64,000 nt of DNA. Source: an uncultured Fodinibius sp. (GTDB lineage Bacteria; Bacteroidota; Rhodothermia; Balneolales; Balneolaceae). The position numbers were made by a program, and so were the translations under genes. Below are positions 1-64,000 of this stretch, piece after piece (within the stretch, counting starts at the first letter, position 1; every line of letters starts with the position of its first letter). A model generated the notes under the pieces. That model did no database searches. It was not told the DNA's origin and was given only the letters and a program-made list of their open reading frames with translations. Location of the stretch: the NCBI GenBank assembly GCA_913056455.1, contig CAJXMJ010000003.1:124001-188000 (forward strand). The letters run 5' to 3'.

Positions 1-245
1 CAGAAACAGTGGAAAGCGGAACATATGAAGGAACTATTCAGGAGGTTAATGCAGAAGAATCTGAAATATATGTAAACATTTCAGACGAGCAGACTTTGGA
101 ACTCTATTTCATTGAAGAGACCGAGCTTGTCAAAGATACTACTGCGGTTCCGTTTGATAGCTTGGCGGCGGGACAAAAAGTGCGCATTGAGGTTGAAAAA
201 GTAGGACAGCGTTTAGATCCGCTACGCGTAGAGATTCTTGAATAA
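1..245 (+). CDS. C-terminal fragment of an unknown protein (cut by window start)
   Basis: The frame is open from the first base of the window to the TAA at 243-245, so the GTG at position 9 is probably internal and the gene begins upstream. The visible 80 or so residues are acidic and beta-rich, with alternating short strands and a closing segment of the form F-D-S-L-x-x-G-Q-K-V-R-I. That pattern resembles the small beta-barrel repeats of DUF5666-like proteins, but this is only a resemblance. No signal peptide or catalytic motif can be judged from the fragment. The next gene starts 13 bases downstream on the same strand. Confidence 0.5.
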   Translation, partial: ETVESGTYEGTIQEVNAEESEIYVNISDEQTLELYFIEETELVKDTTAVPFDSLAAGQKVRIEVEKVGQRLDPLRVEILE

Positions 246-258
246 ATAATTTAATTAA

Positions 259-756
259 ATGCAAGAGCCGTTAAGTATGTGGCGGGTGGAGTTGATCCAC
301 CCGTTTGTTATTCATATCCCTCTCGCACTACTGATAGTTGGGAGTATCTTTTGGATTAGCAGTCTTTGGCTGCATGAGCGTTATGATTTTCTTCGCCCGT
401 CAGCGCGTTTATTACTAGTTATTGGCACAATTGGTGCGTGGATTGCGGTATATACGGGTTCGCTTGCCGATGCCGAGGTTGCACGCACATTATGTGATCC
501 AACGATAGTAGAACAGCACGAAAACCTGGCCTATATCACAGGATATTTATTTTCAGCTTTTATCACAATTGATTGGTTGGCTTTGAAAGGGTACTTGGCT
601 TTTTTTAAAAAGCGATATCTGCGTTTTGGATTGGCAGTTTTGCTTGTTGCAGGATGTGGATTTTTAGGATACGTGGGACACTTGGGAAGTACCCTTGTCT
701 ATCAGCAATCGGCCGCGGTATACCAACCCACTGAAGAATGTGTTGAATTTGAGTAA
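259..756 (+). CDS. DUF2231-family four-helix membrane protein
   Basis: The product has 165 residues with four hydrophobic segments at about 15-37, 48-67, 88-110 and 121-145. The first helix begins with a His-Pro and a second His five residues later (H14, H19), and further His residues precede helix 3 and end helix 4. This is the layout of DUF2231 predicted membrane proteins, which are often next to cytochrome or redox genes. The final G-x-x-G-H-L-G-x-x-L-V-Y segment also fits the family. Paired His residues suggest haem or metal binding, but that is inference. The start is an ATG with no clear Shine-Dalgarno sequence. Confidence 0.75.
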   Translation: MQEPLSMWRVELIHPFVIHIPLALLIVGSIFWISSLWLHERYDFLRPSARLLLVIGTIGAWIAVYTGSLADAEVARTLCDPTIVEQHENLAYITGYLFSAFITIDWLALKGYLAFFKKRYLRFGLAVLLVAGCGFLGYVGHLGSTLVYQQSAAVYQPTEECVEFE

Positions 757-820
757 GATAAGACTTAAAGGTTGTAGGAAATCATCTATTTTGGTTGGGA
801 TAGTCTATTTGTCATTTTTA

Positions 821-1273
821 TCAGAATGTATCCTGTATGGCTGACCTTTTAGCCATCCTAAAGTGAAAAGGTAAGCTAAACCATGTATTAACGGGTTTGG
901 TGTCTATTTTCCCCGGAGTGAACTTGGTTCCTTTAACAAGGTGAAGAGCCTCTTTTGATAGCATTGGATGGGGTGAATATTCAATATAATGTCCGATTCC
1001 ATTTCCCTCTTTAGTAACCAAAAAGTTGACAATTACTTTTCCTTTGATCCCTCTATCCCTGGCTTCTTGGGGATATTCCATTTTGGACAACAAGTATTTG
1101 TATCCGCCTATCGGCTCAGGTTTTGAATCTACATCAGCTACAGAATATGTTTCAAGAGAATCGACAGGGATAGTATTATTTCGGGGAATCTGATAGCTTG
1201 AACCGCAACTCAAGATCCAGATGCTGAGAGCCAAAAATAGTACAAGAAGCGAGATATTTTTGTTATACATCAT
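821..1273 (-). CDS. TonB C-terminal-domain lipoprotein
   Basis: This 150-residue protein starts with a hydrophobic signal ending in a lipobox (L-S-C, Cys about residue 23), so it should be a lipoprotein. Residues about 65-140 match the TonB_C fold: Y-P-x-x-A-R-D-R-G-I-x-G-K-V near the start, then a G-N-G-I turn and a closing F-x-L-P-F-x-F strand. Unlike classical TonB it has no transmembrane anchor or Pro-rich spacer. It may have a structural or TonB-like role at a membrane surface; the partner is unknown. The start overlaps the end of pntB by 11 bases, so it is probably translated with the pnt operon. Two adjacent ATG codons are possible starts. Confidence 0.7.
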   Translation of the reverse strand: MMYNKNISLLVLFLALSIWILSCGSSYQIPRNNTIPVDSLETYSVADVDSKPEPIGGYKYLLSKMEYPQEARDRGIKGKVIVNFLVTKEGNGIGHYIEYSPHPMLSKEALHLVKGTKFTPGKIDTKPVNTWFSLPFHFRMAKRSAIQDTF

Positions 1274-2681
1274 CTAAGGATTTTGCCAGGGACTGCAAGG
1301 TTTTCTTAGCATCCCCGAAAAACATCTGGTTGGATTCTTTATAAAAGAGCGGATTGTCAATGCCGGCAAAACCGGGGCTAAGGCTTCGTTTAAAGACAAT
1401 CGTTCGCTCCGCTTCATCCACATCCATAATCGGCATCCCGTAAATGGGACTGCCGGGCTCTGTTTTGGCAACGGGATTAACTACATCATTAGCCCCGATT
1501 ATTAGCACAACATCTGTTGATTTAAATTCCGGATTAATTTGCTCCATATCATAGAGTTGGTCATAGGGCACATCGGCCTCGGCCAAAAGTACATTCATGT
1601 GTCCGGGCATTCGTCCTGCAACAGGATGAATACCGTACTTCACTTCCACGCCTCGTTTTTCAAGTTTATCAGCGACTTCTTTAAGTACGTGCTGAGCCTG
1701 GGCAACAGCTAATCCATAACCGGGCACAATTACAACGCGATCAGAATAGGCACATTGCAGGGCTACATCATCGGGCGTAGTTTCTCGTACTGTTTTGTCG
1801 GTGTCTGCTGCCGGTCCGCTTCCCGATCCTCCGTCTCCGCCAAACGCTCCAAAAAGCACGTTGCCAAGCGTGCGATTCATCGCTTTACACATAATATTTG
1901 TGAGAATAAGTCCCGCGGCTCCAACCAGTGCACCACTGATAATCAGCAGATTGTTGTTGATTACAAATCCGGCCATCGAGGCAGCGATCCCCGAGTAGGA
2001 GTTCAATAACGAAATGACGACCGGCATATCAGCACCGCCGATGGGAATGACTGTTAAAACTCCGAGCAGCAGGGCAATCCCGAATAAAAGCCAAAAGGTC
2101 AGTTGGCTGGTGGGATCATACGTAAGCCAGCCTACCAGTCCCAGGGTACCAATGGTTAATAATCCGTTAAAAATGTTGTGACCGGGAAAGGTGATGGGGT
2201 TACCGCTGATGAATCCTTTGAGTTTTCCAAATGCAATAAAGCTTCCGGTAAACGTAATCGAACCGATGAGAATACTGAGACCAATCGTTACTAAGTCCTG
2301 CGTGGCAATAGCAGAAGCTTCGAAGCGGGTGAATTCACCCCAGGCAACTACCGCTGATGCGCCACCGCCAAACCCATTAAAAATGGCAACCATCTCGGGC
2401 ATGGCCGTCATTTCTACTTTTTTTGCTGCATAGGCACCGATCGCGGCTCCAAATACGATACCTGCAATAATGTATTCATAAGTGATAATTTGCTGATCGA
2501 ATAAGGTGACGACAACACCAATAAACATGCCGAGTGCTGCCAACTGATTGCCCGATCGCGCAGTTGCGGGGGAACCGAGCCGCTTAATCCCAATAATAAA
2601 AATACCGGTAGCTACCAGGTAGACCAGCTGGATTAAATCAGGTAGAATCGATTGGATAGATGGTGGTAAAAAATCACTCAT
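1263..2681 (-). CDS. pntB: NAD(P)(+) transhydrogenase subunit beta
   Basis: This is the beta subunit of proton-translocating nicotinamide nucleotide transhydrogenase, which uses the proton gradient to drive hydride transfer from NADH to NADP+. The 472-residue product has an N-terminal membrane region of about nine helices (residues 5-280). It ends in the NADP-binding domain III, with the G-Y-G-L-A-V-A-Q-A-Q motif near residue 330 and G-A-N-D-V-V-N-P near 410. I chose the ATG at 2681 over the upstream in-frame codon at 2711. It gives the usual N-terminus and overlaps the end of pntAB by 8 bases, as expected for coupled translation. Confidence 0.95.
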   Translation of the reverse strand: MSDFLPPSIQSILPDLIQLVYLVATGIFIIGIKRLGSPATARSGNQLAALGMFIGVVVTLFDQQIITYEYIIAGIVFGAAIGAYAAKKVEMTAMPEMVAIFNGFGGGASAVVAWGEFTRFEASAIATQDLVTIGLSILIGSITFTGSFIAFGKLKGFISGNPITFPGHNIFNGLLTIGTLGLVGWLTYDPTSQLTFWLLFGIALLLGVLTVIPIGGADMPVVISLLNSYSGIAASMAGFVINNNLLIISGALVGAAGLILTNIMCKAMNRTLGNVLFGAFGGDGGSGSGPAADTDKTVRETTPDDVALQCAYSDRVVIVPGYGLAVAQAQHVLKEVADKLEKRGVEVKYGIHPVAGRMPGHMNVLLAEADVPYDQLYDMEQINPEFKSTDVVLIIGANDVVNPVAKTEPGSPIYGMPIMDVDEAERTIVFKRSLSPGFAGIDNPLFYKESNQMFFGDAKKTLQSLAKSLDDV

Positions 2682-2967
2682 TGTTCTTATCTTTTTTCTT
2701 GAACATTTCAAGCATACGGTCAGTTACCATAAATCCGCCTACCACATTGATCGTTGCAAAAATGATGGCAACGAATCCGATATATTGGGCGATTTGACTA
2801 TCTATTTGTCCCGCAACAATGAGCGCACCCAAAATGGTAATCCCCGAAATAGCGTTGGCCCCCGACATTAGTGGAGTATGCAGCGTAGGAGGTACTTTTG
2901 AGATGAGTTCAAAGCCAATAAATGAGGCCAGTACGAAGATAAATAAATTAAAAATGAGTCCTGACAT
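2674..2967 (-). CDS. pntAB: NAD(P) transhydrogenase subunit alpha, membrane part (PntAB)
   Basis: This 97-residue hydrophobic protein has three transmembrane helices (about 3-20, 35-55 and 60-80). It matches the membrane domain that is fused to the C-terminus of PntA in E. coli but is a separate chain in many other bacteria. The H-T-P-L-M-S-G-x-N-A-I-S-G segment between helices 1 and 2 is the family signature. It overlaps pntB by 8 bases and lies 71 bases downstream of pntAA. That spacer carries a short direct repeat of the form ATTAGGAATG. Confidence 0.93.
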   Translation of the reverse strand: MSGLIFNLFIFVLASFIGFELISKVPPTLHTPLMSGANAISGITILGALIVAGQIDSQIAQYIGFVAIIFATINVVGGFMVTDRMLEMFKKKDKNNE

Positions 2968-3038
2968 GACTGTGTAATTAAATTAGGAATGAAGAATTAG
3001 GAATGGGATAAAAACCATTAACTCCAAATTCTCCATTT

Positions 3039-4163
3039 TTAATTATCCTTTAGCATAGGGCTGATAATTTCACCCTGGTGCGTAATAGTAGTATTTAGTG
3101 TAATTTCATCTTCAAAGTCGAATGTTGCTTTACCGTCTTGAATCAGATGACTCAACAGCGATAGCATGTTCTTTGAATATAACTGGCTTGCGTGATAGGC
3201 CAGCTGGCTTGGAATATTCAGCGGCCCGATAATTTTCACATCATTTTTTACGGTTGTTTCACCGGGATCGGTAAGTTCACAGTTACCTCCTTGTTCGGCA
3301 GCTATATCTACAATAACCGCTCCGGCGTGCATATCTTTAACCATCTCTTTGGTTACCAAAAGCGGCGCAGGTTTTCCGGGAATGAGCGCTGTTGTAATAA
3401 TGATATCTGATTTTTTTGCGTGCTCGTGAATAACTTGCCGCTGTCGTTCCTGCTCATCTTCAGCCAATTCTTTGGCATAGCCGCCCTCAGTTTCTGATTC
3501 CTCATCTAATTCAGGGACTTCTACAAAGGAAGCTCCCAGACTTTCCACTTGTTCTTTGACGGCGGGCCGGATGTCAAAAGCTTCTACCTTGGCTCCCAGT
3601 CGTTTGGCCGTAGCGATAGCCTGCAGTCCGGCGACTCCCGCACCCAGAACTAAAACTTTAGCCGGAGCCACGGTGCCTGCTGCCGTCATCATCATAGGCA
3701 TATAGCGATCTAATTCGTTGGCGGCAATAAGGGCAGATTTATATCCGGCGATTGAACTCATCGAAGAAAGTGCGTCCATACTTTGAGCGCGCGAAATACG
3801 CGGGACGGCATCCATCCCCAATGCTGTAATATTATTTTCTTGTAGGAAGGAAACAGTATCCTCGTTTTGAAGTGCCCACAGGAAACAGATTAGTATGCTT
3901 TCGGACTTCATTTGTTTGAGATCATCTTCCGGCGGTGTTTGGATACTGATAAGGATATCGGAATCAGTAAAAAGTTTGGTACGATCGGTAATAATTTCAG
4001 CCCCCGCCGACTGGTAGGCTTCGTCTAAATAGCTGGAAGCGTTACCGGCATCAGATTCCACCCATATCTCGTGGCCATTTTCGATAAGCTTTGAAATGGT
4101 ATCCGGAATAAGAGCCACCCGGTTTTCTCGTTCGTCCGTTTCTTTTGGAATAGCTATAATCAC
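3039..4163 (-). CDS. pntAA: NAD(P) transhydrogenase subunit alpha, NAD-binding part (PntAA)
   Basis: This is the soluble NAD(H)-binding domain I of transhydrogenase, related to alanine dehydrogenase. The product begins V/M-I-I-A-I-P-K-E-T, followed by the R-E-x-R-V-A-L-I-P motif. The nucleotide-binding G-A-G-V-A-G-L-Q-A-I-A-T-A motif lies near residue 175. The frame is open back to an ATG at 4247, but those 28 residues look nothing like the family. I therefore place the start at the GTG at 4163, giving 374 residues, the usual size. No strong Shine-Dalgarno sequence is visible at either site. It is first in the pntAA-pntAB-pntB-TonB_C operon. Confidence 0.92.
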   Translation of the reverse strand: MIIAIPKETDERENRVALIPDTISKLIENGHEIWVESDAGNASSYLDEAYQSAGAEIITDRTKLFTDSDILISIQTPPEDDLKQMKSESILICFLWALQNEDTVSFLQENNITALGMDAVPRISRAQSMDALSSMSSIAGYKSALIAANELDRYMPMMMTAAGTVAPAKVLVLGAGVAGLQAIATAKRLGAKVEAFDIRPAVKEQVESLGASFVEVPELDEESETEGGYAKELAEDEQERQRQVIHEHAKKSDIIITTALIPGKPAPLLVTKEMVKDMHAGAVIVDIAAEQGGNCELTDPGETTVKNDVKIIGPLNIPSQLAYHASQLYSKNMLSLLSHLIQDGKATFDFEDEITLNTTITHQGEIISPMLKDN

Positions 4164-4447
4164 AGTAGATACCCGAAAGTTTAAGGTTAAAGCACAACTT
4201 ATTGAAAAGTCACAGTATTGCAAATAGGATTTATAAAATAGAATCATTGTAAAATCTATATTTATGGTTCCCCTCTGAACGTGTAACCCTCCGGAGTAAG
4301 ATTTATGTTGCTTAAATCATCGAAGAGAATAAGCAGGATCTTAATTGATGTGTTCTATGAAGGGGATAGGAAATATCGACTCAATTCTTACCTCTTATTT
4401 TTGTACTTTTACATGAAATTATTAAGTGAAAACAGATAAAGTTACTC

Positions 4448-5428
4448 ATGGAAGATATTGCAGGAAAAACGTTTGATGTTGTCATCGTGGGAAGTGGACC
4501 CGCAGGGTTAACGGCTGCACTGTATGCGGCACGGGCTGATTTGAATCCCATTGTATTTGAAGGTCCCGAACCCGGCGGACAATTGATGCAGACCACGGAT
4601 GTAGAAAACTATCCTGGATATCCCGAAGGCGTAATGGGGCCCCAGATGATGCAGGACTTTCGCGAACAAGCGCAGCGCTTTGGTGCCGATACCCGTTACG
4701 GAATGGTGACCAATATCGAGTTCGATGAGCGGCCCTATAAGATGACCATTGATGAAGAAGTAGAAATACAAGCTAAGTCTATTATTATATCTACAGGTGC
4801 ATCCGCGAAATGGCTGGGCCTTGACAGCGAACAAAAAATGCGCGGTAAAGGTGTTTCGGCATGCGCCACATGTGATGGTGCTTTTTTCCGTGACCAACAT
4901 GTAATTGTGGTCGGCGGTGGAGATACAGCCATGGAAGAAGCAACGTTTTTAACCAAGTTTGCCAGTAAAGTTACGGTATTGCACCGACGACAGGAGCTAC
5001 GTGCTTCAAAAACTATGCAGCAGCGTGCTTTTAATGATGACAAAATTGAGTTTATGTGGGATACCGAACTCGAAGAGGTGCTGGGTGAAGATGCCGTTGA
5101 CGGTGTAAAAGTCATCAACAATGAGACTCAAGAGGTTACTACGCTCGAAGATGTGAAAGGAGTTTTCATTGCGATTGGACACAAGCCCAATACTGATCTG
5201 TTTAAAGGGGTTTTGGAAATGGATGATGTCGGATATATCCAAACAAAAGGACAGTCTACAAAAACGGATATGCCGGGCATCTTTGCTTCTGGCGATGCAA
5301 TGGATGCGGTATATCGTCAGGCTGTTACGGCAGCGGGCACCGGTTGTAAGGCTGCGCTCGATGCGGAAAGCTACCTGGCTGAAATGGAAGTTTCCAGAGA
5401 AGCCGTAGCCGAAGAACACTGGAAATAA
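4448..5428 (+). CDS. trxB: thioredoxin-disulfide reductase
   Basis: This FAD enzyme passes electrons from NADPH to thioredoxin in the cytoplasm. The 326-residue product has the FAD motif G-S-G-P-A-G (15-20), the redox-active C139-A-T-C142 followed by D-G-A-F-F, and the NADPH motif V-G-G-G-D-T-A-M-E-E (155-164). The C-terminal FAD motif G-I-F-A-S-G-D lies near 280. Length and motif order are normal for the low-molecular-weight bacterial type. It is divergent from the pnt operon, with a 284-base spacer from the chosen pntAA start, so the region may hold promoters for both. Confidence 0.96.
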   Translation: MEDIAGKTFDVVIVGSGPAGLTAALYAARADLNPIVFEGPEPGGQLMQTTDVENYPGYPEGVMGPQMMQDFREQAQRFGADTRYGMVTNIEFDERPYKMTIDEEVEIQAKSIIISTGASAKWLGLDSEQKMRGKGVSACATCDGAFFRDQHVIVVGGGDTAMEEATFLTKFASKVTVLHRRQELRASKTMQQRAFNDDKIEFMWDTELEEVLGEDAVDGVKVINNETQEVTTLEDVKGVFIAIGHKPNTDLFKGVLEMDDVGYIQTKGQSTKTDMPGIFASGDAMDAVYRQAVTAAGTGCKAALDAESYLAEMEVSREAVAEEHWK

Positions 5429-5438
5429 TTTGCAGTAG

Positions 5439-5474
5439 GCAGTTGGCGGATTGCAGGAATATCTTGCCAACTGC
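5439..5474. repeat. inverted repeat between convergent genes
   Basis: The arms GCAGTTGGC (5439-5447) and GCCAACTGC (5466-5474) are perfect 9-base complements separated by 18 bases. Nearby GCAGT/CTGCTCACTGCTCAC half-repeats flank them. The element lies between trxB and the convergent DUF4342 gene. It has no long T tract on either side, so it is more likely an intergenic repeat relic than a strong terminator. Confidence 0.5.
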
Positions 5475-5481
5475 TCACTGC

Positions 5482-5907
5482 TCACTTCTTTTCATTCTTT
5501 CCAACCGTTTTATCTGTCTTTTCTTCTGATCGGGATTGTTCATTTTTGTCGGATGTTTCAGTTTCTTCCTCATCTCGAATTTCTATAAAGTCAGCTTCGA
5601 CTTCATATTCGTCCCCATGTTCGCCGTTTTCTTCATCAGGATAGCGTTCAACGATGACTTTCACATCGTTCATAAACAGGGCAAACATTCCAATAGCCGA
5701 AACGACAGGCGCAATGCTTGTCAAAACAGCTGCTCCGCCTACGCCAACAGTAAGTTGAGACTGAAATAAGACTTTGCCTTCCGAGTTTTTGATCATTACT
5801 CGTCGAGCATTGCCTTCCTTAATTATTTTTTTGACTTGATTGATAATTTCAGAAACGGTACCTCGTATTTCTTCCGTAAATGTTTTGCGAGAGTTTGAAG
5901 TATTCAT
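5482..5907 (-). CDS. DUF4342-domain protein
   Basis: The 141-residue product has an N-terminal basic helical region (about 10-45, with an E-I-I-N-Q-V-K-K-I-I-K-E-G-N segment). A Gly/Ala-rich hydrophobic stretch at about 57-80 could be one membrane segment. The tail is strongly acidic and then charged Lys/Glu. The first two parts fit the DUF4342 domain, whose function is unknown. The frame opens at 5976, but I prefer the ATG at 5907, which begins the conserved part. The low-complexity tail looks variable. Confidence 0.65.
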   Translation of the reverse strand: MNTSNSRKTFTEEIRGTVSEIINQVKKIIKEGNARRVMIKNSEGKVLFQSQLTVGVGGAAVLTSIAPVVSAIGMFALFMNDVKVIVERYPDEENGEHGDEYEVEADFIEIRDEEETETSDKNEQSRSEEKTDKTVGKNEKK

Positions 5908-6031
5908 AATGTAAGTTTTCATCTTGGTATTCGGTGCTATATTGCTGAAAAACAAACTCCTTTTGTAAGGAATCATTTGCTACATGGTCTTACTACGTTA
6001 AATAATTGTAAATGATTCACCAGGAGCTATT

Positions 6032-7573
6032 ATGTTATCACGTGTATATTGTGCCTCTACCATCGGCGTTGATGCCCGTCTTATAGAGGTGGAAACAAAT
6101 ATGTCAACCGGTGTGCCAAAATATTTTTTAGTCGGATTGCCGGATCGGGCGGTAAGCGAGTCAAGTGATCGTATTGAAGCAGCACTAAAGAATTCCAATG
6201 CTGAATTTCCAAAGGGACGCATAACAGTAAATTTAGCTCCTGCTGATCTACCCAAGGAGGGGAGTGCTTTTGATTTACCCATTGCTGTAACACTGCTTAA
6301 TGTATCCGGACAAATTAAAACAGATAAGGTTGAGGAAACGTTAATTTTAGGAGAACTGGCGCTCGACGGTAAATTGCGTCCGGTAAATGGCGTATTGCCA
6401 ATGGCGGTACAGGCACGTGATAAAGGATTGGAAAATGTGGTAGTTCCGGCTGCCAATGGTCCGGAAGCTGCCGTGGTGGAGGGTATCGATGTCTATGCAT
6501 TTGAACATTTGACAGAGGTGATGGGCTGGTTGCATGATATAAATTCGTATCAGCCATTGAACATAGACGTCAAAAAGATGTTTAGGCAAAATGGAGAGGG
6601 AGAAATATTAGACTTTAGTGATGTGCGTGGACAGGAAAATGTTAAACGTGCATTGGAAGTTGCCGCGGCCGGCGGACATAATGTAATTATGGTTGGGCCG
6701 CCGGGATCGGGAAAGACCATGATGGCACGAAGGTTACCCACAATATTACCGCCGTTAACACTTAACGAAGCCTTGGAAACAACGAAGATCCACTCCGTAG
6801 CGGGATTATTACCAACGGGAGAAGCGTTGGTAACGAAACGACCGTTTCGTTCTCCCCACCACACGGTCTCGGATGTGGCTTTGGTTGGAGGAGGAAGTAT
6901 TCCGATGCCGGGTGAAATTTCAATGGCCCACAACGGAGTTCTGTTTTTAGATGAGCTGCCCGAATTTAAACGCAGTGCCTTGGAAGTGATGAGGCAACCG
7001 CTTGAAGATGGGTCTGTTAGTATATCGCGTGTGCGCATGAGCGTGAGTTATCCCAGTAGAATAATGTTGGTGGCTTCCATGAATCCGTCTCCGACAGGCG
7101 ATTGGTATAATCCAACAGATCCCGGTGGCGCCTCTCCGTCACAAATGCAGCGTTATCTGAGTAAAATAAGCGGTCCCATGCTCGATCGCATCGATCTCCA
7201 TATAGAAGTGCAAAAAGTTAGTTATGATGAATTGTCAAGTAAATCAAAGGGAGAGCCGTCGCTTGAAATAAGAAAAAGGGTCATTCGGGCACGTGAGGTG
7301 CAAACACAACGTTTTATGGGGATAGAGGATGTATATTGTAATGCGCAGATGAATACCAAGATGTCGCGTAAAATATGTACGCTTGATGATGCCGGAAAGC
7401 AAATGCTGAATAAAGCTATTACTTCATTGGGGCTATCGGCTCGTGCATATGATCGTATTCTCAAGGTATCCCGAACCATTGCAGATCTTGAGCGATTGGA
7501 AAAAATCCATTCCAATCACATAGCTGAAGCAATCCAATATCGTAGTTTGGATCGGGAGGGCTGGTTGGGGTAG
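6032..7573 (+). CDS. YifB/ComM family Mg-chelatase-like AAA+ ATPase
   Basis: The 513-residue product has the three parts of the family. An N-terminal ChlI-like domain (about 20-140) is followed by an AAA+ core with Walker A G-P-P-G-S-G-K-T (222-229) and Walker B V-L-F-L-D-E (303-308). A C-terminal Mg-chelatase-type helical domain covers about 415-510. ComM from naturally competent bacteria is a hexameric helicase that promotes branch migration during recombination of incoming DNA; other members are poorly studied. No competence genes are nearby. It is complete and divergent from the DUF4342 gene. Confidence 0.92.
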   Translation: MLSRVYCASTIGVDARLIEVETNMSTGVPKYFLVGLPDRAVSESSDRIEAALKNSNAEFPKGRITVNLAPADLPKEGSAFDLPIAVTLLNVSGQIKTDKVEETLILGELALDGKLRPVNGVLPMAVQARDKGLENVVVPAANGPEAAVVEGIDVYAFEHLTEVMGWLHDINSYQPLNIDVKKMFRQNGEGEILDFSDVRGQENVKRALEVAAAGGHNVIMVGPPGSGKTMMARRLPTILPPLTLNEALETTKIHSVAGLLPTGEALVTKRPFRSPHHTVSDVALVGGGSIPMPGEISMAHNGVLFLDELPEFKRSALEVMRQPLEDGSVSISRVRMSVSYPSRIMLVASMNPSPTGDWYNPTDPGGASPSQMQRYLSKISGPMLDRIDLHIEVQKVSYDELSSKSKGEPSLEIRKRVIRAREVQTQRFMGIEDVYCNAQMNTKMSRKICTLDDAGKQMLNKAITSLGLSARAYDRILKVSRTIADLERLEKIHSNHIAEAIQYRSLDREGWLG

Positions 7574-7735
7574 GGATAAGCAGAGATTTCGTCAATACTT
7601 TAATTTATTTTCAAAGTTATTCTTCATCATAGTTTGTTCTATGTTCCTTATTGTAAAGGAGAAGCCGCCTTTACTTATTGTTAATTAGTTTGTACCATTT
7701 TTATCGGGAAAATTTAAAAGAAAAAGAATATTGAT

Positions 7736-8209
7736 ATGAGAGTTTTAAATAAAGGGATAAAGCTAATCATTGTGGCATCGCTTTTAATGATGGCTGGATG
7801 TGCAACCAGCGGTACTACAGGCCAAGAAAGTACTGCTGGTACTGATGGAACAGAAAACATGACATTAGAAGATCATCTTCGTCGCATAAACGGTGTTCGG
7901 ATTTCCGGAAGCGGTGATTATGCTAAGGTAGTATTGCGTCCCAGAGGAATTTCGGGAGTGAGCCGAGGAACAACCTCTTCAGGAAAAGGTGATCTTGCAA
8001 CAGGAGATAGCGACCAGCGCCAGCCATTGTTTGTTGTTGACGGTCAGAAAGTGGGACGAGATTTTCCGAATGTAGCTCAGATGTTTTCTCCGGGAGAAAT
8101 AAAGTCCGTACAGCTATTATCCGATTCAGAAGCTTCACAGTACGGGAGCCAATCGGGTTATGGTGTGATTGAAATTATTACAAAGGCTGGAGCAAACAAT
8201 AACAAATAG
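7736..8209 (+). CDS. TonB-receptor plug-like lipoprotein
   Basis: The 157-residue protein has a signal with a lipobox M-A-G-C (Cys22). A Ser/Thr/Gly-rich linker follows, then one globular domain (about 42-152). The globular part looks like the plug domain of SusC-type receptors: L-F-V-V-D-G-Q near 100, a segment ending in I-K-S-V-Q-L-L near 125, then S-Q-Y-G-S-x-S-G-Y-G-V-I-E-I-I-T-K. No beta-barrel follows, so it is a plug-only protein. It lies upstream of the SusC/SusD pair but is separated from it by a terminator and a long spacer. A weak hairpin (GTAAAGG/CCTTTAC, 7653-7674) lies before it. Confidence 0.72.
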   Translation: MRVLNKGIKLIIVASLLMMAGCATSGTTGQESTAGTDGTENMTLEDHLRRINGVRISGSGDYAKVVLRPRGISGVSRGTTSSGKGDLATGDSDQRQPLFVVDGQKVGRDFPNVAQMFSPGEIKSVQLLSDSEASQYGSQSGYGVIEIITKAGANNNK

Positions 8210-8229
8210 GAGATACACAGGTAATTTTC

Positions 8230-8262
8230 AGCACCGGATTATATTAAGCTCGGTGCTTTTTT
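8230..8262 (+). terminator. rho-independent terminator after plug lipoprotein
   Basis: The stem AGCACCG (8230-8236) / CGGTGCT (8251-8257) has a 14-base loop and is followed by TTTTT. It lies 20 bases after the stop codon of the plug-like lipoprotein. Confidence 0.75.
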
Positions 8263-8728
8263 ATTGTGTAGGTGTTTTTCTTACAAATATCTGAGGTATT
8301 AGAGAATTTTTTAAAGGAATAGCATTTGATACAAAAATAAATAGGTCAAATTATCTGGATAATGGTAATATTCAATTAAAACTCACCTTAGTAAGCCTCA
8401 GGCTTTGATAACGTCCTCTCTACATTTATGTATATGAACATGTAAAACACTTTTACATGAAGGTGGCGCCTAATTTATAGGATACTTTTAAATGGAATTG
8501 GTATTTAAGGATTCTTTTAATTCGATGCGTTACAAGTAGATATAGCTTTTTGTTTAGCTTTTGTGGTGTCAAGTTAGTTGTGATGACTGAAAATTGTAGA
8601 ATATTTTACACTTTGAATAATTTTACATATCTAAGAGAGTGGTTAAAAGACCATTAAGAGAGTGTTAAGTCTATTTGCTTGGCACTCTCTTGGATTTATT
8701 CTAATCATAACTAAAACAAATCAGGGCT
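8263..8728 (+). promoter_or_regulatory. 466-base leader/spacer upstream of the SusC gene
   Basis: No gene is visible here. The region contains a perfect palindrome CATGTAAAA-CAC-TTTTACATG (8439-8459). It also contains a 14-bp hairpin with perfect 9-base outer arms AAGAGAGTG (8656-8664) / CACTCTCTT (8683-8691). The hairpin ends 37 bases before the SusC ATG and has no T tract after it, so it is more likely a 5' untranslated structure than a terminator. The palindrome is a candidate operator. No promoter could be placed with confidence. Confidence 0.45.
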
Positions 8729-11700
8729 ATGGTAAAAAGACTACTATCTCTATTTACGTTATGCCTGATATTTTCCGCTACTGCCTTTGCGCAGTCCGGG
8801 ACAATAACAGGTACAGTAACCGACCAAAGTTCGGGTGAAACATTGCCTAGTGTAAACGTCTATGTGGTTGAGTTGCAGCGAGGAGCTGCCACCAACGCGC
8901 AGGGTGAGTTTACAATAGAAGGAGTTGAGTACGGTACATATACCGTGCGCGCCAGCTTCGTAGGCTATGACACATTCGAGCAACAGGTCACAGTTGACCA
9001 GTCTACGGTCACACTAGACATTGGACTAACCTCTTCAATGCAACAACTCGACGATGTTGTTGTAACTGCTTATGGGGTGGAGCAAAGCATGAACGATCTT
9101 CCCTATTCTGCACAGCAGGTAGATGGTGAGATTGTTGCTGAAAGTCGAAGTGATAATTTTGCTGCATCTTTGAGTGGGCGTGTAGCCGGTCTTAAAGTGA
9201 GCCAGACAAGCGGAATGGGCGGATCCACGAATATTGTAATGCGTGGATATAAGTCTATTTCCGGAGATAACCAGGTACTATTCGTCGTTGACGGTGTGCC
9301 TTATGCGAACCAGGAATTTAATGATGCAAGTACTGAAGCTGGTTTTGCAGGGTATGACTATGGAAATACCGGTGTCGATATCAATCCGGATAACATTGCA
9401 TCCATTAACGTGCTGAAAGGACCTGCAGCGGCAGCGCTCTATGGTTCACGTGCATCAAACGGTGCGATTGTTATTGAAACCAAAGGTGGAAAGACGGGTG
9501 ATCGTCCTGTTGAAGTAACATTCAACTCCAGTGCCACTATCCAGAAGATTAATAAGAACACATTTATTGATCACCAGATGGAATATGGTGGTGGATATGT
9601 GCCTTCTTTTGGGGCAATTGATATAGATGGAGATGGTACTGATGAAACCATAGGTAACCCTTGGGATGACGGATCTTATGGTCCGAAATTTGAAGGACAA
9701 TCTGTCTATCAATGGGATGCCTTTGTAGAAGGAGGGCCTAACTTTATGACTGCTACTCCTTGGGTTGCTCCTGAGAATACACCAATAGATTTCTTTGATA
9801 CGGGTACAGACTTTACTAATAGTATCCAGATTAATGGTGGTTTTGAAGGTGGATACTATAACATGGGGTATAACCAGACCAATACGACCGGTATCCTTCC
9901 CAATGCTAAGCTTGACAAGAATAAGCTGAACTTCTCTGCCGGCTATGATGTAAGCGATAAGTTTACGGTCTCCGGTAAAATTCAGTATTCTCAGACTGAA
10001 GGTCGTGCACGCCCTGCTCGCGGTTACAGCACAATGATGAGTATGTTCCGCCAGTGGTGGAATACATCAGTAGATATAGAAGATCAGCGTCGTGCTTATT
10101 TCCGCAATCGCACGAACGAAACGTGGAACTGGGCCCAAGGTAGTTTAGGTGAAAGTCCAATTTACTGGGACAATCCTTACTGGACCCGGTACGAAAACTT
10201 CTCTACTGATGAGCGTAACCGTTATTTTGGAAACGTGGAAGCGAATTACGAATTCACCGATTGGTTGAATGTAACCGGTCGAGTAAGTATTGACAGTTAC
10301 AGTCAGCTTATCGAGGAGCGTAATAACGTTGGTAGTATTGGCCACGGATCCGACTGGACAGGTTATCATAAGCGAGTGCAAGACTTTGCTGAGTTTAACT
10401 ATGACCTTCTTGCCAACTATAATAAACAGCTAAACGAAGATGTTCGTATTAGCGGTGTAGTTGGAATGAACTTGCGTCGTAATCACACGCAAAGTACTGT
10501 TGCTGAAACAAATGGCGGTTTGCTTGTTCCCGGTGTTTACTCACTGAACAACTCGGCAAGCCCAATTCAGTTTCCAGCAGAAACAGATGAACAACTTGCA
10601 GTAAATGGTTATTTCGCGAGTTTGAAATTGAATTATGGCGGATTCTTGAACGTAGAGGCTACAGGCCGACGCGACAAGTCATCCAGTTTGCCTGACGGAG
10701 AAAATGTGTATTATTATCCGTCTGTTTCAGCCGGATTTACTTTCAGTGAGTTTATTGATGCTGACTGGTTATCATTCGGTAAAATTCGTGGTAGTTGGGC
10801 CGAAGTTGGTAATACAGCACCGCCCCATAGTTTGAACGATACCTATAATCGTCCTTCAAACTTTGGGCCTACAGGTCTTTATACACTACCAAGTACCAAG
10901 AATAACCCCAACCTGAAGCCTGAACGTACAAAAAGTTGGGAAGTTGGTATGCAACTGGGCGTATTCAACGATCGTGCTACTATTGACGTGAACTACTACG
11001 ATCAGAATACTATTGACCAGATTCTTGCTACCGAGGTTTCTCGTGCATCCGGTTATGCAACGAAGTTTGTAAATGCCGGTAACGTAGAAAACCGTGGTTG
11101 GGAGGTTTCTGCAACGTTACGTCCACTTGTACAACGTAATTTTACTTGGACTATGAATATCAACTGGAGCAAAAACATCAACGAAGTTAAAGAGCTTGCT
11201 CCGGGTGTAGATAATTACCAGTTGGCTTCGCCACAGGGTGCTGTTACAATTAGTGCTGCAAAGGGTGAACCTTATGGTGCAATCCGAGGCACTGACTTTG
11301 TTAACCTTGATGGAGAATCCTGGAGTGAAAATGGCGGTAAGCGTTTGATTCAAGGTTCAGGTTTTTATGCCGGTACATACGAGGTAACTTCTTCCTCTAA
11401 TAACATTATCGGTAATATGAACCCCGATTGGACTGGTGGTATTTCCAACCGTTTGAATTACCAAAACTGGTCATTGAACTTCTTGGTAGATGTTCGATGG
11501 GGTGGAGATATCTTCTCTCTTGACCAATACTATGGTCAGGGAACTGGATTATATCCTAAAACAGCAGGTACAAACGATTTGGGTAATCCCAAGCGTGATG
11601 CTGTGACAGGCGGAAATGATAGCGGTGGGGTTGTCCTCGATGGCTATCTCGCTGATGGAAGCAAAAATGATATACGGACGCGTGCTAATGTCTACTATGG

Positions 11701-11992
11701 AGCTTACGGATGGGTTACAAATCCCGCTGCACAGTTCATTTATGACGGCAGTTACGTGAAGCTTCGTGAAGTAGGTTTAACGTATAATCTGCCACAGAAC
11801 CTGATTGACAAAGTGGGGCCAATTAAAGGTGCATCTGTATCTGCTATTGGTCGTAACTTGTGGATTATCCACAAGAACCTACCACATGCCGATCCTGAGC
11901 AAGGAATTGTTGCAGGTAACGTGCGGGGTTATCAAGGTGGTGCATATCCGACCACACGTAACTTCACGTTTAACTTGAAACTTGAATTTTAG
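8729..11992 (+). CDS. SusC/RagA-family TonB-linked outer membrane receptor
   Basis: This is an outer-membrane, TonB-driven nutrient importer that pairs with the SusD-like lipoprotein downstream. The 1087-residue protein has a signal peptide ending A-F-A (about 21) and a carboxypeptidase-regulatory-like beta-sandwich (about 25-105). A plug domain follows at about 115-235, with L-F-V-V-D-G-V-P and V-L-K-G-P-A-A-A-A-L-Y-G-S-R-A-S-N-G. The rest is a large beta-barrel with many aromatic strands, ending in Phe. The substrate cannot be read from sequence; there is no glycoside hydrolase or peptidase beside it. Size and order are normal for SusC. Confidence 0.95.
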   Translation: MVKRLLSLFTLCLIFSATAFAQSGTITGTVTDQSSGETLPSVNVYVVELQRGAATNAQGEFTIEGVEYGTYTVRASFVGYDTFEQQVTVDQSTVTLDIGLTSSMQQLDDVVVTAYGVEQSMNDLPYSAQQVDGEIVAESRSDNFAASLSGRVAGLKVSQTSGMGGSTNIVMRGYKSISGDNQVLFVVDGVPYANQEFNDASTEAGFAGYDYGNTGVDINPDNIASINVLKGPAAAALYGSRASNGAIVIETKGGKTGDRPVEVTFNSSATIQKINKNTFIDHQMEYGGGYVPSFGAIDIDGDGTDETIGNPWDDGSYGPKFEGQSVYQWDAFVEGGPNFMTATPWVAPENTPIDFFDTGTDFTNSIQINGGFEGGYYNMGYNQTNTTGILPNAKLDKNKLNFSAGYDVSDKFTVSGKIQYSQTEGRARPARGYSTMMSMFRQWWNTSVDIEDQRRAYFRNRTNETWNWAQGSLGESPIYWDNPYWTRYENFSTDERNRYFGNVEANYEFTDWLNVTGRVSIDSYSQLIEERNNVGSIGHGSDWTGYHKRVQDFAEFNYDLLANYNKQLNEDVRISGVVGMNLRRNHTQSTVAETNGGLLVPGVYSLNNSASPIQFPAETDEQLAVNGYFASLKLNYGGFLNVEATGRRDKSSSLPDGENVYYYPSVSAGFTFSEFIDADWLSFGKIRGSWAEVGNTAPPHSLNDTYNRPSNFGPTGLYTLPSTKNNPNLKPERTKSWEVGMQLGVFNDRATIDVNYYDQNTIDQILATEVSRASGYATKFVNAGNVENRGWEVSATLRPLVQRNFTWTMNINWSKNINEVKELAPGVDNYQLASPQGAVTISAAKGEPYGAIRGTDFVNLDGESWSENGGKRLIQGSGFYAGTYEVTSSSNNIIGNMNPDWTGGISNRLNYQNWSLNFLVDVRWGGDIFSLDQYYGQGTGLYPKTAGTNDLGNPKRDAVTGGNDSGGVVLDGYLADGSKNDIRTRANVYYGAYGWVTNPAAQFIYDGSYVKLREVGLTYNLPQNLIDKVGPIKGASVSAIGRNLWIIHKNLPHADPEQGIVAGNVRGYQGGAYPTTRNFTFNLKLEF

Positions 11993-12003
11993 GATTGAAT
12001 ACC

Positions 12004-13548
12004 ATGAGAAAACTATTATTACCTTTATTAGTATTTGCACTGGTACTCAGTTCGTGCGAGGATGATTTAACAAGCTTGAATGAAGATCCTAAAGCCGCGT
12101 CTGAAGTAACAGCAGATCCTTTGTTTTCCAACGCTCTCGTTAGTCTGGGAACGTTGAAAACAAGCGTTAACTATAACATCAACATGTTTATGTTCATGTC
12201 TCAGTACTGGGCAGCAACGACTTATGCTGATGAATCCCAGTACAATTTGACGGGACGATCTATTCCCTCAAATTACTGGAGTGAGGTTTACCGTGATATT
12301 CTAAACGACCTCAAGCGAGCAGAGACTCTCGTTGATGATGAGCAGTTTACGCCTGATGCGCAGAAGACGGCCATGAAGGCTCAAGCGGAAGTTATCAATG
12401 TTATGGCTTACCACCAGTTGGTAACCATCTTTGGTAATATTCCGTACTCTGAAGCCTTGGATCCGGATAATGTTTCCCCGGCCTATGATGATCAGGCTGA
12501 GATTTATTCAAACCTGATGAGTCGTCTAAATACGGCCATTGGCAACTTGGAGACTGCAGTTGCGAATGATACTCCCGGTTTCAGTGATGCTGCTGATGTA
12601 TTCTATGCGGGTAACATGGAAGCATGGTTAATGTTTGCCAATTCGTTAAAAATGAGGATGGCCATTCAGGTAGCAGAAACACCGGGTGCGGTTGATTTTG
12701 ACCCGCAAACGGCTATTGAAGATGCTTCCCCGGCTGCATTCCAGTCTAACGCAGATAATTTAGCGTTGACATTCACAAATACCCCACCAAACAGAAATCC
12801 GGTGTGGGAAGATGTGATCAATACAGGTCGTAATGACTTTGTAGCAGCCAATACGATCATCGACATGATGAATAACCTGGAGGATCCCCGTCGTCAAATC
12901 CAGTTCACAAAGATTGATACGACAGGTGATACCACTCCGGATGCGTATGTGGGAGGACTATATGGTGAGTCTAATGACTACATCGACTATTCCCATGTAA
13001 GAGGTCCATTACTTCAGCCTGATTTTGAAGGTATGCTCCTTGAGTATGCTGAGGTTGAATTCATCCGGGCCGAAGCAGCTGTTTATGGCTGGAACGTCAG
13101 CGGAAGTGCCTTAGAGCATTATAACAATGGTGTTGAAGCTGATATGCAGTACTGGGATAATGCAGCTTCCGACTCAAGTATAACCCAGTCGGAGATAGAT
13201 GCTTATCTGCAGCAAGCGCCAACTCAAGGTCCTGCAGCATTTCCTGTAGCAGGTTCGGAGCGAGATCAGATTGAAGCCATAGCCCAACAAAAGTGGTTAG
13301 GTCAATACATGAATGACAATCTGCAGGCATGGACTGACTGGCGACGATTGGATCATCCAACGTGGTATTTTGCCGATAATCCCGGCGCTGATACCGAGGA
13401 TGATATCCCCGTTCGTTTTATTTATCCTGTTGACGAGCAGAACCTGAACTCGTCTAACTGGAGTGATGCTGAGTCAGCACTTGGTGGTGATGGAGACGAA
13501 ACATCAACACTCTTGTTCTGGGATATTGATTACGCAAGTAGTAGATAA
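12004..13548 (+). CDS. SusD/RagB-like nutrient-binding lipoprotein (SusD-like_2 type)
   Basis: This surface lipoprotein acts as the lid over the SusC barrel. From the ATG at 12004 the product has 514 residues; a TTG at 11995 is also in frame but less likely. The signal ends in S-S-C (Cys18), then the typical acidic E-D-D-L start. The N-terminal N-E-D-P-K-A motif, the W-x-x-x-Y-R-D-I-L-N-D-L helix and TPR-like helices fit the second SusD family. That family is often linked to peptides or other non-starch nutrients, but the ligand here is unknown. It starts 11 bases after the SusC stop and a terminator follows it. Confidence 0.92.
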   Translation: MRKLLLPLLVFALVLSSCEDDLTSLNEDPKAASEVTADPLFSNALVSLGTLKTSVNYNINMFMFMSQYWAATTYADESQYNLTGRSIPSNYWSEVYRDILNDLKRAETLVDDEQFTPDAQKTAMKAQAEVINVMAYHQLVTIFGNIPYSEALDPDNVSPAYDDQAEIYSNLMSRLNTAIGNLETAVANDTPGFSDAADVFYAGNMEAWLMFANSLKMRMAIQVAETPGAVDFDPQTAIEDASPAAFQSNADNLALTFTNTPPNRNPVWEDVINTGRNDFVAANTIIDMMNNLEDPRRQIQFTKIDTTGDTTPDAYVGGLYGESNDYIDYSHVRGPLLQPDFEGMLLEYAEVEFIRAEAAVYGWNVSGSALEHYNNGVEADMQYWDNAASDSSITQSEIDAYLQQAPTQGPAAFPVAGSERDQIEAIAQQKWLGQYMNDNLQAWTDWRRLDHPTWYFADNPGADTEDDIPVRFIYPVDEQNLNSSNWSDAESALGGDGDETSTLLFWDIDYASSR

Positions 13549-13588
13549 TGTAACTTAAGCTTATCGTAAGGTAAGTATTCTATTAAAA

Positions 13589-13618
13589 GGGCTCCGAGGA
13601 ATCGGAGCCCTTTTTTTA
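13589..13618 (+). terminator. strong rho-independent terminator after SusD
   Basis: The perfect 9-bp stem GGGCTCCGA (13589-13597) / TCGGAGCCC (13602-13610) has a GGAA loop and is followed by seven T residues. It closes the SusC/SusD operon. Confidence 0.93.
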
Positions 13619-13701
13619 TTGGTATTATATATTGACTCACAGCCACAGAATGAATATGCTTTGCAGCAGTTCGTAACGATAAATAAAAGCAATAGATAGC
13701 C

Positions 13702-16137
13702 TTGTCTTTATACGCAGATATTGTATTCCCAACCGCCGTTCGGCGGCAGTTTACCTATAGCTTGCCCGAAGAATTTCAGGCAGATGCTGAAATTGGTAAA
13801 CGGGTATGGGTACCCCTGCAAAAGCATAAAAAAATAGGGGTTATCGTAAATATTCATGATGAGGAGCCAGATTTTAATACGCGTCCGGTTCAGCAGGTGC
13901 TTGATGAAAAACCGATTATTTCCAAAGAATTATTAGAGCTTACCGAATGGATACACCGTTTTTATTATTGTGGATGGGGGGAGGTGATACAAGCAGCCCT
14001 TCCGGTAGGATTAAATTTTTATGCTCAAAAATATCTACAAGCAATAGAACGTGAACTGCCTAATTTTCTTGATGATGATGAGACTGAAATTGTAAAAGAA
14101 ATTCAGCAGAACGAATCCTACCTGCTTGTGGAAGCACAAAAAAGATGGGGCGATAAGATCATTGATAAGCTGGTGGGACAAAAAGTGCTGGAAGTTTGGG
14201 AGCAGCCGGCCATGAAGATGGATCCCAGTACGGATAAACTGTGGCAATGGAAGGAAGAAAAAAGTAGAAAAGAGGCCAACAGTATTGTCAAAGAGCATCA
14301 AGAAGAGGGTAAGAATTATAAGTGGATACAAGCATTAGAAGTCTTGCTTGATTTAGAACTGCCTGAGTTCCAAAAGGAATTAACCGACTTTGAGTTGCTT
14401 GAATACTATACGCTCAATCGAATTTCTGAAGAGGGATTACTTACATATGATGAGGTAGAGACTACAAATTTGAGTATGAAGCTGGAGTATGATCCTTCAC
14501 AGCTTAATACCTTGAATGATGAGCAGCAGGATGCTTTTGATGAAATCAAGAAATCTATTGGTGAAGAATCTTTTGGCAGTTATTTATTATACGGCATAAC
14601 CGGTAGTGGAAAAACAGAAGTTTATATACACGCCTTAAAGAAAGTCGTGGAGCAGGGAAAGGGGGGATTGGTTCTTGTTCCTGAGATTGGTCTGACACCA
14701 CAGATCGTAAAACGATTTCACCTTATATTTGGTGACGACATTGCGGTGCTTCACAGTAGGCTTACCGACCGTGAGCGATATGATTCATGGCGCGCGCTGC
14801 AAAAGGGAGAAAAACGTATTGCTATAGGTGCGCGTTCTGCTGTGTTTGCCCCCGTTCAAAACTTGGGTCTCATTGTAGTGGATGAGGAGCACGATATGTC
14901 GTATAAGCAGGAAGATCCCGCCCCCCGTTATAATGGTCGCGATGTAGCAATAATGCGAGCTAATATCAATAATGTGCCGGTGGTTATGGGGTCGGCAACG
15001 CCAAGTATGGTTTCTTTATGTGGGACCAAGAAAGGTAAAAGCGAATACTTAGAACTTAATGAGCGTCCCTTTGATGCGAAGCTTCCTGAAGTAAAACTGC
15101 TTGATCTAAAGCAGTATCGATCAGCAATGAAAGGACCACTTGCCATTCCTCTTTATAAGGCAATTGAGGAGGCTTTGGAAAAGGATGAACAAGCCATTCT
15201 ATTGTATAACAGGAGAGGATTTGCGTCCTACCTGCAGTGCGCCACGTGTGGAGAAATACCCGAATGTCCGAACTGTTCGGTAAGCTTGACCTACCATAAA
15301 TCAAAAAAACAGCTGCGATGCCACTATTGTGGTTATTCTGAACGTCAGCCCAGCCGATGTAAAGAGTGTGGGAATGATTCGGTGGAATCTCGGGGAAGCG
15401 GGACGCAGCAACTTGAGGAGCAGATTGCAGATTTGTATCCCGAAGCGGAAACGCTGCGGATGGACTTTGACACGACTTCGGGTAAAAATGCGCATTCAAA
15501 AATTCTTAAAGCATTCGGAAGAAAAGAGGCAGATATATTGGTGGGAACACAGATTGTCGGTAAAGGATTGGATTTTCCTGATGTTACGGTTGTCGGAGTG
15601 ATCGATGCTGATACCGAGCTGGCGTTCCCGTCCTTTCGTTCGGGAGAGCGGATGTATCAACTGTTGAGCCAGGTGGCCGGGCGTTCGGGCCGAGCCGAGA
15701 AAGAGGGGAGGGTATTTTTTCAGACCTGGCAGCCCGATCATCCTGCAATACAGCAAGCAAAAAATCACGACTATAAATCATTTGCCCGACAGGAGCTCGC
15801 TTACCGTAAAATGTTACAGTATCCACCGTATTCTCGCATAATCAGGTTTATATTTAAGGGAGAACAGGAGGGACGCGTTCGGAGGGTGGCTGAAACCTAT
15901 ACCGAATGTCTGACAGAGGTACTGGGAAGCTTTGATTCGATATTGGGGCCATCACCGGCAGCCATTGCAAAAATGCAGAATTTTTTCCGTTGGGAGAGCT
16001 TTATTAAAATACATCCTTCCAATGGAGCCTCAGCAATTGAGCAAATGCTTGATAATACGTTTGATCTATTTGATGATCGAAAACCCAAAGGGGCCAGCTC
16101 AGTCCGCATCAATGTTAATGTGGATGCGCTGGAGTAG
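13702..16137 (+). CDS. priA: primosomal protein N' (replication restart helicase PriA)
   Basis: PriA recognises stalled forks and reloads the replisome. The 811-residue product starts at a TTG and has the N-terminal DNA-binding domain, which opens Y-A-D-I-V-F-P and reaches the F-x-Y-x-L-P segment. The helicase core has Walker A G-I-T-G-S-G-K-T (298-305) and the DEEH box (394-397). The zinc-binding insertion has eight Cys between C513 and C556. The C-terminal G-R-x-G-R-A motif and domain are present, so it looks complete. No ATG alternative fits the conserved N-terminus. Confidence 0.95.
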   Translation: MSLYADIVFPTAVRRQFTYSLPEEFQADAEIGKRVWVPLQKHKKIGVIVNIHDEEPDFNTRPVQQVLDEKPIISKELLELTEWIHRFYYCGWGEVIQAALPVGLNFYAQKYLQAIERELPNFLDDDETEIVKEIQQNESYLLVEAQKRWGDKIIDKLVGQKVLEVWEQPAMKMDPSTDKLWQWKEEKSRKEANSIVKEHQEEGKNYKWIQALEVLLDLELPEFQKELTDFELLEYYTLNRISEEGLLTYDEVETTNLSMKLEYDPSQLNTLNDEQQDAFDEIKKSIGEESFGSYLLYGITGSGKTEVYIHALKKVVEQGKGGLVLVPEIGLTPQIVKRFHLIFGDDIAVLHSRLTDRERYDSWRALQKGEKRIAIGARSAVFAPVQNLGLIVVDEEHDMSYKQEDPAPRYNGRDVAIMRANINNVPVVMGSATPSMVSLCGTKKGKSEYLELNERPFDAKLPEVKLLDLKQYRSAMKGPLAIPLYKAIEEALEKDEQAILLYNRRGFASYLQCATCGEIPECPNCSVSLTYHKSKKQLRCHYCGYSERQPSRCKECGNDSVESRGSGTQQLEEQIADLYPEAETLRMDFDTTSGKNAHSKILKAFGRKEADILVGTQIVGKGLDFPDVTVVGVIDADTELAFPSFRSGERMYQLLSQVAGRSGRAEKEGRVFFQTWQPDHPAIQQAKNHDYKSFARQELAYRKMLQYPPYSRIIRFIFKGEQEGRVRRVAETYTECLTEVLGSFDSILGPSPAAIAKMQNFFRWESFIKIHPSNGASAIEQMLDNTFDLFDDRKPKGASSVRINVNVDALE

Positions 16138-16312
16138 ATTTTCAGTCAATAGTATGATCGGGTTTTTGGGACCTGATATCTGGTTTAGGAATAAAAAAAT
16201 GACCCTTCTTTAGATTGGTTTTACGTATTAGGTAAGGGGAGTCTGAATTTGGTAGGTAGAGAATCCCTCGAGAGCTAATACTAAAAAAACTAATATAAAA
16301 CCATTTCTTGTT

Positions 16313-18088
16313 ATGAAACGATTGTTACCCATATTCATCATCTCTATCTCACTCATCTTTATGTCATGCGGTGATAACAGCACCGGTCCTGATCCAGAGG
16401 AGGGCGGTGGCACTACAGAAACTGCGACCTATGATATATCTCTGTCCGCTAATCCGTCTGAGGGAGGAACTGTATCACCATCGGGACAAAGTACTTACGA
16501 AGAAGGAGTGCAGGTCGACCTACAGGCGCAGGCAAATGAGGGCTATGTTTTTGCAGGGTGGACGGGTGATATAAGCAGTTCGGATAATCCCCATTCGCTC
16601 ACAGTTGATCAGGACTATTCAATTGCGGCAAATTTTGAGTTAAAAAATTATGAGCTTATGATCAATACTGAAGGAGAGGGGACAGTTAGCGAAAAAATCA
16701 TTGAGCAACAATCCAAAGAGTACGAGTACGGAACCGTTGTAGAATTAACGGCAAATCCGGCTAAGGGATACAAATTTGTTGAGTGGACCGGTGATATTAC
16801 CGGTACTGATAATCCGATTCAGATTACGGTGGATAATCCCCGAGAAGTAACAGCTGTGTTTGAGAAAAAATATTTTGGAATATCCATTACCAAAAACGGG
16901 GAGGGTTCGGTAGTCTTAAGTCCCGATCAGCAGGAGTTTTTGTATAATTCGACCGTTGAATTAGAAGCTAATCCCGCTAATGGATGGTCATTTGTAGAGT
17001 GGCAGGGCGATGTTTCTGGTACTGATACTCTTATTACAGTAACGGTAGATACTGCAAAGACAATAACGGCTTTATTTGAGAATCATTTCTCTGGAGGGAA
17101 TGGGACGGAATCGAACCCTTATAAAATTTCGACAATCGAGGAACTGCAGAAAATTGGAGAGAATAGCATATATTGGGAATCTCATTTTATTCAAATTAAT
17201 GATATTGATGCTTCAGAAACGGCAAATTGGAACAATGGGAAAGGATTTTTCCCAATAAGTTTGGTTGGTTCTTATGACGGGCAGGAGTTTGTGATTTCGA
17301 ATTTAACCATTGATCGAGACCAGGGCTATGTGGCGTTATTTGGATATATAGACGAAGCAGAAGTAACAAATGTAAAACTCGAAAATGTAAATCTTAACGG
17401 TGACGGTTCCACGGGAGGACTTGTTGGAATGAGTGGAAAAGATAGTAGAATTTCTGATTCTTATGTGACCGGAAAGGTACATTGTACCAGTGGACGCTGT
17501 GGAGGCTTGGTAGGGGATAATTATGGAACAATAGAAAACTCTTTTGCTGATGTTGAAGTTACTTCAATAGCTAACGACGTAGGGGGATTGGTTGGGATTA
17601 ATTGGTCTGAAATCAGGTATAGTTACGCAGCCGGAAATGCATCAGGGATAAATGGAATCGGAGGGCTGGTTGGAAAGAATCTAAAAGGAAGCGCTGGCCG
17701 TAACCAAATATTTAAATCTTATGCACAGGGGCAGGTAACTGGAAAAGACGATATCGGGGGACTTATCGGTGATAATCGGGCGGATACTCGCATTGATTAT
17801 TCGTATGCAACAGGAACGGTTTCACCCTCAACTTCCAATTCTCCTACAGGAATAGGTGGATTAATAGGAAGGTTTAGTACTACAAATACTACACTCAGTA
17901 ATTGTTATTGGGACACTGAAAATACCGGCCAAGCCGAGGGGGTGCCGGGCGGTGGTGGATATAATATTGTGGGGCTTACAACAGCAGAAATGACTGGAAG
18001 TGCAGCCCAGACCAATATGTCAGAATTTGATTTTGTAAGTATTTGGCAGGTGGCGGATGGTGATTATCCGGTTCTGTTTTGGCAATAA
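16313..18088 (+). CDS. surface lipoprotein with three InlB-type B-repeats and GLUG motifs
   Basis: The 591-residue protein has a signal with lipobox M-S-C (Cys19) and an acidic Gly-rich linker. Three tandem divergent InlB B-repeats follow (about 40-105, 106-185 and 186-258), each with G-x-G-x-V and a G-W-x-G-D or E-W-x-G-D turn. The C-terminal half (about 262-590) contains several GLUG motifs of the form G-G-L-V-G. They build a beta-helix like that of the M26 IgA protease N-region. These domains are typical of exported adhesins or matrix-binding proteins; no catalytic domain is visible. The ligand is unknown. It has its own terminator. Confidence 0.85.
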   Translation: MKRLLPIFIISISLIFMSCGDNSTGPDPEEGGGTTETATYDISLSANPSEGGTVSPSGQSTYEEGVQVDLQAQANEGYVFAGWTGDISSSDNPHSLTVDQDYSIAANFELKNYELMINTEGEGTVSEKIIEQQSKEYEYGTVVELTANPAKGYKFVEWTGDITGTDNPIQITVDNPREVTAVFEKKYFGISITKNGEGSVVLSPDQQEFLYNSTVELEANPANGWSFVEWQGDVSGTDTLITVTVDTAKTITALFENHFSGGNGTESNPYKISTIEELQKIGENSIYWESHFIQINDIDASETANWNNGKGFFPISLVGSYDGQEFVISNLTIDRDQGYVALFGYIDEAEVTNVKLENVNLNGDGSTGGLVGMSGKDSRISDSYVTGKVHCTSGRCGGLVGDNYGTIENSFADVEVTSIANDVGGLVGINWSEIRYSYAAGNASGINGIGGLVGKNLKGSAGRNQIFKSYAQGQVTGKDDIGGLIGDNRADTRIDYSYATGTVSPSTSNSPTGIGGLIGRFSTTNTTLSNCYWDTENTGQAEGVPGGGGYNIVGLTTAEMTGSAAQTNMSEFDFVSIWQVADGDYPVLFWQ

Positions 18089-18119
18089 TTAACTAAGGTG
18101 ATCTTAAATAGGGATAGTA

Positions 18120-18151
18120 GGGTGACCGATTGAGTTCGGTTACCCTTTTTT
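18120..18151 (+). terminator. rho-independent terminator after InlB-repeat lipoprotein
   Basis: The stem GGGTGACCGA (18120-18129) / TCGGTTACCC (18136-18145) contains one G-U pair, has a six-base loop, and is followed by six T residues. Confidence 0.88.
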
Positions 18152-18359
18152 AATGGATTGAATCGTTAAACAAAGCCTGAATATCGTTTAGTTTGAAAAG
18201 ATACTTTTAGTTAATAAGCTAACAGCTATTGACTGTTTTTATCAAATTATTTGATTCTATATTGTGTTAGGCGGTATGAATAAAGAAGGCTTGCATTCTG
18301 TTTAATAAATTCGATTATTACAGCGGAAAGATACCTTTGTAATTAATAAAGAGGTGCCT

Positions 18360-20315
18360 ATGGGCGAATCCCGGGTAAAATTGGCTGATAGTCAGGAAGA
18401 AGTACAGCGCTTTATGAAATATGTGTTGAAAGACCTTCGAGCGCTGGATCGTATGCTTAATGAGGGAGATTGGTTTGAAACTGATCCTATTCGAATAGGG
18501 GCTGAGCAGGAGCTTTGTCTGGTTGATCAGCAGGCCAAAGCCTGGCCTCACAATATGGAAGTACTCGAAAAGTTGCAGGAGGGTGAAAACGGAAATTTTA
18601 CGACGGAATATGCCAAATTCAATCTCGAAATAAATATGGAACCCCTTGAGTTTAAGGGAGATTGCCTTTCGAGAATGGAGGAGAATCTCCAGACGCAGGT
18701 TGACAAAGTTCGAGCGGCAACGGAAGAGCTCGGAGGAGAGATTGTATTGACGGGCATTTTGCCGACGATACGCAAGGTTGACATCGATCTGAAAAACCAG
18801 ACCCCGTTGCAGCGATACAGGGCGCTTACTCAAGCCATCAATAAGTTGCGCGGCGGTGATTATGATCTGCGTATTCAGGGCATGGATGAATTGTTAATGA
18901 AGTTTGATTCTCCGTTGTTGGAAGCTTGTAACACTGGTTTTCAGGTGCACCTGCAGGTAGGACCTGAGGAGTTTGTCCCGAAGTATAATATTGCTCAGTT
19001 GTTAACCGCTCCGGTACTGGCATCAACGGTGGGTTCACCCATTCTTTTTGGTAAGCGATTATGGAATGAAACCCGCATTGCTCTTTTCCAGCAATCCGTA
19101 GATACGCGAACGGTCGGTGATCACTTACGGGAAAGCAGTCCGCGCGTAACATTTGGTAACCAATGGGTGGACGAAAGTATTCTCGAAATTTTCCAGGAAG
19201 ATACAGCTCGGTATAGGGTCATGCTGAGTTCGGAGGTGACTGAAGATGTGGAGAAGTTATTGGATGAAGGTACGCCCCCTGCTTTGCGAGCGTTACAGGT
19301 GCATAATGGGACGGTATATCGCTGGAATCGTCCTTGTTATGGTATTACTGACGGGAAGGCACACCTACGTATCGAGAACAGGGTTTGTCCCTCTGGACCT
19401 ACTGTTACGGATGAGGTGGCAAATTCTGCCTTTTGGTTGGGGCTGATGAATAAGATGGGAGATTATCATCCCAATGTTTCTGAGGAGATGGATTTTGATG
19501 ATGCCCGAATGAATTTTATAGCGGTTTCTAAGATGGGCCTCGATACAAAATTGCGATGGTTTGATGATCAGCGTATTAATGCGGTAGATCTGATAACAGA
19601 AGAGCTGTTGCCTATAGCCAAAGAAGGACTACAAGAAGTTGGGATAGATGACAGCGATATTACAGAGTATTTGGGCATTATTGAGGAGCGGGTAACGGCT
19701 GGACAAACCCCCTCGCACTGGATGCTGAATAATTATGCCTCGCTGATGAAAGAGCATGGATCGAAAGAGCAGACGCTGGCGGCGATAACAACGGCTATGA
19801 TCAAAAATCAGAAAAAAGGGGAGCCGGTACATAAATGGGGACGTGCTCGGATGGAGGATCTTGAGCACTGGAAGCCTTCGAGTCTTATCGTCGAAGAGTT
19901 TATGACTACTGACCTGTTTACGGTACAAAAGGATGACCTGCTGGAGTTTACGTCGAACTTGATAGATTGGCGACGTATCCGGTATGTTCCGGTTGAGGAC
20001 GATAAAAAACACCTTGTTGGCCTGGTAACGATGCGGATGGTTTTTAATGCTTATTCGAAGTCCGTCAATCATGATGAAAACGTTGTAGAGACGGTTGAGG
20101 ATATCATGATTGAGAACCCCATCACTATTCATCCGGAGGCTTCTATTATGGAGGCAATGGAAATTATGGACAGCCAGCAGATAGGCTGTTTACCTGTTGT
20201 AAAAAATAACAGGCTTGTTGGAATTATTACCGAACAGAATTACATGAGAATTGCACGCAGATTGTTGAAAGTATTACATTTGAATAACGAGGAGAATGAG
20301 GAGTCCGACGATTAG
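18360..20315 (+). CDS. GCS2-type carboxylate-amine ligase with C-terminal CBS pair
   Basis: The 651-residue product joins a GCS2-family domain (about 40-400; I-G-A-E-Q-E-L near the start, later H-L-R-I-E-N-R) to two CBS motifs (about 508-565 and 579-636). GCS2 proteins are ATP-dependent ligases that join glutamate or similar acids to an amine, classically glutamate to cysteine. CBS pairs usually sense adenine nucleotides. The substrate is not known. AGAGGTG sits seven bases before the ATG at 18360, which I prefer over the GTG at 18354. The gene overlaps the following hydrolase by 20 bases. Confidence 0.85.
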   Translation: MGESRVKLADSQEEVQRFMKYVLKDLRALDRMLNEGDWFETDPIRIGAEQELCLVDQQAKAWPHNMEVLEKLQEGENGNFTTEYAKFNLEINMEPLEFKGDCLSRMEENLQTQVDKVRAATEELGGEIVLTGILPTIRKVDIDLKNQTPLQRYRALTQAINKLRGGDYDLRIQGMDELLMKFDSPLLEACNTGFQVHLQVGPEEFVPKYNIAQLLTAPVLASTVGSPILFGKRLWNETRIALFQQSVDTRTVGDHLRESSPRVTFGNQWVDESILEIFQEDTARYRVMLSSEVTEDVEKLLDEGTPPALRALQVHNGTVYRWNRPCYGITDGKAHLRIENRVCPSGPTVTDEVANSAFWLGLMNKMGDYHPNVSEEMDFDDARMNFIAVSKMGLDTKLRWFDDQRINAVDLITEELLPIAKEGLQEVGIDDSDITEYLGIIEERVTAGQTPSHWMLNNYASLMKEHGSKEQTLAAITTAMIKNQKKGEPVHKWGRARMEDLEHWKPSSLIVEEFMTTDLFTVQKDDLLEFTSNLIDWRRIRYVPVEDDKKHLVGLVTMRMVFNAYSKSVNHDENVVETVEDIMIENPITIHPEASIMEAMEIMDSQQIGCLPVVKNNRLVGIITEQNYMRIARRLLKVLHLNNEENEESDD

Positions 20316-21249
20316 TAGCACGGTAACAGAAACAGAAGACGATCGGATTTTAGGGATAGTTGAAGGGGATCCTGATGGGCCTACTGTCGTAGTAGTGACG
20401 GGGATGCATGGAAATGAGTTTGCCGGAGTTGATGCGACCCAGAATATATTTGATATGCTTGATGGTATCCGTCCCCGGATTAATGGGCGACTGGTTGCTC
20501 TCCGAGCCAATTTGCCGGCTCTTAAGCACAGGGTTCGTTATCTTGACGAGGATATGAATCGTCTGTGGTTTCCTTCAATAATAGAAAAGGTTCGAGCTAC
20601 CCCGAAAGCTGAGCTCAAATCGAATGAGCGTAGGCAAATGAAGCATTTGCTCCCTATCCTTGATAAGATCGAAAAGCAGAGTGAGGGGCCGGTTGTCCTG
20701 GCGGATGTGCATACATTCTCGGCTGAAGGGAGCATGTTTAGTATTACAAGTTCTGATCCTCGTCAACGCAAATTGTTATCAAACTTGTATGTGCCCATGG
20801 TTTTTGGGATTGAGAAATCGCTGAGGGGGACGGCATTAGGGTACTATCAACAGCAGGGATTCATCTCATTTGGATTAGAGGGAGGACAACATGAAAATGA
20901 GCTTACTGAATATAATATAACAGCTTCCCTTTTACTGTTGTTACATGCAGTAGGAGCTATTGAAAAACAGTATGTAGAGAAAATTAAGGAGTACGAGCGT
21001 CACCTGAAGGAACACACACAGCATTTGCCGGTGGAGACTGAACTGGTATATCAGCATATTATTGAACCCGGCGATGGTTTTGCAATGCGGCCGGGCTACT
21101 CAAATTTTGAACCTATTAAGAAAGGAGAGTGGCTTGCCAATGATAATGAGGGGAAAATTATCGCACAAACAGATGGGTATATTTTGATGCCCCTGTATCA
21201 GAAACAGGGTAACGATGGCTTTTTTATCATTAAAGAGAATGAAGGGTAA
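20296..21249 (+). CDS. succinylglutamate desuccinylase/aspartoacylase-family zinc hydrolase
   Basis: The 317-residue protein has the zinc-site pattern of the M14-like AstE/AspA family: G-M-H38-G-N-E41 near the N-terminus, then D-M-N-R (86-89), then D-V-H139-T. Family members remove acyl groups from N-acyl amino acids or trim other amide bonds. A C-terminal region (about 230-317) looks like the small beta-domain seen in aspartoacylase relatives. The overlap with the GCS2-CBS ligase suggests that one makes and the other breaks a related amide bond, which is inference. The substrate cannot be assigned. Confidence 0.82.
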   Translation: MRSPTISSTVTETEDDRILGIVEGDPDGPTVVVVTGMHGNEFAGVDATQNIFDMLDGIRPRINGRLVALRANLPALKHRVRYLDEDMNRLWFPSIIEKVRATPKAELKSNERRQMKHLLPILDKIEKQSEGPVVLADVHTFSAEGSMFSITSSDPRQRKLLSNLYVPMVFGIEKSLRGTALGYYQQQGFISFGLEGGQHENELTEYNITASLLLLLHAVGAIEKQYVEKIKEYERHLKEHTQHLPVETELVYQHIIEPGDGFAMRPGYSNFEPIKKGEWLANDNEGKIIAQTDGYILMPLYQKQGNDGFFIIKENEG

Positions 21250-21324
21250 AAAATTTGTTATTTTATGCCCTTTGTAAATCAGCCGTAATCTAAAGAAGAA
21301 TTTTTCCTATAACGGGATATAGTT

Positions 21325-22191
21325 ATGCAAGACTACCAATTTGTTGACGGTACGCGCCTGTCTTCAGTGATCGAGGCGCTAATTTTTGCCAGTCCGGAGC
21401 CTATATCGGAGGAAAAGATTTGTGAGATTATTGCCAAAGGGGAGGAAAACTTGGGATTGGAAGTGGATGCAATAGAGCCTTTTGTTGAGAAGCTGAATCA
21501 GCGGTACGAAGAAAATGGCTTATCATTTAATATTGAGCATGTAGCGGGTGGTTATACCTTTTCAACCAAGAAGCGTTTTGAACCTTGGCTTAGCATTTTT
21601 CAGCACGAAAGTGCCTATCGCAAGTTATCACAGTCGGCTATTGAGACCCTTGCTATCGTAGCGTATAAGCAACCGATTACCAAGCCAGAAGTGGATGATA
21701 TACGGGGTGTGGATTCGGGTTATATGTTGCGGCAGTTATTGGAGAAGGTTCTTATCGAGGTGTCGGGTCGACTGGATGCTCCTGGGAAGCCCCTGTTGTA
21801 TCGCACGACTAAACACTTTTTAAAGCATTTTGGTATAAATTCAATTGATGAGCTTCCGAAGCCGCGCGAAATTGATGAGATTCTCAAAGATGATGATATG
21901 GCTGAGCACCGGCAGTTTTTGTTTGATCGCCAGTTAGAGCTTAAAGAGCTGCAGGAGACCGCGGAAGATGAGGATGCTACCGAAACGGCGATATCATTAA
22001 TTGAGGCCGTTGAAAAAATTGATGAGGAGGAAGTGCCTGACCTGGATGAATATACAGCGGATGTATTGCAGCTTGATGACGAGGAGGAAGAAAGTGATGA
22101 GAACGATGAAGCAAGTGATGAATTGGAAAATGAATCGGATAAGATCCGGAAAAATTTAGAGGATGAGTCGACGAAGAAAGAAGAGGAATAA
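21325..22191 (+). CDS. scpB: segregation and condensation protein B
   Basis: ScpB is the winged-helix kleisin-associated subunit of the SMC-ScpAB condensin. The first 180 residues match the two winged-helix domains, including E-A-L-I-F-A-S-P-E-P and the E-T-L-A-I-V-A-Y-K-Q-P-I-T-K-P-E segment, followed by G-V-D-S. About 90 extra residues at the C-terminus are strongly acidic and look disordered. Neither scpA nor smc is in the window. The acidic tail overlaps the basic N-terminus of the next gene by 29 bases. Confidence 0.92.
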   Translation: MQDYQFVDGTRLSSVIEALIFASPEPISEEKICEIIAKGEENLGLEVDAIEPFVEKLNQRYEENGLSFNIEHVAGGYTFSTKKRFEPWLSIFQHESAYRKLSQSAIETLAIVAYKQPITKPEVDDIRGVDSGYMLRQLLEKVLIEVSGRLDAPGKPLLYRTTKHFLKHFGINSIDELPKPREIDEILKDDDMAEHRQFLFDRQLELKELQETAEDEDATETAISLIEAVEKIDEEEVPDLDEYTADVLQLDDEEEESDENDEASDELENESDKIRKNLEDESTKKEEE

Positions 22192-22969
22192 AAGAGGAAA
22201 AATTGAGGAGCCTGATCATCAGGTTGACCAGAATTATGATGAAGACGAGGAGATTCGTCTGAATAAATATATTGCCCACTGTGGCTTTACCTCCCGACGT
22301 AAAGCGGATGATTATATTGCTGCGGGAAAGGTGAAAGTAAATGATGAGGTGGTCACCCAGATGGGGGTCAAAGTGCAGCGTACCGATAAGGTGGAGGTAG
22401 AGGGACAGGTCTTAAGTCTCGAAAAGTTTGTCTACATCTTGTTGAATAAGCCAAAGGATACGATCACAACGACCGATGATCCCCGCAATCGGGATACAGT
22501 AATGGATAAGATTGAGAATGCTACAGGGAAGCGCGTATATCCCGTAGGGCGACTCGATCGTCATACGATGGGGCTGTTAATTTTAACCAATGACGGTGAC
22601 TTGGCGAACAGGCTGATGCATCCCAGTTACGAGGTGCGAAAAACATACGAGGTAGAAACGGAACGCGGCCTGAAAGATGATGAGCTTCAAAAGTTGTCGC
22701 AAGGCATTGAGCTTGAGGATGGTACCGCCCAGGCGTACAACATCGCCCGCACACCGGATGGTTTTATGCTTTCCATTTTTGAAGGACGAAATCGACTTGT
22801 ACGCCGAATGGTGGAGTATTTTGGTACTGAAGTGACGAAGTTAAAACGCGTTGAATACGCCGGTCTCACGCTCAACAATGTTAAGATGGGTCGCTGGCGC
22901 TACCTCAAGAAAGGTGAAATTAATGGTCTGCGTAAGTTAGTAAAACTTGATCCACTCGATTTTGATTAA
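22163..22969 (+). CDS. RsuA/RluB-family rRNA pseudouridine synthase
   Basis: This enzyme converts a specific uridine in rRNA to pseudouridine; family placement suggests a large-subunit RluB-like target. The 268-residue product has a very basic N-terminus (residues 1-14) and an S4 RNA-binding domain (about 30-80, R-L-N-K-Y-I-A-H-C-G). The catalytic domain carries the G-R-L-D-R-H-T-M-G-L-L-I-L-T-N-D-G motif near 130-146, where the Asp is the nucleophile. The C-terminal N-R-L-V-R-R-M motif fits. Its translation is probably coupled to scpB by the 29-base overlap. Confidence 0.92.
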   Translation: MSRRRKKRNKRGKIEEPDHQVDQNYDEDEEIRLNKYIAHCGFTSRRKADDYIAAGKVKVNDEVVTQMGVKVQRTDKVEVEGQVLSLEKFVYILLNKPKDTITTTDDPRNRDTVMDKIENATGKRVYPVGRLDRHTMGLLILTNDGDLANRLMHPSYEVRKTYEVETERGLKDDELQKLSQGIELEDGTAQAYNIARTPDGFMLSIFEGRNRLVRRMVEYFGTEVTKLKRVEYAGLTLNNVKMGRWRYLKKGEINGLRKLVKLDPLDFD

Positions 22970-22987
22970 CAACTGATCTTAAACGAT

Positions 22988-23065
22988 TATGCTGAGTTTT
23001 TTCTCGGGATCTCTTTAAGAAGTTTCTCCAGTTGCCACGCTACAGTGATGAAATAAATTCAGCAT
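22988..23065. repeat. intergenic repeat relic with TATGCTGA/TCAGCAT arms
   Basis: ATGCTGA near 22989-22995 is complementary to TCAGCAT at 23059-23065. The stretch resembles a decayed copy of the common intergenic TGCTGA...TCAGCATGAC repeat type. It lies between the pseudouridine synthase gene and an alpha/beta hydrolase gene. No T tract follows. Confidence 0.4.
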
Positions 23066-23153
23066 GACAGGATTTAGTCCTTTACCCTACATCGGTTCGA
23101 GATTACATGAAATTGTAAAACAAGTTTAAAATCATATAGACGTAATTATCTTC

Positions 23154-24029
23154 ATGAAGAATGTAAAAGTATCCAAAATTTCCGGTTCTATACCATCTAC
23201 TGAAGATCTTCCCATTTATTATGATTTCTATTATCCTGAAGTTGATAAAGCAGCATCCCTGCCTGTGATATTGTTTCTGCATGGATTTAAGGGATTTAAA
23301 GACTGGGGAGCCTTTCCGGAGGGTTGTCAAGAGCTAAGCAAGGCTGGATTTGCAGTTTTAGCAATAAACTTTTCGTTGAATGGGGTAGGTGAGAGTATGA
23401 CTGAGTTTGATCAGTTAGATCTGTTTGCCCGTGAGACACTGACTCAGGATTTGGAAGATGTGGGAACGGCCATCGAAGCATTAAAGGAAAATGAGATTAC
23501 TGCACGAAATATTTCTTTAGATACAGATACTATTGGCGTTTTGGGACATTCTCGCGGTGGACATACAGCCGTGGCTGCATCAGCGGAATATCCCGAAATA
23601 AAAGGGGTGGTTACGTGGTCTGCTGTTGCCGATTACAATGCCCGGTGGAGTGAGGATATGATTAAGGATTGGGAAGAAAAGGGCGTTACTGAAAAAAAAA
23701 ATGGTCGAACCGGACAAATAATGCCCGTTAAAGAGTTGGTTTATAAAGATGCTATAAAAAATGCTGATCGTCTGATGGCTGTAAAGCGTGTCCAAGAATT
23801 AGATATACCTGCCCTTTTTATTCATTCCAAAGGTGATGAAGGAGTACCCTACAGTGAAGCGGAAAAGTTGTATGAACATTGTAATTCAGAGGATAAGAAA
23901 ATAGAGTTAATCCCTGATTCCGGCCATACCTTTGATACTGCCCATCCATTTGAGGACGAGGAATTTTCTAAACCATTTGAAAACGTTTTAACTATAACGG
24001 CAAACTGGTTTAAGACACATCTAAAATAA
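23154..24029 (+). CDS. alpha/beta hydrolase (dienelactone-hydrolase-like)
   Basis: The 291-residue cytoplasmic protein has the alpha/beta hydrolase layout. An oxyanion-loop segment L-H-G-F-K-G-F-K-D-W-G lies near 42-52. The nucleophile elbow G-H-S-R-G-G is near 127-132. A candidate acid sits in H-S-K-G-D-E-G-V-P near 223-231, and the catalytic His in D-S-G-H-T-F near 257. No signal peptide is visible. Such enzymes act as esterases or peptidases on small substrates; the substrate is unknown. It appears to be a single gene, followed 32 bases later by a TPR gene that may be co-transcribed. Confidence 0.82.
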   Translation: MKNVKVSKISGSIPSTEDLPIYYDFYYPEVDKAASLPVILFLHGFKGFKDWGAFPEGCQELSKAGFAVLAINFSLNGVGESMTEFDQLDLFARETLTQDLEDVGTAIEALKENEITARNISLDTDTIGVLGHSRGGHTAVAASAEYPEIKGVVTWSAVADYNARWSEDMIKDWEEKGVTEKKNGRTGQIMPVKELVYKDAIKNADRLMAVKRVQELDIPALFIHSKGDEGVPYSEAEKLYEHCNSEDKKIELIPDSGHTFDTAHPFEDEEFSKPFENVLTITANWFKTHLK

Positions 24030-24061
24030 GTTAGGTTTGAATCAGTTATTAGAGTAAAAAA

Positions 24062-25222
24062 GTGAAGATTATCCGCTACCTATTTCTTCTATTCTTTGTA
24101 TTGGTTGTTGCCCTGCCGGTGCCAGCACAAGTTCCCGAACTTATAAATAATCCGGATTTTAGAACGGATGCCAAGGCCGCTGTAGATTCGGTGTATAATT
24201 TGAATTTTGCGGGTGCAGAGGAACAGCTAGCTACATGGAAAGATAAACATCCGAATCATCCTCTATGGACTCTTTTTGAGGGTATGCAACTATGGTGGAG
24301 AGTATTGACGGATCTTCACGATCGCTCCCATGATAAGCAGTTTTTTGAGATGATGAAAAAGACTGACTATCAAGCGGGCAAGTTGCTCCATCGTCAGCCG
24401 AAACACGTAGACGGCCTATTAATTCGAGCAATAAGTAACGGTTATATGGCTCGGCAATACGCAAATCGCGAAGAGTGGATAACCAGCATAAATTATGGTC
24501 GTAAAGCGATACAGGCTTATAATTATCTTCTTGATATCCAGCCGGAGCTTAATGACTTGAAACTGGCGGAGGGGCTCAAGCTTTATTATTTGGACTATAT
24601 CCCTGATGAATATCCCGTGGTAAGAACCGTTAGCTGGGCATTGCCGGATGGCGATAAGGAAAAAGGATTAAAAGCTATAGAGGAGGCATCAAAAACCGCA
24701 ATTTTTGCCCGGGCAGAAGCCATTTATTTTTTAGGGAATATACACTACAACTATGAGAATAATTTTGGTGTAGCAGTTCGTAATTTTGAGAAGCTCCACC
24801 AGCAATATCCTGATAACAGTTACTATGTTCGGATTTTAGCGAAGAGTTATTTTAAGCAGGCTCGGCATGACAAGGCACTGGAATTTATAGAAGACAATTT
24901 ACAGCGGTGGGAAGCTAACGAACTTCCGGATCTAAAAGTGGTGCAAGAAGAATTGCTGACATGGAAGGGACGTCTTCTGGAAAAGAAAGGGCGTACTGAC
25001 GCAGCTATCGATTGTTATACCAGGGCTTTTACATTGGGGGAAGAACTGCCGGACACAGCGAATCGCTCTTTTTATGTTGTTTCAGGATATTTAGGTGGAA
25101 AGTTATTGGCAAAAAATGGCAGTAAGGATAAAGCAAAGAGTATGTTACATAATGTAATAGAAGCGGAGGCTGAAAAAGAATATCGCAGACAGGCAGAAGA
25201 GTTGCTTACAACAATAAATTAA
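24062..25222 (+). CDS. exported TPR-repeat protein
   Basis: The 386-residue product starts at a GTG and has a signal peptide ending A-Q near residue 23. The rest is alpha-helical, with repeated tetratricopeptide-type units, for example the A-x-Y-F-L-G-N-I-H-Y-N-Y-E-N-N-F-G-V-A segment and C-terminal pairs around 250-380. TPR proteins mostly act as scaffolds. A protein-protein role in the periplasm is likely, but the partner is unknown. A strong bidirectional terminator follows. Confidence 0.72.
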   Translation: MKIIRYLFLLFFVLVVALPVPAQVPELINNPDFRTDAKAAVDSVYNLNFAGAEEQLATWKDKHPNHPLWTLFEGMQLWWRVLTDLHDRSHDKQFFEMMKKTDYQAGKLLHRQPKHVDGLLIRAISNGYMARQYANREEWITSINYGRKAIQAYNYLLDIQPELNDLKLAEGLKLYYLDYIPDEYPVVRTVSWALPDGDKEKGLKAIEEASKTAIFARAEAIYFLGNIHYNYENNFGVAVRNFEKLHQQYPDNSYYVRILAKSYFKQARHDKALEFIEDNLQRWEANELPDLKVVQEELLTWKGRLLEKKGRTDAAIDCYTRAFTLGEELPDTANRSFYVVSGYLGGKLLAKNGSKDKAKSMLHNVIEAEAEKEYRRQAEELLTTIN

Positions 25223-25254
25223 AAAAGCGACATCCTTATCAGAGTGTCGCTTTT
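25223..25254. terminator. bidirectional terminator between TPR and DUF4412 genes
   Basis: The perfect stem AAAAGCGACA (25223-25232) / TGTCGCTTTT (25245-25254) has T tracts on both strands. It sits between convergent genes and can serve both. Confidence 0.88.
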
Positions 25255-25278
25255 GCAAAATGAGTAAATACTAAGGAT

Positions 25279-25950
25279 TTAATTCCGGTTTTGCATTCCC
25301 TTCATCATCCCACTCATATCACGATATCCTTCCGGTACTTCAAAGAGATCATCAGAAAGTGATTTTTCTTCAATCTTTGTGGCCTTCATCTGAACGGTTC
25401 GCTTCCCGTTCTTTATTTCAACAATCTCAAGAGGCATAGATCCCTCTGCTGCAAATTTTTGAGCCCAAGTCGGTGCATTGCGTTTTTGCATTTGGTTTTG
25501 TGGCATCATAAAAGTACCCATACCTTTAGCCATACAAGTCTCAAAGGTGCCATCTTTGGAGTCCATTCTCCAGACTTCACATGCCCTGCCGGCAATAGTC
25601 TTGGTTTTACCGGTATTGGTCATGTCTGCGTCCGATGCTTTATCATTTTCGTTATTACCTACGTCATTATTTAGATCCATTTCTATATAACCCTTCATCT
25701 GTCCAATAATCATCACCATTTTGGATTGCTCGGGAAGCATAAGCATGGCATTTTTTTGGCCTTGTTGATTTATCTCCATTCTTCCCTTATTTCCTTTCAC
25801 CATGTAAGGCATTTCGCCCATCCCTTGTTTCGCCATATCTGCCATCTCAAAATAAATAATACCCTCAAAATCTTGTGCAGTGGAGGTGGTTGGCATACCA
25901 ATGAAACAGATAATTGATAATATGAATACGAATAGTGATAACTTCTTCAT
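25279..25950 (-). CDS. exported DUF4412-domain protein
   Basis: The 223-residue protein has a signal peptide ending S-T-A-Q near residue 26. The body is a beta-rich domain that begins D-F-E-G-I-I-Y-F-E-M. It has repeated Met-containing strands (M-L-P-E-Q-S-K-M-V-M-I-I) and a C-terminal D-D-L-F-E-V-P-E-G-Y-R. This fits DUF4412, a periplasmic family of unknown function. Two Cys at about 120-140 could form a disulfide. Unusual Met richness is visible throughout. Confidence 0.78.
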   Translation of the reverse strand: MKKLSLFVFILSIICFIGMPTTSTAQDFEGIIYFEMADMAKQGMGEMPYMVKGNKGRMEINQQGQKNAMLMLPEQSKMVMIIGQMKGYIEMDLNNDVGNNENDKASDADMTNTGKTKTIAGRACEVWRMDSKDGTFETCMAKGMGTFMMPQNQMQKRNAPTWAQKFAAEGSMPLEIVEIKNGKRTVQMKATKIEEKSLSDDLFEVPEGYRDMSGMMKGMQNRN

Positions 25951-26106
25951 AATAGTAGCGCCTCTGTTTTAAATTAATAGTAGAACTGTGATAATAATAG
26001 ACATTACTTTTTTTAAAGCCAATAATATTAACCAGGTGCCGATCATTTGAAATCTCCATTAAAATCTTATAACTATCTAAAAAGTTAAGAACAGAAGAAA
26101 AATACT

Positions 26107-26595
26107 ATGTTGATTGGACTTATTTCAGACTCTCATGACCATGTTCAAAATATTGAAACGGCCGTTACTATTTTTAAGGAGCGTGAGGTTGAGCTCGTAT
26201 TACATGCCGGTGATTTTTGCAGTCCTTTTACCATTCCTCCTTTTGAGGGATTAACTCTTAAAGGAGTTTTTGGTAATAATGACGGGGATCATTATTTGAT
26301 CTTGCAAAAGTTTAGCAAAATAGGAGCGACACATTTGGGGAGTTTTGGTGAAGTAGTCGTTGATGACAGAACCATTGCCTTATATCACGGGACCGATGCC
26401 CCTATTACGGAAGCATTAGAGCAGAGTGGAAAGTATGATGTGGTTGTCTCAGGGCATACCCATGAAAAGAAGGTCGAATTTATTGGCAATACCTTGGCAA
26501 TAAATCCCGGAACGGTCCATGGATTTAACGAGGAAGCTACTGTAGCACTGTTGGATACAGAAGCTATGGATGTTTCGTTTGTGACGTTGAATTAA
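26107..26595 (+). CDS. YfcE/MJ0936-family metallophosphodiesterase
   Basis: The 162-residue protein has the full set of calcineurin-type metal motifs: D-S-H-D-H (8-12), G-D-F near 36, G-N-N-D near 56, a Y-H-G segment, and G-H-T-H near 116. This is the single-domain YfcE type that hydrolyses phosphodiesters in vitro; its natural substrate is not established. It lies alone, divergent from the DUF4412 gene and convergent with the isocitrate-dehydrogenase-like gene. Confidence 0.9.
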   Translation: MLIGLISDSHDHVQNIETAVTIFKEREVELVLHAGDFCSPFTIPPFEGLTLKGVFGNNDGDHYLILQKFSKIGATHLGSFGEVVVDDRTIALYHGTDAPITEALEQSGKYDVVVSGHTHEKKVEFIGNTLAINPGTVHGFNEEATVALLDTEAMDVSFVTLN

Positions 26596-26645
26596 AAAAG
26601 CGCATTGGCATTTCAACAAAAGTTCTTTGAAATACACAATGCGCT
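26594..26645 (-). terminator. terminator for the minus-strand dehydrogenase gene
   Basis: Outer arms AGCGCATTG (26599-26607) and CAATGCGCT (26637-26645) are perfect, with a second inner pairing (ATTTCA/TGAAAT). The T tract is present only on the minus strand, so it terminates the leftward gene ending at 26669. The stem may also help 3' end formation of the plus-strand gene. Confidence 0.78.
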
Positions 26646-26668
26646 AAACAAGAGGGATGAATAAGAAG

Positions 26669-27673
26669 TTATTTTTTTAGATTCTTAACGACCGCCTCGG
26701 TAAACGTAGTTGTTGACCCGGTTCCACCAATATCCGGCGTACAAACCGATTTGTTTTCTAATGTGTAGTACACAGCCTGTCGTATTCTGTCTGCACGATT
26801 TTCTTCACCGATATGTTCAAGCATCATCAGGGCAGAGAACAAAAAGGCAATAGGGTTTGCTTTATCTTGTCCTGCAATATCAGGTGCAGAGCCGTGAACT
26901 GCTTCGAACATGGCAGTATCATCGCCAATGTTAGCAGCACCCGTCAAGCCGAGTCCACCAACCAATCCCGAAGCCAGATCTGAGAGAATATCCCCAAAAA
27001 GATTTGTTGTTACGATAACATCGAACTGTTCAGGTTGCAATACCATCTGCATCGCCATGTTATCAACAATAAGATCTTCATACTCAATTTCAGGATAATC
27101 CTTTGAAATCTGTTCGCCGACCTCCATGAAAAGGCCACAAGTAAATTTAAGAATATTGGCCTTGTGTACGAGCGTAACTTTTTTGCGATTTTTCTTTTTT
27201 GCGTATTCAAAGGCAGCGCGAATTATTTTTTCACTCGCACTTCGGGTAACAACAGCAATACTTTCGGCGTGGTTATTTTCTTTCACCCACTGTTCTTTAC
27301 CTATATACAGACCCTCTGTATTCTCCCGGAACATAACCAGATTTACATCATCGAACCGGCTTTTGATATGAGGTAAGGTTTTGGCCGGACGTATGTTACT
27401 ATAGAGTTCAAACTTTTTGCGCATTGCCACATTAACAGAACGGAAGCCAGCCCCAACAGGAGTGGTCAGTGGTCCCTTAAGTGCAATACGGTGTTTTTCG
27501 ATAGCAGCAATGGTATCACCGGGCAGAGGATCCCCCAATTCTTCATGGGCAGAGAGGCCAGCGGTGCAGCGTATCCAGTTAATATCTGCACCGGCTTCAT
27601 CTAATATTGTGGTTACTGATTCTGTGATTTCGGGGCCAATGCCGTCTCCGGGAATTAAAACAATATCGTGCAT
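26669..27673 (-). CDS. NAD-dependent isocitrate dehydrogenase-like enzyme
   Basis: This member of the beta-decarboxylating dehydrogenase family oxidises and decarboxylates a 2-hydroxy acid. The 334-residue product has the substrate motif S-V-N-V-A-M-R-K, then L-Y-S-N-I-R-P. It also has the R-E-N-T-E-G-L-Y-I-G motif, and the metal-binding D near T-N-L-F-G-D-I-L-S-D. The A-x-x-F-E-A-V-H-G-S-A-P-D-I-A-G motif matches the coenzyme site. These features are nearest to the short NAD-type isocitrate or homoisocitrate dehydrogenases, not the long NADP type. Isocitrate is the likeliest substrate. No leucine or lysine biosynthesis genes are nearby. Confidence 0.88.
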   Translation of the reverse strand: MHDIVLIPGDGIGPEITESVTTILDEAGADINWIRCTAGLSAHEELGDPLPGDTIAAIEKHRIALKGPLTTPVGAGFRSVNVAMRKKFELYSNIRPAKTLPHIKSRFDDVNLVMFRENTEGLYIGKEQWVKENNHAESIAVVTRSASEKIIRAAFEYAKKKNRKKVTLVHKANILKFTCGLFMEVGEQISKDYPEIEYEDLIVDNMAMQMVLQPEQFDVIVTTNLFGDILSDLASGLVGGLGLTGAANIGDDTAMFEAVHGSAPDIAGQDKANPIAFLFSALMMLEHIGEENRADRIRQAVYYTLENKSVCTPDIGGTGSTTTFTEAVVKNLKK

Positions 27674-27781
27674 GAGAATGTAGGGGGTTTTGAATGACTC
27701 GAATTAAATTTCATCTGCTAATATAGCCCGCAAAGATACAAATAATAGGACTTTATGTCATAACTTATCTAAGCATCAATG

Positions 27782-28774
27782 TTACTCCTTGCCGATAGTT
27801 AGCACAGCCGATCCATCAAAGTTACCGGCTCGTAAATCATCAAGTGCTTGGTTGGCTTCGGTTAGAGGATAGGTTGTAACTTGAGATTTAATCGGAACTT
27901 CAGGAGCAATCTGCATGAACTCGGCCCCATCGCGACGGGTAAGGTTGGCTACAGACTCGATGGAACGCTCTTCCCAGAGATCGTTGTACGGAAAACTTGG
28001 GATGTCACTCATATGAATGCCGGCACAGACGACTTTTCCTCCTTTCTTTATTGCTTTTAATGCTTGTGGGACAAGTGGACCTATGGGGGCAAAGATAATG
28101 GCGGCATCCAACTTTTGAGGGGGCAAGGTTTCAGATCCGCCGGCCCATATAGCTCCAATATTTTTGGCGAACTGTTGTCCTTTTTTATCCCCGGGACGAG
28201 TGAAAGCATAAACCTCCTTATCTTGATGGAGCGCGACTTGTGTAAGAATATGGGCCGCTGAGCCAAAGCCATAAAATCCCAACCGTTGTGCATTGTGGGT
28301 TTTTCGTAAGGATCGATAACCGATGAGCCCGGCACAGAGCAGCGGAGCGGCCTGAGTAGCCGGGTAATCCTGAGGGATCGAAAAGCAAAAGCGGGCGTTG
28401 GCTACGGTATATTCAGCAAATCCTCCATCGATATCGTATCCAGTAAATCGAGCATTATCGCAAAGATTTTCTTGGTCCTGTTGACAGAATTCGCATTCAC
28501 CGCAGGTATATCCGAGCCAGGGAACGCCCACTTTATCACCTCTTTTGAAACCTGTAACGTTTTCTCCTACTTTTTCTACTGTACCTACAATTTGATGTCC
28601 CAATACAAGGGGCACATTGGGATATTCCAGCTCTCCGTCAATAATATGAAGATCTGTTCGGCAAACACCACAGGTATGTACGTTTAATAATAGCTGGTTT
28701 TTGTCGGCATTCGGAATGGGAATATCCCGAAGCTCCAAAGGCTTGCCCACGGTATGTAAAACCATTGCTTTCAT
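27782..28774 (-). CDS. zinc-dependent alcohol dehydrogenase (MDR family)
   Basis: The 330-residue protein has the medium-chain dehydrogenase layout. The catalytic-zinc region is C-G-V-C-R-T-D, then L-G-H-Q. Structural-zinc cysteines lie in C-G-E-C-E-F-C near 95-101, with a fourth in N-L-C near 109. The Rossmann segment is L-G-F-Y-G-F-G-S-A-A near 166. The G-H-Q (not G-H-E) sequence is common in the AdhA-like subgroup, so it is not a defect. It probably reduces or oxidises alcohols or aldehydes with NAD(P). It lies 16 bases downstream of the DoxX gene and is probably in one transcript with it. Confidence 0.88.
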   Translation of the reverse strand: MKAMVLHTVGKPLELRDIPIPNADKNQLLLNVHTCGVCRTDLHIIDGELEYPNVPLVLGHQIVGTVEKVGENVTGFKRGDKVGVPWLGYTCGECEFCQQDQENLCDNARFTGYDIDGGFAEYTVANARFCFSIPQDYPATQAAPLLCAGLIGYRSLRKTHNAQRLGFYGFGSAAHILTQVALHQDKEVYAFTRPGDKKGQQFAKNIGAIWAGGSETLPPQKLDAAIIFAPIGPLVPQALKAIKKGGKVVCAGIHMSDIPSFPYNDLWEERSIESVANLTRRDGAEFMQIAPEVPIKSQVTTYPLTEANQALDDLRAGNFDGSAVLTIGKE

Positions 28775-28789
28775 AGAAGTCGTGTTTGT

Positions 28790-29224
28790 TTAATAACGTC
28801 TTCTATTTCTTTTTTGTAGCTTGCGATCCAAACTGTATTTGCCGGGACCGATGAATAATAAACCTGCCATTACGATGGCAATTTCAATGCTGTGGGAATA
28901 GCTTACAAAGCCATCTCCGGCTCCAATATGCTTGATAGTAGCTACCACCATTACAATAAAAAGAAATATAACACTGGGCGTAAAAAATAAGCCACATAGT
29001 AAAAATATGCCCCCAAAAAATTCCGTAACTCCGGCCATGAACCCAAAGAACATAGGAGCAAAATTAATACCTAAAAATTGCATGGCCGACCCTACCTCAA
29101 CCCAGGTGTCGGGCCCGCCGAACATTTTGGGGTAACCATGTAAAATGAACATGATGCCCAGCCCAATTCGAATAATTAAAAGTCCTACATTTCGATAAAC
29201 GCCTCGTTTTCGAAGTGGTGTCAT
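28790..29224 (-). CDS. DoxX-family membrane protein
   Basis: The 144-residue product has four hydrophobic helices (about 12-30, 48-70, 76-95 and 105-122). The N-terminal I-R-I-G-L-G-I-M-F-I-L-H-G-Y-P-K segment and the F-F-G-G-I-F-L-L-C-G-L segment are typical of DoxX. DoxX proteins are small quinone-associated or membrane-stress proteins of uncertain role. The position between a dehydrogenase and a PQQ-type sugar dehydrogenase suggests a link to electron transfer, by inference. The basic tail is rich in Arg. Confidence 0.8.
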   Translation of the reverse strand: MTPLRKRGVYRNVGLLIIRIGLGIMFILHGYPKMFGGPDTWVEVGSAMQFLGINFAPMFFGFMAGVTEFFGGIFLLCGLFFTPSVIFLFIVMVVATIKHIGAGDGFVSYSHSIEIAIVMAGLLFIGPGKYSLDRKLQKRNRRRY

Positions 29225-29237
29225 TTATATAATTTAT

Positions 29238-30380
29238 TTAACCGTTTTGATAACTAATGCGATAAATTATGCCGCTGTGATCGTCAGAGATAAGTACTGA
29301 TCCATCCGGCAGTTGTAATAAATCGACAGGACGTCCCCATACCGATTCATTTTCCTGAAGCCAACCTTCTATGAACGGTTCATACGAAGTGGTTTTGCCG
29401 TTTTTAAGAGTAACCTTCATTATACGATACCCGATTTTCTCTGTTCTGTTCCAACTTCCATGCTCGGCAATTAATATTTGGTTGTGATACGCCTCCGGGA
29501 ACATTTTTCCGGTATAAAAAATCATCCCCAGAGGGGCCACGTGGGGTCCTAAAGCTTGGGCCGGGTCTTTGAATTTTCGATCTATAGCTTTTCCCTTTTC
29601 TCCAAACTCAGGATCCCAAATATTGTGGCCGTGTTTGTAGGGATATCCGAAATGCTGACCTGTTTTGGATAGATGATTTAATTCACAGGGTGGACGGTTA
29701 TCACCCATCCAGTCGCGACCATTATCAGTAAACCACAAGTCATCTGTTTTTGGATGCCAGCCGAAGCCTACCGTATTGCGAATTCCTTCCGCAATAATTT
29801 CGCGATTGGTTCCGTCGGGATTGATACGGGTAATACTGGCAAAAATTTTGTCATCGGGCTTACAGATATTGCAAGGTGCACCTATCGGTACGTAGAGATT
29901 GTTATCAGGTCCGAAAGCAATAAATTTCCAGCCGTGATGTCCATCATCGGGATAATTATCGGTGATAACGGTAGGTTCTGGAGGGTTCTGCAGGTTGTTT
30001 GCAATATTATCAAAGCGGTATATGGTACTAACAGCAGCCACATAAAGCGATCCGTTTCGGTAAGCAATACCGCTCGGCATGCGGAGATCTTTGGCAATAG
30101 TATAAACCGTATCTGCTTTGTAATCTTTATTTTTATCTACTATAGCATACACAACACCCGCCTCTCTGCTTCCGGCGTAAATAATTCTATTTTCTCCCAT
30201 GGCAAGCTGACGAGCGTTGGGTACTTGATCGGCAAAAACCTGTGCCGAAAATCCCTCCGGTAGCTCAAGTTTTTCGAGAATATTGTCTGTGCTGGGAGAT
30301 GTGGAAGTGCAACCCCAGAGAAAGGCGGTAATAAACAGCAGAATGCTGTGATGGGAAACTCGTATAAGCCTATTGACCAT
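29238..30380 (-). CDS. PQQ-type sugar (glucose/sorbosone) dehydrogenase lipoprotein
   Basis: The 380-residue protein has a signal with lipobox W-G-C (Cys24) and a six-bladed propeller of the soluble glucose/sorbosone dehydrogenase family. Visible family motifs are D-D-G-H-H-G-W near 145-151 and G-I-R-N-T-V-G-F-G-W-H-P near 200. Also present are W-F-T-D-N-G-R-D, H-V-A-P-L-G-M-I-F-Y-T-G and A-E-H-G-S-W-N-R. Such enzymes oxidise sugars or sugar-like aldehydes in the periplasm using PQQ. No PQQ biosynthesis genes are in the window. It is upstream of the DoxX gene by 13 bases. Confidence 0.85.
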   Translation of the reverse strand: MVNRLIRVSHHSILLFITAFLWGCTSTSPSTDNILEKLELPEGFSAQVFADQVPNARQLAMGENRIIYAGSREAGVVYAIVDKNKDYKADTVYTIAKDLRMPSGIAYRNGSLYVAAVSTIYRFDNIANNLQNPPEPTVITDNYPDDGHHGWKFIAFGPDNNLYVPIGAPCNICKPDDKIFASITRINPDGTNREIIAEGIRNTVGFGWHPKTDDLWFTDNGRDWMGDNRPPCELNHLSKTGQHFGYPYKHGHNIWDPEFGEKGKAIDRKFKDPAQALGPHVAPLGMIFYTGKMFPEAYHNQILIAEHGSWNRTEKIGYRIMKVTLKNGKTTSYEPFIEGWLQENESVWGRPVDLLQLPDGSVLISDDHSGIIYRISYQNG

Positions 30381-30792
30381 TCCTTTAATTTTTTGCAGCC
30401 AATATTTAAATGCTATTTCCTAATATACTGCACCATTATACAATCCTTTCGCATTAATATCGAGTGGCGTGGCTGTTTTGTTATTTAGGAATTGGAAATA
30501 TGAATGCAAGAATAACAGGGGGCAGTAGAGGAAGTTAAGTTTTGGAATAATTTGCGACTTTACGATGGGATATCCTAACAGCAGTAATCTGTTTGGAATA
30601 TTGATACAAGGATTAGGTAGAGAACTTTGTAATGGAATGTCCTCTGAGACTGCCAGTCAAAATACGGTTTGTGATGTAATATAGGAACTGTGCAGTTAAC
30701 CGGTGGTTAAATAATATAATAACCATTGTCTGCTGAATATTTGAATAGCTTACAATGGAATGAATAAAATAACTAACTAATGGTTAAACATT
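30381..30792. promoter_or_regulatory. 412-base divergent spacer with operator-like palindrome
   Basis: No gene is visible. The palindrome TTAACC-GGT-GGTTAA lies at 30696-30710. Related TGGTTA/TAACCA half-sites occur near 30704, 30719 and 30782, the last just before the fasciclin ATG. A second inverted pair CCATTGT (30723-30729) / ACAATGG (30752-30758) overlaps this region. It could hold the promoter and operator of the fasciclin genes. Confidence 0.4.
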
Positions 30793-31344
30793 ATGAAAGC
30801 TTTAAAAATTGTACTGTTACTGCTAATATCACTTGCAATATTAGCAGCAAACTCAGTTTTAAATCCTGAAAAAACAATATCAGATAAAGTGGCTGAGAAA
30901 GAAGATCTTTCAACGTTATTAACTGCTTTAGAAGCAGCTGATTTAGTTGAAGTCTTTAAAAGTGAAGGACCTTATACGGTGTTCGCTCCTACGAACAAGG
31001 CATTTAACAATTTACCTAAAGGTAAACTTGAGAGTCTGCTGAAAGCCGAGAATAAAGAAGAGCTTATCAAGATTCTCAAATATCATGTCTTTGCTGGGAA
31101 AATCCATGCTGGCGATATTGGTGAAGAAACTATGATTGAGACGTTAGAAGGAACTCAACTCAAACTCACGGCTCAAAGCTCAGCAGGTGAATACATGGGT
31201 GATGAGGTTCAAGCGATGAATAAAGTTATGGTTAACAATGCTATTGTGATCGAAGCAGATATTATGGCATCAAATGGTGTGATCCACATTATAGATGGTG
31301 TTGTTATGCCTACAGATATGGAAGTACTGGGAGCAAAAGATTAG
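30793..31344 (+). CDS. exported fasciclin (FAS1) domain protein 1
   Basis: The 183-residue protein has an N-terminal hydrophobic signal (about 4-20) and one FAS1 domain (about 35-175). Key FAS1 motifs are L-L-T-A-L-E-A-A-D-L, then G-P-Y-T-V-F-A-P-T-N-K-A-F (near 56-68), L-K-Y-H-V (near 95) and the terminal G-V-I-H-I-I-D-G-V-V-M-P. FAS1 domains mediate adhesion or matrix contacts. The product is a clear paralogue of the next gene, so the two arose by tandem duplication. There is no lipobox. Confidence 0.92.
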   Translation: MKALKIVLLLLISLAILAANSVLNPEKTISDKVAEKEDLSTLLTALEAADLVEVFKSEGPYTVFAPTNKAFNNLPKGKLESLLKAENKEELIKILKYHVFAGKIHAGDIGEETMIETLEGTQLKLTAQSSAGEYMGDEVQAMNKVMVNNAIVIEADIMASNGVIHIIDGVVMPTDMEVLGAKD

Positions 31345-31418
31345 CAAATCTTTCCTAAAATAAGGATGGAAATATATTCGCATCCCCAAATAATGCTTCT
31401 TGTTAGAAGAAATAAAAA

Positions 31419-31447
31419 GGCCGGAGAAATTTAAGAAATCTCCGGCC
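31419..31447 (-). terminator. hairpin with T tract on the minus strand, between the fasciclin genes
   Basis: The perfect 9-bp stem GGCCGGAGA (31419-31427) / TCTCCGGCC (31439-31447) has an 11-base loop. On the minus strand it is followed by five T residues, while the plus strand has none. No minus-strand gene is visible that it would terminate. It may instead act as an RNA structure on the plus strand, or mark an antisense transcript. Confidence 0.5.
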
Positions 31448-31457
31448 CAAGTGAATG

Positions 31458-31487
31458 GTGATCAATGTAATAGCGTTAATCGATCAC
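31458..31487. repeat. inverted repeat in the fasciclin spacer
   Basis: GTGATC (31458-31463) and GATCAC (31482-31487) are perfect complements separated by 18 bases. This is the second of three consecutive pairings in the spacer. Confidence 0.4.
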
Positions 31488-31489
31488 AA

Positions 31490-31518
31490 TGCCAAACATT
31501 AAATAAGAATGTTTGGCA
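31490..31518. repeat. 11-bp hairpin upstream of fasciclin gene 2
   Basis: TGCCAAACATT (31490-31500) and AATGTTTGGCA (31508-31518) form a perfect stem with a seven-base loop, 34 bases before the second fasciclin ATG. No T tract follows. It is a likely 5' untranslated structure or operator. Confidence 0.6.
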
Positions 31519-31552
31519 ACTCACAATCCTAAATAAAAAATAGAAGGTAAAT

Positions 31553-32089
31553 ATGAAGCTTTCAAGAACTTTAGCATTAATGCTGGTAGCCGTTGTGTTA
31601 GTGGCGTTTACACAAAATTCCGTAACCGAGCAAAAGATTGATCACCATAATAAAATTGTATCAATTGCGCAGGATACCGACCAGTTGTCTACTTTAGTGA
31701 CTGCTGTAAAAGCAGCTAATCTGGTTGAAACATTGAATGGAGAAGGCCCTTTCACAGTTTTTGCACCTACCAATCAGGCATTTAGTAATTTGCCGGATGG
31801 TACGCTAGATATGCTGCTGAAAGAAGAAAACAAAGGGCAGCTGCAGAGTATTTTAACATACCATGTGGTTTCCGGGAAAATTATGGCTTCCGATCTTAAG
31901 GACGGGCAAATGGTAGAAACCGTTCAAGGGAATAAAATCAAGGTTTCGTTGTCTGACGGGGCGATGATAAATGGTGCCAAAGTAGTGAAGGCAGATGTTG
32001 AAGCATCAAATGGTGTAGTTCACATTATTGATGCAGTAGTTATGCCATCTGACAATGAGAAAAAAGAAGATATGGACTCAGGTTATTAA
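31553..32089 (+). CDS. exported fasciclin (FAS1) domain protein 2
   Basis: The 178-residue protein has a signal-like N-terminus (about 5-20) and one FAS1 domain (about 40-170). It carries L-V-T-A-V-K-A-A-N-L, G-P-F-T-V-F-A-P-T-N-Q-A-F, L-T-Y-H-V-V-S-G-K and G-V-V-H-I-I-D-A-V-V-M-P. It is closely similar to the gene 208 bases upstream. The role is probably adhesion or cell-surface contacts, as is known for FAS1 domains. A strong terminator follows 25 bases after the stop. Confidence 0.92.
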   Translation: MKLSRTLALMLVAVVLVAFTQNSVTEQKIDHHNKIVSIAQDTDQLSTLVTAVKAANLVETLNGEGPFTVFAPTNQAFSNLPDGTLDMLLKEENKGQLQSILTYHVVSGKIMASDLKDGQMVETVQGNKIKVSLSDGAMINGAKVVKADVEASNGVVHIIDAVVMPSDNEKKEDMDSGY

Positions 32090-32110
32090 TATCTTGAATC
32101 CCTGAAAATG

Positions 32111-32146
32111 AAAAAGCGAGGAGTATTGAACTCCTCGCTTTTTTTA
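32111..32146. terminator. bidirectional terminator between fasciclin 2 and the DJ-1 gene
   Basis: The perfect stem AGCGAGGAG (32115-32123) / CTCCTCGCT (32131-32139) has a seven-base loop. It is followed by T residues on the plus strand and by five T residues on the minus strand. Confidence 0.9.
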
Positions 32147-32158
32147 TTGTAAATAGTT

Positions 32159-32740
32159 TTAATGTGTGATTTTGGTTCCAAGTACATCAAGAAAAGCACT
32201 TAACCACTTGGGATGGCCCGGCCAGGCCGGCGAAGTAACTAAATTCTCATCAACCACTACTTCGGTTGCTTCCACATCCTTGTAGTTAGCTCCGGCTGCT
32301 TCCATCTCGGGACCGCAAGCAGGATAGGCTGTTAATGTTTTCCCATTAATAACATCGGCAGCGGATAAGATTTGGAGCCCATGACAAATAGCTGCAACGG
32401 GTTTGTCCTCTTCAAAGAAGTGACGCACCATATCCAACACGCCATCTTCGCGACGCAGGTATTCGGGGGCACGTCCGCCGGCAACAACCAGTCCGTCGTA
32501 GTCAGCGGGATCAGCTTTATCAAAAGTAGCATTAAGGGCAAAGTTATGACCCGGTTTTTCGGTATAGGTTTGATCACCTTCAAAATCGTGAATAGCTGTT
32601 TTTACGGTATCACCCTTCTTTTTGCCAGGACAAACAGCATGCACGGTATGACCGACCATCTGTAATGCCTGAAAGGGAACCATGATTTCATAATCCTCTC
32701 CAAAATCTCCTACGAGCATTAATAATTTTTTACCATCCAT
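32159..32740 (-). CDS. DJ-1/PfpI family protein
   Basis: The 193-residue cytoplasmic protein has the class I amidotransferase-like fold of the DJ-1/PfpI superfamily. The nucleophile elbow is A-A-I-C-H-G near 116-121. An acidic residue before it (E-D-Y-E near 16) fits the known catalytic site. Relatives include stress proteases, glyoxalase III and protein deglycases; which activity applies cannot be told from sequence. The start codon is ATG. It is divergent from the serine hydrolase gene. Confidence 0.87.
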
Positions 32741-32923
32741 AATAACTTGTTGATATTATTAATATTAATAGTGTTTTCGCACCTTTTGGTTTGTAGCTAT
32801 TGTATTAACTTTAGATTGATAAGCAGCGTTCTGTATTCGTTATTCTGATTGTAACAATACAATCGAATAGACGTAATTATAGCTGAATAAGAAGCGGGAT
32901 GGAAATGAAAAATTGGATACGAT

Positions 32924-34813
32924 ATGCGTAAGAAATATGGGCTTTTGATAGCACTCTTGATATTAGTTATAGGTTTTTCTTCTGGTGATATTTTTGCACA
33001 ACAAACGCAGGACGAATCAATAATTGCAGATATTGATTCGCTGAAAACAACCGTCGATTCTTTACTGCAGGAACACCATATACCGGGCGCAGGAATAGCC
33101 TTGGTGCATCAAGATTCTATTATTTGGTCTGGCGGTGTAGGTTATGCAGATTATGACGATAAAAACTCGGTAACGGCGGATCATCTGTTTCGGGTGGGAT
33201 CTATCTCGAAAACATTCGTGGCTATGGGCATAATGCAACTTGTGGAAGAGGGAAAACTAAGCCTCGATGACAAGGTTCAGGAGTTAGTACCCGGTGTTGA
33301 AATTAAGAATCATTGGAAAGAAACGGATCCGGTTCGGGTAAAACATCTGCTTGAGCATACTTCGGGATTTGATGATATGCACTTCAGTGAGTTTTATAAC
33401 ACGCAAGATGACCCTAATATATCTCTTGAAAAAGCCCTGAGTATTAATCCGAAATCAAGAGTTGTGCGCTGGCGGCCGGGTACGCGTTATTCATATTCCA
33501 ATCCTGGCTATGCGGTGGCGGGCTATATCATCGAAAAAGTAACCGGGAAGTCTTATGAAGATTACCTTCGTAAAAGCATTTTAAAACCGCTGGGTATGAG
33601 TCAATCTTCGTTTGCTTACGGTGATTCTGTAAAAGGGGCGATGGTTACCGGATACAAGGGAACATATGATCCTGTGGAATATCAGCATATTTATTTGCGC
33701 CCGGCGGGCATGTTACATTCTTCACCCATTGATATGGCAAAGTTTGTACAACTATTGTTAAATGACGGATCGCTTGATGGACAAGAACTCATTGCTGATA
33801 GTTTACTTAGCAGGATGGAAACAACTGAAACAACACTGGCTGCCAAACATGGATTTACTAAGGGATACGGTTTAGGGATTACCCATTCTGAAATGGCTGG
33901 CTATCCCAACTTGAATCATAATGGCGGTATTGACGGATTTCGAGCTCAGTATATGTATTTTCCGGAGTATGAGTTAGGATATGTGCTGCTCTTGAATAGC
34001 TCTAACGGTTTTGGAAATATCCGAGAAGCGATCACAAAGTTTTTGCTGGATAATACCGAAAAGCCGGAGCCACAATCCACTGTTAAAATATCCGGTAAAA
34101 AGCTGGACCAATATGAGGGGTATTATGCATATCGCAGTCCACGGAATCAGTTGTTTATGCCGTTGAATGTTTTGTTTGAGGGATTAACGCTTGAAGTGTT
34201 AAATGATACGCTGCGTACGCGAGGATTTATGGGGTCTCCAAAGCCACTGTTACCGGTTTCAGAAAATGAATTTCGCAGGGAAGACAAAATAATGTCCTCT
34301 ACCTTTTTTATGAGCACGGAAGAGTATGGACAGGTGATGCAGCATGACAGTAATTTTTATGTCAAAACCGGAAGTTGGAAAAAATATGTCTACCGTGGCG
34401 CGTTTTTCGGCGGCCTTGGGATGCTGGCAACCTTACTATTATTTAGCATATTTTGGATACCATTTGAGAGTTATCGCAAATACAGCACAAAACATACCAC
34501 ATTTTCATATCAATCCCTTTTTGGGTGGCCCTTTACAGCATTGTGCAGCATCGGGTTGATAGTATTGGGAGCATCACAACTTGAATTGCTGACAATCGGT
34601 GAACGCACCATGGAAGCCATGGCTATCACCGTAGCTACCTATCTGTTTGGGATCAGTTCTGTTGGTGCGCTATGGACAAGCATGCGAAGTTGGCAAAAGG
34701 ATATTCATCCTATAATGAAAATTTACTTCTCCATAATTTCAGTCACCTTAATAGGGTTCACCCTGTTTTTCATCTACTGGGATTGGATGGGACTGCGACT
34801 TTGGGCTTATTGA
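32924..34813 (+). CDS. beta-lactamase-fold serine hydrolase with C-terminal membrane helices
   Basis: The 629-residue product has an exported N-terminus (signal about 5-25) and a class C beta-lactamase/penicillin-binding-like domain. The Ser-x-x-Lys motif is S93-I-S-K96, a Y-S-N motif is near 190, and H-N-G-G is near 330. A C-terminal region has about four transmembrane helices between 485 and 625. Relatives act as DD-peptidases, esterases or D-amino-acid peptidases. The combination suggests a periplasmic hydrolase anchored by its C-terminus. The last seven bases overlap the convergent Nudix gene. Confidence 0.85.
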   Translation: MRKKYGLLIALLILVIGFSSGDIFAQQTQDESIIADIDSLKTTVDSLLQEHHIPGAGIALVHQDSIIWSGGVGYADYDDKNSVTADHLFRVGSISKTFVAMGIMQLVEEGKLSLDDKVQELVPGVEIKNHWKETDPVRVKHLLEHTSGFDDMHFSEFYNTQDDPNISLEKALSINPKSRVVRWRPGTRYSYSNPGYAVAGYIIEKVTGKSYEDYLRKSILKPLGMSQSSFAYGDSVKGAMVTGYKGTYDPVEYQHIYLRPAGMLHSSPIDMAKFVQLLLNDGSLDGQELIADSLLSRMETTETTLAAKHGFTKGYGLGITHSEMAGYPNLNHNGGIDGFRAQYMYFPEYELGYVLLLNSSNGFGNIREAITKFLLDNTEKPEPQSTVKISGKKLDQYEGYYAYRSPRNQLFMPLNVLFEGLTLEVLNDTLRTRGFMGSPKPLLPVSENEFRREDKIMSSTFFMSTEEYGQVMQHDSNFYVKTGSWKKYVYRGAFFGGLGMLATLLLFSIFWIPFESYRKYSTKHTTFSYQSLFGWPFTALCSIGLIVLGASQLELLTIGERTMEAMAITVATYLFGISSVGALWTSMRSWQKDIHPIMKIYFSIISVTLIGFTLFFIYWDWMGLRLWAY

Positions 34814-35301
34814 TTACGACTGCAATGATCAATAAGTCGACTAATAAACTCACGCTGAGCAGGATTGACTTTCTTGCGTGCCTCGAAAGGGCCAAAATAT
34901 TCGATGCGATCAATTTCGGGGAATAGTTCAGTTTTCCCCGAATTGGGCGGCCATTCCATTTCGAATTCATTGGGAGCGAAGATAAAATCATCGGGGATTT
35001 GATATTCTACGGCCCAACAGTAAACGGTTTTGCCGCCTTTCTGTTTAACCGAATCCAGATCAATAAATTCCCCTTCCGGGATGAATCCAAGCTCCTCTTG
35101 AAATTCCCGTTTGGCGGCATCCAGCAGATCCTCATCATCTTCAACTTCTCCCTTTGGGATCGACCATGCTCCCTCATCTTTATCCCACCAATAGGGTCCG
35201 CCCGGATGAGCTAACAGTACTTCCAGGCTGGGCTTACGATTGAATAGCAGTATGCCGGCACTTAAATTTGACACTTTTGTGAAAATAGTTTTAAAGTTCA
35301 A
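34807..35301 (-). CDS. Nudix hydrolase
   Basis: The 164-residue protein contains a complete Nudix box with the pattern G-x5-E-x7-R-E-x-x-E-E-x-G (G51 onward). The metal-binding R-E-F-Q-E-E-L-G-F core is visible. Such enzymes cleave a nucleoside diphosphate linked to another moiety. The W-W-D-K-D-E-G-A-W-S-I-P-K-G segment before the box is typical of NTP pyrophosphohydrolases of the bis(5'-nucleosyl) tetraphosphatase or MutT-like class. It lies three bases downstream of the SDR gene, the last in a three-gene minus-strand operon. Confidence 0.9.
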   Translation of the reverse strand: MNFKTIFTKVSNLSAGILLFNRKPSLEVLLAHPGGPYWWDKDEGAWSIPKGEVEDDEDLLDAAKREFQEELGFIPEGEFIDLDSVKQKGGKTVYCWAVEYQIPDDFIFAPNEFEMEWPPNSGKTELFPEIDRIEYFGPFEARKKVNPAQREFISRLIDHCSRNQ

Positions 35302-35304
35302 GAA

Positions 35305-36030
35305 TTACATTCGATTCCATACCCAGTTTGGTATCAGTTTTGCCAGCCACCCTACAAATCGCCATCGCTTAGTGATATAAGCTTCATTCTTTGTTTGTTC
35401 AATGGCGTCGGCAATCTGTGTTGCAGCCTTGTCCGTCTTTTGTACCCAGAACATACCCTTTTTATTTTCAGTCATCTCGGATTCTACAAAGCCCGGCAAA
35501 ATAGTTGAGACGGAAATATCTGCATCCGAGTGGTTAGCTTTTTGACGGTATCCCTGCAGGTAAGTGTTGACGAACGATTTGGAAGCGTTATAGGGAATGT
35601 TTAATCCCCATCCAAAAAGTCCGGCTACTGATGATATTCCCACGATATGACCGTGACCCTGTTCCTCGAATAGATTGAAGCTGTAGCTGGTCAGGTTGGC
35701 AAAACCGCGTATATTAACATCGACTACGTGTAGATCGGCCTCCCGACCTACCGACTCTTTTTGATAGTTCGAAACGCCTGCATTGAGTACAATGATATCC
35801 ATTCCCCCCATATTCTCTTTAAGTTGGTGGAGCTGGTTGATGGTATCATCTAACTCCACAACATCCATAAACTGAGTATGGATTCGCGATTCAAGTTGGT
35901 GTTCTAATTCTTGCAGTCGCTCGACCCGGCGACCGGTGGCACCAACTACATATCCGCGTTTATGCAATTCAATTGCCAACGCCCGTCCGATGCCAGAAGT
36001 AGCACCAACAATAACTATTCTCTTTTTCAT
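35305..36030 (-). CDS. short-chain dehydrogenase/reductase
   Basis: The 241-residue SDR has the cofactor motif G-A-T-S-G-I-G near residue 8 and an L-N-A-G motif. A catalytic Ser lies in S-S-V-A-G near 135, and the active-site Y-N-A-S-K is near 150. A basic residue pattern after the first strand suggests NADP preference, but this is weak. It starts four bases inside the end of the cobalamin-binding gene (ATGA overlap), so translation is coupled. The substrate is unknown. Confidence 0.88.
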   Translation of the reverse strand: MKKRIVIVGATSGIGRALAIELHKRGYVVGATGRRVERLQELEHQLESRIHTQFMDVVELDDTINQLHQLKENMGGMDIIVLNAGVSNYQKESVGREADLHVVDVNIRGFANLTSYSFNLFEEQGHGHIVGISSVAGLFGWGLNIPYNASKSFVNTYLQGYRQKANHSDADISVSTILPGFVESEMTENKKGMFWVQKTDKAATQIADAIEQTKNEAYITKRWRFVGWLAKLIPNWVWNRM

Positions 36031-36968
36031 AATGATGTCACTTTTTCTCGGAATTGATGGGTGGCAAGATTAATCCACTCGGGATGCTTTTCTTTTCGGA
36101 ATAGTGAGGGGTGAATGATCTCAGCCAAGATACGAGCTGAATCTACAAGGCGAGGTCCCGGACGGTTGAAATAATGATCACCGTCAGCAATGTATACCTG
36201 TTTATTTTGGACAGCATGCAGTTGCTCCCATCCATTACGAGAGGTAAGTTCCGAAACCCCTGAGAGGGTCTGTTCAATAGAATAGCCGCAGGGTATGATC
36301 GTGATGATATCCGGATTGAGTCGTTTTATCTTCTTCCAAGATATTTCGGGAGAATGTTCTCCCGATTCAGATCCAACCGGAATGCCTCCCGCAACTAGAA
36401 CCAGCTCGGGAATCCAGTTTCCGGCCGTCATCAGTGGATCCATCCATTCAATAGAAAGCACCTTCGGGGGTGTAAGTTCAATGGTTTTCTGCTGGATGCT
36501 CTGCAGCTCCGATTTCATGCGACTGGTAAGTTCTTCGGCTGCTTCTTGGGCATCAATGGCCTCAGCTATTGTTCGGATCGACTGTACCCAGCTTGACAAG
36601 TCAGTGGGTGATACCGAAACCACGTCTACATCGCTGTCCAACGTTGATTGCACCGCCGATTGAACCTCATCAAACGAAGCTGCACACACCTCGCAGTGGT
36701 CTTGCGTTAAAATGATATCAGGGTTCAAGGTTTTTAGCTGATCTTCATCCACGCGATACACGGACAAGCCTTCCTGCAAAAGGGCCTTCACCCGCTGGTC
36801 AATTGCATAGCTGTTACCGTCGGGATTGAATTTTAGTTCGGTACAGGAGGGGAGTGAGGTAATTCCATCAGGATAATTACACTCATGAGAACGGCCGACG
36901 AGCTCATCCTTTTTGCCGAGAGAAGTGACGATTTCAGTAGTGCTGGGCAAAAGGGAAACGATTCGCAT
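36027..36968 (-). CDS. cobalamin-binding protein, BtuF-like, without signal peptide
   Basis: The 313-residue product belongs to the periplasmic corrinoid/siderophore-binding family. It begins directly with the mature-type strand R-I-V-S-L-L-P-S-T-T-E-I. The segments L-V-G-R-S-H-E-C-N-Y-P and T-Q-D-H-C-E-V-C-A mark the cytosolic subgroup with conserved Cys. There is no hydrophobic signal, so the protein may act in the cytoplasm or be anchored differently. The ATG at 36968 is preferred over a TTG two codons upstream. It is first in an operon with the SDR and Nudix genes. Confidence 0.82.
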   Translation of the reverse strand: MRIVSLLPSTTEIVTSLGKKDELVGRSHECNYPDGITSLPSCTELKFNPDGNSYAIDQRVKALLQEGLSVYRVDEDQLKTLNPDIILTQDHCEVCAASFDEVQSAVQSTLDSDVDVVSVSPTDLSSWVQSIRTIAEAIDAQEAAEELTSRMKSELQSIQQKTIELTPPKVLSIEWMDPLMTAGNWIPELVLVAGGIPVGSESGEHSPEISWKKIKRLNPDIITIIPCGYSIEQTLSGVSELTSRNGWEQLHAVQNKQVYIADGDHYFNRPGPRLVDSARILAEIIHPSLFRKEKHPEWINLATHQFREKVTSL

Positions 36969-37149
36969 ATTCAAATAGTTGTTTGCGGTATCAGTTAGTT
37001 AAATATCCCAAAATAAAATAGGGAATTTTAGTTATTCCAAATGCTGTCTGAGGTAAATTTTAAGATCAAATATTTAAGGCATTGAACTATTTGGAGAAAT
37101 TTGTCTATATTCCGTTTCTATTTTTGAATATTATTTATTTCAAAGCGTT

Positions 37150-37563
37150 TTGATCACTCTTAAAAAAACATATCAATTTGCAGCGGTTGTTACACTGTTG
37201 TTTCTTGCAAGCAATATTCTGTTGCCTGCTGGAGCAGCAGCCGTAAACTTAACCTGCGATATGGATAAGGAAGTGCATAACGTACGCGATTGTTGTGAAG
37301 CTTCCGAAACAATGCATGACAATTGGTCGAATGATGTTGATGATTGCCTGAGTTTATCGTACTGTGAGCAGGCCGTTGATGGTGAACAATCGGATGTTCC
37401 AGCGATATTACAGCATAAAATTACTATTGTTGCTGTAGATTTAGCTAATAGATTCGATATTTCTTTGTTGGATGATGAAGAGCCTGAAATATTCGAGGAT
37501 CAATTTGTCCAGCAACAACACACTCTTCCCCTCTTTTTGCTGAACAGCGTTTTTCTGAATTAG
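37150..37563 (+). CDS. small exported Cys-rich protein before the RND operon
   Basis: The 137-residue protein starts at a TTG and has a hydrophobic export segment (about 12-30). Cys residues follow in the patterns C-D-M-D-K-E, D-C-C-E and D-D-C-L-S-L-S-Y-C, spaced over residues 36-72. I do not recognise a named family. Placed directly upstream of a heavy-metal efflux operon, it could bind metal in the periplasm, but this is inference. The start codon is uncertain: no ATG is in frame before the hydrophobic segment. Confidence 0.62.
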   Translation: MITLKKTYQFAAVVTLLFLASNILLPAGAAAVNLTCDMDKEVHNVRDCCEASETMHDNWSNDVDDCLSLSYCEQAVDGEQSDVPAILQHKITIVAVDLANRFDISLLDDEEPEIFEDQFVQQQHTLPLFLLNSVFLN

Positions 37564-37612
37564 CGATTACCCCTCTCTTTCTTAGCCTGCATTTCATTTC
37601 AGGCAATAATCT

Positions 37613-37666
37613 TACGCAATACGCAATACGCACTAAGCAATAATTTAAGCGTATTTGTATTGCGTA
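37613..37666. repeat. TACGCAA heptamer tandem with inverted copy
   Basis: Three tandem copies of TACGCAA (37613-37632, the last one truncated) are followed by an inverted copy GTATTGCGTA (37657-37666). The element lies between the Cys-rich gene and the CusA-like gene. The tandem and inverted copies can pair. Similar ATTGCGTA strings occur as short intergenic repeats in related bacteria (recollection, not checked). Confidence 0.7.
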
Positions 37667-37708
37667 TTTCTACTCATTCCACTGATCAAATAATTCATCG
37701 CTAATTCA

Positions 37709-40700
37709 ATGCTCGACAAAACCATACGTTTCTTTCTTGAAAACAAATTAATCGCCGTTCTATTATTGTTAGGAATGGTTGTTTGGGGGATTACCGTTGC
37801 TCCTTTTTCCTGGGATATCGACATGCTGCCTCAAGATCCTGTAGCGGTCGATGCTATCCCTAACCTGGGGCAAAATAAGCAAATTGTATACACCTCATGG
37901 CCGGGGCGTTCCCCCCAAGATGTAGAAGATCAGATTACCTATCCGCTTACTACACAACTGCTTACTGTGCCCGGTGTTAAAACAGTGCGAAGCAGTTCTA
38001 TGATGGGTACTTCAAGCATTTACGTCATTTTTGAAGAGGACGTAGATTTCTATTGGAGCCGTTCGCGAATTCTCGAAAAATTAAACTCTCTGCCGTCGGG
38101 AACGCTGCCACAGGGCGTGCAGCCATCACTGGGGCCCGATGCCACAGGGCTGGGTCAAATTTTCTGGTATACGCTCGAAGGACGGGATAGTAAAGGAAAT
38201 GCTACCGGAGGATGGGATCTGCAGGAGCTGCGAAGTATCCAGGATTTCTATGTCGGATACGGCTTGTCTGCCGTTGAGGGGGTAGCAGAAGTGGCGCCAA
38301 TCGGCGGATATGTCAGCGAATACCAGGTGGATGTGGATCCGGAAAAGATGCAGGAGTATGGTATTGCTATGTCAGAAATATTCAAGGCCGTGAAAGAAAG
38401 CAACGCTGAAGTTGGGGCGCGAACTATTGAAATGAATAACGTGGAGTACCTGGTGCGAGGACTTGGATATATCAAAAGTATTGAAGACCTCGAGCAGGCA
38501 GTGGTAAAAGTGGTTGACAATATACCTGTTCGAATCAGCGAAATTGCGAATGTCAGTCGCGGACCTTCACTGCGGCGCGGTGCTCTTGACAAAGGTGGGG
38601 CCGAAGTGGTTGGAGCCGTTGTTACGGCCCGCGAAGGTGCGAATCCTATGCAGGTGATTGAAAATGTGAAGGCGAAAATAAAGGAAATTGAGCCGGGACT
38701 TCCTTCGAAAACGTTAGCTAATGGTACAGAGTCACAGGTTTCAATTGTTCCTTTTTATGATCGCAGTACGCTCATTCAGGAAACGCTCGGCACACTTGAA
38801 GAAGCGCTTTCACTTGAGGTGCTGATTACTATCATTGTGATTGTGGTGATGGTACTGAATTTACGGACGTCCATTCTTATTTCTGGGATGCTTCCTGTTG
38901 CTGTATTGATGACCTTTATCGCAATGAAGTTGGCCGGGGTGGATGCTAACATTGTATCCCTCTCGGGAATAGCCATTGCCATCGGTACCATCGTGGATAT
39001 GGGGATTGTGCTGTCGGAAAATATGCTGCAGCATATGAATCGGGCTGACCCGGAAGAGTCGCTGCTCGAGGTTATTTACCGAGCATCCAGCGAGGTGGCG
39101 CATGCTATTATTACGGCGATTACGATGACTATTGTCAGTTTTCTGCCGGTGTTCACTATGGTAGCAGCGGAGGGTAAGCTGTTTCGACCCCTGGCATTCA
39201 CAAAGACCTTTGCCCTTGTGGCAGCGATTATTATTGTGATTACGCTCATTCCGCCTTTTGCCCACTGGTTTTTCTCCATCAAGATTAAGAAACGACCTAT
39301 TCGCATAGTTTGGAATAGCTTGTTAATTGTAGGGGGAGTATTTATCGCAGCCAGTTTTGTGGCTTGGGCCGGTATCGTACTGGTAGGTTTCGGATTGATC
39401 AATGGTGCATCATTATTTATTAATGATAAGCGGTACCAACTTTGGCTACCCAGATTAAATATGGGCTTGATTGTTTTAGCAGTTAGTTGGTTGCTAACAA
39501 GTGAATGGCTTCCCTTGGGACCCGGCGTTTCATTTGCCGGTAATTTTATTACGGTGGGGCTACTTCTTACCGTTATTATGGGCAGTTTTTGGCTGGTGAT
39601 CTATTATTATCGTCCTATTTTGGATTGGTGTTTGACCAATAAAAAACTCTTTCTCTCAATTCCAACATCCCTTGTCGTATTGTCAATGGTTATCTGGCTT
39701 GGATTCTCGGGGGTATTCGGTTTTATCTCCAGTGGATTTAACTCAGTTGGTCTCGATATTGAAGAAACATCTGTATGGCAGGCGGCCGAGTCTACATTCC
39801 CGGGGTTGGGCGAAGAATTTATGCCACCGCTGGATGAGGGTTCATTTTTGTTGATGCCGACGACGATGCCTCATGCCGGTATTGAAGAGGCCAAGGATGT
39901 CATGCAAAAGTTGGATATGCGTGTGTCTTCCATCCCCGAGGTTAAAACGGTTGTTGGTAAAATGGGGCGTACCGAATCGGCTTTGGATCCTGCTCCTATT
40001 TCTATGTTTGAGAATATCATTACTTATAAAACGGAGTATAAGACCGATGAAAATGGGCATCGGGTGCGATTTCGTACAGATTCCCGGGGTGATTTCGTCC
40101 GCAATGACAGTGGAGAACTTATTCCCGATCCCGATGGTCAATATTATCGACAATGGCGCGATCACATTAAGTCGCCCGATGATATTTGGGATGAGATTGT
40201 ACAAGCTGCTGATATTCCGGGGACGACATCGGCTCCCAAGCTGCAGCCAATTCAAACGCGTCAGATTATGTTACAATCGGGCATGCGTGCTCCGATGGGT
40301 ATCAAGGTCAAGGGATCAGATCTACAAACAATAGAGAATTTTGGGCTTCGCCTTGAGGAAGAGCTTAAGCAGGTTCCGAGCATCAAGCCATCGTCGGTTT
40401 TTGCAGATCGCATTGTGGGAAAACCCTATCTGGAAATCGATGTCAAAAGAGAAAAGATAGCTCGCTATGGATTGTCAATGCAGGATGTGCAACATTACCT
40501 GGAGGTAGCTCTGGGCGGCATTCAGCTCACGAACACGGTAGAGGGACGAGAACGATATCCTGTGCGGGTGCGCTATGCGAGGGAGCAGCGTGACGATCCG
40601 GAGAAGATCAAACGGATGCTCGTGCCTACAGGAACAGGATCGCAAGTTCCGTTGGAACAGCTGGCAGAGATTCGTTACCGGCAAGGGCCACAGGCGATTA

Positions 40701-41482
40701 AAAGTGAGGATACATTTTTAGTGGGATATGTAATCTTTGACAGCGAGGATTCTGTGGCTGAGGTTGATGCGGTTGAGAATGCGCAAAATTATTTGGATGA
40801 GCAGATCGATGCCGGAAACCTAACAGTACCGTCAGGGATTAGTTACGAGTTTGCCGGCAACTACGAAAATCAGGTACGTGCCTCAAAGCGTCTGTCCATT
40901 ATTTTACCTATAGCTCTGCTGATGATCTTCTTGATCATCTACTTCCAGTTTAAGTCAGTGCCCACCTCTATGATGATTTTTAGCAGTATCTTTGTGGCTT
41001 GGGCCGGAGGATTTATTCTGGTCTGGCTCTACGGACAGCCATGGTTCATGGATTTTAACATGTTTGGAACAAATATGCGTGAGCTATTCCAGATGGGAAC
41101 TGTAAACCTGAGTATCGCTGTGTGGGTCGGGTTTATTGCGCTCTTCGGTATTGCGGCCGAGGGGGGAGTGGTTATGGCTACCTATTTGGATCAGGTGTTC
41201 GACCGTGACAATCCCGGAACCCTGCAGGAGATAAAGTCGGCCGTAGAAGAGGCCGCCGGCCGACGAATACGTCCCACTATGATGACTACCGCAACTACAA
41301 TTTTGGCCTTAATCCCTGTGCTAACTTCTACTGGCCGTGGTGCAGACATTATGGTGCCGATGGCAATCCCCAGCGTGGGCGGGATGTTCTTGCAAATTAT
41401 TACCCTGTTTGTGGTGCCGGTGCTCTATGCCATGTGGCAAGAGTGGAGGTTGAAACGTCAGTTAGAAAGCAGTGAGGTTTAA
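37709..41482 (+). CDS. cusA: CusA/CzcA-family heavy-metal efflux RND pump (long form)
   Basis: This inner-membrane proton-driven pump exports metal ions, most likely Cu(I)/Ag(I), through the adaptor and outer-membrane channel encoded next. The 1257-residue product has the RND layout. Helix 4 carries the proton-relay region I-V-D-M-G-I-V-L-S-E-N. The porter-domain D-E-G-S-F-L-L-M-P-T-T-M segment is also present. It is about 200 residues longer than E. coli CusA: extra hydrophobic helices at about 525-690 and a polar insert near 770-840. The metal specificity is inferred from the CusB-like adaptor. Confidence 0.93.
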   Translation: MLDKTIRFFLENKLIAVLLLLGMVVWGITVAPFSWDIDMLPQDPVAVDAIPNLGQNKQIVYTSWPGRSPQDVEDQITYPLTTQLLTVPGVKTVRSSSMMGTSSIYVIFEEDVDFYWSRSRILEKLNSLPSGTLPQGVQPSLGPDATGLGQIFWYTLEGRDSKGNATGGWDLQELRSIQDFYVGYGLSAVEGVAEVAPIGGYVSEYQVDVDPEKMQEYGIAMSEIFKAVKESNAEVGARTIEMNNVEYLVRGLGYIKSIEDLEQAVVKVVDNIPVRISEIANVSRGPSLRRGALDKGGAEVVGAVVTAREGANPMQVIENVKAKIKEIEPGLPSKTLANGTESQVSIVPFYDRSTLIQETLGTLEEALSLEVLITIIVIVVMVLNLRTSILISGMLPVAVLMTFIAMKLAGVDANIVSLSGIAIAIGTIVDMGIVLSENMLQHMNRADPEESLLEVIYRASSEVAHAIITAITMTIVSFLPVFTMVAAEGKLFRPLAFTKTFALVAAIIIVITLIPPFAHWFFSIKIKKRPIRIVWNSLLIVGGVFIAASFVAWAGIVLVGFGLINGASLFINDKRYQLWLPRLNMGLIVLAVSWLLTSEWLPLGPGVSFAGNFITVGLLLTVIMGSFWLVIYYYRPILDWCLTNKKLFLSIPTSLVVLSMVIWLGFSGVFGFISSGFNSVGLDIEETSVWQAAESTFPGLGEEFMPPLDEGSFLLMPTTMPHAGIEEAKDVMQKLDMRVSSIPEVKTVVGKMGRTESALDPAPISMFENIITYKTEYKTDENGHRVRFRTDSRGDFVRNDSGELIPDPDGQYYRQWRDHIKSPDDIWDEIVQAADIPGTTSAPKLQPIQTRQIMLQSGMRAPMGIKVKGSDLQTIENFGLRLEEELKQVPSIKPSSVFADRIVGKPYLEIDVKREKIARYGLSMQDVQHYLEVALGGIQLTNTVEGRERYPVRVRYAREQRDDPEKIKRMLVPTGTGSQVPLEQLAEIRYRQGPQAIKSEDTFLVGYVIFDSEDSVAEVDAVENAQNYLDEQIDAGNLTVPSGISYEFAGNYENQVRASKRLSIILPIALLMIFLIIYFQFKSVPTSMMIFSSIFVAWAGGFILVWLYGQPWFMDFNMFGTNMRELFQMGTVNLSIAVWVGFIALFGIAAEGGVVMATYLDQVFDRDNPGTLQEIKSAVEEAAGRRIRPTMMTTATTILALIPVLTSTGRGADIMVPMAIPSVGGMFLQIITLFVVPVLYAMWQEWRLKRQLESSEV

Positions 41483-41483
41483 A

Positions 41484-42890
41484 ATGATAATTCCTAAGAG
41501 ATTCAAAATGATGAAGTTTGTTGAGATTCCAACAGTATCAAACTTATTCCAAAGTAGGACATCAAAACGAGATATTATTGCTATTAAGTCCCCTTTTGAA
41601 GGGGGTTTAAGGGGGGTAATCATATTTTTGATATTTATGATTACTCCATTCTTTGTGATGGGTCAACAGGCAGATACAACTGATGCTCAGATTGATCAGT
41701 ATCTACGAGAGGCCGCTCAAAACAATCCCGAGCTTAAGGCACAGTACCGGCAGTATTTGTCGGCCTTGCAGGAATCGCCCCAGGTAAGTACACTGCCCGA
41801 TCCTGAATTGGCTTTTGGATATTTTATTAATCCGATAGAGACTCGGGTTGGTCCCCAACAGGCACGATTTGGAATTACACAGATGTTCCCCTGGTTTGGC
41901 ACCCTGAACGCCCGTGGTAATGCGGCAACTGAAAAAGCCCAGGCAAAATTTGAGGCATTTCAGGATGTGCGAAATAAATTATTCTATAATGTGCAAAAGA
42001 GTTGGTACAACCTTTACAGAATTGAGGAGTCTATCCGCATTGTGCAGGAGAATATTGAGCTTTTGGATATTTACGAATCGCTGGCTACGCAGAAATACGA
42101 GACCAACCAAGTTGGTCAGGCCGATGTACTGCGGGTACAAATCGAAAAAGAGGATCTAAAATCTCGGCTCGAGCTTCAAAAAGATAATAAAGAGGTTGCA
42201 ATACAGGAGTTTAATGAGCTGCTCAATCGCTCTGCACATACAAAAGTTCAAACACCTGATAGCCTGGATAGCACAATACTACAAAAGTCATCTAAGGAGC
42301 TTCAACAGATTGTAGTACAGAAGAATCCAACACTTGAGAAAATGCATTTTGAGGCAGCCTCGGCACGCAGCTCAATCAGGGCTGCCCAAAAAGAGGGTAT
42401 GCCCAAATTTGGAGTTGGGGTTGATTATATGATAACGGGTGAACGTGATATGTCACTGACGGATAATGGTAGGGATGCTCTTCTTGCTCGCATAGGTATT
42501 CAGATACCGTTGTATCGTAAAAAGTACCGGGCAAAAGAAAAGCAGGCTCATATCCAATTGCGTACTGTCCAAGATCGCCGACAGGCGGCAGAAAATCGAT
42601 TGTTGACCCAGCTCAATCAGGCGCTGCGTGACTATCGTGATGGTCAGCGCCGTCTGAATCTTTATAAGGATATCCAAATACAGCGTACCCAGCAGACCAT
42701 CGATATTTTGACCGAACAGTATGGTACGGCGGCTACGGATTTTGAAGAGTTGTTGCGACTTCAGCGCAAACTGTTGGATTACGAACTTGCTCAACAGCAG
42801 GCCTTGGTGGATTTAAATACAGCGGTTGCACGCATCGAGTATTTGTATGGCAAGCATAATACCAACCCCAAAGAAATTGAACTGGAGTAG
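41484..42890 (+). CDS. TolC-family outer-membrane efflux channel
   Basis: The 468-residue product is the outer-membrane factor of the efflux system. It has two repeated outer-membrane-efflux domains with long alpha-helical hairpins: S-W-Y-N-L-Y-R-I near 170 and A-L-R-D-Y-R-D-G-Q-R-R-L near 380. The G-I-T-Q-M-F-P-W-F-G segment is typical of CusC/CzcC-like proteins. The ATG at 41484 overlaps nothing; a GTG at 41472 is also open, and ATGs near 41508 are possible. The N-terminal 45 residues are unusual because part is encoded by a repeat (41589-41618). A signal-like stretch follows, ending M-G-Q near 61. Confidence 0.88.
   Translation: MIIPKRFKMMKFVEIPTVSNLFQSRTSKRDIIAIKSPFEGGLRGVIIFLIFMITPFFVMGQQADTTDAQIDQYLREAAQNNPELKAQYRQYLSALQESPQVSTLPDPELAFGYFINPIETRVGPQQARFGITQMFPWFGTLNARGNAATEKAQAKFEAFQDVRNKLFYNVQKSWYNLYRIEESIRIVQENIELLDIYESLATQKYETNQVGQADVLRVQIEKEDLKSRLELQKDNKEVAIQEFNELLNRSAHTKVQTPDSLDSTILQKSSKELQQIVVQKNPTLEKMHFEAASARSSIRAAQKEGMPKFGVGVDYMITGERDMSLTDNGRDALLARIGIQIPLYRKKYRAKEKQAHIQLRTVQDRRQAAENRLLTQLNQALRDYRDGQRRLNLYKDIQIQRTQQTIDILTEQYGTAATDFEELLRLQRKLLDYELAQQQALVDLNTAVARIEYLYGKHNTNPKEIELE
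41589..41618. repeat. CCCCTTTTGAAGGGGG repeat unit inside the TolC reading frame
   Basis: The sequence around 41589-41618 has a C-run, TTTTGAA, a G-run, TTTAA and a second G-run. It is translated as S-P-F-E-G-G-L-R-G-V. This string is the usual translation of a short intergenic repeat seen in Bacteroidota-like genomes (recollection). It lies just before the hydrophobic signal of the channel protein. Confidence 0.6.
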
Positions 42891-42959
42891 CGAAGTAAAA
42901 TGGCTCTCATTGTTGCTCCCATCACACGATTTATTATTTAATACTAAATATCAAACATC

Positions 42960-44315
42960 ATGAAATCACTTAATTTTAAACAAATTGGAAAAACAACCGG
43001 AATATTAGCCGCAGGACTCTTGTTGGGTTGGTTGTTTTTTGGCGGAGCCTCTCCCGATCAGTCGAAAAATATGGATGAGCATATTGAAGAAGCTCATACC
43101 AATGACCAGGGTGAAATTATGTATACGTGCAGTATGCATCCCAATGTAAGACAATCAGAGCCGGGCAACTGTCCCATTTGTGGAATGGAGCTTATTCCGG
43201 CTGGTGAGACGGACTCTGGGAGTAGTGCCGGAACCGGTGATTATGAATTAAAAATGACCGAGGCAGCCGCCCGACTGGCGGAAGTTCAGACTACAAAAGT
43301 CGTTAAAGATATAGCAGTTAAAAAGGTGCGCATGCCCGGAAAAATTGCGGTTGATGAGCGGCTCGTGTCAAATGTGACGGCCCATTTCCCCGGTCGTATT
43401 ACTCAGCTCTATGTGGATTACAAGGGGGCCCGAATACAGAAGGGAGAACGCCTGGCTTCAATCTATTCTCCACAACTCTTATCGGCTCAGCGCGAACTCC
43501 TCGAAACCAGGAAACACAAAGAAAGTAATGAATCGTTGTATAAGTCGACTCGTCGCAAGTTGGAACTTTGGGAGCTTCCTGAAGAAGAGATCCAGAAGAT
43601 CGAACGTAGTGGTGAGGTAATTAATGAGCTCGATATCGTATCGCCGGCCGAGGGGTACGTGCTGAAACGGAATGTCTCGGAACAGGATCACGTGATGGAA
43701 GGTACCGTCATGTATGAAATTGCGAACCTTTCAACAGTTTGGGTGACCTTCGAGGCCTATGAACACGATTTGGCCGGGTTGTCAGAAGGCGACGATGTAT
43801 TATTTACGGTAGAAGCTTATCCGGGCAAAACATTTGAAGCCGAGATTACCTATATCGATCCTACGCTAGATCCGCAGTCGCGAACAGCAACTGTTCGGGT
43901 AGAGACTCCGAACCCTGAGAGGCGGTTGAAGCCGCAGATGCTCGCAGAAGGCGTCATCTCATCAGAAATTTCAGGTGGCAAAGAGCAGACGCTTATCCCA
44001 AGATCGGCAGTACTGTGGACGGGCGAACGCTCGGTGGTTTACGTGCAAAAGCCTAACACTGAACAGCCGACGTTTGAGTTTCGGGAGGTTGAGCTTGGTC
44101 CACGGGTTGGTGATCAGTATGTGGTTAAATCCGGAGTTGAAGAAGGAGAAGAGGTTGTCACGAAAGGTAACTTCAAAATTGACAGTGCTGCACAGTTAGC
44201 TGGAAAAGCCAGTATGATGAATAAAAATCCGGATGGGAGTAAACCTGCGGGACATAATCACGGTTCCATGGAAGAGACAAATGAGCAAGATGAGCATATG
44301 AATATGGACCAATAA
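42960..44315 (+). CDS. cusB: CusB-like RND adaptor with heavy-metal-binding domain
   Basis: This is the periplasmic membrane-fusion adaptor linking the pump to the TolC-like channel. The 451-residue product has a membrane anchor (about 12-30) and a small heavy-metal-binding domain, Y-T-C-S-M-H-P-N-V then C-P-I-C-G-M-E-L, at about 51-75. The adaptor body carries a lipoyl-like segment and beta-barrel. The tail is rich in His and Met (G-H-N-H-G-S-M then H-M-N-M). The Met/His-rich parts favour Cu or Ag. Its gene follows cusA and the TolC gene, 69 bases after the latter, completing the A-C-B order. Confidence 0.93.
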   Translation: MKSLNFKQIGKTTGILAAGLLLGWLFFGGASPDQSKNMDEHIEEAHTNDQGEIMYTCSMHPNVRQSEPGNCPICGMELIPAGETDSGSSAGTGDYELKMTEAAARLAEVQTTKVVKDIAVKKVRMPGKIAVDERLVSNVTAHFPGRITQLYVDYKGARIQKGERLASIYSPQLLSAQRELLETRKHKESNESLYKSTRRKLELWELPEEEIQKIERSGEVINELDIVSPAEGYVLKRNVSEQDHVMEGTVMYEIANLSTVWVTFEAYEHDLAGLSEGDDVLFTVEAYPGKTFEAEITYIDPTLDPQSRTATVRVETPNPERRLKPQMLAEGVISSEISGGKEQTLIPRSAVLWTGERSVVYVQKPNTEQPTFEFREVELGPRVGDQYVVKSGVEEGEEVVTKGNFKIDSAAQLAGKASMMNKNPDGSKPAGHNHGSMEETNEQDEHMNMDQ

Positions 44316-44619
44316 AATATTAGAATGTGTGTTTTATATCCGGAATACAAGTCATTTTTGTATTTCAGCAGTGAAACCGAGATTAACACTGGAAATATCA
44401 AAATACTGTAGAATTGATTTTATAATGTAAATAGAGGCTTAAAATAGAATATCATTCGAAAGTATGCGTTGCCTGTTTGAAAGCCATTACGTTTAGGGAA
44501 TAATTTGAAACTCAACATATGAGTTGGGCGGTTATTTTATTTCGGAATAAATAATCTCTATCTTATTAGGGCTTAATTCAAAGCAAGATCTATTTAATTT
44601 TAAATCACTCAATTATTTT
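44316..44619 (+). other. 304-base spacer without recognised gene
   Basis: No open frame with coding character is visible. An imperfect AATACAA/TTGTATT pairing at 44344-44364 has no T tract. The region is AT-rich and probably carries the promoter of the DUF4168 gene. Confidence 0.4.
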
Positions 44620-45108
44620 ATGAAGTTTTTTAAACAATCCGCGGCTTTTGTACTTGGTTTTTTATTAATGGCCGGTTCGGTTTTTGCGCAAGGAAATCCT
44701 ATGCAGCAGAAAATGCAGCAAGCACAGCCAGATAGTATTACCAATGAAGAGCTGAAAAAATTCGCCTCTGTCACCAGTGATGTTAATGAAAAAATTGATG
44801 CCGAGATAGTCTCGTTACTAGCTGACAAAGAAATGGATCCCGAGCGGTTTCAAGAAATTATGATGAAGCAAAGAAATCCTCGAACTGATTCTGCGGATGT
44901 TACTGAACAAGAGCAGAAAACGATTGATGAAGTTCAGCCGAAACTGATGAAAGTTCAGCAAAAAGAAATTATGAACGCAATGGAGAAAAACGGACTCCAG
45001 CCTCAGCGTTTTCAAGCAATTGTAAAGGCCTTGCAATCAAATCCTGAGGTCGTTAAGCGCTATCGGAAAATCACACAAGAACAGCAGCAAAAAAGCGGTC
45101 AGAACTAA
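44620..45108 (+). CDS. exported DUF4168-domain protein
   Basis: The 162-residue protein has a signal peptide ending V-F-A-Q near residue 24. The mature part is helical and rich in Gln/Lys/Met. It has two repeated helical motifs with E-R-F-Q-E-I-M and Q-R-F-Q-A-I-V near 76 and 129. This is the pattern of DUF4168, a periplasmic helical family of unknown function. It is the gene nearest the metal-efflux operon on the same strand, but there is no overlap, so co-expression is unclear. Confidence 0.8.
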   Translation: MKFFKQSAAFVLGFLLMAGSVFAQGNPMQQKMQQAQPDSITNEELKKFASVTSDVNEKIDAEIVSLLADKEMDPERFQEIMMKQRNPRTDSADVTEQEQKTIDEVQPKLMKVQQKEIMNAMEKNGLQPQRFQAIVKALQSNPEVVKRYRKITQEQQQKSGQN

Positions 45109-45131
45109 CGCTCTTTGTTGAGATTCTTTTA

Positions 45132-45166
45132 AAGCCTGTTTCGCTCAGCGAGACAGGCTTTTTTAT
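45132..45166 (+). terminator. rho-independent terminator after DUF4168 gene
   Basis: The stem AAGCCTGT (45132-45139) pairs with ACAGGCTT (45153-45160). An inner TCGC/GCGA pairing extends it, and a run of T residues follows. It overlaps the last bases of the convergent glycosylase gene. Confidence 0.85.
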
Positions 45167-45768
45167 TTTTGGCTTACCCAATTGCTTTCTTGAGGATAAA
45201 ATCGCCAGGGGAGTTTAGCATCTTCGCCGGCGTAATCCACTCCAATCCGTTCCGTTGCTACCAGGGAAGAACCAGAACCTAACTGTCGATCCTCTATCCA
45301 GATCGTATTTTCTTTAAGTATTGTCCCATCAAAGTCAGTAGTGATGCCCAATGCCTGGGACAATCGACCGGGACCCGCAGTTAGTGCAGGATTGATGTTT
45401 TGTTTGTTGCGCCGCTGCAACATCTCTTTTTTTCCATCAAGAGGTTGGATAGCACGGATAAGAACAGCATCAGCTTTGTTTTCAACATTGGTAACCACAT
45501 TAAAAAGGTGATGGATGCCATAACACAGATAGATGTATGCAATGCCTCCGGCTTGATACATGGTTTCTGTTCGATCAGTTCGGGTGCCGTTGTTTGCGTG
45601 GCAGGCTTTATCGCCTCTTCCGCAGTAGGCTTCTGTTTCGGTAATTATACCGCTGGTTACAGGTTCTCCATTAATTTGGGTGCACAATACCTTGCCCACA
45701 AGTTCTTGGGCTATTGTTACCACATCTTGCCGTTGATAAAATGAAGGTGAAAGCTTTGCGTTGCTCAT
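45163..45768 (-). CDS. DNA-3-methyladenine glycosylase (AAG/MPG type)
   Basis: This base-excision repair enzyme removes alkylated purines. The 201-residue protein carries the family motifs A-x-E-L-V-G-K-V-L, then T-E-T-E-A-Y near 43-48. It continues with Y-I-Y-L-C-Y-G-I-H-H-L-F-N-V-V near 78-92 and G-P-G-R-L-S-Q-A-L-G-I. This is the human MPG-like fold rather than the AlkA or Tag fold. Length and motif order look complete. It lies two bases after the YihY-like gene on the same strand. Confidence 0.93.
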   Translation of the reverse strand: MSNAKLSPSFYQRQDVVTIAQELVGKVLCTQINGEPVTSGIITETEAYCGRGDKACHANNGTRTDRTETMYQAGGIAYIYLCYGIHHLFNVVTNVENKADAVLIRAIQPLDGKKEMLQRRNKQNINPALTAGPGRLSQALGITTDFDGTILKENTIWIEDRQLGSGSSLVATERIGVDYAGEDAKLPWRFYPQESNWVSQK

Positions 45769-45770
45769 TC

Positions 45771-46676
45771 TTAGGAGATCGTCGTGTATGGATTTTCTTG
45801 TCTGCTTGTATCCTCCAGAAATACTTCTTGATATGATTTGGCTATAATGGTCGTAAAAACGAAAAGGGCTGCTGAATAGAACGCCCAGACACCAATGATA
45901 ACAAGAATCGTATATCCTTGGTAAAAATAGCGATAGGAGCTCAAGGCATAATCGAGATAGTAACCGACTCCCATCTTTGCAAGTTCAAAGAGAGCCGTAT
46001 AAACGACTGTCGCTAGTAATGCTACTCGGGGTTTCATCCGCTTTTCACTGATATATCGGAAAATGATATAGAAGAGGATGAGGGTAAAAAGAATGGGAAT
46101 AAGCAGGTTTAAAAAATCATATACCCAGCTGAGCTCAAACACGATATCGGTATAGGGCAGGGAGAATTTATCTATCGATACTAGTGATACTAATGAAATT
46201 ACAAGGCTAAAGAATAGAAAAGCTCCACCTACCAAACCAAACGTAAAAAAGTTATAAACCATCTCGAGGATGGGGTGGCGCCGGTCTTCAATTTCAAAAA
46301 TATCGAAGACAACGTGCTTAAGGGTATGGAAAAAACCTTGAGAGAAAAAGACCAGAATAACCGTACCTATAATCCCGAAGATGCGTCGCACCCCGATCAG
46401 TGGTTCAAGGAGTGTTTCCAGCGTTACGGCTCCTCGAAATACATCACTGCTGCGTGATTCGTAAGTAAAACTCGGAAATAGCTCGCGTCCATAGCGTAAT
46501 ATTTCGGCAAATGCTTTTTCATAGGAGAGAATATACCCGATGATCGAAATCATCAGCAGTATAAATGGAATAGCACAAATAAAGATATTAAACGTGATGG
46601 CGGAGGCGTTAAAAAAGACGTCTTTCTTTTTTACCAATTTTACGATGAGCCGCCAGAAATCCTTATACTTCTGCAC
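45771..46676 (-). CDS. YihY/BrkB-family inner-membrane protein
   Basis: The 301-residue protein has six or so hydrophobic helices (about 30-50, 100-120, 140-165, 180-205, 220-240 and 250-275). The N-terminal A-S-A-I-T-F-N segment and the central G-x-F-L-F-F-S-L-V-I-S are typical of the UPF0761/YihY family. Once called RNase BN by mistake, it is now regarded as a membrane protein of uncertain function. It forms an operon with the glycosylase gene. No catalytic motif is visible. Confidence 0.87.
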   Translation of the reverse strand: MQKYKDFWRLIVKLVKKKDVFFNASAITFNIFICAIPFILLMISIIGYILSYEKAFAEILRYGRELFPSFTYESRSSDVFRGAVTLETLLEPLIGVRRIFGIIGTVILVFFSQGFFHTLKHVVFDIFEIEDRRHPILEMVYNFFTFGLVGGAFLFFSLVISLVSLVSIDKFSLPYTDIVFELSWVYDFLNLLIPILFTLILFYIIFRYISEKRMKPRVALLATVVYTALFELAKMGVGYYLDYALSSYRYFYQGYTILVIIGVWAFYSAALFVFTTIIAKSYQEVFLEDTSRQENPYTTIS

Positions 46677-46805
46677 TGATCAATAAATGCTGATTAATGA
46701 GTTTACGAAAGTTACATTGTTCGCTTTTGTTTTGCTACTCTAATTTGATCAAAAGATAACGAACTTTACAAAATTAAATTCTAAGCACAAAAATACTGCT
46801 TGTAA

Positions 46806-49490
46806 ATGAGTACCAAGTCCAAATCACTAACCCCGCTGATGCGCCAGTATCACCATATAAAGGAAGAACATGAGGGTGCTATATTGCTTTTTCGAGTGGG
46901 TGATTTTTATGAGTGCTTTGCTGATGACGCAGAGTTGGTCAGTAAAGAGTTGGGTATAACGCTTACCAAGCGTAATAACGGGGGGGATCAAACTCCTATG
47001 GCAGGGTTTCCTCATCACGCGTTGGATACGTACCTGCCCAAGTTAGTAAAGAAAGGGTACCGGGTGGCCGTTTGTGAACAGGTAGAAAATCCATCCGAGG
47101 CGAAGGAGGCCGGACGTAAGATTGTGAATCGCGAGGTGACGGAGATTACTACGCCCGGTGTAACGATGTCGGAAAAACTGTTGGAACACAAGCGGAATAA
47201 TTACGCCGCGGCCGTATATTGGGATGGACAAACCGCGGGTGCCGCTTTTGCTGATGTTTCGACCGGAGAATTTTCGGTAAGCGAAGTTCCCAAAGATCGG
47301 CTCGATGATTTGATGCAGTCCATTGCTCCGGCAGAGCTCTTGTTGCCACAAAATCTAAAAAATAATGTGCCCGAATTTCTGCTCGATTATAACATGACGT
47401 TTATCGAGGAGTGGGTGTATGAGGGCGATTATGGATATAATTTATTGACCGATCATTTCGAAACCCATTCGCTCAAAGGTTTTGGCGTTGAGGATTTGGA
47501 GGTAGCCCATGTAGCGGCCGGCGCGCTGATGCATTATATCCAAGAAACACAGAAGGCTTCGCTGGGACATATTAAGCAGATTCAAAAGTTTGAAAGCAAC
47601 GATTTTATGTCGCTTGACGGCTCCACAAAACGGAATCTGGAGCTTACAACGACGATTCAGGAGGGAGCCGGCAGTGAGGGGACGCTGATCTCTATTTTGG
47701 ATGATACTGCTACGGCTATGGGCGGACGAATGCTCCGAAAGTGGATTATGCGTCCGCTCAAGCGGATGAAGCCTATCCGTGCGCGCTTAAATGCGGTGGA
47801 ATCATTGAATGTAAATCACGATGTGCGGGAAAAGGTACGGGAAGAGCTTGATAAGGTCGGTGATCTGGAGCGCTTAATTTCACGGATTTGTGTTGGCCGT
47901 GCAAATCCCCGTGATTTGGTGAAGCTGAAAGACTCGTTGGCACAGACGCCAATCATAAAATCACAGTTTAATCACCTCGATGAGTATCTGCTCAACGATA
48001 TACTGGGGCGCATGAAGTTGCTTATTGAGGTTCAGGAAAAGATTGAAGAAGCCATTGTTGAAGATCCGCCTACCAGCTTGCGCGATGGTGATATTTTTAA
48101 GGATGGCTATAATGATGAGTTGGATGAGCTGCGTAATATCGCTCGAAACGGCAAGGACTATATCGCCGATATTAAAAATGAGTTGGCCGAAGAAACGGGA
48201 ATTGATTCGCTGAAAATCGGCTATAACAAAGTGTATGGGTATTATATTGAAGTGACGAATACCCATGCTGATAAAGTGCCGGAGCATTTCATCCGAAAGC
48301 AGACACTGGTGAATTCCGAACGCTACATTACCCCCGATCTTAAGGAGGTGGAGGAGCGTATTTTATCTTCTGAAGAGCAGAGCAAGAGTTTGGAGTATGA
48401 TCTTTTTGAGGAGTTGCGGATCGAGATTGCAGAGTATGCTGAGGATGTTCAGCAGGTAGCACGGGCAATCGCTGAACTGGATTGTCTGCAGAGTTTTGCT
48501 GAGGTCGCCTACCACAATAATTACTGTAAGCCGGCTATTGCTGACGATCAGAAAATTGATATCACAAAAGGGCGTCATCCGGTCGTGGAAAAAACGCTTC
48601 CGCCGGGCGATCCTTTTATTCCAAATGACATTCATGTGGAAAATGAGGATGAGCAGATCCTGATTATTACCGGTCCCAATATGGCAGGGAAGAGTATTAT
48701 TCTGCGGCAGACTGGGTTGATTGTCCTATTAGCTCAGATCGGTTGTTTTGTGCCTGCTGAGGAGGCGCATATTGGTTTGGTGGATAAAATATTTACCCGC
48801 GTGGGAGCGTCGGATAACTTGGCGGCGGGGGAAAGTACCTTCCTCGTTGAGATGAACGAAGCTGCTAATATCTTAAATAATGCCACACGTAACTCATTGA
48901 TATTGCTTGATGAGGTAGGGCGAGGAACGAGTACTTTTGACGGACTCAGTATTGCTTGGGCGCTGGCCGAGTACCTTCATAATCAACCGTCGGTTGCTGC
49001 AAAAACATTGTTTGCTACGCACTACCACGAGCTGAATGAGCTCGAAAACATGTATGACCATATTGTTAATTATAACGTGTCGGTGAAAGAGCACGACGAT
49101 AAAGTGATTTTTTTGCGTAAGCTGGTGCGTGGCGGGGCCGATCACAGCTACGGTATACAAGTGGCTGATATGGCAGGTTTGCCTTCTATTGTGATTGAGC
49201 GTGCCAAAGAAATTCTATCAAACCTCGAAAGTCATAGTTTAGATCTTACGGACAGTAATGGTACGCTCGAAGAGGGCGCTAAGAAAAAGAAAGCGGCGGT
49301 TAAAAAAGCTGCCAAAGAGATGGAAAAGCAGGAGCAGATCACTCAGCCATCGTTGTTTCAGGCACAGCTCGATCCCAACACGGAGCAGCTTATCGATAAG
49401 CTGGAGGCTTGTGATCCCAACCGAATGACTCCCATTGAGTCGCTGATGCTGGTCTCGGAGCTGAAAAAGCTCGTTGAAAAACGAAGTTAA
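46806..49490 (+). CDS. mutS: DNA mismatch repair protein MutS
   Basis: MutS recognises mismatches and recruits MutL. The 894-residue product has the mismatch-recognition motif G-D-F-Y-E (F34-Y35-E36), the connector, lever and clamp domains, and Walker A G-P-N-M-A-G-K-S (623-630). Walker B follows as L-L-D-E-V-G-R-G-T-S-T-F-D-G, then T-H-Y-H-E-L. The C-terminal region near 800-830 is Lys-rich (K-K-K-A-A-V-K-K-A-A-K). Full length and motif order are present. The last four bases overlap the convergent M48 gene. Confidence 0.96.
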   Translation: MSTKSKSLTPLMRQYHHIKEEHEGAILLFRVGDFYECFADDAELVSKELGITLTKRNNGGDQTPMAGFPHHALDTYLPKLVKKGYRVAVCEQVENPSEAKEAGRKIVNREVTEITTPGVTMSEKLLEHKRNNYAAAVYWDGQTAGAAFADVSTGEFSVSEVPKDRLDDLMQSIAPAELLLPQNLKNNVPEFLLDYNMTFIEEWVYEGDYGYNLLTDHFETHSLKGFGVEDLEVAHVAAGALMHYIQETQKASLGHIKQIQKFESNDFMSLDGSTKRNLELTTTIQEGAGSEGTLISILDDTATAMGGRMLRKWIMRPLKRMKPIRARLNAVESLNVNHDVREKVREELDKVGDLERLISRICVGRANPRDLVKLKDSLAQTPIIKSQFNHLDEYLLNDILGRMKLLIEVQEKIEEAIVEDPPTSLRDGDIFKDGYNDELDELRNIARNGKDYIADIKNELAEETGIDSLKIGYNKVYGYYIEVTNTHADKVPEHFIRKQTLVNSERYITPDLKEVEERILSSEEQSKSLEYDLFEELRIEIAEYAEDVQQVARAIAELDCLQSFAEVAYHNNYCKPAIADDQKIDITKGRHPVVEKTLPPGDPFIPNDIHVENEDEQILIITGPNMAGKSIILRQTGLIVLLAQIGCFVPAEEAHIGLVDKIFTRVGASDNLAAGESTFLVEMNEAANILNNATRNSLILLDEVGRGTSTFDGLSIAWALAEYLHNQPSVAAKTLFATHYHELNELENMYDHIVNYNVSVKEHDDKVIFLRKLVRGGADHSYGIQVADMAGLPSIVIERAKEILSNLESHSLDLTDSNGTLEEGAKKKKAAVKKAAKEMEKQEQITQPSLFQAQLDPNTEQLIDKLEACDPNRMTPIESLMLVSELKKLVEKRS

Positions 49491-50797
49491 TTATTCAGTA
49501 CACCTACTTTGTGTTGAAAGGTAGATTTGTAACTATGACCAAAGTTTTGGGGTAGGTCAAACCCATCAGTTTGACTGTTAATCCTGATAATCCGGTCACG
49601 CAATGAAGTCCCTTTCCATTTGGTATGGCCAATTCTGTCTTCAAAGTCACCTTGGTGGCTTCGTATTCTTTTTAACAGCTTCAGTGCGCCGGTTGGATCA
49701 TATCCCGCCCGATACATATATATGATACCCCAATAGTCTGCTGAAAACTCATATTTCTCCAGTCGATCTTTGATCGTATATTCATACATTTCGTTTGCCA
49801 GCTGATTGAGGTTTTCTTCTGTTTCCTCATATTTTTTCTCTCGGTCTCCCAATTCATTTTCCAGCTCTTCGAAGCGCCTGTCTGCCTTAATTTTAGTTTT
49901 CCGCTGCTTGCTTTCCTTAATGCCGTGATTATGTACGATGTGGGCTAATTCATGGGCAACAAAGAAGGTGAATTCTGTTTCGCTTTGCATAAGTTGCAAG
50001 GCTCCTTTTGAAACAAATATCATTCCGTTGGGCGATGCATACCCACTTATTTCATTTGTATCGAGTATATAAACTCGAACAGGTGTTTCGTAGCGATGGG
50101 AATTCTCTGCCAAAACCAAAGCTATATGCGTTAGGTACTGCTGCAATTCTTTGTTGTCAACCAATCCCTGTTGAGCAATTACATTGGCAATACCCCATCC
50201 CGCTTGTTCTTGCATAGGATTTAATCCTGGTACATTGTCGGGATTTATCTCGAGTCGATCCTGTGCTTTTTGCCAGCTCCAGTGTTGGAGTCTGAGCTCT
50301 CGAAATTGCCGGTATTCACTGGGTTCGAAAAAACCGTTGAAATCATTGAGAATGGGGCTTTTCTTATTACCGGTTTTACGAGATGTAAAGTCTGTTGCAA
50401 AGCCTTTAACTGCTGCAGCAACCTGGGCCGGCGAAGCATATGGATCTTCGTTTGTGCTATCTTGCTCACCCAGTTCTTTAAAAGCTGCCTGTGCTTCTTG
50501 GGATATCTGTTCTTGGTCGGGAGATGTTTGTTTTTCGTCTTTTTCTACATAGGCTGCCCGTTGCGGAATCCAGCCTTCTTTTTCTTTAGCTTTTATCTTT
50601 AGCCATTGTTGTTCTTTTTCAATTTCGGATACCTCCGTCTCGGTATTAAGCCGCAGCACAAGTTCATAGTATGATCCCGGCCCATTTCGCATATCAACAG
50701 TATTTTTAATCGTAAGTGTTTCGGTCTGTTTTACAAACGCGGTAATTCCGGTAATGAATAGTACAAGCAGTGAAAATAGTATGTATCTGCGTGCCAT
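49487..50797 (-). CDS. SH3-domain M48-family zinc metalloprotease
   Basis: The 436-residue protein has an N-terminal membrane or signal segment (about 5-22) and a bacterial SH3-like domain (about 28-85, V-D-M-R-N-G-P-G-S-Y-Y). The M48 peptidase domain has the zinc motif H-E-L-A-H near 279-283. The downstream E-F-S-A-D segment, near 348-352, provides the third ligand. M48 proteases process or clear misfolded envelope proteins. An S-H-x-G-D-F-E-D-R motif follows. It lies 9 bases after the CHASE2 cyclase gene, so the two are likely co-transcribed. Confidence 0.88.
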   Translation of the reverse strand: MARRYILFSLLVLFITGITAFVKQTETLTIKNTVDMRNGPGSYYELVLRLNTETEVSEIEKEQQWLKIKAKEKEGWIPQRAAYVEKDEKQTSPDQEQISQEAQAAFKELGEQDSTNEDPYASPAQVAAAVKGFATDFTSRKTGNKKSPILNDFNGFFEPSEYRQFRELRLQHWSWQKAQDRLEINPDNVPGLNPMQEQAGWGIANVIAQQGLVDNKELQQYLTHIALVLAENSHRYETPVRVYILDTNEISGYASPNGMIFVSKGALQLMQSETEFTFFVAHELAHIVHNHGIKESKQRKTKIKADRRFEELENELGDREKKYEETEENLNQLANEMYEYTIKDRLEKYEFSADYWGIIYMYRAGYDPTGALKLLKRIRSHQGDFEDRIGHTKWKGTSLRDRIIRINSQTDGFDLPQNFGHSYKSTFQHKVGVLNN

Positions 50798-50806
50798 AAG
50801 ATTACC

Positions 50807-52966
50807 TCATTTTGTTTTTAGGTGAAAAACCCCATCCCAATCTTTTGGTGGAGGCTCTTCTTTGAATTTTAAACATCTCTCGATATATGTTTCAGAAGGT
50901 CCATCCTCTGGTTTGAGCGAAAGTACTTGCCGAAACTTTTCAATTGCTTGATCCCAGTTTTTAGCCAGGTAGTAATCCAACCCCTCTTGGTAAATGGATA
51001 TGATTTCTTGGGTATGTTCGGCACCGGGGGCTGATCTTTTAGCCATTAATTCAAAAACCCGAACAGGTTCTGTTTTGCCTTTCACAACCAGCAGGTCGAG
51101 CTGACGACAATAAAAATGTTCTTTTACACCTTCATAGGTCTGTTCCGAAATCATAGTGCTGCTGCCAAACTGTTTATTAGCAGCTTCGAGGCGTGCTGCT
51201 AAATTCACCGTATCTCCCAAGACGGTATAATTAAATCGATTGTAAGAGCCGATATTCCCGACAATCATATCACCGGTAGCAATGCCAAAACGAGAGTGAA
51301 TATTGGTATTCTGTGGAGCTAATTCTTTTACTTTTTTCATCATTTTCAAGGTGCTTTGACATGCCAGCTCGGCATGATTGTCTTGACCGATGGGAGCTCC
51401 CCAGAATGCCATAACAGCATCACCAATATATTTGTCCACGGTACCGGAATGCTCAAAAATAATATCGGTCATGGCCCCAAGGTATTCATTTAGAAATGAG
51501 ACCAGTTCTTCGGGTTCTTTTTTCTCAGAAATTGATGTGAATCCGGCAATATCAGAAAAAAGAACGGTTAGTCTTTTTTTCTGTCCGCCCAGTTTCAATA
51601 GATCCGGCTGCGCAATAAGTTGTTCTACAAATTCAGGTTGTACGTATTGACCAAAGGCCGATCGAATTTCTTTTTTCTGTTTTTCTTCTGCAAAATATTT
51701 ATAGGCTGCCGAACCACTGTATGCTATTGTTGCTGTAATAATGTATAGGCCTGTAGAAAACCAGATGCGTTCATAAATGAAGAGTGTTAAGCCTACTCCA
51801 ATAATCAAGAATAGAATCCCCAAAATTGCAGCCCCACCTTTTGCAGGTCGGGAGTAGGCAACAGTAAAGGGTATGCCAATAGAAATTAGCAGAAGTATCA
51901 GTATTGCTATCCAGGTGGGAGGTTGGGTGATAAAATTGGTCCCTATTAAATTGTTGAGGATCGTTGCCTGTATTTCCATGCCGGGAAATGGTTCCAGCGA
52001 ACTCATAGGGGTGCTTTTTATATCTCCCAACCCGGCAGCAGAAGCTCCAACAATAATAATTTTATCCTCAAGTTCTGATGGGGGAACTGATACCTTAGCC
52101 TTGGGGTTACGTATTTTTTGAGTGGCACTTTTGACAATAGCTTGAAATGAATAATAGGGGAATGTGCCATTCCTTACGCCCCCTTTTTCGTACCAGTTGA
52201 TTAGATAGTCGCCATTGTCTTGCAGAGGTATATTCTGTTTGCCTATGCGTAATCCGGTGTTGGTCCATTCAAGAGAAACTGAGTCTGGTTGCAGCTCTAA
52301 ATATGCTGCCATGGATAGGGTGGGAACAAATCCCTTGTGAGCAAGGCTGTCAAAAAGATGAGCCGATCGAATAAGTCCGTCTTCATCAGGATTCATAACG
52401 GTGTTGCCGAGACCGGTTGCAGCTTTGGTAAATGCGTCCAGAGGCTTTGATGTTAAAAGGTGAGGCTCTTTGTAGGGCGGCTCATTTTTAATATCGTTGG
52501 CTTCGATAAGTGGTTCATTATTTATGGAAATATCAGCAGAAGGATCTTCATTTGCTGTAGATTTGAACGCAAGAATCGCCTTATTGCTTTGTTCAAGCGA
52601 TTGTACAAAGCGCCTATCACTCATCTGGCCCGATAAATTTCTGCGATCAAAATCAGGGGTATCAAAAAGAATATCGTATACTATTAGCTCAGCTCCAGAT
52701 TGATGGAAATAGTCTGTAACAATCTGATAAAATTCCCTCGGCCAAGGCCAGTACATCCCATTGCTATTGAAATAGGAAAGACTTTTTTCATCAATGGATA
52801 CCAGCACAATTTTGTCGTTTGGGTCTTCCTGTTGAAGATATCGGAACTTATAATCGAGAACCATTCGATCAATTCCATTAAATACTCCCGTGTAAATGCT
52901 TAAAAATCCTATCAAGAAGAAAAGGGAGGCTAACAGTGATAAGCTGATATTTTTGTTTGAACTAAT
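50807..52966 (-). CDS. CHASE2-domain class III adenylate/guanylate cyclase
   Basis: The protein has an N-terminal transmembrane helix, a CHASE2 sensory domain outside the membrane (about 45-335), three helices (about 350-425) and a cytoplasmic class III cyclase domain. The metal-binding Asp residues are in L-F-S-D-I-A-G-F-T and Y-I-G-D-A-V-M-A; a substrate-binding Lys precedes the second. A TPR-like tail follows. The first conventional start is a TTG at 52915, but it splits the N-terminal helix. GAGGAG at 52973-52978 lies six bases before an in-frame ATT at 52966, which restores a complete helix and gives 719 residues. I chose the ATT, with caution. Confidence 0.78.
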   Translation of the reverse strand: MSSNKNISLSLLASLFFLIGFLSIYTGVFNGIDRMVLDYKFRYLQQEDPNDKIVLVSIDEKSLSYFNSNGMYWPWPREFYQIVTDYFHQSGAELIVYDILFDTPDFDRRNLSGQMSDRRFVQSLEQSNKAILAFKSTANEDPSADISINNEPLIEANDIKNEPPYKEPHLLTSKPLDAFTKAATGLGNTVMNPDEDGLIRSAHLFDSLAHKGFVPTLSMAAYLELQPDSVSLEWTNTGLRIGKQNIPLQDNGDYLINWYEKGGVRNGTFPYYSFQAIVKSATQKIRNPKAKVSVPPSELEDKIIIVGASAAGLGDIKSTPMSSLEPFPGMEIQATILNNLIGTNFITQPPTWIAILILLLISIGIPFTVAYSRPAKGGAAILGILFLIIGVGLTLFIYERIWFSTGLYIITATIAYSGSAAYKYFAEEKQKKEIRSAFGQYVQPEFVEQLIAQPDLLKLGGQKKRLTVLFSDIAGFTSISEKKEPEELVSFLNEYLGAMTDIIFEHSGTVDKYIGDAVMAFWGAPIGQDNHAELACQSTLKMMKKVKELAPQNTNIHSRFGIATGDMIVGNIGSYNRFNYTVLGDTVNLAARLEAANKQFGSSTMISEQTYEGVKEHFYCRQLDLLVVKGKTEPVRVFELMAKRSAPGAEHTQEIISIYQEGLDYYLAKNWDQAIEKFRQVLSLKPEDGPSETYIERCLKFKEEPPPKDWDGVFHLKTK

Positions 52967-53193
52967 AGCAGTCTCCTCAATTATACTGGGTTATAATTTT
53001 GTGGATCTTTCTATGGAGCCCCACCCCGACTATTGTTTTGAATAATGTTAGAAAGAAAAAAATGAATTGCAACTGCCCGACTGGATCAGCAAATAGCTGA
53101 AAAGAAAATAAATGTCATTTTGTTTGCAAAAATTTCAAAAGTTTCAAATTATAGGACTGCACTTTAGCACAGTAGTAATTATCAATATTATTT

Positions 53194-53679
53194 ATGTCAA
53201 AGAATAGAGATCTTACCCAACAGATTGTAGCTGATTTTGCTGAGGGATACAGTAATTTTGGGCTGAATCCATTAATGGGGCGCATAGTAGGACTCCTAAT
53301 TATATCCAAAGACCCACAATCGCTCGATGATATTGTTGAACAGCTGGAGATGAGCAAAGGGCCCATTTCACAAATTTGTCGGCGCCTTAAGGAACGCGGA
53401 CTGATTGAGAAAGTTTGGATTCCAGGGGATCGCAAAGATTATTATCAAGCAACAGATGATATTTTTGGCAAGGCCTATGCCAACCAGATCAATAAGATGC
53501 AGGGTAACATAGAGATTGCGGAAAAATATCTTACCATGGCTCAATCGATGGATTCAGAGAATGCTGAGTTCATTAAAAAGCAGATGAAAGTTATGAAATC
53601 CTTTTATGAGCTAATGGATGAGTACAATAAAAAGTTTGTTGAGGCGTGGGAGGAAAAGCATGAGGAATTAAGGGAGTAA
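53194..53679 (+). CDS. GbsR/MarR-family transcriptional regulator
   Basis: The 161-residue protein has a winged-helix DNA-binding domain (about 28-95). Its recognition-helix region is S-L-D-D-I-V-E-Q-L-E-M-S-K-G-P-I-S-Q-I. A wing follows with W-I-P-G-D-R-K-D-Y-Y, then a long charged C-terminal helix. That pattern matches the GbsR subgroup of MarR-like regulators, which often sense small metabolites. It lies 55 bases upstream of the hydrolase-SDR-KAS III operon on the same strand. It may regulate that operon and the divergent cyclase gene; this is inference. Confidence 0.87.
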   Translation: MSKNRDLTQQIVADFAEGYSNFGLNPLMGRIVGLLIISKDPQSLDDIVEQLEMSKGPISQICRRLKERGLIEKVWIPGDRKDYYQATDDIFGKAYANQINKMQGNIEIAEKYLTMAQSMDSENAEFIKKQMKVMKSFYELMDEYNKKFVEAWEEKHEELRE

Positions 53680-53734
53680 TTTTTTTATTGATTATCGTTT
53701 GGAACTTTTCAAATATTTAATAAATTAATTTTCT

Positions 53735-54691
53735 ATGACTGATAAAAAACGAAATACAGTATTTTTATTAGGCTGTATACTGTTTCTGGTCTTTTCTTCA
53801 GGCAGTATACAGGCTCAGGTTTCCCGTTTTGCAGATCTGGATTACCCCTATTCCGTTCAGTATCAACAGGTAGAAGATGGACAAGAGGTTGCCTATGTGG
53901 ATAAGGGGCGTGGACCGGCGGTCATCCTTATTCATGGTCTCGGTAGTTACATTCCTGCCTGGAAACAGACGATCCCTGCATTATCTGAAAAGTATCGTGT
54001 AATCGCGTTAGACTTGCCCGGATTTGGCAAGTCATCCAAAGATATAGAAGCTTACTCGATCCCGTTTTTTGTTAAAACAGTGGCAAGCCTGCAAGATTCC
54101 TTAGGGATTGAAAAAGCTGCGTGGGTTGGACATTCCATGGGGGGGCAAGTTGCGTTGCGTGCAGCGATAAGTTATCCAGAGAAAATCAGTAAGCTGGTAT
54201 TGTTAGCTCCTGCCGGGTTCGAAACCTTCACGGAACAGGAAGGCACAATGATGAGCAATTTTGTAACGCCTGAATCTGTTAAGCATACTCCCGATTCCCT
54301 CATCAGCCAGACCTTTAAGGCAACGTTTTTTGATTTCCCAAAGGAGGCCCAGTTCATGATAGACGACCGGGTAGCTATTCGATTAGCAGAAAATTTTGAT
54401 GGTTATGCCCGAGCCTATGCTGGGTCAGTACAGGCCATGTTGGATGGACCGGTATTGGGAGAGTTATCAAGTATATCACACCCGTCGCTTATCATTTTTG
54501 GTAGACAGGATATGCTGATTCCAAACCGACAGCTCCACCCTAATTTATCTACAAAAAAAGTAGCGGAATCGGGACATGAGAAATTGCCAAACAGCCAGCT
54601 AAAGATGGTCGATAAGGCCGGGCATTTCATTCACTTTGAGCAGTCAGAAATAGTAAACAAAGAGATTCTAAATTTTTTAAATGACAAATAG
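53735..54691 (+). CDS. exported alpha/beta hydrolase
   Basis: The 318-residue protein has a signal peptide ending I-Q-A-Q near residue 28 and an alpha/beta hydrolase domain. The oxyanion segment is L-I-H-G-L-G-S near 65-71. The nucleophile elbow is G-H-S-M-G-G near 133-138, the acid is in G-R-Q-D-M-L-I-P near 257-264, and the His is in K-A-G-H-F-I-H near 298. It probably acts as a periplasmic or surface esterase/lipase. It is the first gene of the operon and lies three bases before the SDR gene. Confidence 0.85.
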   Translation: MTDKKRNTVFLLGCILFLVFSSGSIQAQVSRFADLDYPYSVQYQQVEDGQEVAYVDKGRGPAVILIHGLGSYIPAWKQTIPALSEKYRVIALDLPGFGKSSKDIEAYSIPFFVKTVASLQDSLGIEKAAWVGHSMGGQVALRAAISYPEKISKLVLLAPAGFETFTEQEGTMMSNFVTPESVKHTPDSLISQTFKATFFDFPKEAQFMIDDRVAIRLAENFDGYARAYAGSVQAMLDGPVLGELSSISHPSLIIFGRQDMLIPNRQLHPNLSTKKVAESGHEKLPNSQLKMVDKAGHFIHFEQSEIVNKEILNFLNDK

Positions 54692-54694
54692 ATT

Positions 54695-55438
54695 ATGGCG
54701 GATTTCACAGGAAAAATAGTATTAATAACAGGCGGTGCCGGTGGCATTGGTCGGGAGACGGCCCAACAATTTTTAGATAAGGGCGCCCATGTTGAACTAT
54801 GGGATATGGATAAGGAAACCGGTGATAAGATAGTAACGAAATGGGCAAATGACGGTCACAAAGTTCATTTTGAAAAGGTGGATGTCACCGATTTTGATGC
54901 CGTAAAGCAAGCAATGAGCAATCTGAAGGAACGCTGGGGAGAGTTAGATGTACTGATTAATAATGCCGGAATAACACGCGATGCTACACTTAAGAAAATG
55001 AGTCCCGACGAATGGCAGCAGGTCGTAGATGTAAATCTAAACGGTGTGTTTTACTGTGGAAAGGCGGCAGCAGAGTTAATGAGGGAGCAGGAGTCGGGCG
55101 TTATCCTCAATGCCAGTTCCGTTGTAGGAGTATATGGGAATTTTGGACAAAGTAATTATGTAGCCACGAAGTCCGGTGTAATCGGTCTTACCAAGACATG
55201 GGCCAGGGAGCTTGGTCGAAAAGGCGTGCGCGTCAATGCTGTAGCACCCGGATTTATTGAGACGCCGATGGTCAATACTGTTCCCGACAAGGTATTAGAG
55301 AAATTAAAAGGGCAGACGCCTTTGGGACGCCTCGGAAAACCGGAAGACATCGCTTCGGCGTATGTCTTTCTGGCTTCCGAGCAGGCAGCCTTCATTACCG
55401 GAACCGTACTGCAAGTGGATGGGGGGCTCGTATTTTAA
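54695..55438 (+). CDS. FabG/PhbB-like short-chain dehydrogenase
   Basis: The 247-residue SDR has the cofactor motif T-G-G-A-G-G-I-G near 10-17 and N-N-A-G near 90. The catalytic Ser is near 141 in N-A-S-S-V-V-G and Y-V-A-T-K is near 155-159. The I-T-R-D-A-T-L-K-K-M segment and the V-D-G-G-L terminus match the 3-oxoacyl-reductase/acetoacetyl-CoA-reductase group, usually NADPH dependent. A 3-hydroxyacyl/3-oxoacyl conversion is the likeliest reaction. Its last base is the first base of the KAS III-like start codon. Confidence 0.9.
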   Translation: MADFTGKIVLITGGAGGIGRETAQQFLDKGAHVELWDMDKETGDKIVTKWANDGHKVHFEKVDVTDFDAVKQAMSNLKERWGELDVLINNAGITRDATLKKMSPDEWQQVVDVNLNGVFYCGKAAAELMREQESGVILNASSVVGVYGNFGQSNYVATKSGVIGLTKTWARELGRKGVRVNAVAPGFIETPMVNTVPDKVLEKLKGQTPLGRLGKPEDIASAYVFLASEQAAFITGTVLQVDGGLVF

Positions 55439-56427
55439 TGGGATATTCCAAAATTATTGCAAGTGGTTCATACGCCCCCGAGCAGGTTATTAAAAATGAA
55501 TGGTTCAATGAGCAGCTGGGTGAGGACGTCGATACCTGGCTCCGCGAAAATCTAACGATACGCGAGCGTCGGTGGATGGAGGAAGATCAGTCGACCAGTG
55601 ACCTGTGTGTAGAAGCAGGTAAAGCGGCATTGGATATGGCAGGTCTTCAGGAAGAAGACATCGATCTGTTGATTATAGCCACCGATACTCCTGATTTTAT
55701 TTCACCTTCAACCGCATCGGTAGTACAGCAAAAGATGGGATTGGTGAATGCAACCTCGCTGGATACCAATACCGCCTGCGCGGGCTTTCCCACGGCATTG
55801 ACAATAGCCAATAGTATGATGGTTGCCGATGAGGTCTATAAAAAGGTAATGGTGATTGGAGCTTACGGGATGAGTCGGTTTTTAGATCTGAATGATAAAA
55901 AGACGGTTACGCTTTTTGCTGACGGAGCCGGAGCAGTAATATTAGAGCCTGCAGAAAATAAAGATGAAGGATTTTTAGCTTCTGACTTACGGACGAAACC
56001 GGAGTATTATAAGCACATGGGTATTTATGGAGGTGGCGCAGCTGCTCCCGCAGCGCGAAGTGAGTCGAAGGGTGGAATGCAGTGTCTTCAGTTTGTTGAG
56101 AAGTTTCCCAAGGAAATCAATCCAAAAGTGTGGACCGAAATGATTCGGACCGTAGCTCAAAAAGGGAATTTTGATACGAATGATATTGCCGGTGCTTATA
56201 TGACACAGATAAATATCAACCAGATTTGGGAGACGATGGATAATCTTTCATTGAAGCGTGAGACAGCTCCAACTATTATGGACAAGTTTGGTTATACCGG
56301 TTCGGCAGCTATCCCGATGGTGTTCGATAAGGCACTTCGCAGTGATTCGATTTCAAAAGGCGATATTTTAGTATTTGTAGGATCCGGTGGAGGACTCCAT
56401 TTCGGAGCCTGTGCCTATAGATGGTAA
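55438..56427 (+). CDS. KAS III-like (FabH-family) enzyme with altered catalytic triad
   Basis: The 329-residue protein has the thiolase fold of 3-oxoacyl-ACP synthase III. The nucleophile is C114 in the usual N-T-A-C-A-G-F context. In FabH the other two residues are His in P-H-Q-A-N and Asn in G-N-T-S-A-A-S. Here the matching positions read M-T-Q-I-N-I-N, with Gln257 for His, and F-G-Y-T-G-S-A-A, with Tyr286 for Asn. Lack of these residues argues against normal decarboxylating condensation. It overlaps the SDR gene by one base (TAATG), so the products should be made together. The substrate is unknown. Confidence 0.82.
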   Translation: MGYSKIIASGSYAPEQVIKNEWFNEQLGEDVDTWLRENLTIRERRWMEEDQSTSDLCVEAGKAALDMAGLQEEDIDLLIIATDTPDFISPSTASVVQQKMGLVNATSLDTNTACAGFPTALTIANSMMVADEVYKKVMVIGAYGMSRFLDLNDKKTVTLFADGAGAVILEPAENKDEGFLASDLRTKPEYYKHMGIYGGGAAAPAARSESKGGMQCLQFVEKFPKEINPKVWTEMIRTVAQKGNFDTNDIAGAYMTQININQIWETMDNLSLKRETAPTIMDKFGYTGSAAIPMVFDKALRSDSISKGDILVFVGSGGGLHFGACAYRW

Positions 56428-56442
56428 TCTAATTACAATGTT

Positions 56443-56491
56443 ATCCTGAGCTTTGCTGAGCTAAAATAAGAAATACCAATTTGATCAGGAT
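56443..56491. repeat. intergenic repeat relic with ATCCTGA/TCAGGAT arms
   Basis: ATCCTGA (56443-56449) and TCAGGAT (56485-56491) are perfect complements within the 84-base spacer of the operon. Together with GCTTTGCTGAGC it resembles a decayed intergenic repeat of the ATCCTGAGC type. No T tract is present, so it should not fully stop transcription. Confidence 0.45.
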
Positions 56492-56511
56492 CTAATAGTA
56501 AACTATAAATA

Positions 56512-58062
56512 ATGGAATTAGCGTCATCATCAATGGTAACAGCAGGCTGGGTGCTTATCCTGTGCTATGCTGGAGTAATCCTATATTTTGTTATTCGTGG
56601 TGCGGGCCAGACCAAAGAGATGGACGATTACGCGCTTGGCAGTGTATTGTTTTCGCCCACTGCCGTAGGACTTTCATTGGCGGCCTCCATAACCAGTGCG
56701 GCGACGTTTATTATCAATCCCGGTTTCGTTTCGCTGTATGGATTTAGTGGCGTTATTGCTATGGGATTGGCACTCCCGTTGGCAACACTGGGTTCGCTCA
56801 TCTTGTTTACCAAGGGGTTTCGGAATTTTGGGACCAATGTCAAAGCTCTGAGTATGGCCGACTGGATCCGAAAAATGTACGACAGCCGACGCTTTGGAAT
56901 TCTGTTCGGATTTCTTTCTTTCCTGCTTATTACGTTTATCGTTCTTATTTGTGTGGGTCTTACTAAGGTACTTGCAAGTACCCTCAATATCAGAGAATTT
57001 TACGTTCTGTTGGGCATCGTCATTTTTATTTTTGGATACATGATGTACGGTGGTGCGAACTCTATGGTGTATACCAATACCATTCAAGCCATCCTTATGG
57101 TCATTGTCGCAATTATGTTATTGGGATCGGGATATGATCACTTTAGTAATGGTGTAACCGGTTTCATGGAGAAGCTCAATGCTATAGACCCGAAGCTTAC
57201 ACAGCTGACCAACGACAGCAGCTTTCTGTTTCGTGATTACTTCGAGATTTTTGTGGCACCATTTATTGTGGGTATCGCCATCGTTTGTCAGCCGCACATT
57301 CTGACGAAATCACTTCTCCTGGATCGCGAAGAAGATGTGAATCGCTATTTGATTGTCGGTATCACGACGCAATTCTTATTCTTTTTAGTAGTAATTGCAG
57401 GACTTTATGCACGAATTAGTTTTCCTGATTTATCAGTAGATGGTGAAGCCCTTGCTATGGATGGCATTGTTTCGGCGTATGTCGTTAAAGAATTTAAGGT
57501 TGCTATAGCCCTTATTATTGTATTGGGATTAATTTCAGCTGGTGTATCAACGCTTGAGAGTCTTATTCAGTCACTTTCTACTTCTATCACCAATGATATT
57601 ATCGAGCCCTTGTTCGGGAAAGGAATTTTTGAAAAAGATATTTTTGGTCTCCCGGCCAAGCTGGTGTACAATCGTTTTGTGATTGTGGCTATGGGGATCG
57701 TTACCGTGTTTCTATCCTGGCAGCAGTTGGTTAATCCAAAGTTAAGCGTGGGTATTTTTGCCCAAAACGGAGTTTATGCCTACTTCTCAGCAGCTTTTGT
57801 CCCTATTTTGATGGGCATGTTTTTTAAGAATGTCCCCAAAGAAGCGCCCATTTGGGCTTCTCTTGTAGCGGTTACCGTGCACTTTACGGTGTACTACGGA
57901 CAGATTCGCGTACCGTTTTCTGAGGCCGATGGCGAAAATCCTGCCGTTGCAGCAGCTTTGGCTATTACAAGTGCGGTTATGGCAGGATTTGCTATCTACG
58001 CGATAAAGAACAAAGGCATTCAACTTCGAAGTGATAACGAGAAAGCAACAGCCTCGGTATAG
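56512..58062 (+). CDS. sodium:solute symporter (SSS family)
   Basis: The 516-residue protein has about 13 hydrophobic helices and the SSS/PanF-like layout. An N-terminal helix is followed by the S-L-A-A-S-I-T-S-A-A-T-F segment near 57-66, which forms part of the sodium and substrate site. The Y-G-G-A-N-S-M-V-Y-T-N segment near 180-190 is typical. SSS carriers take up acetate, other monocarboxylates, pantothenate or proline with Na+. Within this operon a carboxylic acid is plausible. It lies 84 bases after the KAS III-like gene and three bases before the acyl-CoA ligase. Confidence 0.9.
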   Translation: MELASSSMVTAGWVLILCYAGVILYFVIRGAGQTKEMDDYALGSVLFSPTAVGLSLAASITSAATFIINPGFVSLYGFSGVIAMGLALPLATLGSLILFTKGFRNFGTNVKALSMADWIRKMYDSRRFGILFGFLSFLLITFIVLICVGLTKVLASTLNIREFYVLLGIVIFIFGYMMYGGANSMVYTNTIQAILMVIVAIMLLGSGYDHFSNGVTGFMEKLNAIDPKLTQLTNDSSFLFRDYFEIFVAPFIVGIAIVCQPHILTKSLLLDREEDVNRYLIVGITTQFLFFLVVIAGLYARISFPDLSVDGEALAMDGIVSAYVVKEFKVAIALIIVLGLISAGVSTLESLIQSLSTSITNDIIEPLFGKGIFEKDIFGLPAKLVYNRFVIVAMGIVTVFLSWQQLVNPKLSVGIFAQNGVYAYFSAAFVPILMGMFFKNVPKEAPIWASLVAVTVHFTVYYGQIRVPFSEADGENPAVAAALAITSAVMAGFAIYAIKNKGIQLRSDNEKATASV

Positions 58063-58065
58063 ATT

Positions 58066-59556
58066 ATGAATTACAACAACTGGCTTACAAAAAGAGAGCG
58101 ATATGCGCCGCAGAAAGAGGCTGTGATTGATACAGTTGGTGGCAAGCGGTATTCGTATCAAGAGCTCAATCAAAAAGCGAATCGACTGGCAGGATACCTG
58201 CAGCAGGAATGCGGGTTGAAAGCAGGAGACCGTCTGGCGGTTGTCTCAAAAAATAATGTCGAATATGTGATCCTATTTTTTGCCTGTGCCAAGGTTGGAG
58301 TGATTATGGTGCCGTTGAATTATCGATTGCCGAAAGCCGGGCTGAATGAACTGTTGGAGGATGCAGATCCTCACTTGGTTGTTTATTCTGATGAGTTTTC
58401 TTTTGTGAAAGAGGATACTGCCGAAGTTGTTTCGTTTAATTCGATTGCAAAGGTTTTGGACAGTTCTCAGCAAGATCTTGAATTATATGAGGCTGATGCC
58501 GAAGACATTGCCATGATTCTGTATACGTCGGGCACGACAGGGAAGTCGAAGGGAGCGATGATCTCATGGCGGCAGATTCACTGGAATTCCATAAATACTG
58601 AGATTAGCCTTGAGCTTACCGGACAGGATTGTGCTTTCGTCAACACGCCTTTCTATCATACCGGTGGCTGGCATGTCCTTTTGATGCCGCTTATCCACCA
58701 CGGAGGAAAACTGGTGCTACAGCGTGAGTTTGATGCTGCTGAATGTAATGAGCTTATTGAAAAAGAGGGTATTACCATTCTGTTTGGGATTCCTACGATG
58801 CTTCGAATGATGATGGAGGAGTCCAATTTTGATGAAGTAGATACAAGCAGTGTTCGATTTGCGATATGTGGGGGCGAATCGTGTCCCATTCCCATTATTA
58901 ATCGCTATAAAGAGAAAGGAATTCCTATCCGCCAGGGATATGGATTGACAGAGGCAGGCCCTAACTGTTATTCATTACCGGCCGAGGATGCCATTCGCAA
59001 AAAGGGATCCGTAGGCTTTCCGAACTTCCATATTGGGGTTAAAATTGTGAATGATAACAATGAGGAGGTTCCGCAGGGAGAAGTGGGCGAACTGCTGATG
59101 AAAGGTCCGCATGTGTTTGCCGGCTACTGGAAAAATCCGGAAGCCACCGAAGAAAATATTGATGAGGGCTGGGTACATACGGGCGACTTGTTTCGCTGCG
59201 ATGATGACGGCTACTATTATATGGTGGGACGTAAGAAAGAGATGTATATCAGCGGCGGAGAAAATGTATATCCCGTGCAGGTTGAAAAAGTTATTTACGA
59301 GCATGACGCCGTTGCGCAAGTGGCCGTTATTGGCGTGCCCGATGAGCAGTGGGGCGAAACCGGATGCGCTTTTGTGGTCCTCAAGGATGATGCTTCTTTG
59401 ACAAAGAATGAGTTGCAAAGCTATTGTCGGGAGTATCTGGCCGGATATCAGATACCAAAGCATATATTCTTTAAGGATTCGCTGCCGATCGGAGATTCAA
59501 ATAAAATCCAGAAGCGTGATCTGGAAGAAGAATTTAAGGAGATAATGCATGAGTAG
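58066..59556 (+). CDS. class I acyl-CoA synthetase (AMP-forming)
   Basis: This ATP-dependent ligase joins a carboxylic acid to CoA through an acyl-AMP. The 496-residue protein has the AMP-binding motif Y-T-S-G-T-T-G-K-S-K-G near 152-162 and the G-Y-G-L-T-E-A-G-P motif near 290. H-T-G-D-L-F near 370 and G-R-K-K-E-M-Y-I-S-G-G-E-N-V-Y-P near 385-400 follow. The C-terminal Lys lies in K-I-Q-K-R-D-L. It is complete. The pattern suits a medium- or aromatic-acid substrate; which acid is not known. Eight bases overlap the next hydrolase gene. Confidence 0.92.
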   Translation: MNYNNWLTKRERYAPQKEAVIDTVGGKRYSYQELNQKANRLAGYLQQECGLKAGDRLAVVSKNNVEYVILFFACAKVGVIMVPLNYRLPKAGLNELLEDADPHLVVYSDEFSFVKEDTAEVVSFNSIAKVLDSSQQDLELYEADAEDIAMILYTSGTTGKSKGAMISWRQIHWNSINTEISLELTGQDCAFVNTPFYHTGGWHVLLMPLIHHGGKLVLQREFDAAECNELIEKEGITILFGIPTMLRMMMEESNFDEVDTSSVRFAICGGESCPIPIINRYKEKGIPIRQGYGLTEAGPNCYSLPAEDAIRKKGSVGFPNFHIGVKIVNDNNEEVPQGEVGELLMKGPHVFAGYWKNPEATEENIDEGWVHTGDLFRCDDDGYYYMVGRKKEMYISGGENVYPVQVEKVIYEHDAVAQVAVIGVPDEQWGETGCAFVVLKDDASLTKNELQSYCREYLAGYQIPKHIFFKDSLPIGDSNKIQKRDLEEEFKEIMHE

Positions 59557-60625
59557 AATCAACCATCTTCCGGGAATATCGTCGCAGTTTATAGAAACCA
59601 GCCGCTTGAGCATGCATCTGCTTACGGTAGGCAGTAAACAGAATACACCAATGTTATTTTTGCACGGTAATACGTGTACTTCCACGATATGGGAGGAGTT
59701 CATGCTGCGATTTGCAGATGAGTTTTATTGTATTGCACCCGACCTGCGTGGGTTTGGAGACACCGAAAAAAAAGTTATTGATGCAACACGAGGTATCGGG
59801 GATTGGCTGGATGATATAACGGCACTTATTAAAAAAATGGATCTGTCCCCATTTCACCTGGTGGGACATTCATTGGGTGGTTTTGTCTGTTGGGGACTTA
59901 TTGCACGGCATGCGGCAGATATTTTAACAGTAACGCTTATTTCTCCGGGTCCTCCGATGGGATTCGGCGGCATCCACGGTGAGCAGGGGGAGGCTAATAA
60001 TCCTAATTATTCGGGTTCCGGAGGAGGTATTGTTGTGGATGCATTTGCTGATCGATTAATTGCGGGCGACCGTTCGAAAGATCATCCCCTGTATTCGCCC
60101 AGAAATATGATGAATAGGCTTTTTTGGAAAGAGGGGTTTAAAGCGGACCGCGAGGATGATATTCTCACGGCGATGTTGCAAATCCATACCGGGGATAAGC
60201 ATTATCCCGGCGATTCTGAGAAATCTGAATACTGGCCGGGTGTGGCACCGGGTAGATATGGGCCTGTGAATGCGCTTTCACCGAAGTATAATAAAACGTT
60301 GTTGAACAATTTTTTAAATGCCGAACCCAAGCCCCCACTACTGTGGATACATGGCAAGGATGATAATATCATTTCGGATACATCTTTTTCGGATCCGGGG
60401 TATCAAGGTAAAATGAGTTTGCGAGGGGGTTGGCCTGGTGAGGATAAGTATCCGCCCCAGCCAATGGAATCACAGATTAAATACAGCCTTGCTGAATATC
60501 AGTCGAAGGGAGGTAGGGTTTATCGTAAGAAAATAAGCGATTGTGGTCATACACCTTTTATTGAAAAGCCAGATATAACGAACCAGGCACTATTGAATCA
60601 TGTCCAAAAAATCATAAAACAATAA
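59549..60625 (+). CDS. alpha/beta hydrolase without signal peptide
   Basis: The 358-residue protein has the alpha/beta hydrolase fold. The oxyanion segment L-F-L-H-G-N-T-C-T is near 37-45, and the nucleophile elbow G-H-S-L-G-G is near 109-114. The acid is in H-G-K-D-D-N-I near 268-274 and the His in D-C-G-H-T-P-F near 334. There is an insertion region between 150 and 260, probably a lid domain. Without a signal peptide it should act in the cytoplasm, unlike the first hydrolase of the operon. A cytoplasmic thioesterase, lactonase or esterase role is possible. Confidence 0.85.
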   Translation: MSRINHLPGISSQFIETSRLSMHLLTVGSKQNTPMLFLHGNTCTSTIWEEFMLRFADEFYCIAPDLRGFGDTEKKVIDATRGIGDWLDDITALIKKMDLSPFHLVGHSLGGFVCWGLIARHAADILTVTLISPGPPMGFGGIHGEQGEANNPNYSGSGGGIVVDAFADRLIAGDRSKDHPLYSPRNMMNRLFWKEGFKADREDDILTAMLQIHTGDKHYPGDSEKSEYWPGVAPGRYGPVNALSPKYNKTLLNNFLNAEPKPPLLWIHGKDDNIISDTSFSDPGYQGKMSLRGGWPGEDKYPPQPMESQIKYSLAEYQSKGGRVYRKKISDCGHTPFIEKPDITNQALLNHVQKIIKQ

Positions 60626-60733
60626 TTTTTTTCGGAATAGTATTTGAAAGTTTTAAAAACTTTGATAACCATAGAAGTAAAGTATGTAGATTTTCAACCT
60701 TAATAATAAATCCCAACAAAAAGGGGAATACCT

Positions 60734-63205
60734 ATGAAAATACAATCAATAATAGCAGTGTTTTGCTTTCTGTTGTTCTCGGCGATGGGGGCGACAGCGC
60801 AAAATACAGGGACTATAGAGGGTACGGTAACAGACCAAGAATCCGGAGAGGTGATGCCGGGTGTTAATGTTGCTCTAATCGGGACCACGAAAGGAGCAGC
60901 AACGAATGAGGCCGGCGAATATGCAATTACAGAAGTTGAGCCGGGTACTTATACCGTAAAAGCAACGTACTTGGGCTATGCCACATTCGAGAGCGATGAA
61001 TTAACGGTAGAGGCGGGCGAAACGGTCACGCTTAATATCGGTTTGGAACAAACGGTGTGGCGTGGCAATGAAGTGGTAGTATCCGGATCACGCAGACCGG
61101 AAAAGCTGCTTGAATCGCCGACAACCATTGAGCGGGTTTCCCTGGAGGATATCGAAACCTCAGGCGGATCTACATTTATGTCTACGCTGTCGAATTTAAA
61201 AGGGGTTAACTACACCAATGCCGGTATGAATACGCAGTTGATTTCTGCCCGTGGGTTTAACAGCAGCTTTAATACACGTATGCTGTTTCTAATTGACGGT
61301 CGACTGGCAACTCTCGGTGGTACAGGGTTGCCGCAGGGTAACTTCTTGCCGTCCAGTAAAATTGATTTAAAAAGCATAGAGGTGGTGTTAGGACCTGCAG
61401 CTGCACTCTATGGACCCAACTCAGGTTCGGGGGTAGTAAATGTAACTACGAAAGATCCTTGGGACCAGTCCGGTGTAGCAGTTGAGGCACGAGCGGGGAA
61501 TCAGTCGCTTCGTGATATCAATTATCGTATAGCCGGGACAGTGAACGAGAATTTCGGCTACAAAGTGACCGGTCAATATATGCAGGCCGTTGATTTTAAA
61601 CCTCAGCGTGAAGATAGCCTACATTTCTATCAGGCAGCCGGGACAAAACCTACCGCTGCAAATACAGTATTTGAAACCGATGTAGTTGAAGATTACGATG
61701 TAGGGGCGACTAAGATTAATGGATCACTGTATTACAAATTAGGTGATTGGAAAGTGAGCGGTACCTATGGATGGTCGTCGACTGATCAATTTTCACTGAC
61801 CGGAAACGGACGTAATCGTATTGAGGATTGGCAGGTAGATTACCAGACATTCCAGGTAAGCCATGCGAATTGGTTTGCACAGGTTACTCGTACCGGGAAT
61901 AAGGCGGGAAGTTATCAATTGAACCAGGTAGTACCAGCCGTGCAAGCGATGGTGAATGCCGGTATGTCGCTAGATCAGATTGATATTGAAAGCATTCGGG
62001 AAAGCGTTGCTTTTATCGATGATACCGAAATTTATGACTCAGAACTACAATACAACGACCAGTTCGGTGATTTGAATGTAGTAGCGGGAGTGAATTACCG
62101 AAATTACTTGCCGGAGTCGCAGGGAACGTATCTCGCAGATGGACAAGGACAGGATATAAGTCGTGAGTTGTTCGGCGGGTATGCGCAACTTGATTACGAT
62201 GTAGTGCCAGACAAACTGCAGCTGGTAGCAGCGGCACGCGTAGATGCCAATACTGATTATGATACACAGTTTAGTCCCAAGGGGTCGGTTGTTTATACCG
62301 CCGTGCCGGGACACAATATTCGTGCGACATATAATCGTGCATTTACAACACCAACAATCCTGCAGAGTCATGCCTATATACCAGTACCTGATCTATTTGC
62401 ACCGGGATATTCGTTTCTAATTGGCGGTAATACCGAGGGATATACTATTGAAGATCCTTCGGGCAATGTTGTAAATACGATTGACCCTACTTCACCGGAA
62501 GAAGTTAATTCTATGGAATTAGGCTACAAAGGAGCTTTTGGAGAGAAGCTTTTTATCGATGTGGTAGGATATTATTCGTGGTATCAGAATTTCATTGGTA
62601 CGGATGTTGTTGCCGATGGAATCAATACTGTCGCATATCGTAATGGAGAACAAGTAATGGTAGATGGTAGCACTTTCACAGCCTTGCAAACCTATATTAA
62701 CTTTGGAGAGGCTGAGGTGCAGGGCTTCGATCTTGGATTAAATTACTACTTCAACGATCGATACAGTATGAATGCAAATTTATCTACGATCAAGTTGGTT
62801 GATTTCACAAATGAGACTACCGATGCTCAGCTGCCGTTGAATACACCACCCCTAAAAATTAAGGGTGGATTTACAGCTAAACAGCTCTTTGACAGTGATG
62901 CACTTCGAAATCCTTTTGTTAAGATCAACGGTCGCTGGCAAGACAGTTACCAGTTTCTATCCGGCTACTGGAATACGAATGTCTTGTTGGATGATAATGG
63001 GGATTTTACGGATAAAGAAGAGCTTCCTTCAAAGTTTGAGCTCGATGTTTCGCTTGGATTCGATGTTATGGATACCGGTCTTTCATTACAGGCCAGTGTA
63101 AATAATGTGTTCGATACTGAGAAAGTAGACCAGCTGGGAACTCCACCGATGGGACGTACATTCTGGATATCCCTCAAGTATAACTTCGAGGGGCTGCGCT
63201 TATAG
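60734..63205 (+). CDS. TonB-dependent receptor with carboxypeptidase-like N-domain
   Basis: The 823-residue outer-membrane protein has a signal peptide ending T-A-Q near 23, a carboxypeptidase-regulatory-like domain (about 27-105) and a plug domain (about 120-240). The plug shows F-L-I-D-G-R near 190 and V-L-G-P-A-A-A-L-Y-G-P-N-S-G-S-G near 218-233. A C-terminal barrel ends in the usual aromatic strand. There is no SusD partner, so it is a classic TBDT, not a SusC. It follows the hydrolase gene by 108 bases and is probably the outer-membrane entry step of the same pathway. Confidence 0.9.
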   Translation: MKIQSIIAVFCFLLFSAMGATAQNTGTIEGTVTDQESGEVMPGVNVALIGTTKGAATNEAGEYAITEVEPGTYTVKATYLGYATFESDELTVEAGETVTLNIGLEQTVWRGNEVVVSGSRRPEKLLESPTTIERVSLEDIETSGGSTFMSTLSNLKGVNYTNAGMNTQLISARGFNSSFNTRMLFLIDGRLATLGGTGLPQGNFLPSSKIDLKSIEVVLGPAAALYGPNSGSGVVNVTTKDPWDQSGVAVEARAGNQSLRDINYRIAGTVNENFGYKVTGQYMQAVDFKPQREDSLHFYQAAGTKPTAANTVFETDVVEDYDVGATKINGSLYYKLGDWKVSGTYGWSSTDQFSLTGNGRNRIEDWQVDYQTFQVSHANWFAQVTRTGNKAGSYQLNQVVPAVQAMVNAGMSLDQIDIESIRESVAFIDDTEIYDSELQYNDQFGDLNVVAGVNYRNYLPESQGTYLADGQGQDISRELFGGYAQLDYDVVPDKLQLVAAARVDANTDYDTQFSPKGSVVYTAVPGHNIRATYNRAFTTPTILQSHAYIPVPDLFAPGYSFLIGGNTEGYTIEDPSGNVVNTIDPTSPEEVNSMELGYKGAFGEKLFIDVVGYYSWYQNFIGTDVVADGINTVAYRNGEQVMVDGSTFTALQTYINFGEAEVQGFDLGLNYYFNDRYSMNANLSTIKLVDFTNETTDAQLPLNTPPLKIKGGFTAKQLFDSDALRNPFVKINGRWQDSYQFLSGYWNTNVLLDDNGDFTDKEELPSKFELDVSLGFDVMDTGLSLQASVNNVFDTEKVDQLGTPPMGRTFWISLKYNFEGLRL

Positions 63206-63225
63206 TAACTTCTTTAGCATTGATG

Positions 63226-63262
63226 AAAAGCCTGCTTCGGTAATCGGAGCAGGCTTTTTTTA
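63226..63262 (+). terminator. rho-independent terminator after the TonB receptor
   Basis: The 11-bp stem AAAAGCCTGCT (63226-63236) / AGCAGGCTTTT (63248-63258) is perfect and is followed by further T residues. It ends the uptake operon before the GntR regulator. Confidence 0.92.
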
Positions 63263-63338
63263 TTTTTAATTCATCTGTGAGAAAGAGCAGTGAAACACCT
63301 ATCTTTTGTGCGTTAATTGTTAACATTATTCGTACCCG

Positions 63339-64000
63339 TTGAAAACCTCTGCAAAATATATAGCTGATCGCATCCGCCTGATGATTGCAACCAAGCAGTT
63401 CCAGGTGGGCGAAACTTTGCCGTCGACCCGTGAGCTGGGTCAACAGCTTGAATCCAGTTTCCATACGGTTCGAAAAGCGTATCATATTTTAGCAGACGAA
63501 GGACTTATTCGCGGAGAACGTGGTAAAGGCTTTATCGTAGAAAGGCAGAATACGAATCTCGACAAAGCAGATCGGCTTGAAATTGGGGCTGAGAAGATGC
63601 GAAAGCTCTTGGAAGAGTTGATTGGCTATGGGCTGGATGAATCAGAAATTGATGAGTTATTTCAGGAACAGCTTAGCTTTATGGATTGGCCCGATCGTAT
63701 TGAAACCTGTGCCAGTATTGGCGAAACCAACGAGCTTGGACACATGCTGGCGGAGGCTATTAAAAAAGAAGTGGGAGTCCGTAGTAAAATTTTAAATGCT
63801 AATCAGTATAACGAAACGGTTAAGTTTGATGCCCTTTTTGTACCGGTTCAACTGGTAAATAAGTTTCGGGGATTTGCCGAAAAAGGTCGGCTGTTACCCA
63901 TTGTGTATAACATCAATCCCGATACGCTATTATCTATTGTGGATCGTGCAGCCATTGACACTATAGGGTTAGTAACATCTGATGATCAGTCAATACCCAA
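63339..64000 (+). CDS. GntR-family transcriptional regulator (cut by window end)
   Basis: The frame runs from a TTG at 63339 past the window end without a stop, giving about 220 residues. An in-frame stop lies 18 bases upstream, so the TTG is the first possible start. Residues 1-68 form a GntR winged-helix domain: Y-I-A-D-R-I-R-L-M-I, then L-P-S-T-R-E-L-G-Q-Q-L, V-R-K-A-Y-H-I-L-A-D-E-G-L-I and G-K-G-F-I-V. The remainder is a long helical region and an alpha/beta-like start, not an MFS or aminotransferase domain as far as seen. Its target is unknown; the adjacent TonB operon is a natural guess. Confidence 0.85.
   Translation, partial: MKTSAKYIADRIRLMIATKQFQVGETLPSTRELGQQLESSFHTVRKAYHILADEGLIRGERGKGFIVERQNTNLDKADRLEIGAEKMRKLLEELIGYGLDESEIDELFQEQLSFMDWPDRIETCASIGETNELGHMLAEAIKKEVGVRSKILNANQYNETVKFDALFVPVQLVNKFRGFAEKGRLLPIVYNINPDTLLSIVDRAAIDTIGLVTSDDQSIP

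Follow-up and report, generated by a model that had tools for sequence, protein, structure and literature searches.

What does a compact set of bacterial genes do when it combines a TonB-dependent receptor, an exported hydrolase, a sodium symporter, a CoA ligase and a FabG/FabH-like pair of enzymes? The question is raised by a locus in the window, the whole stretch of 64,000 nucleotides from an uncultured Fodinibius sp. that was analysed. A preliminary description had presented it as a locus for uptake and acyl conversion with its own regulators. The ORF map contains eight ORFs between 53194 and 63205, all on the + strand, and Pfam and NCBIfam profile scans return the families first proposed for each. 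The features of the locus are the following.

53133..53148, no strand assigned: candidate operator 1, TTTCAAAAGTTTCAAA, upstream of gbsR; one mismatch to TTTGAAANNTTTCAAA; corresponding site in 4/4 same-genus genomes searched
53194..53679, + strand: GbsR/MarR-type regulator, 161 aa; MarR_2 above the Pfam cut-off; matched in 50/57 loci
53698..53713, no strand assigned: candidate operator 2, TTTGGAACTTTTCAAA, between gbsR and the hydrolase gene; one mismatch; in 4/4 same-genus genomes searched
53735..54691, + strand: exported alpha/beta hydrolase, 318 aa, Ser134-Asp259-His297; Abhydrolase_1; matched in 53/57 loci
54695..55438, + strand: FabG-type SDR, 247 aa, Asp37 ending the second strand; NF004198 and NF009466 above cut-off; matched in 54/57 loci
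55438..56427, + strand: KAS III-like protein, 329 aa, Asp83-Cys114-Thr256-Tyr286; Pfam, residue alignment and fold searches
56512..58062, + strand: sodium:solute symporter (SSF), 516 aa; PF00474 above cut-off; MFS carrier in the same place in 10/57 loci
58066..59556, + strand: acyl-CoA ligase (AMP-binding), 496 aa; PF00501 and PF13193; matched in 55/57 loci
59549..60625, + strand: cytoplasmic alpha/beta hydrolase, 358 aa; optional part, 11/57 loci
60643..60658, no strand assigned: candidate operator 3, TTTGAAAGTTTTAAAA, upstream of the TonB receptor gene; one mismatch; corresponding site in 4/4 same-genus genomes searched
60734..63205, + strand: TonB-dependent receptor, 823 aa, with a carboxypeptidase-regulatory-like N-terminus; Pfam and locus table
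63225..63259, + strand: intrinsic-terminator-like stem (16 pairs) and T run, the operon end; terminator-like site scan

Recomputation reproduces every junction length quoted before: 3 bases between the exported hydrolase and SDR genes, a 1-base overlap between SDR and KAS, 84 bases between KAS and symporter, 3 bases between symporter and ligase, an 8-base overlap between ligase and cytoplasmic hydrolase, and 108 bases from there to the TonB gene. The gbsR-hydrolase junction, absent from that list, is 55 bases. A GntR ORF does follow the operon, as described; it starts at 63339 and continues beyond the window end. The stem and T run at 63225-63259 separate it from the TonB gene, and this stem is the longest of the terminator-like sites in the region (10 sites, with 8.6 expected from shuffles). 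The next gene encodes an AAA/helicase protein of 660 aa, and one of the four same-genus loci has no GntR gene after the operon. The GntR gene thus lies outside the operon, behind a strong terminator-like stem, and the locus loses the second of the regulators once ascribed to it.

Conservation was assessed by tblastn, presence being a match over thresholds that we set. An orthologue of the KAS III-like protein is present in 57 of 395 genomes drawn from the phylum. Fifty of these 57 loci, whose counts are not independent events because close relatives are among them, are complete, with an SDR, a KAS-like protein, a CoA ligase, an exported alpha/beta hydrolase, exactly one inner-membrane importer and exactly one outer-membrane system. 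Four of the seven incomplete loci are cut by contig ends, and three, all from one genus (L070-L072), lack the SDR. Contig ends account for all four loci that miss the exported hydrolase and for both that miss the ligase. The preliminary description had proposed a neighbourhood search and held that neighbours scattered in relatives would speak against the locus; they are conserved together. Each family is common on its own, which would favour a chance neighbourhood of unrelated genes, but the complete loci and the concentration of operator sites at the operon refute that reading, whose probability is close to nil. The co-location of the eight genes is far beyond chance, and the genes form a conserved unit. 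The literature searched gave no description of this gene set; the preliminary description had matched it to no described pathway.

The importers are exchanged one for one across the 57 loci. At the inner membrane, a sodium:solute symporter is found in 46 loci, an MFS carrier in 10, and both in none; at the outer membrane, a TonB receptor is found in 18, a barrel with a lipoprotein in 36, and again both in none. One barrel-type operon has a weak TonB fragment alongside on the opposite strand (99 aa, 55 bits, below threshold). The importer table and the list of loci lacking gbsR were drawn from the same tblastn presence scores. The model of the relatives' barrel (pLDDT 78.8) may share the fold of AlgE/OprD-type channels: the Foldseek E to AlgE is 1.8e-18, but the TM is about 0.5-0.65 and the identity 12-13%. 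SusCD-type loci likewise unite a TonB receptor, a cleavage enzyme, an importer and a regulator, whereas the window locus has CoA chemistry and no glycan enzymes among its nine genes; the Pfam scan of the nine window proteins detected no SusD family and hence no SusC/SusD pair.

Some neighbours are optional. A MaoC hydratase accompanies 4 of the 57 loci and an acetyl-CoA acetyltransferase-like thiolase accompanies 6; a seventh thiolase match, 39% identical and 8 kb off, was left out of the count. These beta-oxidation-like neighbours have a candidate operator in front twice. One KAS III-like orthologue in the larger genome draw is only 42% identical. A Chloroflexota plasmid carries the SDR-KAS pair with 53% and 42% identity. 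Its neighbours there include a thiolase, a hydrolase, a Zn-ribbon OB-fold protein and an ABC importer of the branched-chain type, and a CoA-transferase is present but no ligase.

From these parts we infer a direction, a series of reactions and a substrate. The reading that we favour tentatively, at somewhat less than an even chance, is an operon under GbsR control that breaks down a carboxylic-acid ester, the acid being a hydroxy acid, with a thiolase-like KAS step. The TonB receptor, or the possibly AlgE/OprD-like barrel with its lipoprotein in relatives, would move the ester across the outer membrane; the exported hydrolase would cut it; the acid would enter the cell through the Na+ symporter (or an MFS carrier or ABC system); and the ligase would make the acyl-CoA. 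The FabG-type SDR would then use NAD+ to yield a 3-ketoacyl-CoA, and the KAS III-like protein would form an acyl-Cys and perform a thiolase-like retro-Claisen reaction, with Asp83 and Tyr286 as acid and base, while decarboxylation should be lost. The likeliest acid is a small (R)-3-hydroxy acid, released for example from oligomers of the PHB type or from other esters of hydroxy acids; the operon would then be FabG/FabH chemistry in reverse. The loci without an SDR, L070-L072, were counted against this route.

The catalytic residues of the exported hydrolase, Ser134-Asp259-His297, are kept in all 49 loci aligned (49 distinct sources, the window protein having also been entered as L078). Of 49 relatives checked with a simple pattern, 26 have a lipobox-like motif in this enzyme; the window's is among them, though its match is probably spurious. 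The site of cleavage may therefore be the outer membrane or the periplasm, and of the extracellular ester cleavage first proposed, the exported enzyme stands while a site free outside the cell may not. The SDR exceeds two FabG models (NF004198, 309.5 against 296; NF009466, 263.9 against 222) and falls just below TIGR01830 (296 of 297.75) and below NF004197 and others. Asp37, at the position of NAD specificity, is present in all SDRs aligned (54 distinct sources, the window protein again being L078 as well), which suggests that the enzyme uses NAD, where FabG in fatty acid synthesis carries out an NADPH-dependent reduction; NAD use and (R)-stereospecificity are both extrapolated from the FabG family in general.

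The nearest solved relatives of the ligase, annotated as fatty-acyl-CoA synthase and feruloyl-CoA synthetase, do not point to short hydroxy acids. The feruloyl-CoA synthetase would suit a CoA-dependent beta-oxidative route for aromatic esters, hydroxycinnamoyl esters for instance, which we consider improbable. Two MFS carriers that were scanned lend it some weight, one having aromatic acid/H+ symporters as its top-scoring family and the other having them second after D-galactonate transporters, both far below the cut-off, as does the branched-chain ABC type of the Chloroflexota importer. Such a route is disfavoured by the rarity of MaoC, the sole hydratase family sought, at the loci. PaaA/C and intradiol dioxygenases each pass the cut-off in 11 of 30 operon-bearing genomes searched and so are not linked to the operon, and a connection to aromatic catabolism through them was rejected; the window's genome has PaaA/C and no intradiol dioxygenase match. 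A link to the PHB depolymerase/esterase family PF10503 was likewise rejected, with matches above cut-off in 10 of 30 operon-bearing genomes searched and none in the window's genome.

The step on which the favoured catabolic reading turns is that of the KAS III-like protein. Both ACP_syn_III domains (PF08545 and PF08541) are over cut-off, FabH-type structures top the fold searches of its model by Foldseek and VIA-align (VIA-align Z about 45), and it shares with FabH the fold, the length and the position of the nucleophilic Cys. It misses the NCBIfam FabH cut-offs, TIGR00747 clearly (211.8 of 292.1) and NF006829 narrowly (244.4 of 249). In a quick tree, all 58 KAS III-like sequences group together with low support (0.21), and the FabH clade has 0.99. 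The catalytic triad of KAS III is given as Cys-His-Asn in the part of the source consulted (PMC11801535). Two of these three residues are replaced in all 58 relatives aligned: the FabH His has become Thr256 (57/58, one Ser) and the Asn has become Tyr286 (58/58), while Cys114 is kept (58/58) and Asp83 added (58/58). The FabH proteins of 20 of the same genomes, by contrast, retain His and Asn in 20/20 each. Unlike FabH, the altered protein is encoded in an operon with importers. HMG-CoA synthase and thiolases belong with it to the thiolase superfamily, and we take the Asp83 position to correspond to the catalytic Glu of HMG-CoA synthase; yet the Glu-Cys-His of that enzyme is replaced by Asp, Cys and Thr, there is no His at the FabH His position, and the sequence is nearer FabH. 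Judged by these residues, the protein is no normal condensing enzyme, and since the missing His and Asn serve decarboxylative condensation, the condensation first assigned to it is unlikely. What stands of the preliminary description is uptake and acyl conversion, supported by a conserved set that brings together in one locus the passage of the outer membrane, the cleavage of an ester, import across the inner membrane, activation with CoA and redox chemistry; condensation and the plural regulators are not supported.

The same residues bear on a biosynthetic or signalling locus, in which the FabG/FabH-like pair would make a small acyl product to be exported, modified and re-imported. The family names and the SDR's passing of the two FabG models would fit it, but the loss of the FabH His and Asn, an Asp37 that points to NAD, transporter families that are typical importers, and the lack of an acyl carrier protein among the nine genes make it quite improbable. 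OleABCD olefin synthesis similarly brings together a KAS III-fold protein, an AMP ligase, an SDR and an alpha/beta hydrolase. OleA has His and Asn in its active site, and OleD is an extended SDR. By residue alignment and NCBIfam, the window proteins have neither feature, the SDR being short (247 aa) and of FabG type, and importers are present; OleABCD was rejected on the SDR type and the KAS residues.

Within the same catabolic operon, the KAS III-like protein might instead act as an acyltransferase that takes the acyl group of the acyl-CoA and places it on an acceptor (O, N or S), or hydrolyses it, with no cleavage of a carbon-carbon bond. CerJ and ChlB3 are KAS III-fold acyltransferases, and both are among the solved relatives of a second KAS-like protein; Cys114 is invariant where the FabH His and Asn are lost; and a separate thiolase accompanies 6 of the loci as well as the Chloroflexota pair. 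The thiolase next to those 6 operons suggests that the KAS step may be of another kind than in the favoured reading. The window's nine genes include neither an acceptor nor a carrier protein, however, and the invariant Asp and Tyr would suggest acid/base chemistry on carbon. This alternative is rated as rather unlikely. Under thiolase-like cleavage, the family may constitute a new catalytic class, a FabH descendant whose Asp-Cys-Tyr site cleaves 3-ketoacyl-CoA, so that the FabG/FabH pair would now serve an (R)-specific route, regulated by GbsR, for the consumption of hydroxy-acid esters, with exchangeable importers at both membranes; this full proposal is doubtful.

The regulator has a MarR-type winged helix (PF12802, 29.4 over a cut-off of 27) and misses the NCBIfam equivalog cut-off of the choline regulator CudC (58.8 of 218 bits). 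A candidate operator, TTTGAAA-NN-TTTCAAA, precedes genes of the operon in 37 of the 50 loci that carry gbsR and in 0 of 6 that lack it; the remaining 13 of the 50 have no site at up to one mismatch. The second count is taken as 0/6 because a seventh locus scored as negative has a weak GbsR match, truncated where the sequence of that locus begins. A search of 30 of the 57 genomes that carry the operon gave 33 occurrences of the perfect pattern, 26 of them in the operon locus, against 3 of the reversed pattern. Six of the 30, the window's own genome included, have no perfect site, and one has perfect sites only outside the operon locus. Among the seven perfect sites elsewhere, six lie inside ORFs on simple ORF maps and one (in G022) is on a contig other than the operon's, 68 bp ahead of a gene for a TonB receptor that is 45.6% identical to the window receptor. 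This unlinked site names no substrate.

The candidate operators of the window's genus deviate from the perfect pattern, and across whole genomes there the one-mismatch pattern shows no clear enrichment: the four same-genus genomes have 11, 5, 6 and 6 sites against 5, 7, 4 and 3 for the reversed pattern (28 against 19), and 12 of the 28 are the operon's, 3 per genome. Outside the operon, the four sites examined of eight in the window's genome, and one examined in another genome, are all inside ORFs. In the favoured reading, GbsR would bind at the candidate operators. The Bacillus subtilis GbsR and OpuAR operons similarly pair a GbsR-type MarR regulator with an A/T-rich inverted-repeat operator; they differ in that the window locus is without osmoprotectant genes, its target being a catabolic-type operon, and in that its spacer is 2 bp, whereas the B. 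subtilis half-sites are described as 4 bp apart in the part of the report consulted (PMC7396694).

In the sections consulted of a 2018 survey of GbsR proteins, the gene neighbourhoods of the Bacteroidetes members give no consistent picture (PMC6207618); for one such group, the present locus supplies a consistent operon together with an operator that can be tested. With it comes a family derived from FabH in which the KAS III domains are kept though two of three catalytic residues are replaced. The locus would represent a modular scheme for taking up and degrading esters, and its core pair is found in another phylum as well. If the reaction is a retro-Claisen cleavage, the family would show how a biosynthetic condensing enzyme turned catabolic.

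The operon comprises eight open reading frames that encode, in gene order and by Pfam family, a MarR-type regulator (GbsR), an alpha/beta hydrolase, an SDR, an ACP synthase III (the KAS III-like, or KAS-like, protein), a Na+:solute symporter, an AMP-binding ligase, a second alpha/beta hydrolase and a TonB-dependent receptor.

53194-63205, + strand: operon, eight ORFs
63225-63259: terminator-like stem of 16 pairs with a T run, at the operon's closing end

All of the junctions between these genes given in the preliminary description match the ORF map. The GntR gene that it placed behind the operon does lie there, but is not a member: the terminator-like stem intervenes, an AAA/helicase gene (660 aa) follows the GntR gene (297 aa), and in L101, one of four same-genus loci, the operon has no GntR gene behind it. 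The GntR and AAA/helicase genes form a separate pair beyond the terminator (window 63339-64000, and 12340-15327 in L078, the fetched locus of the window itself). Elsewhere, at 30793-32089 of the window, are two adjacent, mutually similar exported proteins of ∼180 aa, which by eye resemble fasciclin-domain proteins.

The closest named relatives found for the KAS-like protein are in Aliifodinibius salipaludis (92% identity) and Fodinibius halophilus (83%), and the window's genome is close to Balneolota. Orthologues of at least 46% identity are present in 31 of 148 phylum genomes, separated by a sharp gap from other FabH-type proteins, which reach at most 36% among the matches listed. A larger draw recovered an orthologue in 57 of 395 genomes (E 1e-70), the most distant being 42% identical. 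Only four of the nine genomes listed under the window's genus in this draw harbor one, and the operon is therefore an accessory trait. The surroundings of all 57 loci were fetched and 14 parts scored by tblastn, which detected the SDR in 54, the ligase in 55, the exported hydrolase in 53 and GbsR in 50. Complete loci, with SDR, KAS-like protein, ligase, exported hydrolase and one importer for each membrane, number 50; four incomplete loci (L061, L085, L086, L088) end at contig ends, and three from a single genus (L070-L072) are without the SDR.

The importers vary across the 57 loci. The inner-membrane carrier is a Na+ symporter in 46 and an MFS carrier in 10, never both. At the outer membrane, 18 loci have a TonB receptor and 36 a ∼520-aa protein with a ∼170-aa lipoprotein, these two being invariably scored as a pair; again, no locus has both systems, although L086 has a weak TonB fragment near the operon. 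No Pfam family scored over cut-off in the two ∼520-aa proteins scanned, and a model (pLDDT 78.8) is similar to AlgE and OprD-type channels. The CoA-activating enzyme varies as well: on a Chloroflexota plasmid, no ligase was found near the SDR-KAS pair and a CoA-transferase is present, together with a thiolase, a Zn-ribbon OB-fold protein, a hydrolase and a branched-chain-type ABC importer.

L058:4219-5769: outer-membrane barrel of the ∼520-aa family, example
L058:5939-6442: ∼170-aa lipoprotein partner, example; no Pfam family over cut-off in members scanned
L079 (CP069395.1) 11176-22870: Chloroflexota plasmid cluster, SDR and same KAS-like family

The SDR-KAS core stays constant while the importer and the CoA-activating enzyme are exchanged one for one, as would be expected of a pathway for a single substrate class. 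By eye, the lipoprotein partner at L063:13622-14548 is internally duplicated in translation. Two genomes of one genus, G127 (locus L050, KAS identity to the window's 60%) and G046 (L065, 51%), hold clearly different operon versions, barrel type versus TonB type, which suggests transfer.

The KAS-like protein keeps the FabH fold (model pLDDT 90.8; VIA-align Z ∼45 to FabH). In FabH, the acyl group is carried by the cysteine while the histidine and asparagine serve decarboxylation. A passage of PMC11801535 gives the E. coli FabH triad as Cys112-His244-Asn274. Comparison of 58 family members with FabH from 20 of the genomes that encode them (20 proteins) shows that Cys114 is retained in 58/58, whereas the FabH histidine is replaced by threonine (57/58; one serine) and the asparagine by tyrosine (58/58). 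Given this pattern, acyl-enzyme formation would be feasible for the protein, but decarboxylation of malonyl substrates is not expected. All 58 members have Asp83, in a column occupied by Val, Ser or Ile in FabH; we take this position to be that of the catalytic Glu of HMG-CoA synthase. Six of the 57 loci (L067, L068, L086, L092, L093, L096) encode a second KAS-like protein with Glu in this column (6/6); five of the six have a Cys-Cys motif.

L067:13516-14538: second KAS III-like protein, example; PRK06840 family, above cut-off

The second strand of the SDR ends in an Asp in all aligned sequences (54 sources), a feature that in the SDR superfamily usually indicates NAD; the enzyme is hence probably NAD-using and oxidative. 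The Ser-Asp-His of the exported hydrolase is intact in 49/49 aligned loci, and a simple pattern finds a lipobox-like motif in 26 of the 49, so that its site of action may be the outer membrane or the periplasm. Two further enzymes are optional neighbours: a MaoC hydratase, in 4 of 57 loci, and a thiolase resembling acetyl-CoA acetyltransferase, in 6.

A palindrome is common to the gbsR upstream regions. The maximum of a loose half-site score was reached in 18 of 50 such regions; none of 1000 resampled sequences reached it, and 0.8% of 384 other genes did. A scan of the 57 loci for TTTGAAANNTTTCAAA, allowing up to one mismatch, gave 69 sites. Sixty of these lie between genes, no more than 150 bp upstream of an operon gene (24 SDR, 21 gbsR, 8 TonB, 4 hydrolase, 2 thiolase, 1 ligase); with each of five control patterns, the number of operon hits was only 0 to 2. 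The palindrome extends beyond the search pattern: a CG precedes it and another CG follows it, and every one of these bases is seen in 33-40 of the 60 sites. Among loci with gbsR, 37 of 50 have such sites, versus 0 of 7 scored without it (Fisher p = 0.0003, relatedness ignored), or 0 of 6 once L096, with a truncated gbsR, is set aside. In a genome-wide search of 30 genomes that carry the operon, the perfect pattern was found 33 times, with 26 of these sites in the operon locus (reversed pattern, 3); six genomes have none. Of the seven outside sites, one is located 68 bp upstream of the gene for a TonB receptor that shares 45.6% identity with the window's receptor; the operon of that genome is of the barrel type.

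53133: candidate operator site before gbsR, one mismatch
53698: candidate operator site before the operon, one mismatch
60643: candidate operator site before the TonB gene, one mismatch

All three have counterparts in 4/4 same-genus genomes, where the one-mismatch pattern outside the operon is no commoner than its control. The palindrome is a candidate GbsR operator. A passage of PMC6207618 describes Bacteroidetes GbsR genes as having no consistent neighbourhood.

In the proposed pathway, an ester would cross the outer membrane and be cleaved; the acid would be imported, converted to its acyl-CoA and oxidized to a 3-ketoacyl-CoA, which the KAS-like protein would cleave. Since FabG-type enzymes use (R)-3-hydroxyacyl thioesters, (R)-3-hydroxy acids would be the simplest candidates to close the pathway. 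Operon occurrence was unlinked to PHB depolymerases and to the aromatic catabolism genes tested. A literature search of open-licence papers found no description of the gene set. We read the locus as a probable regulated uptake-and-catabolism operon in which one enzyme is unusual.
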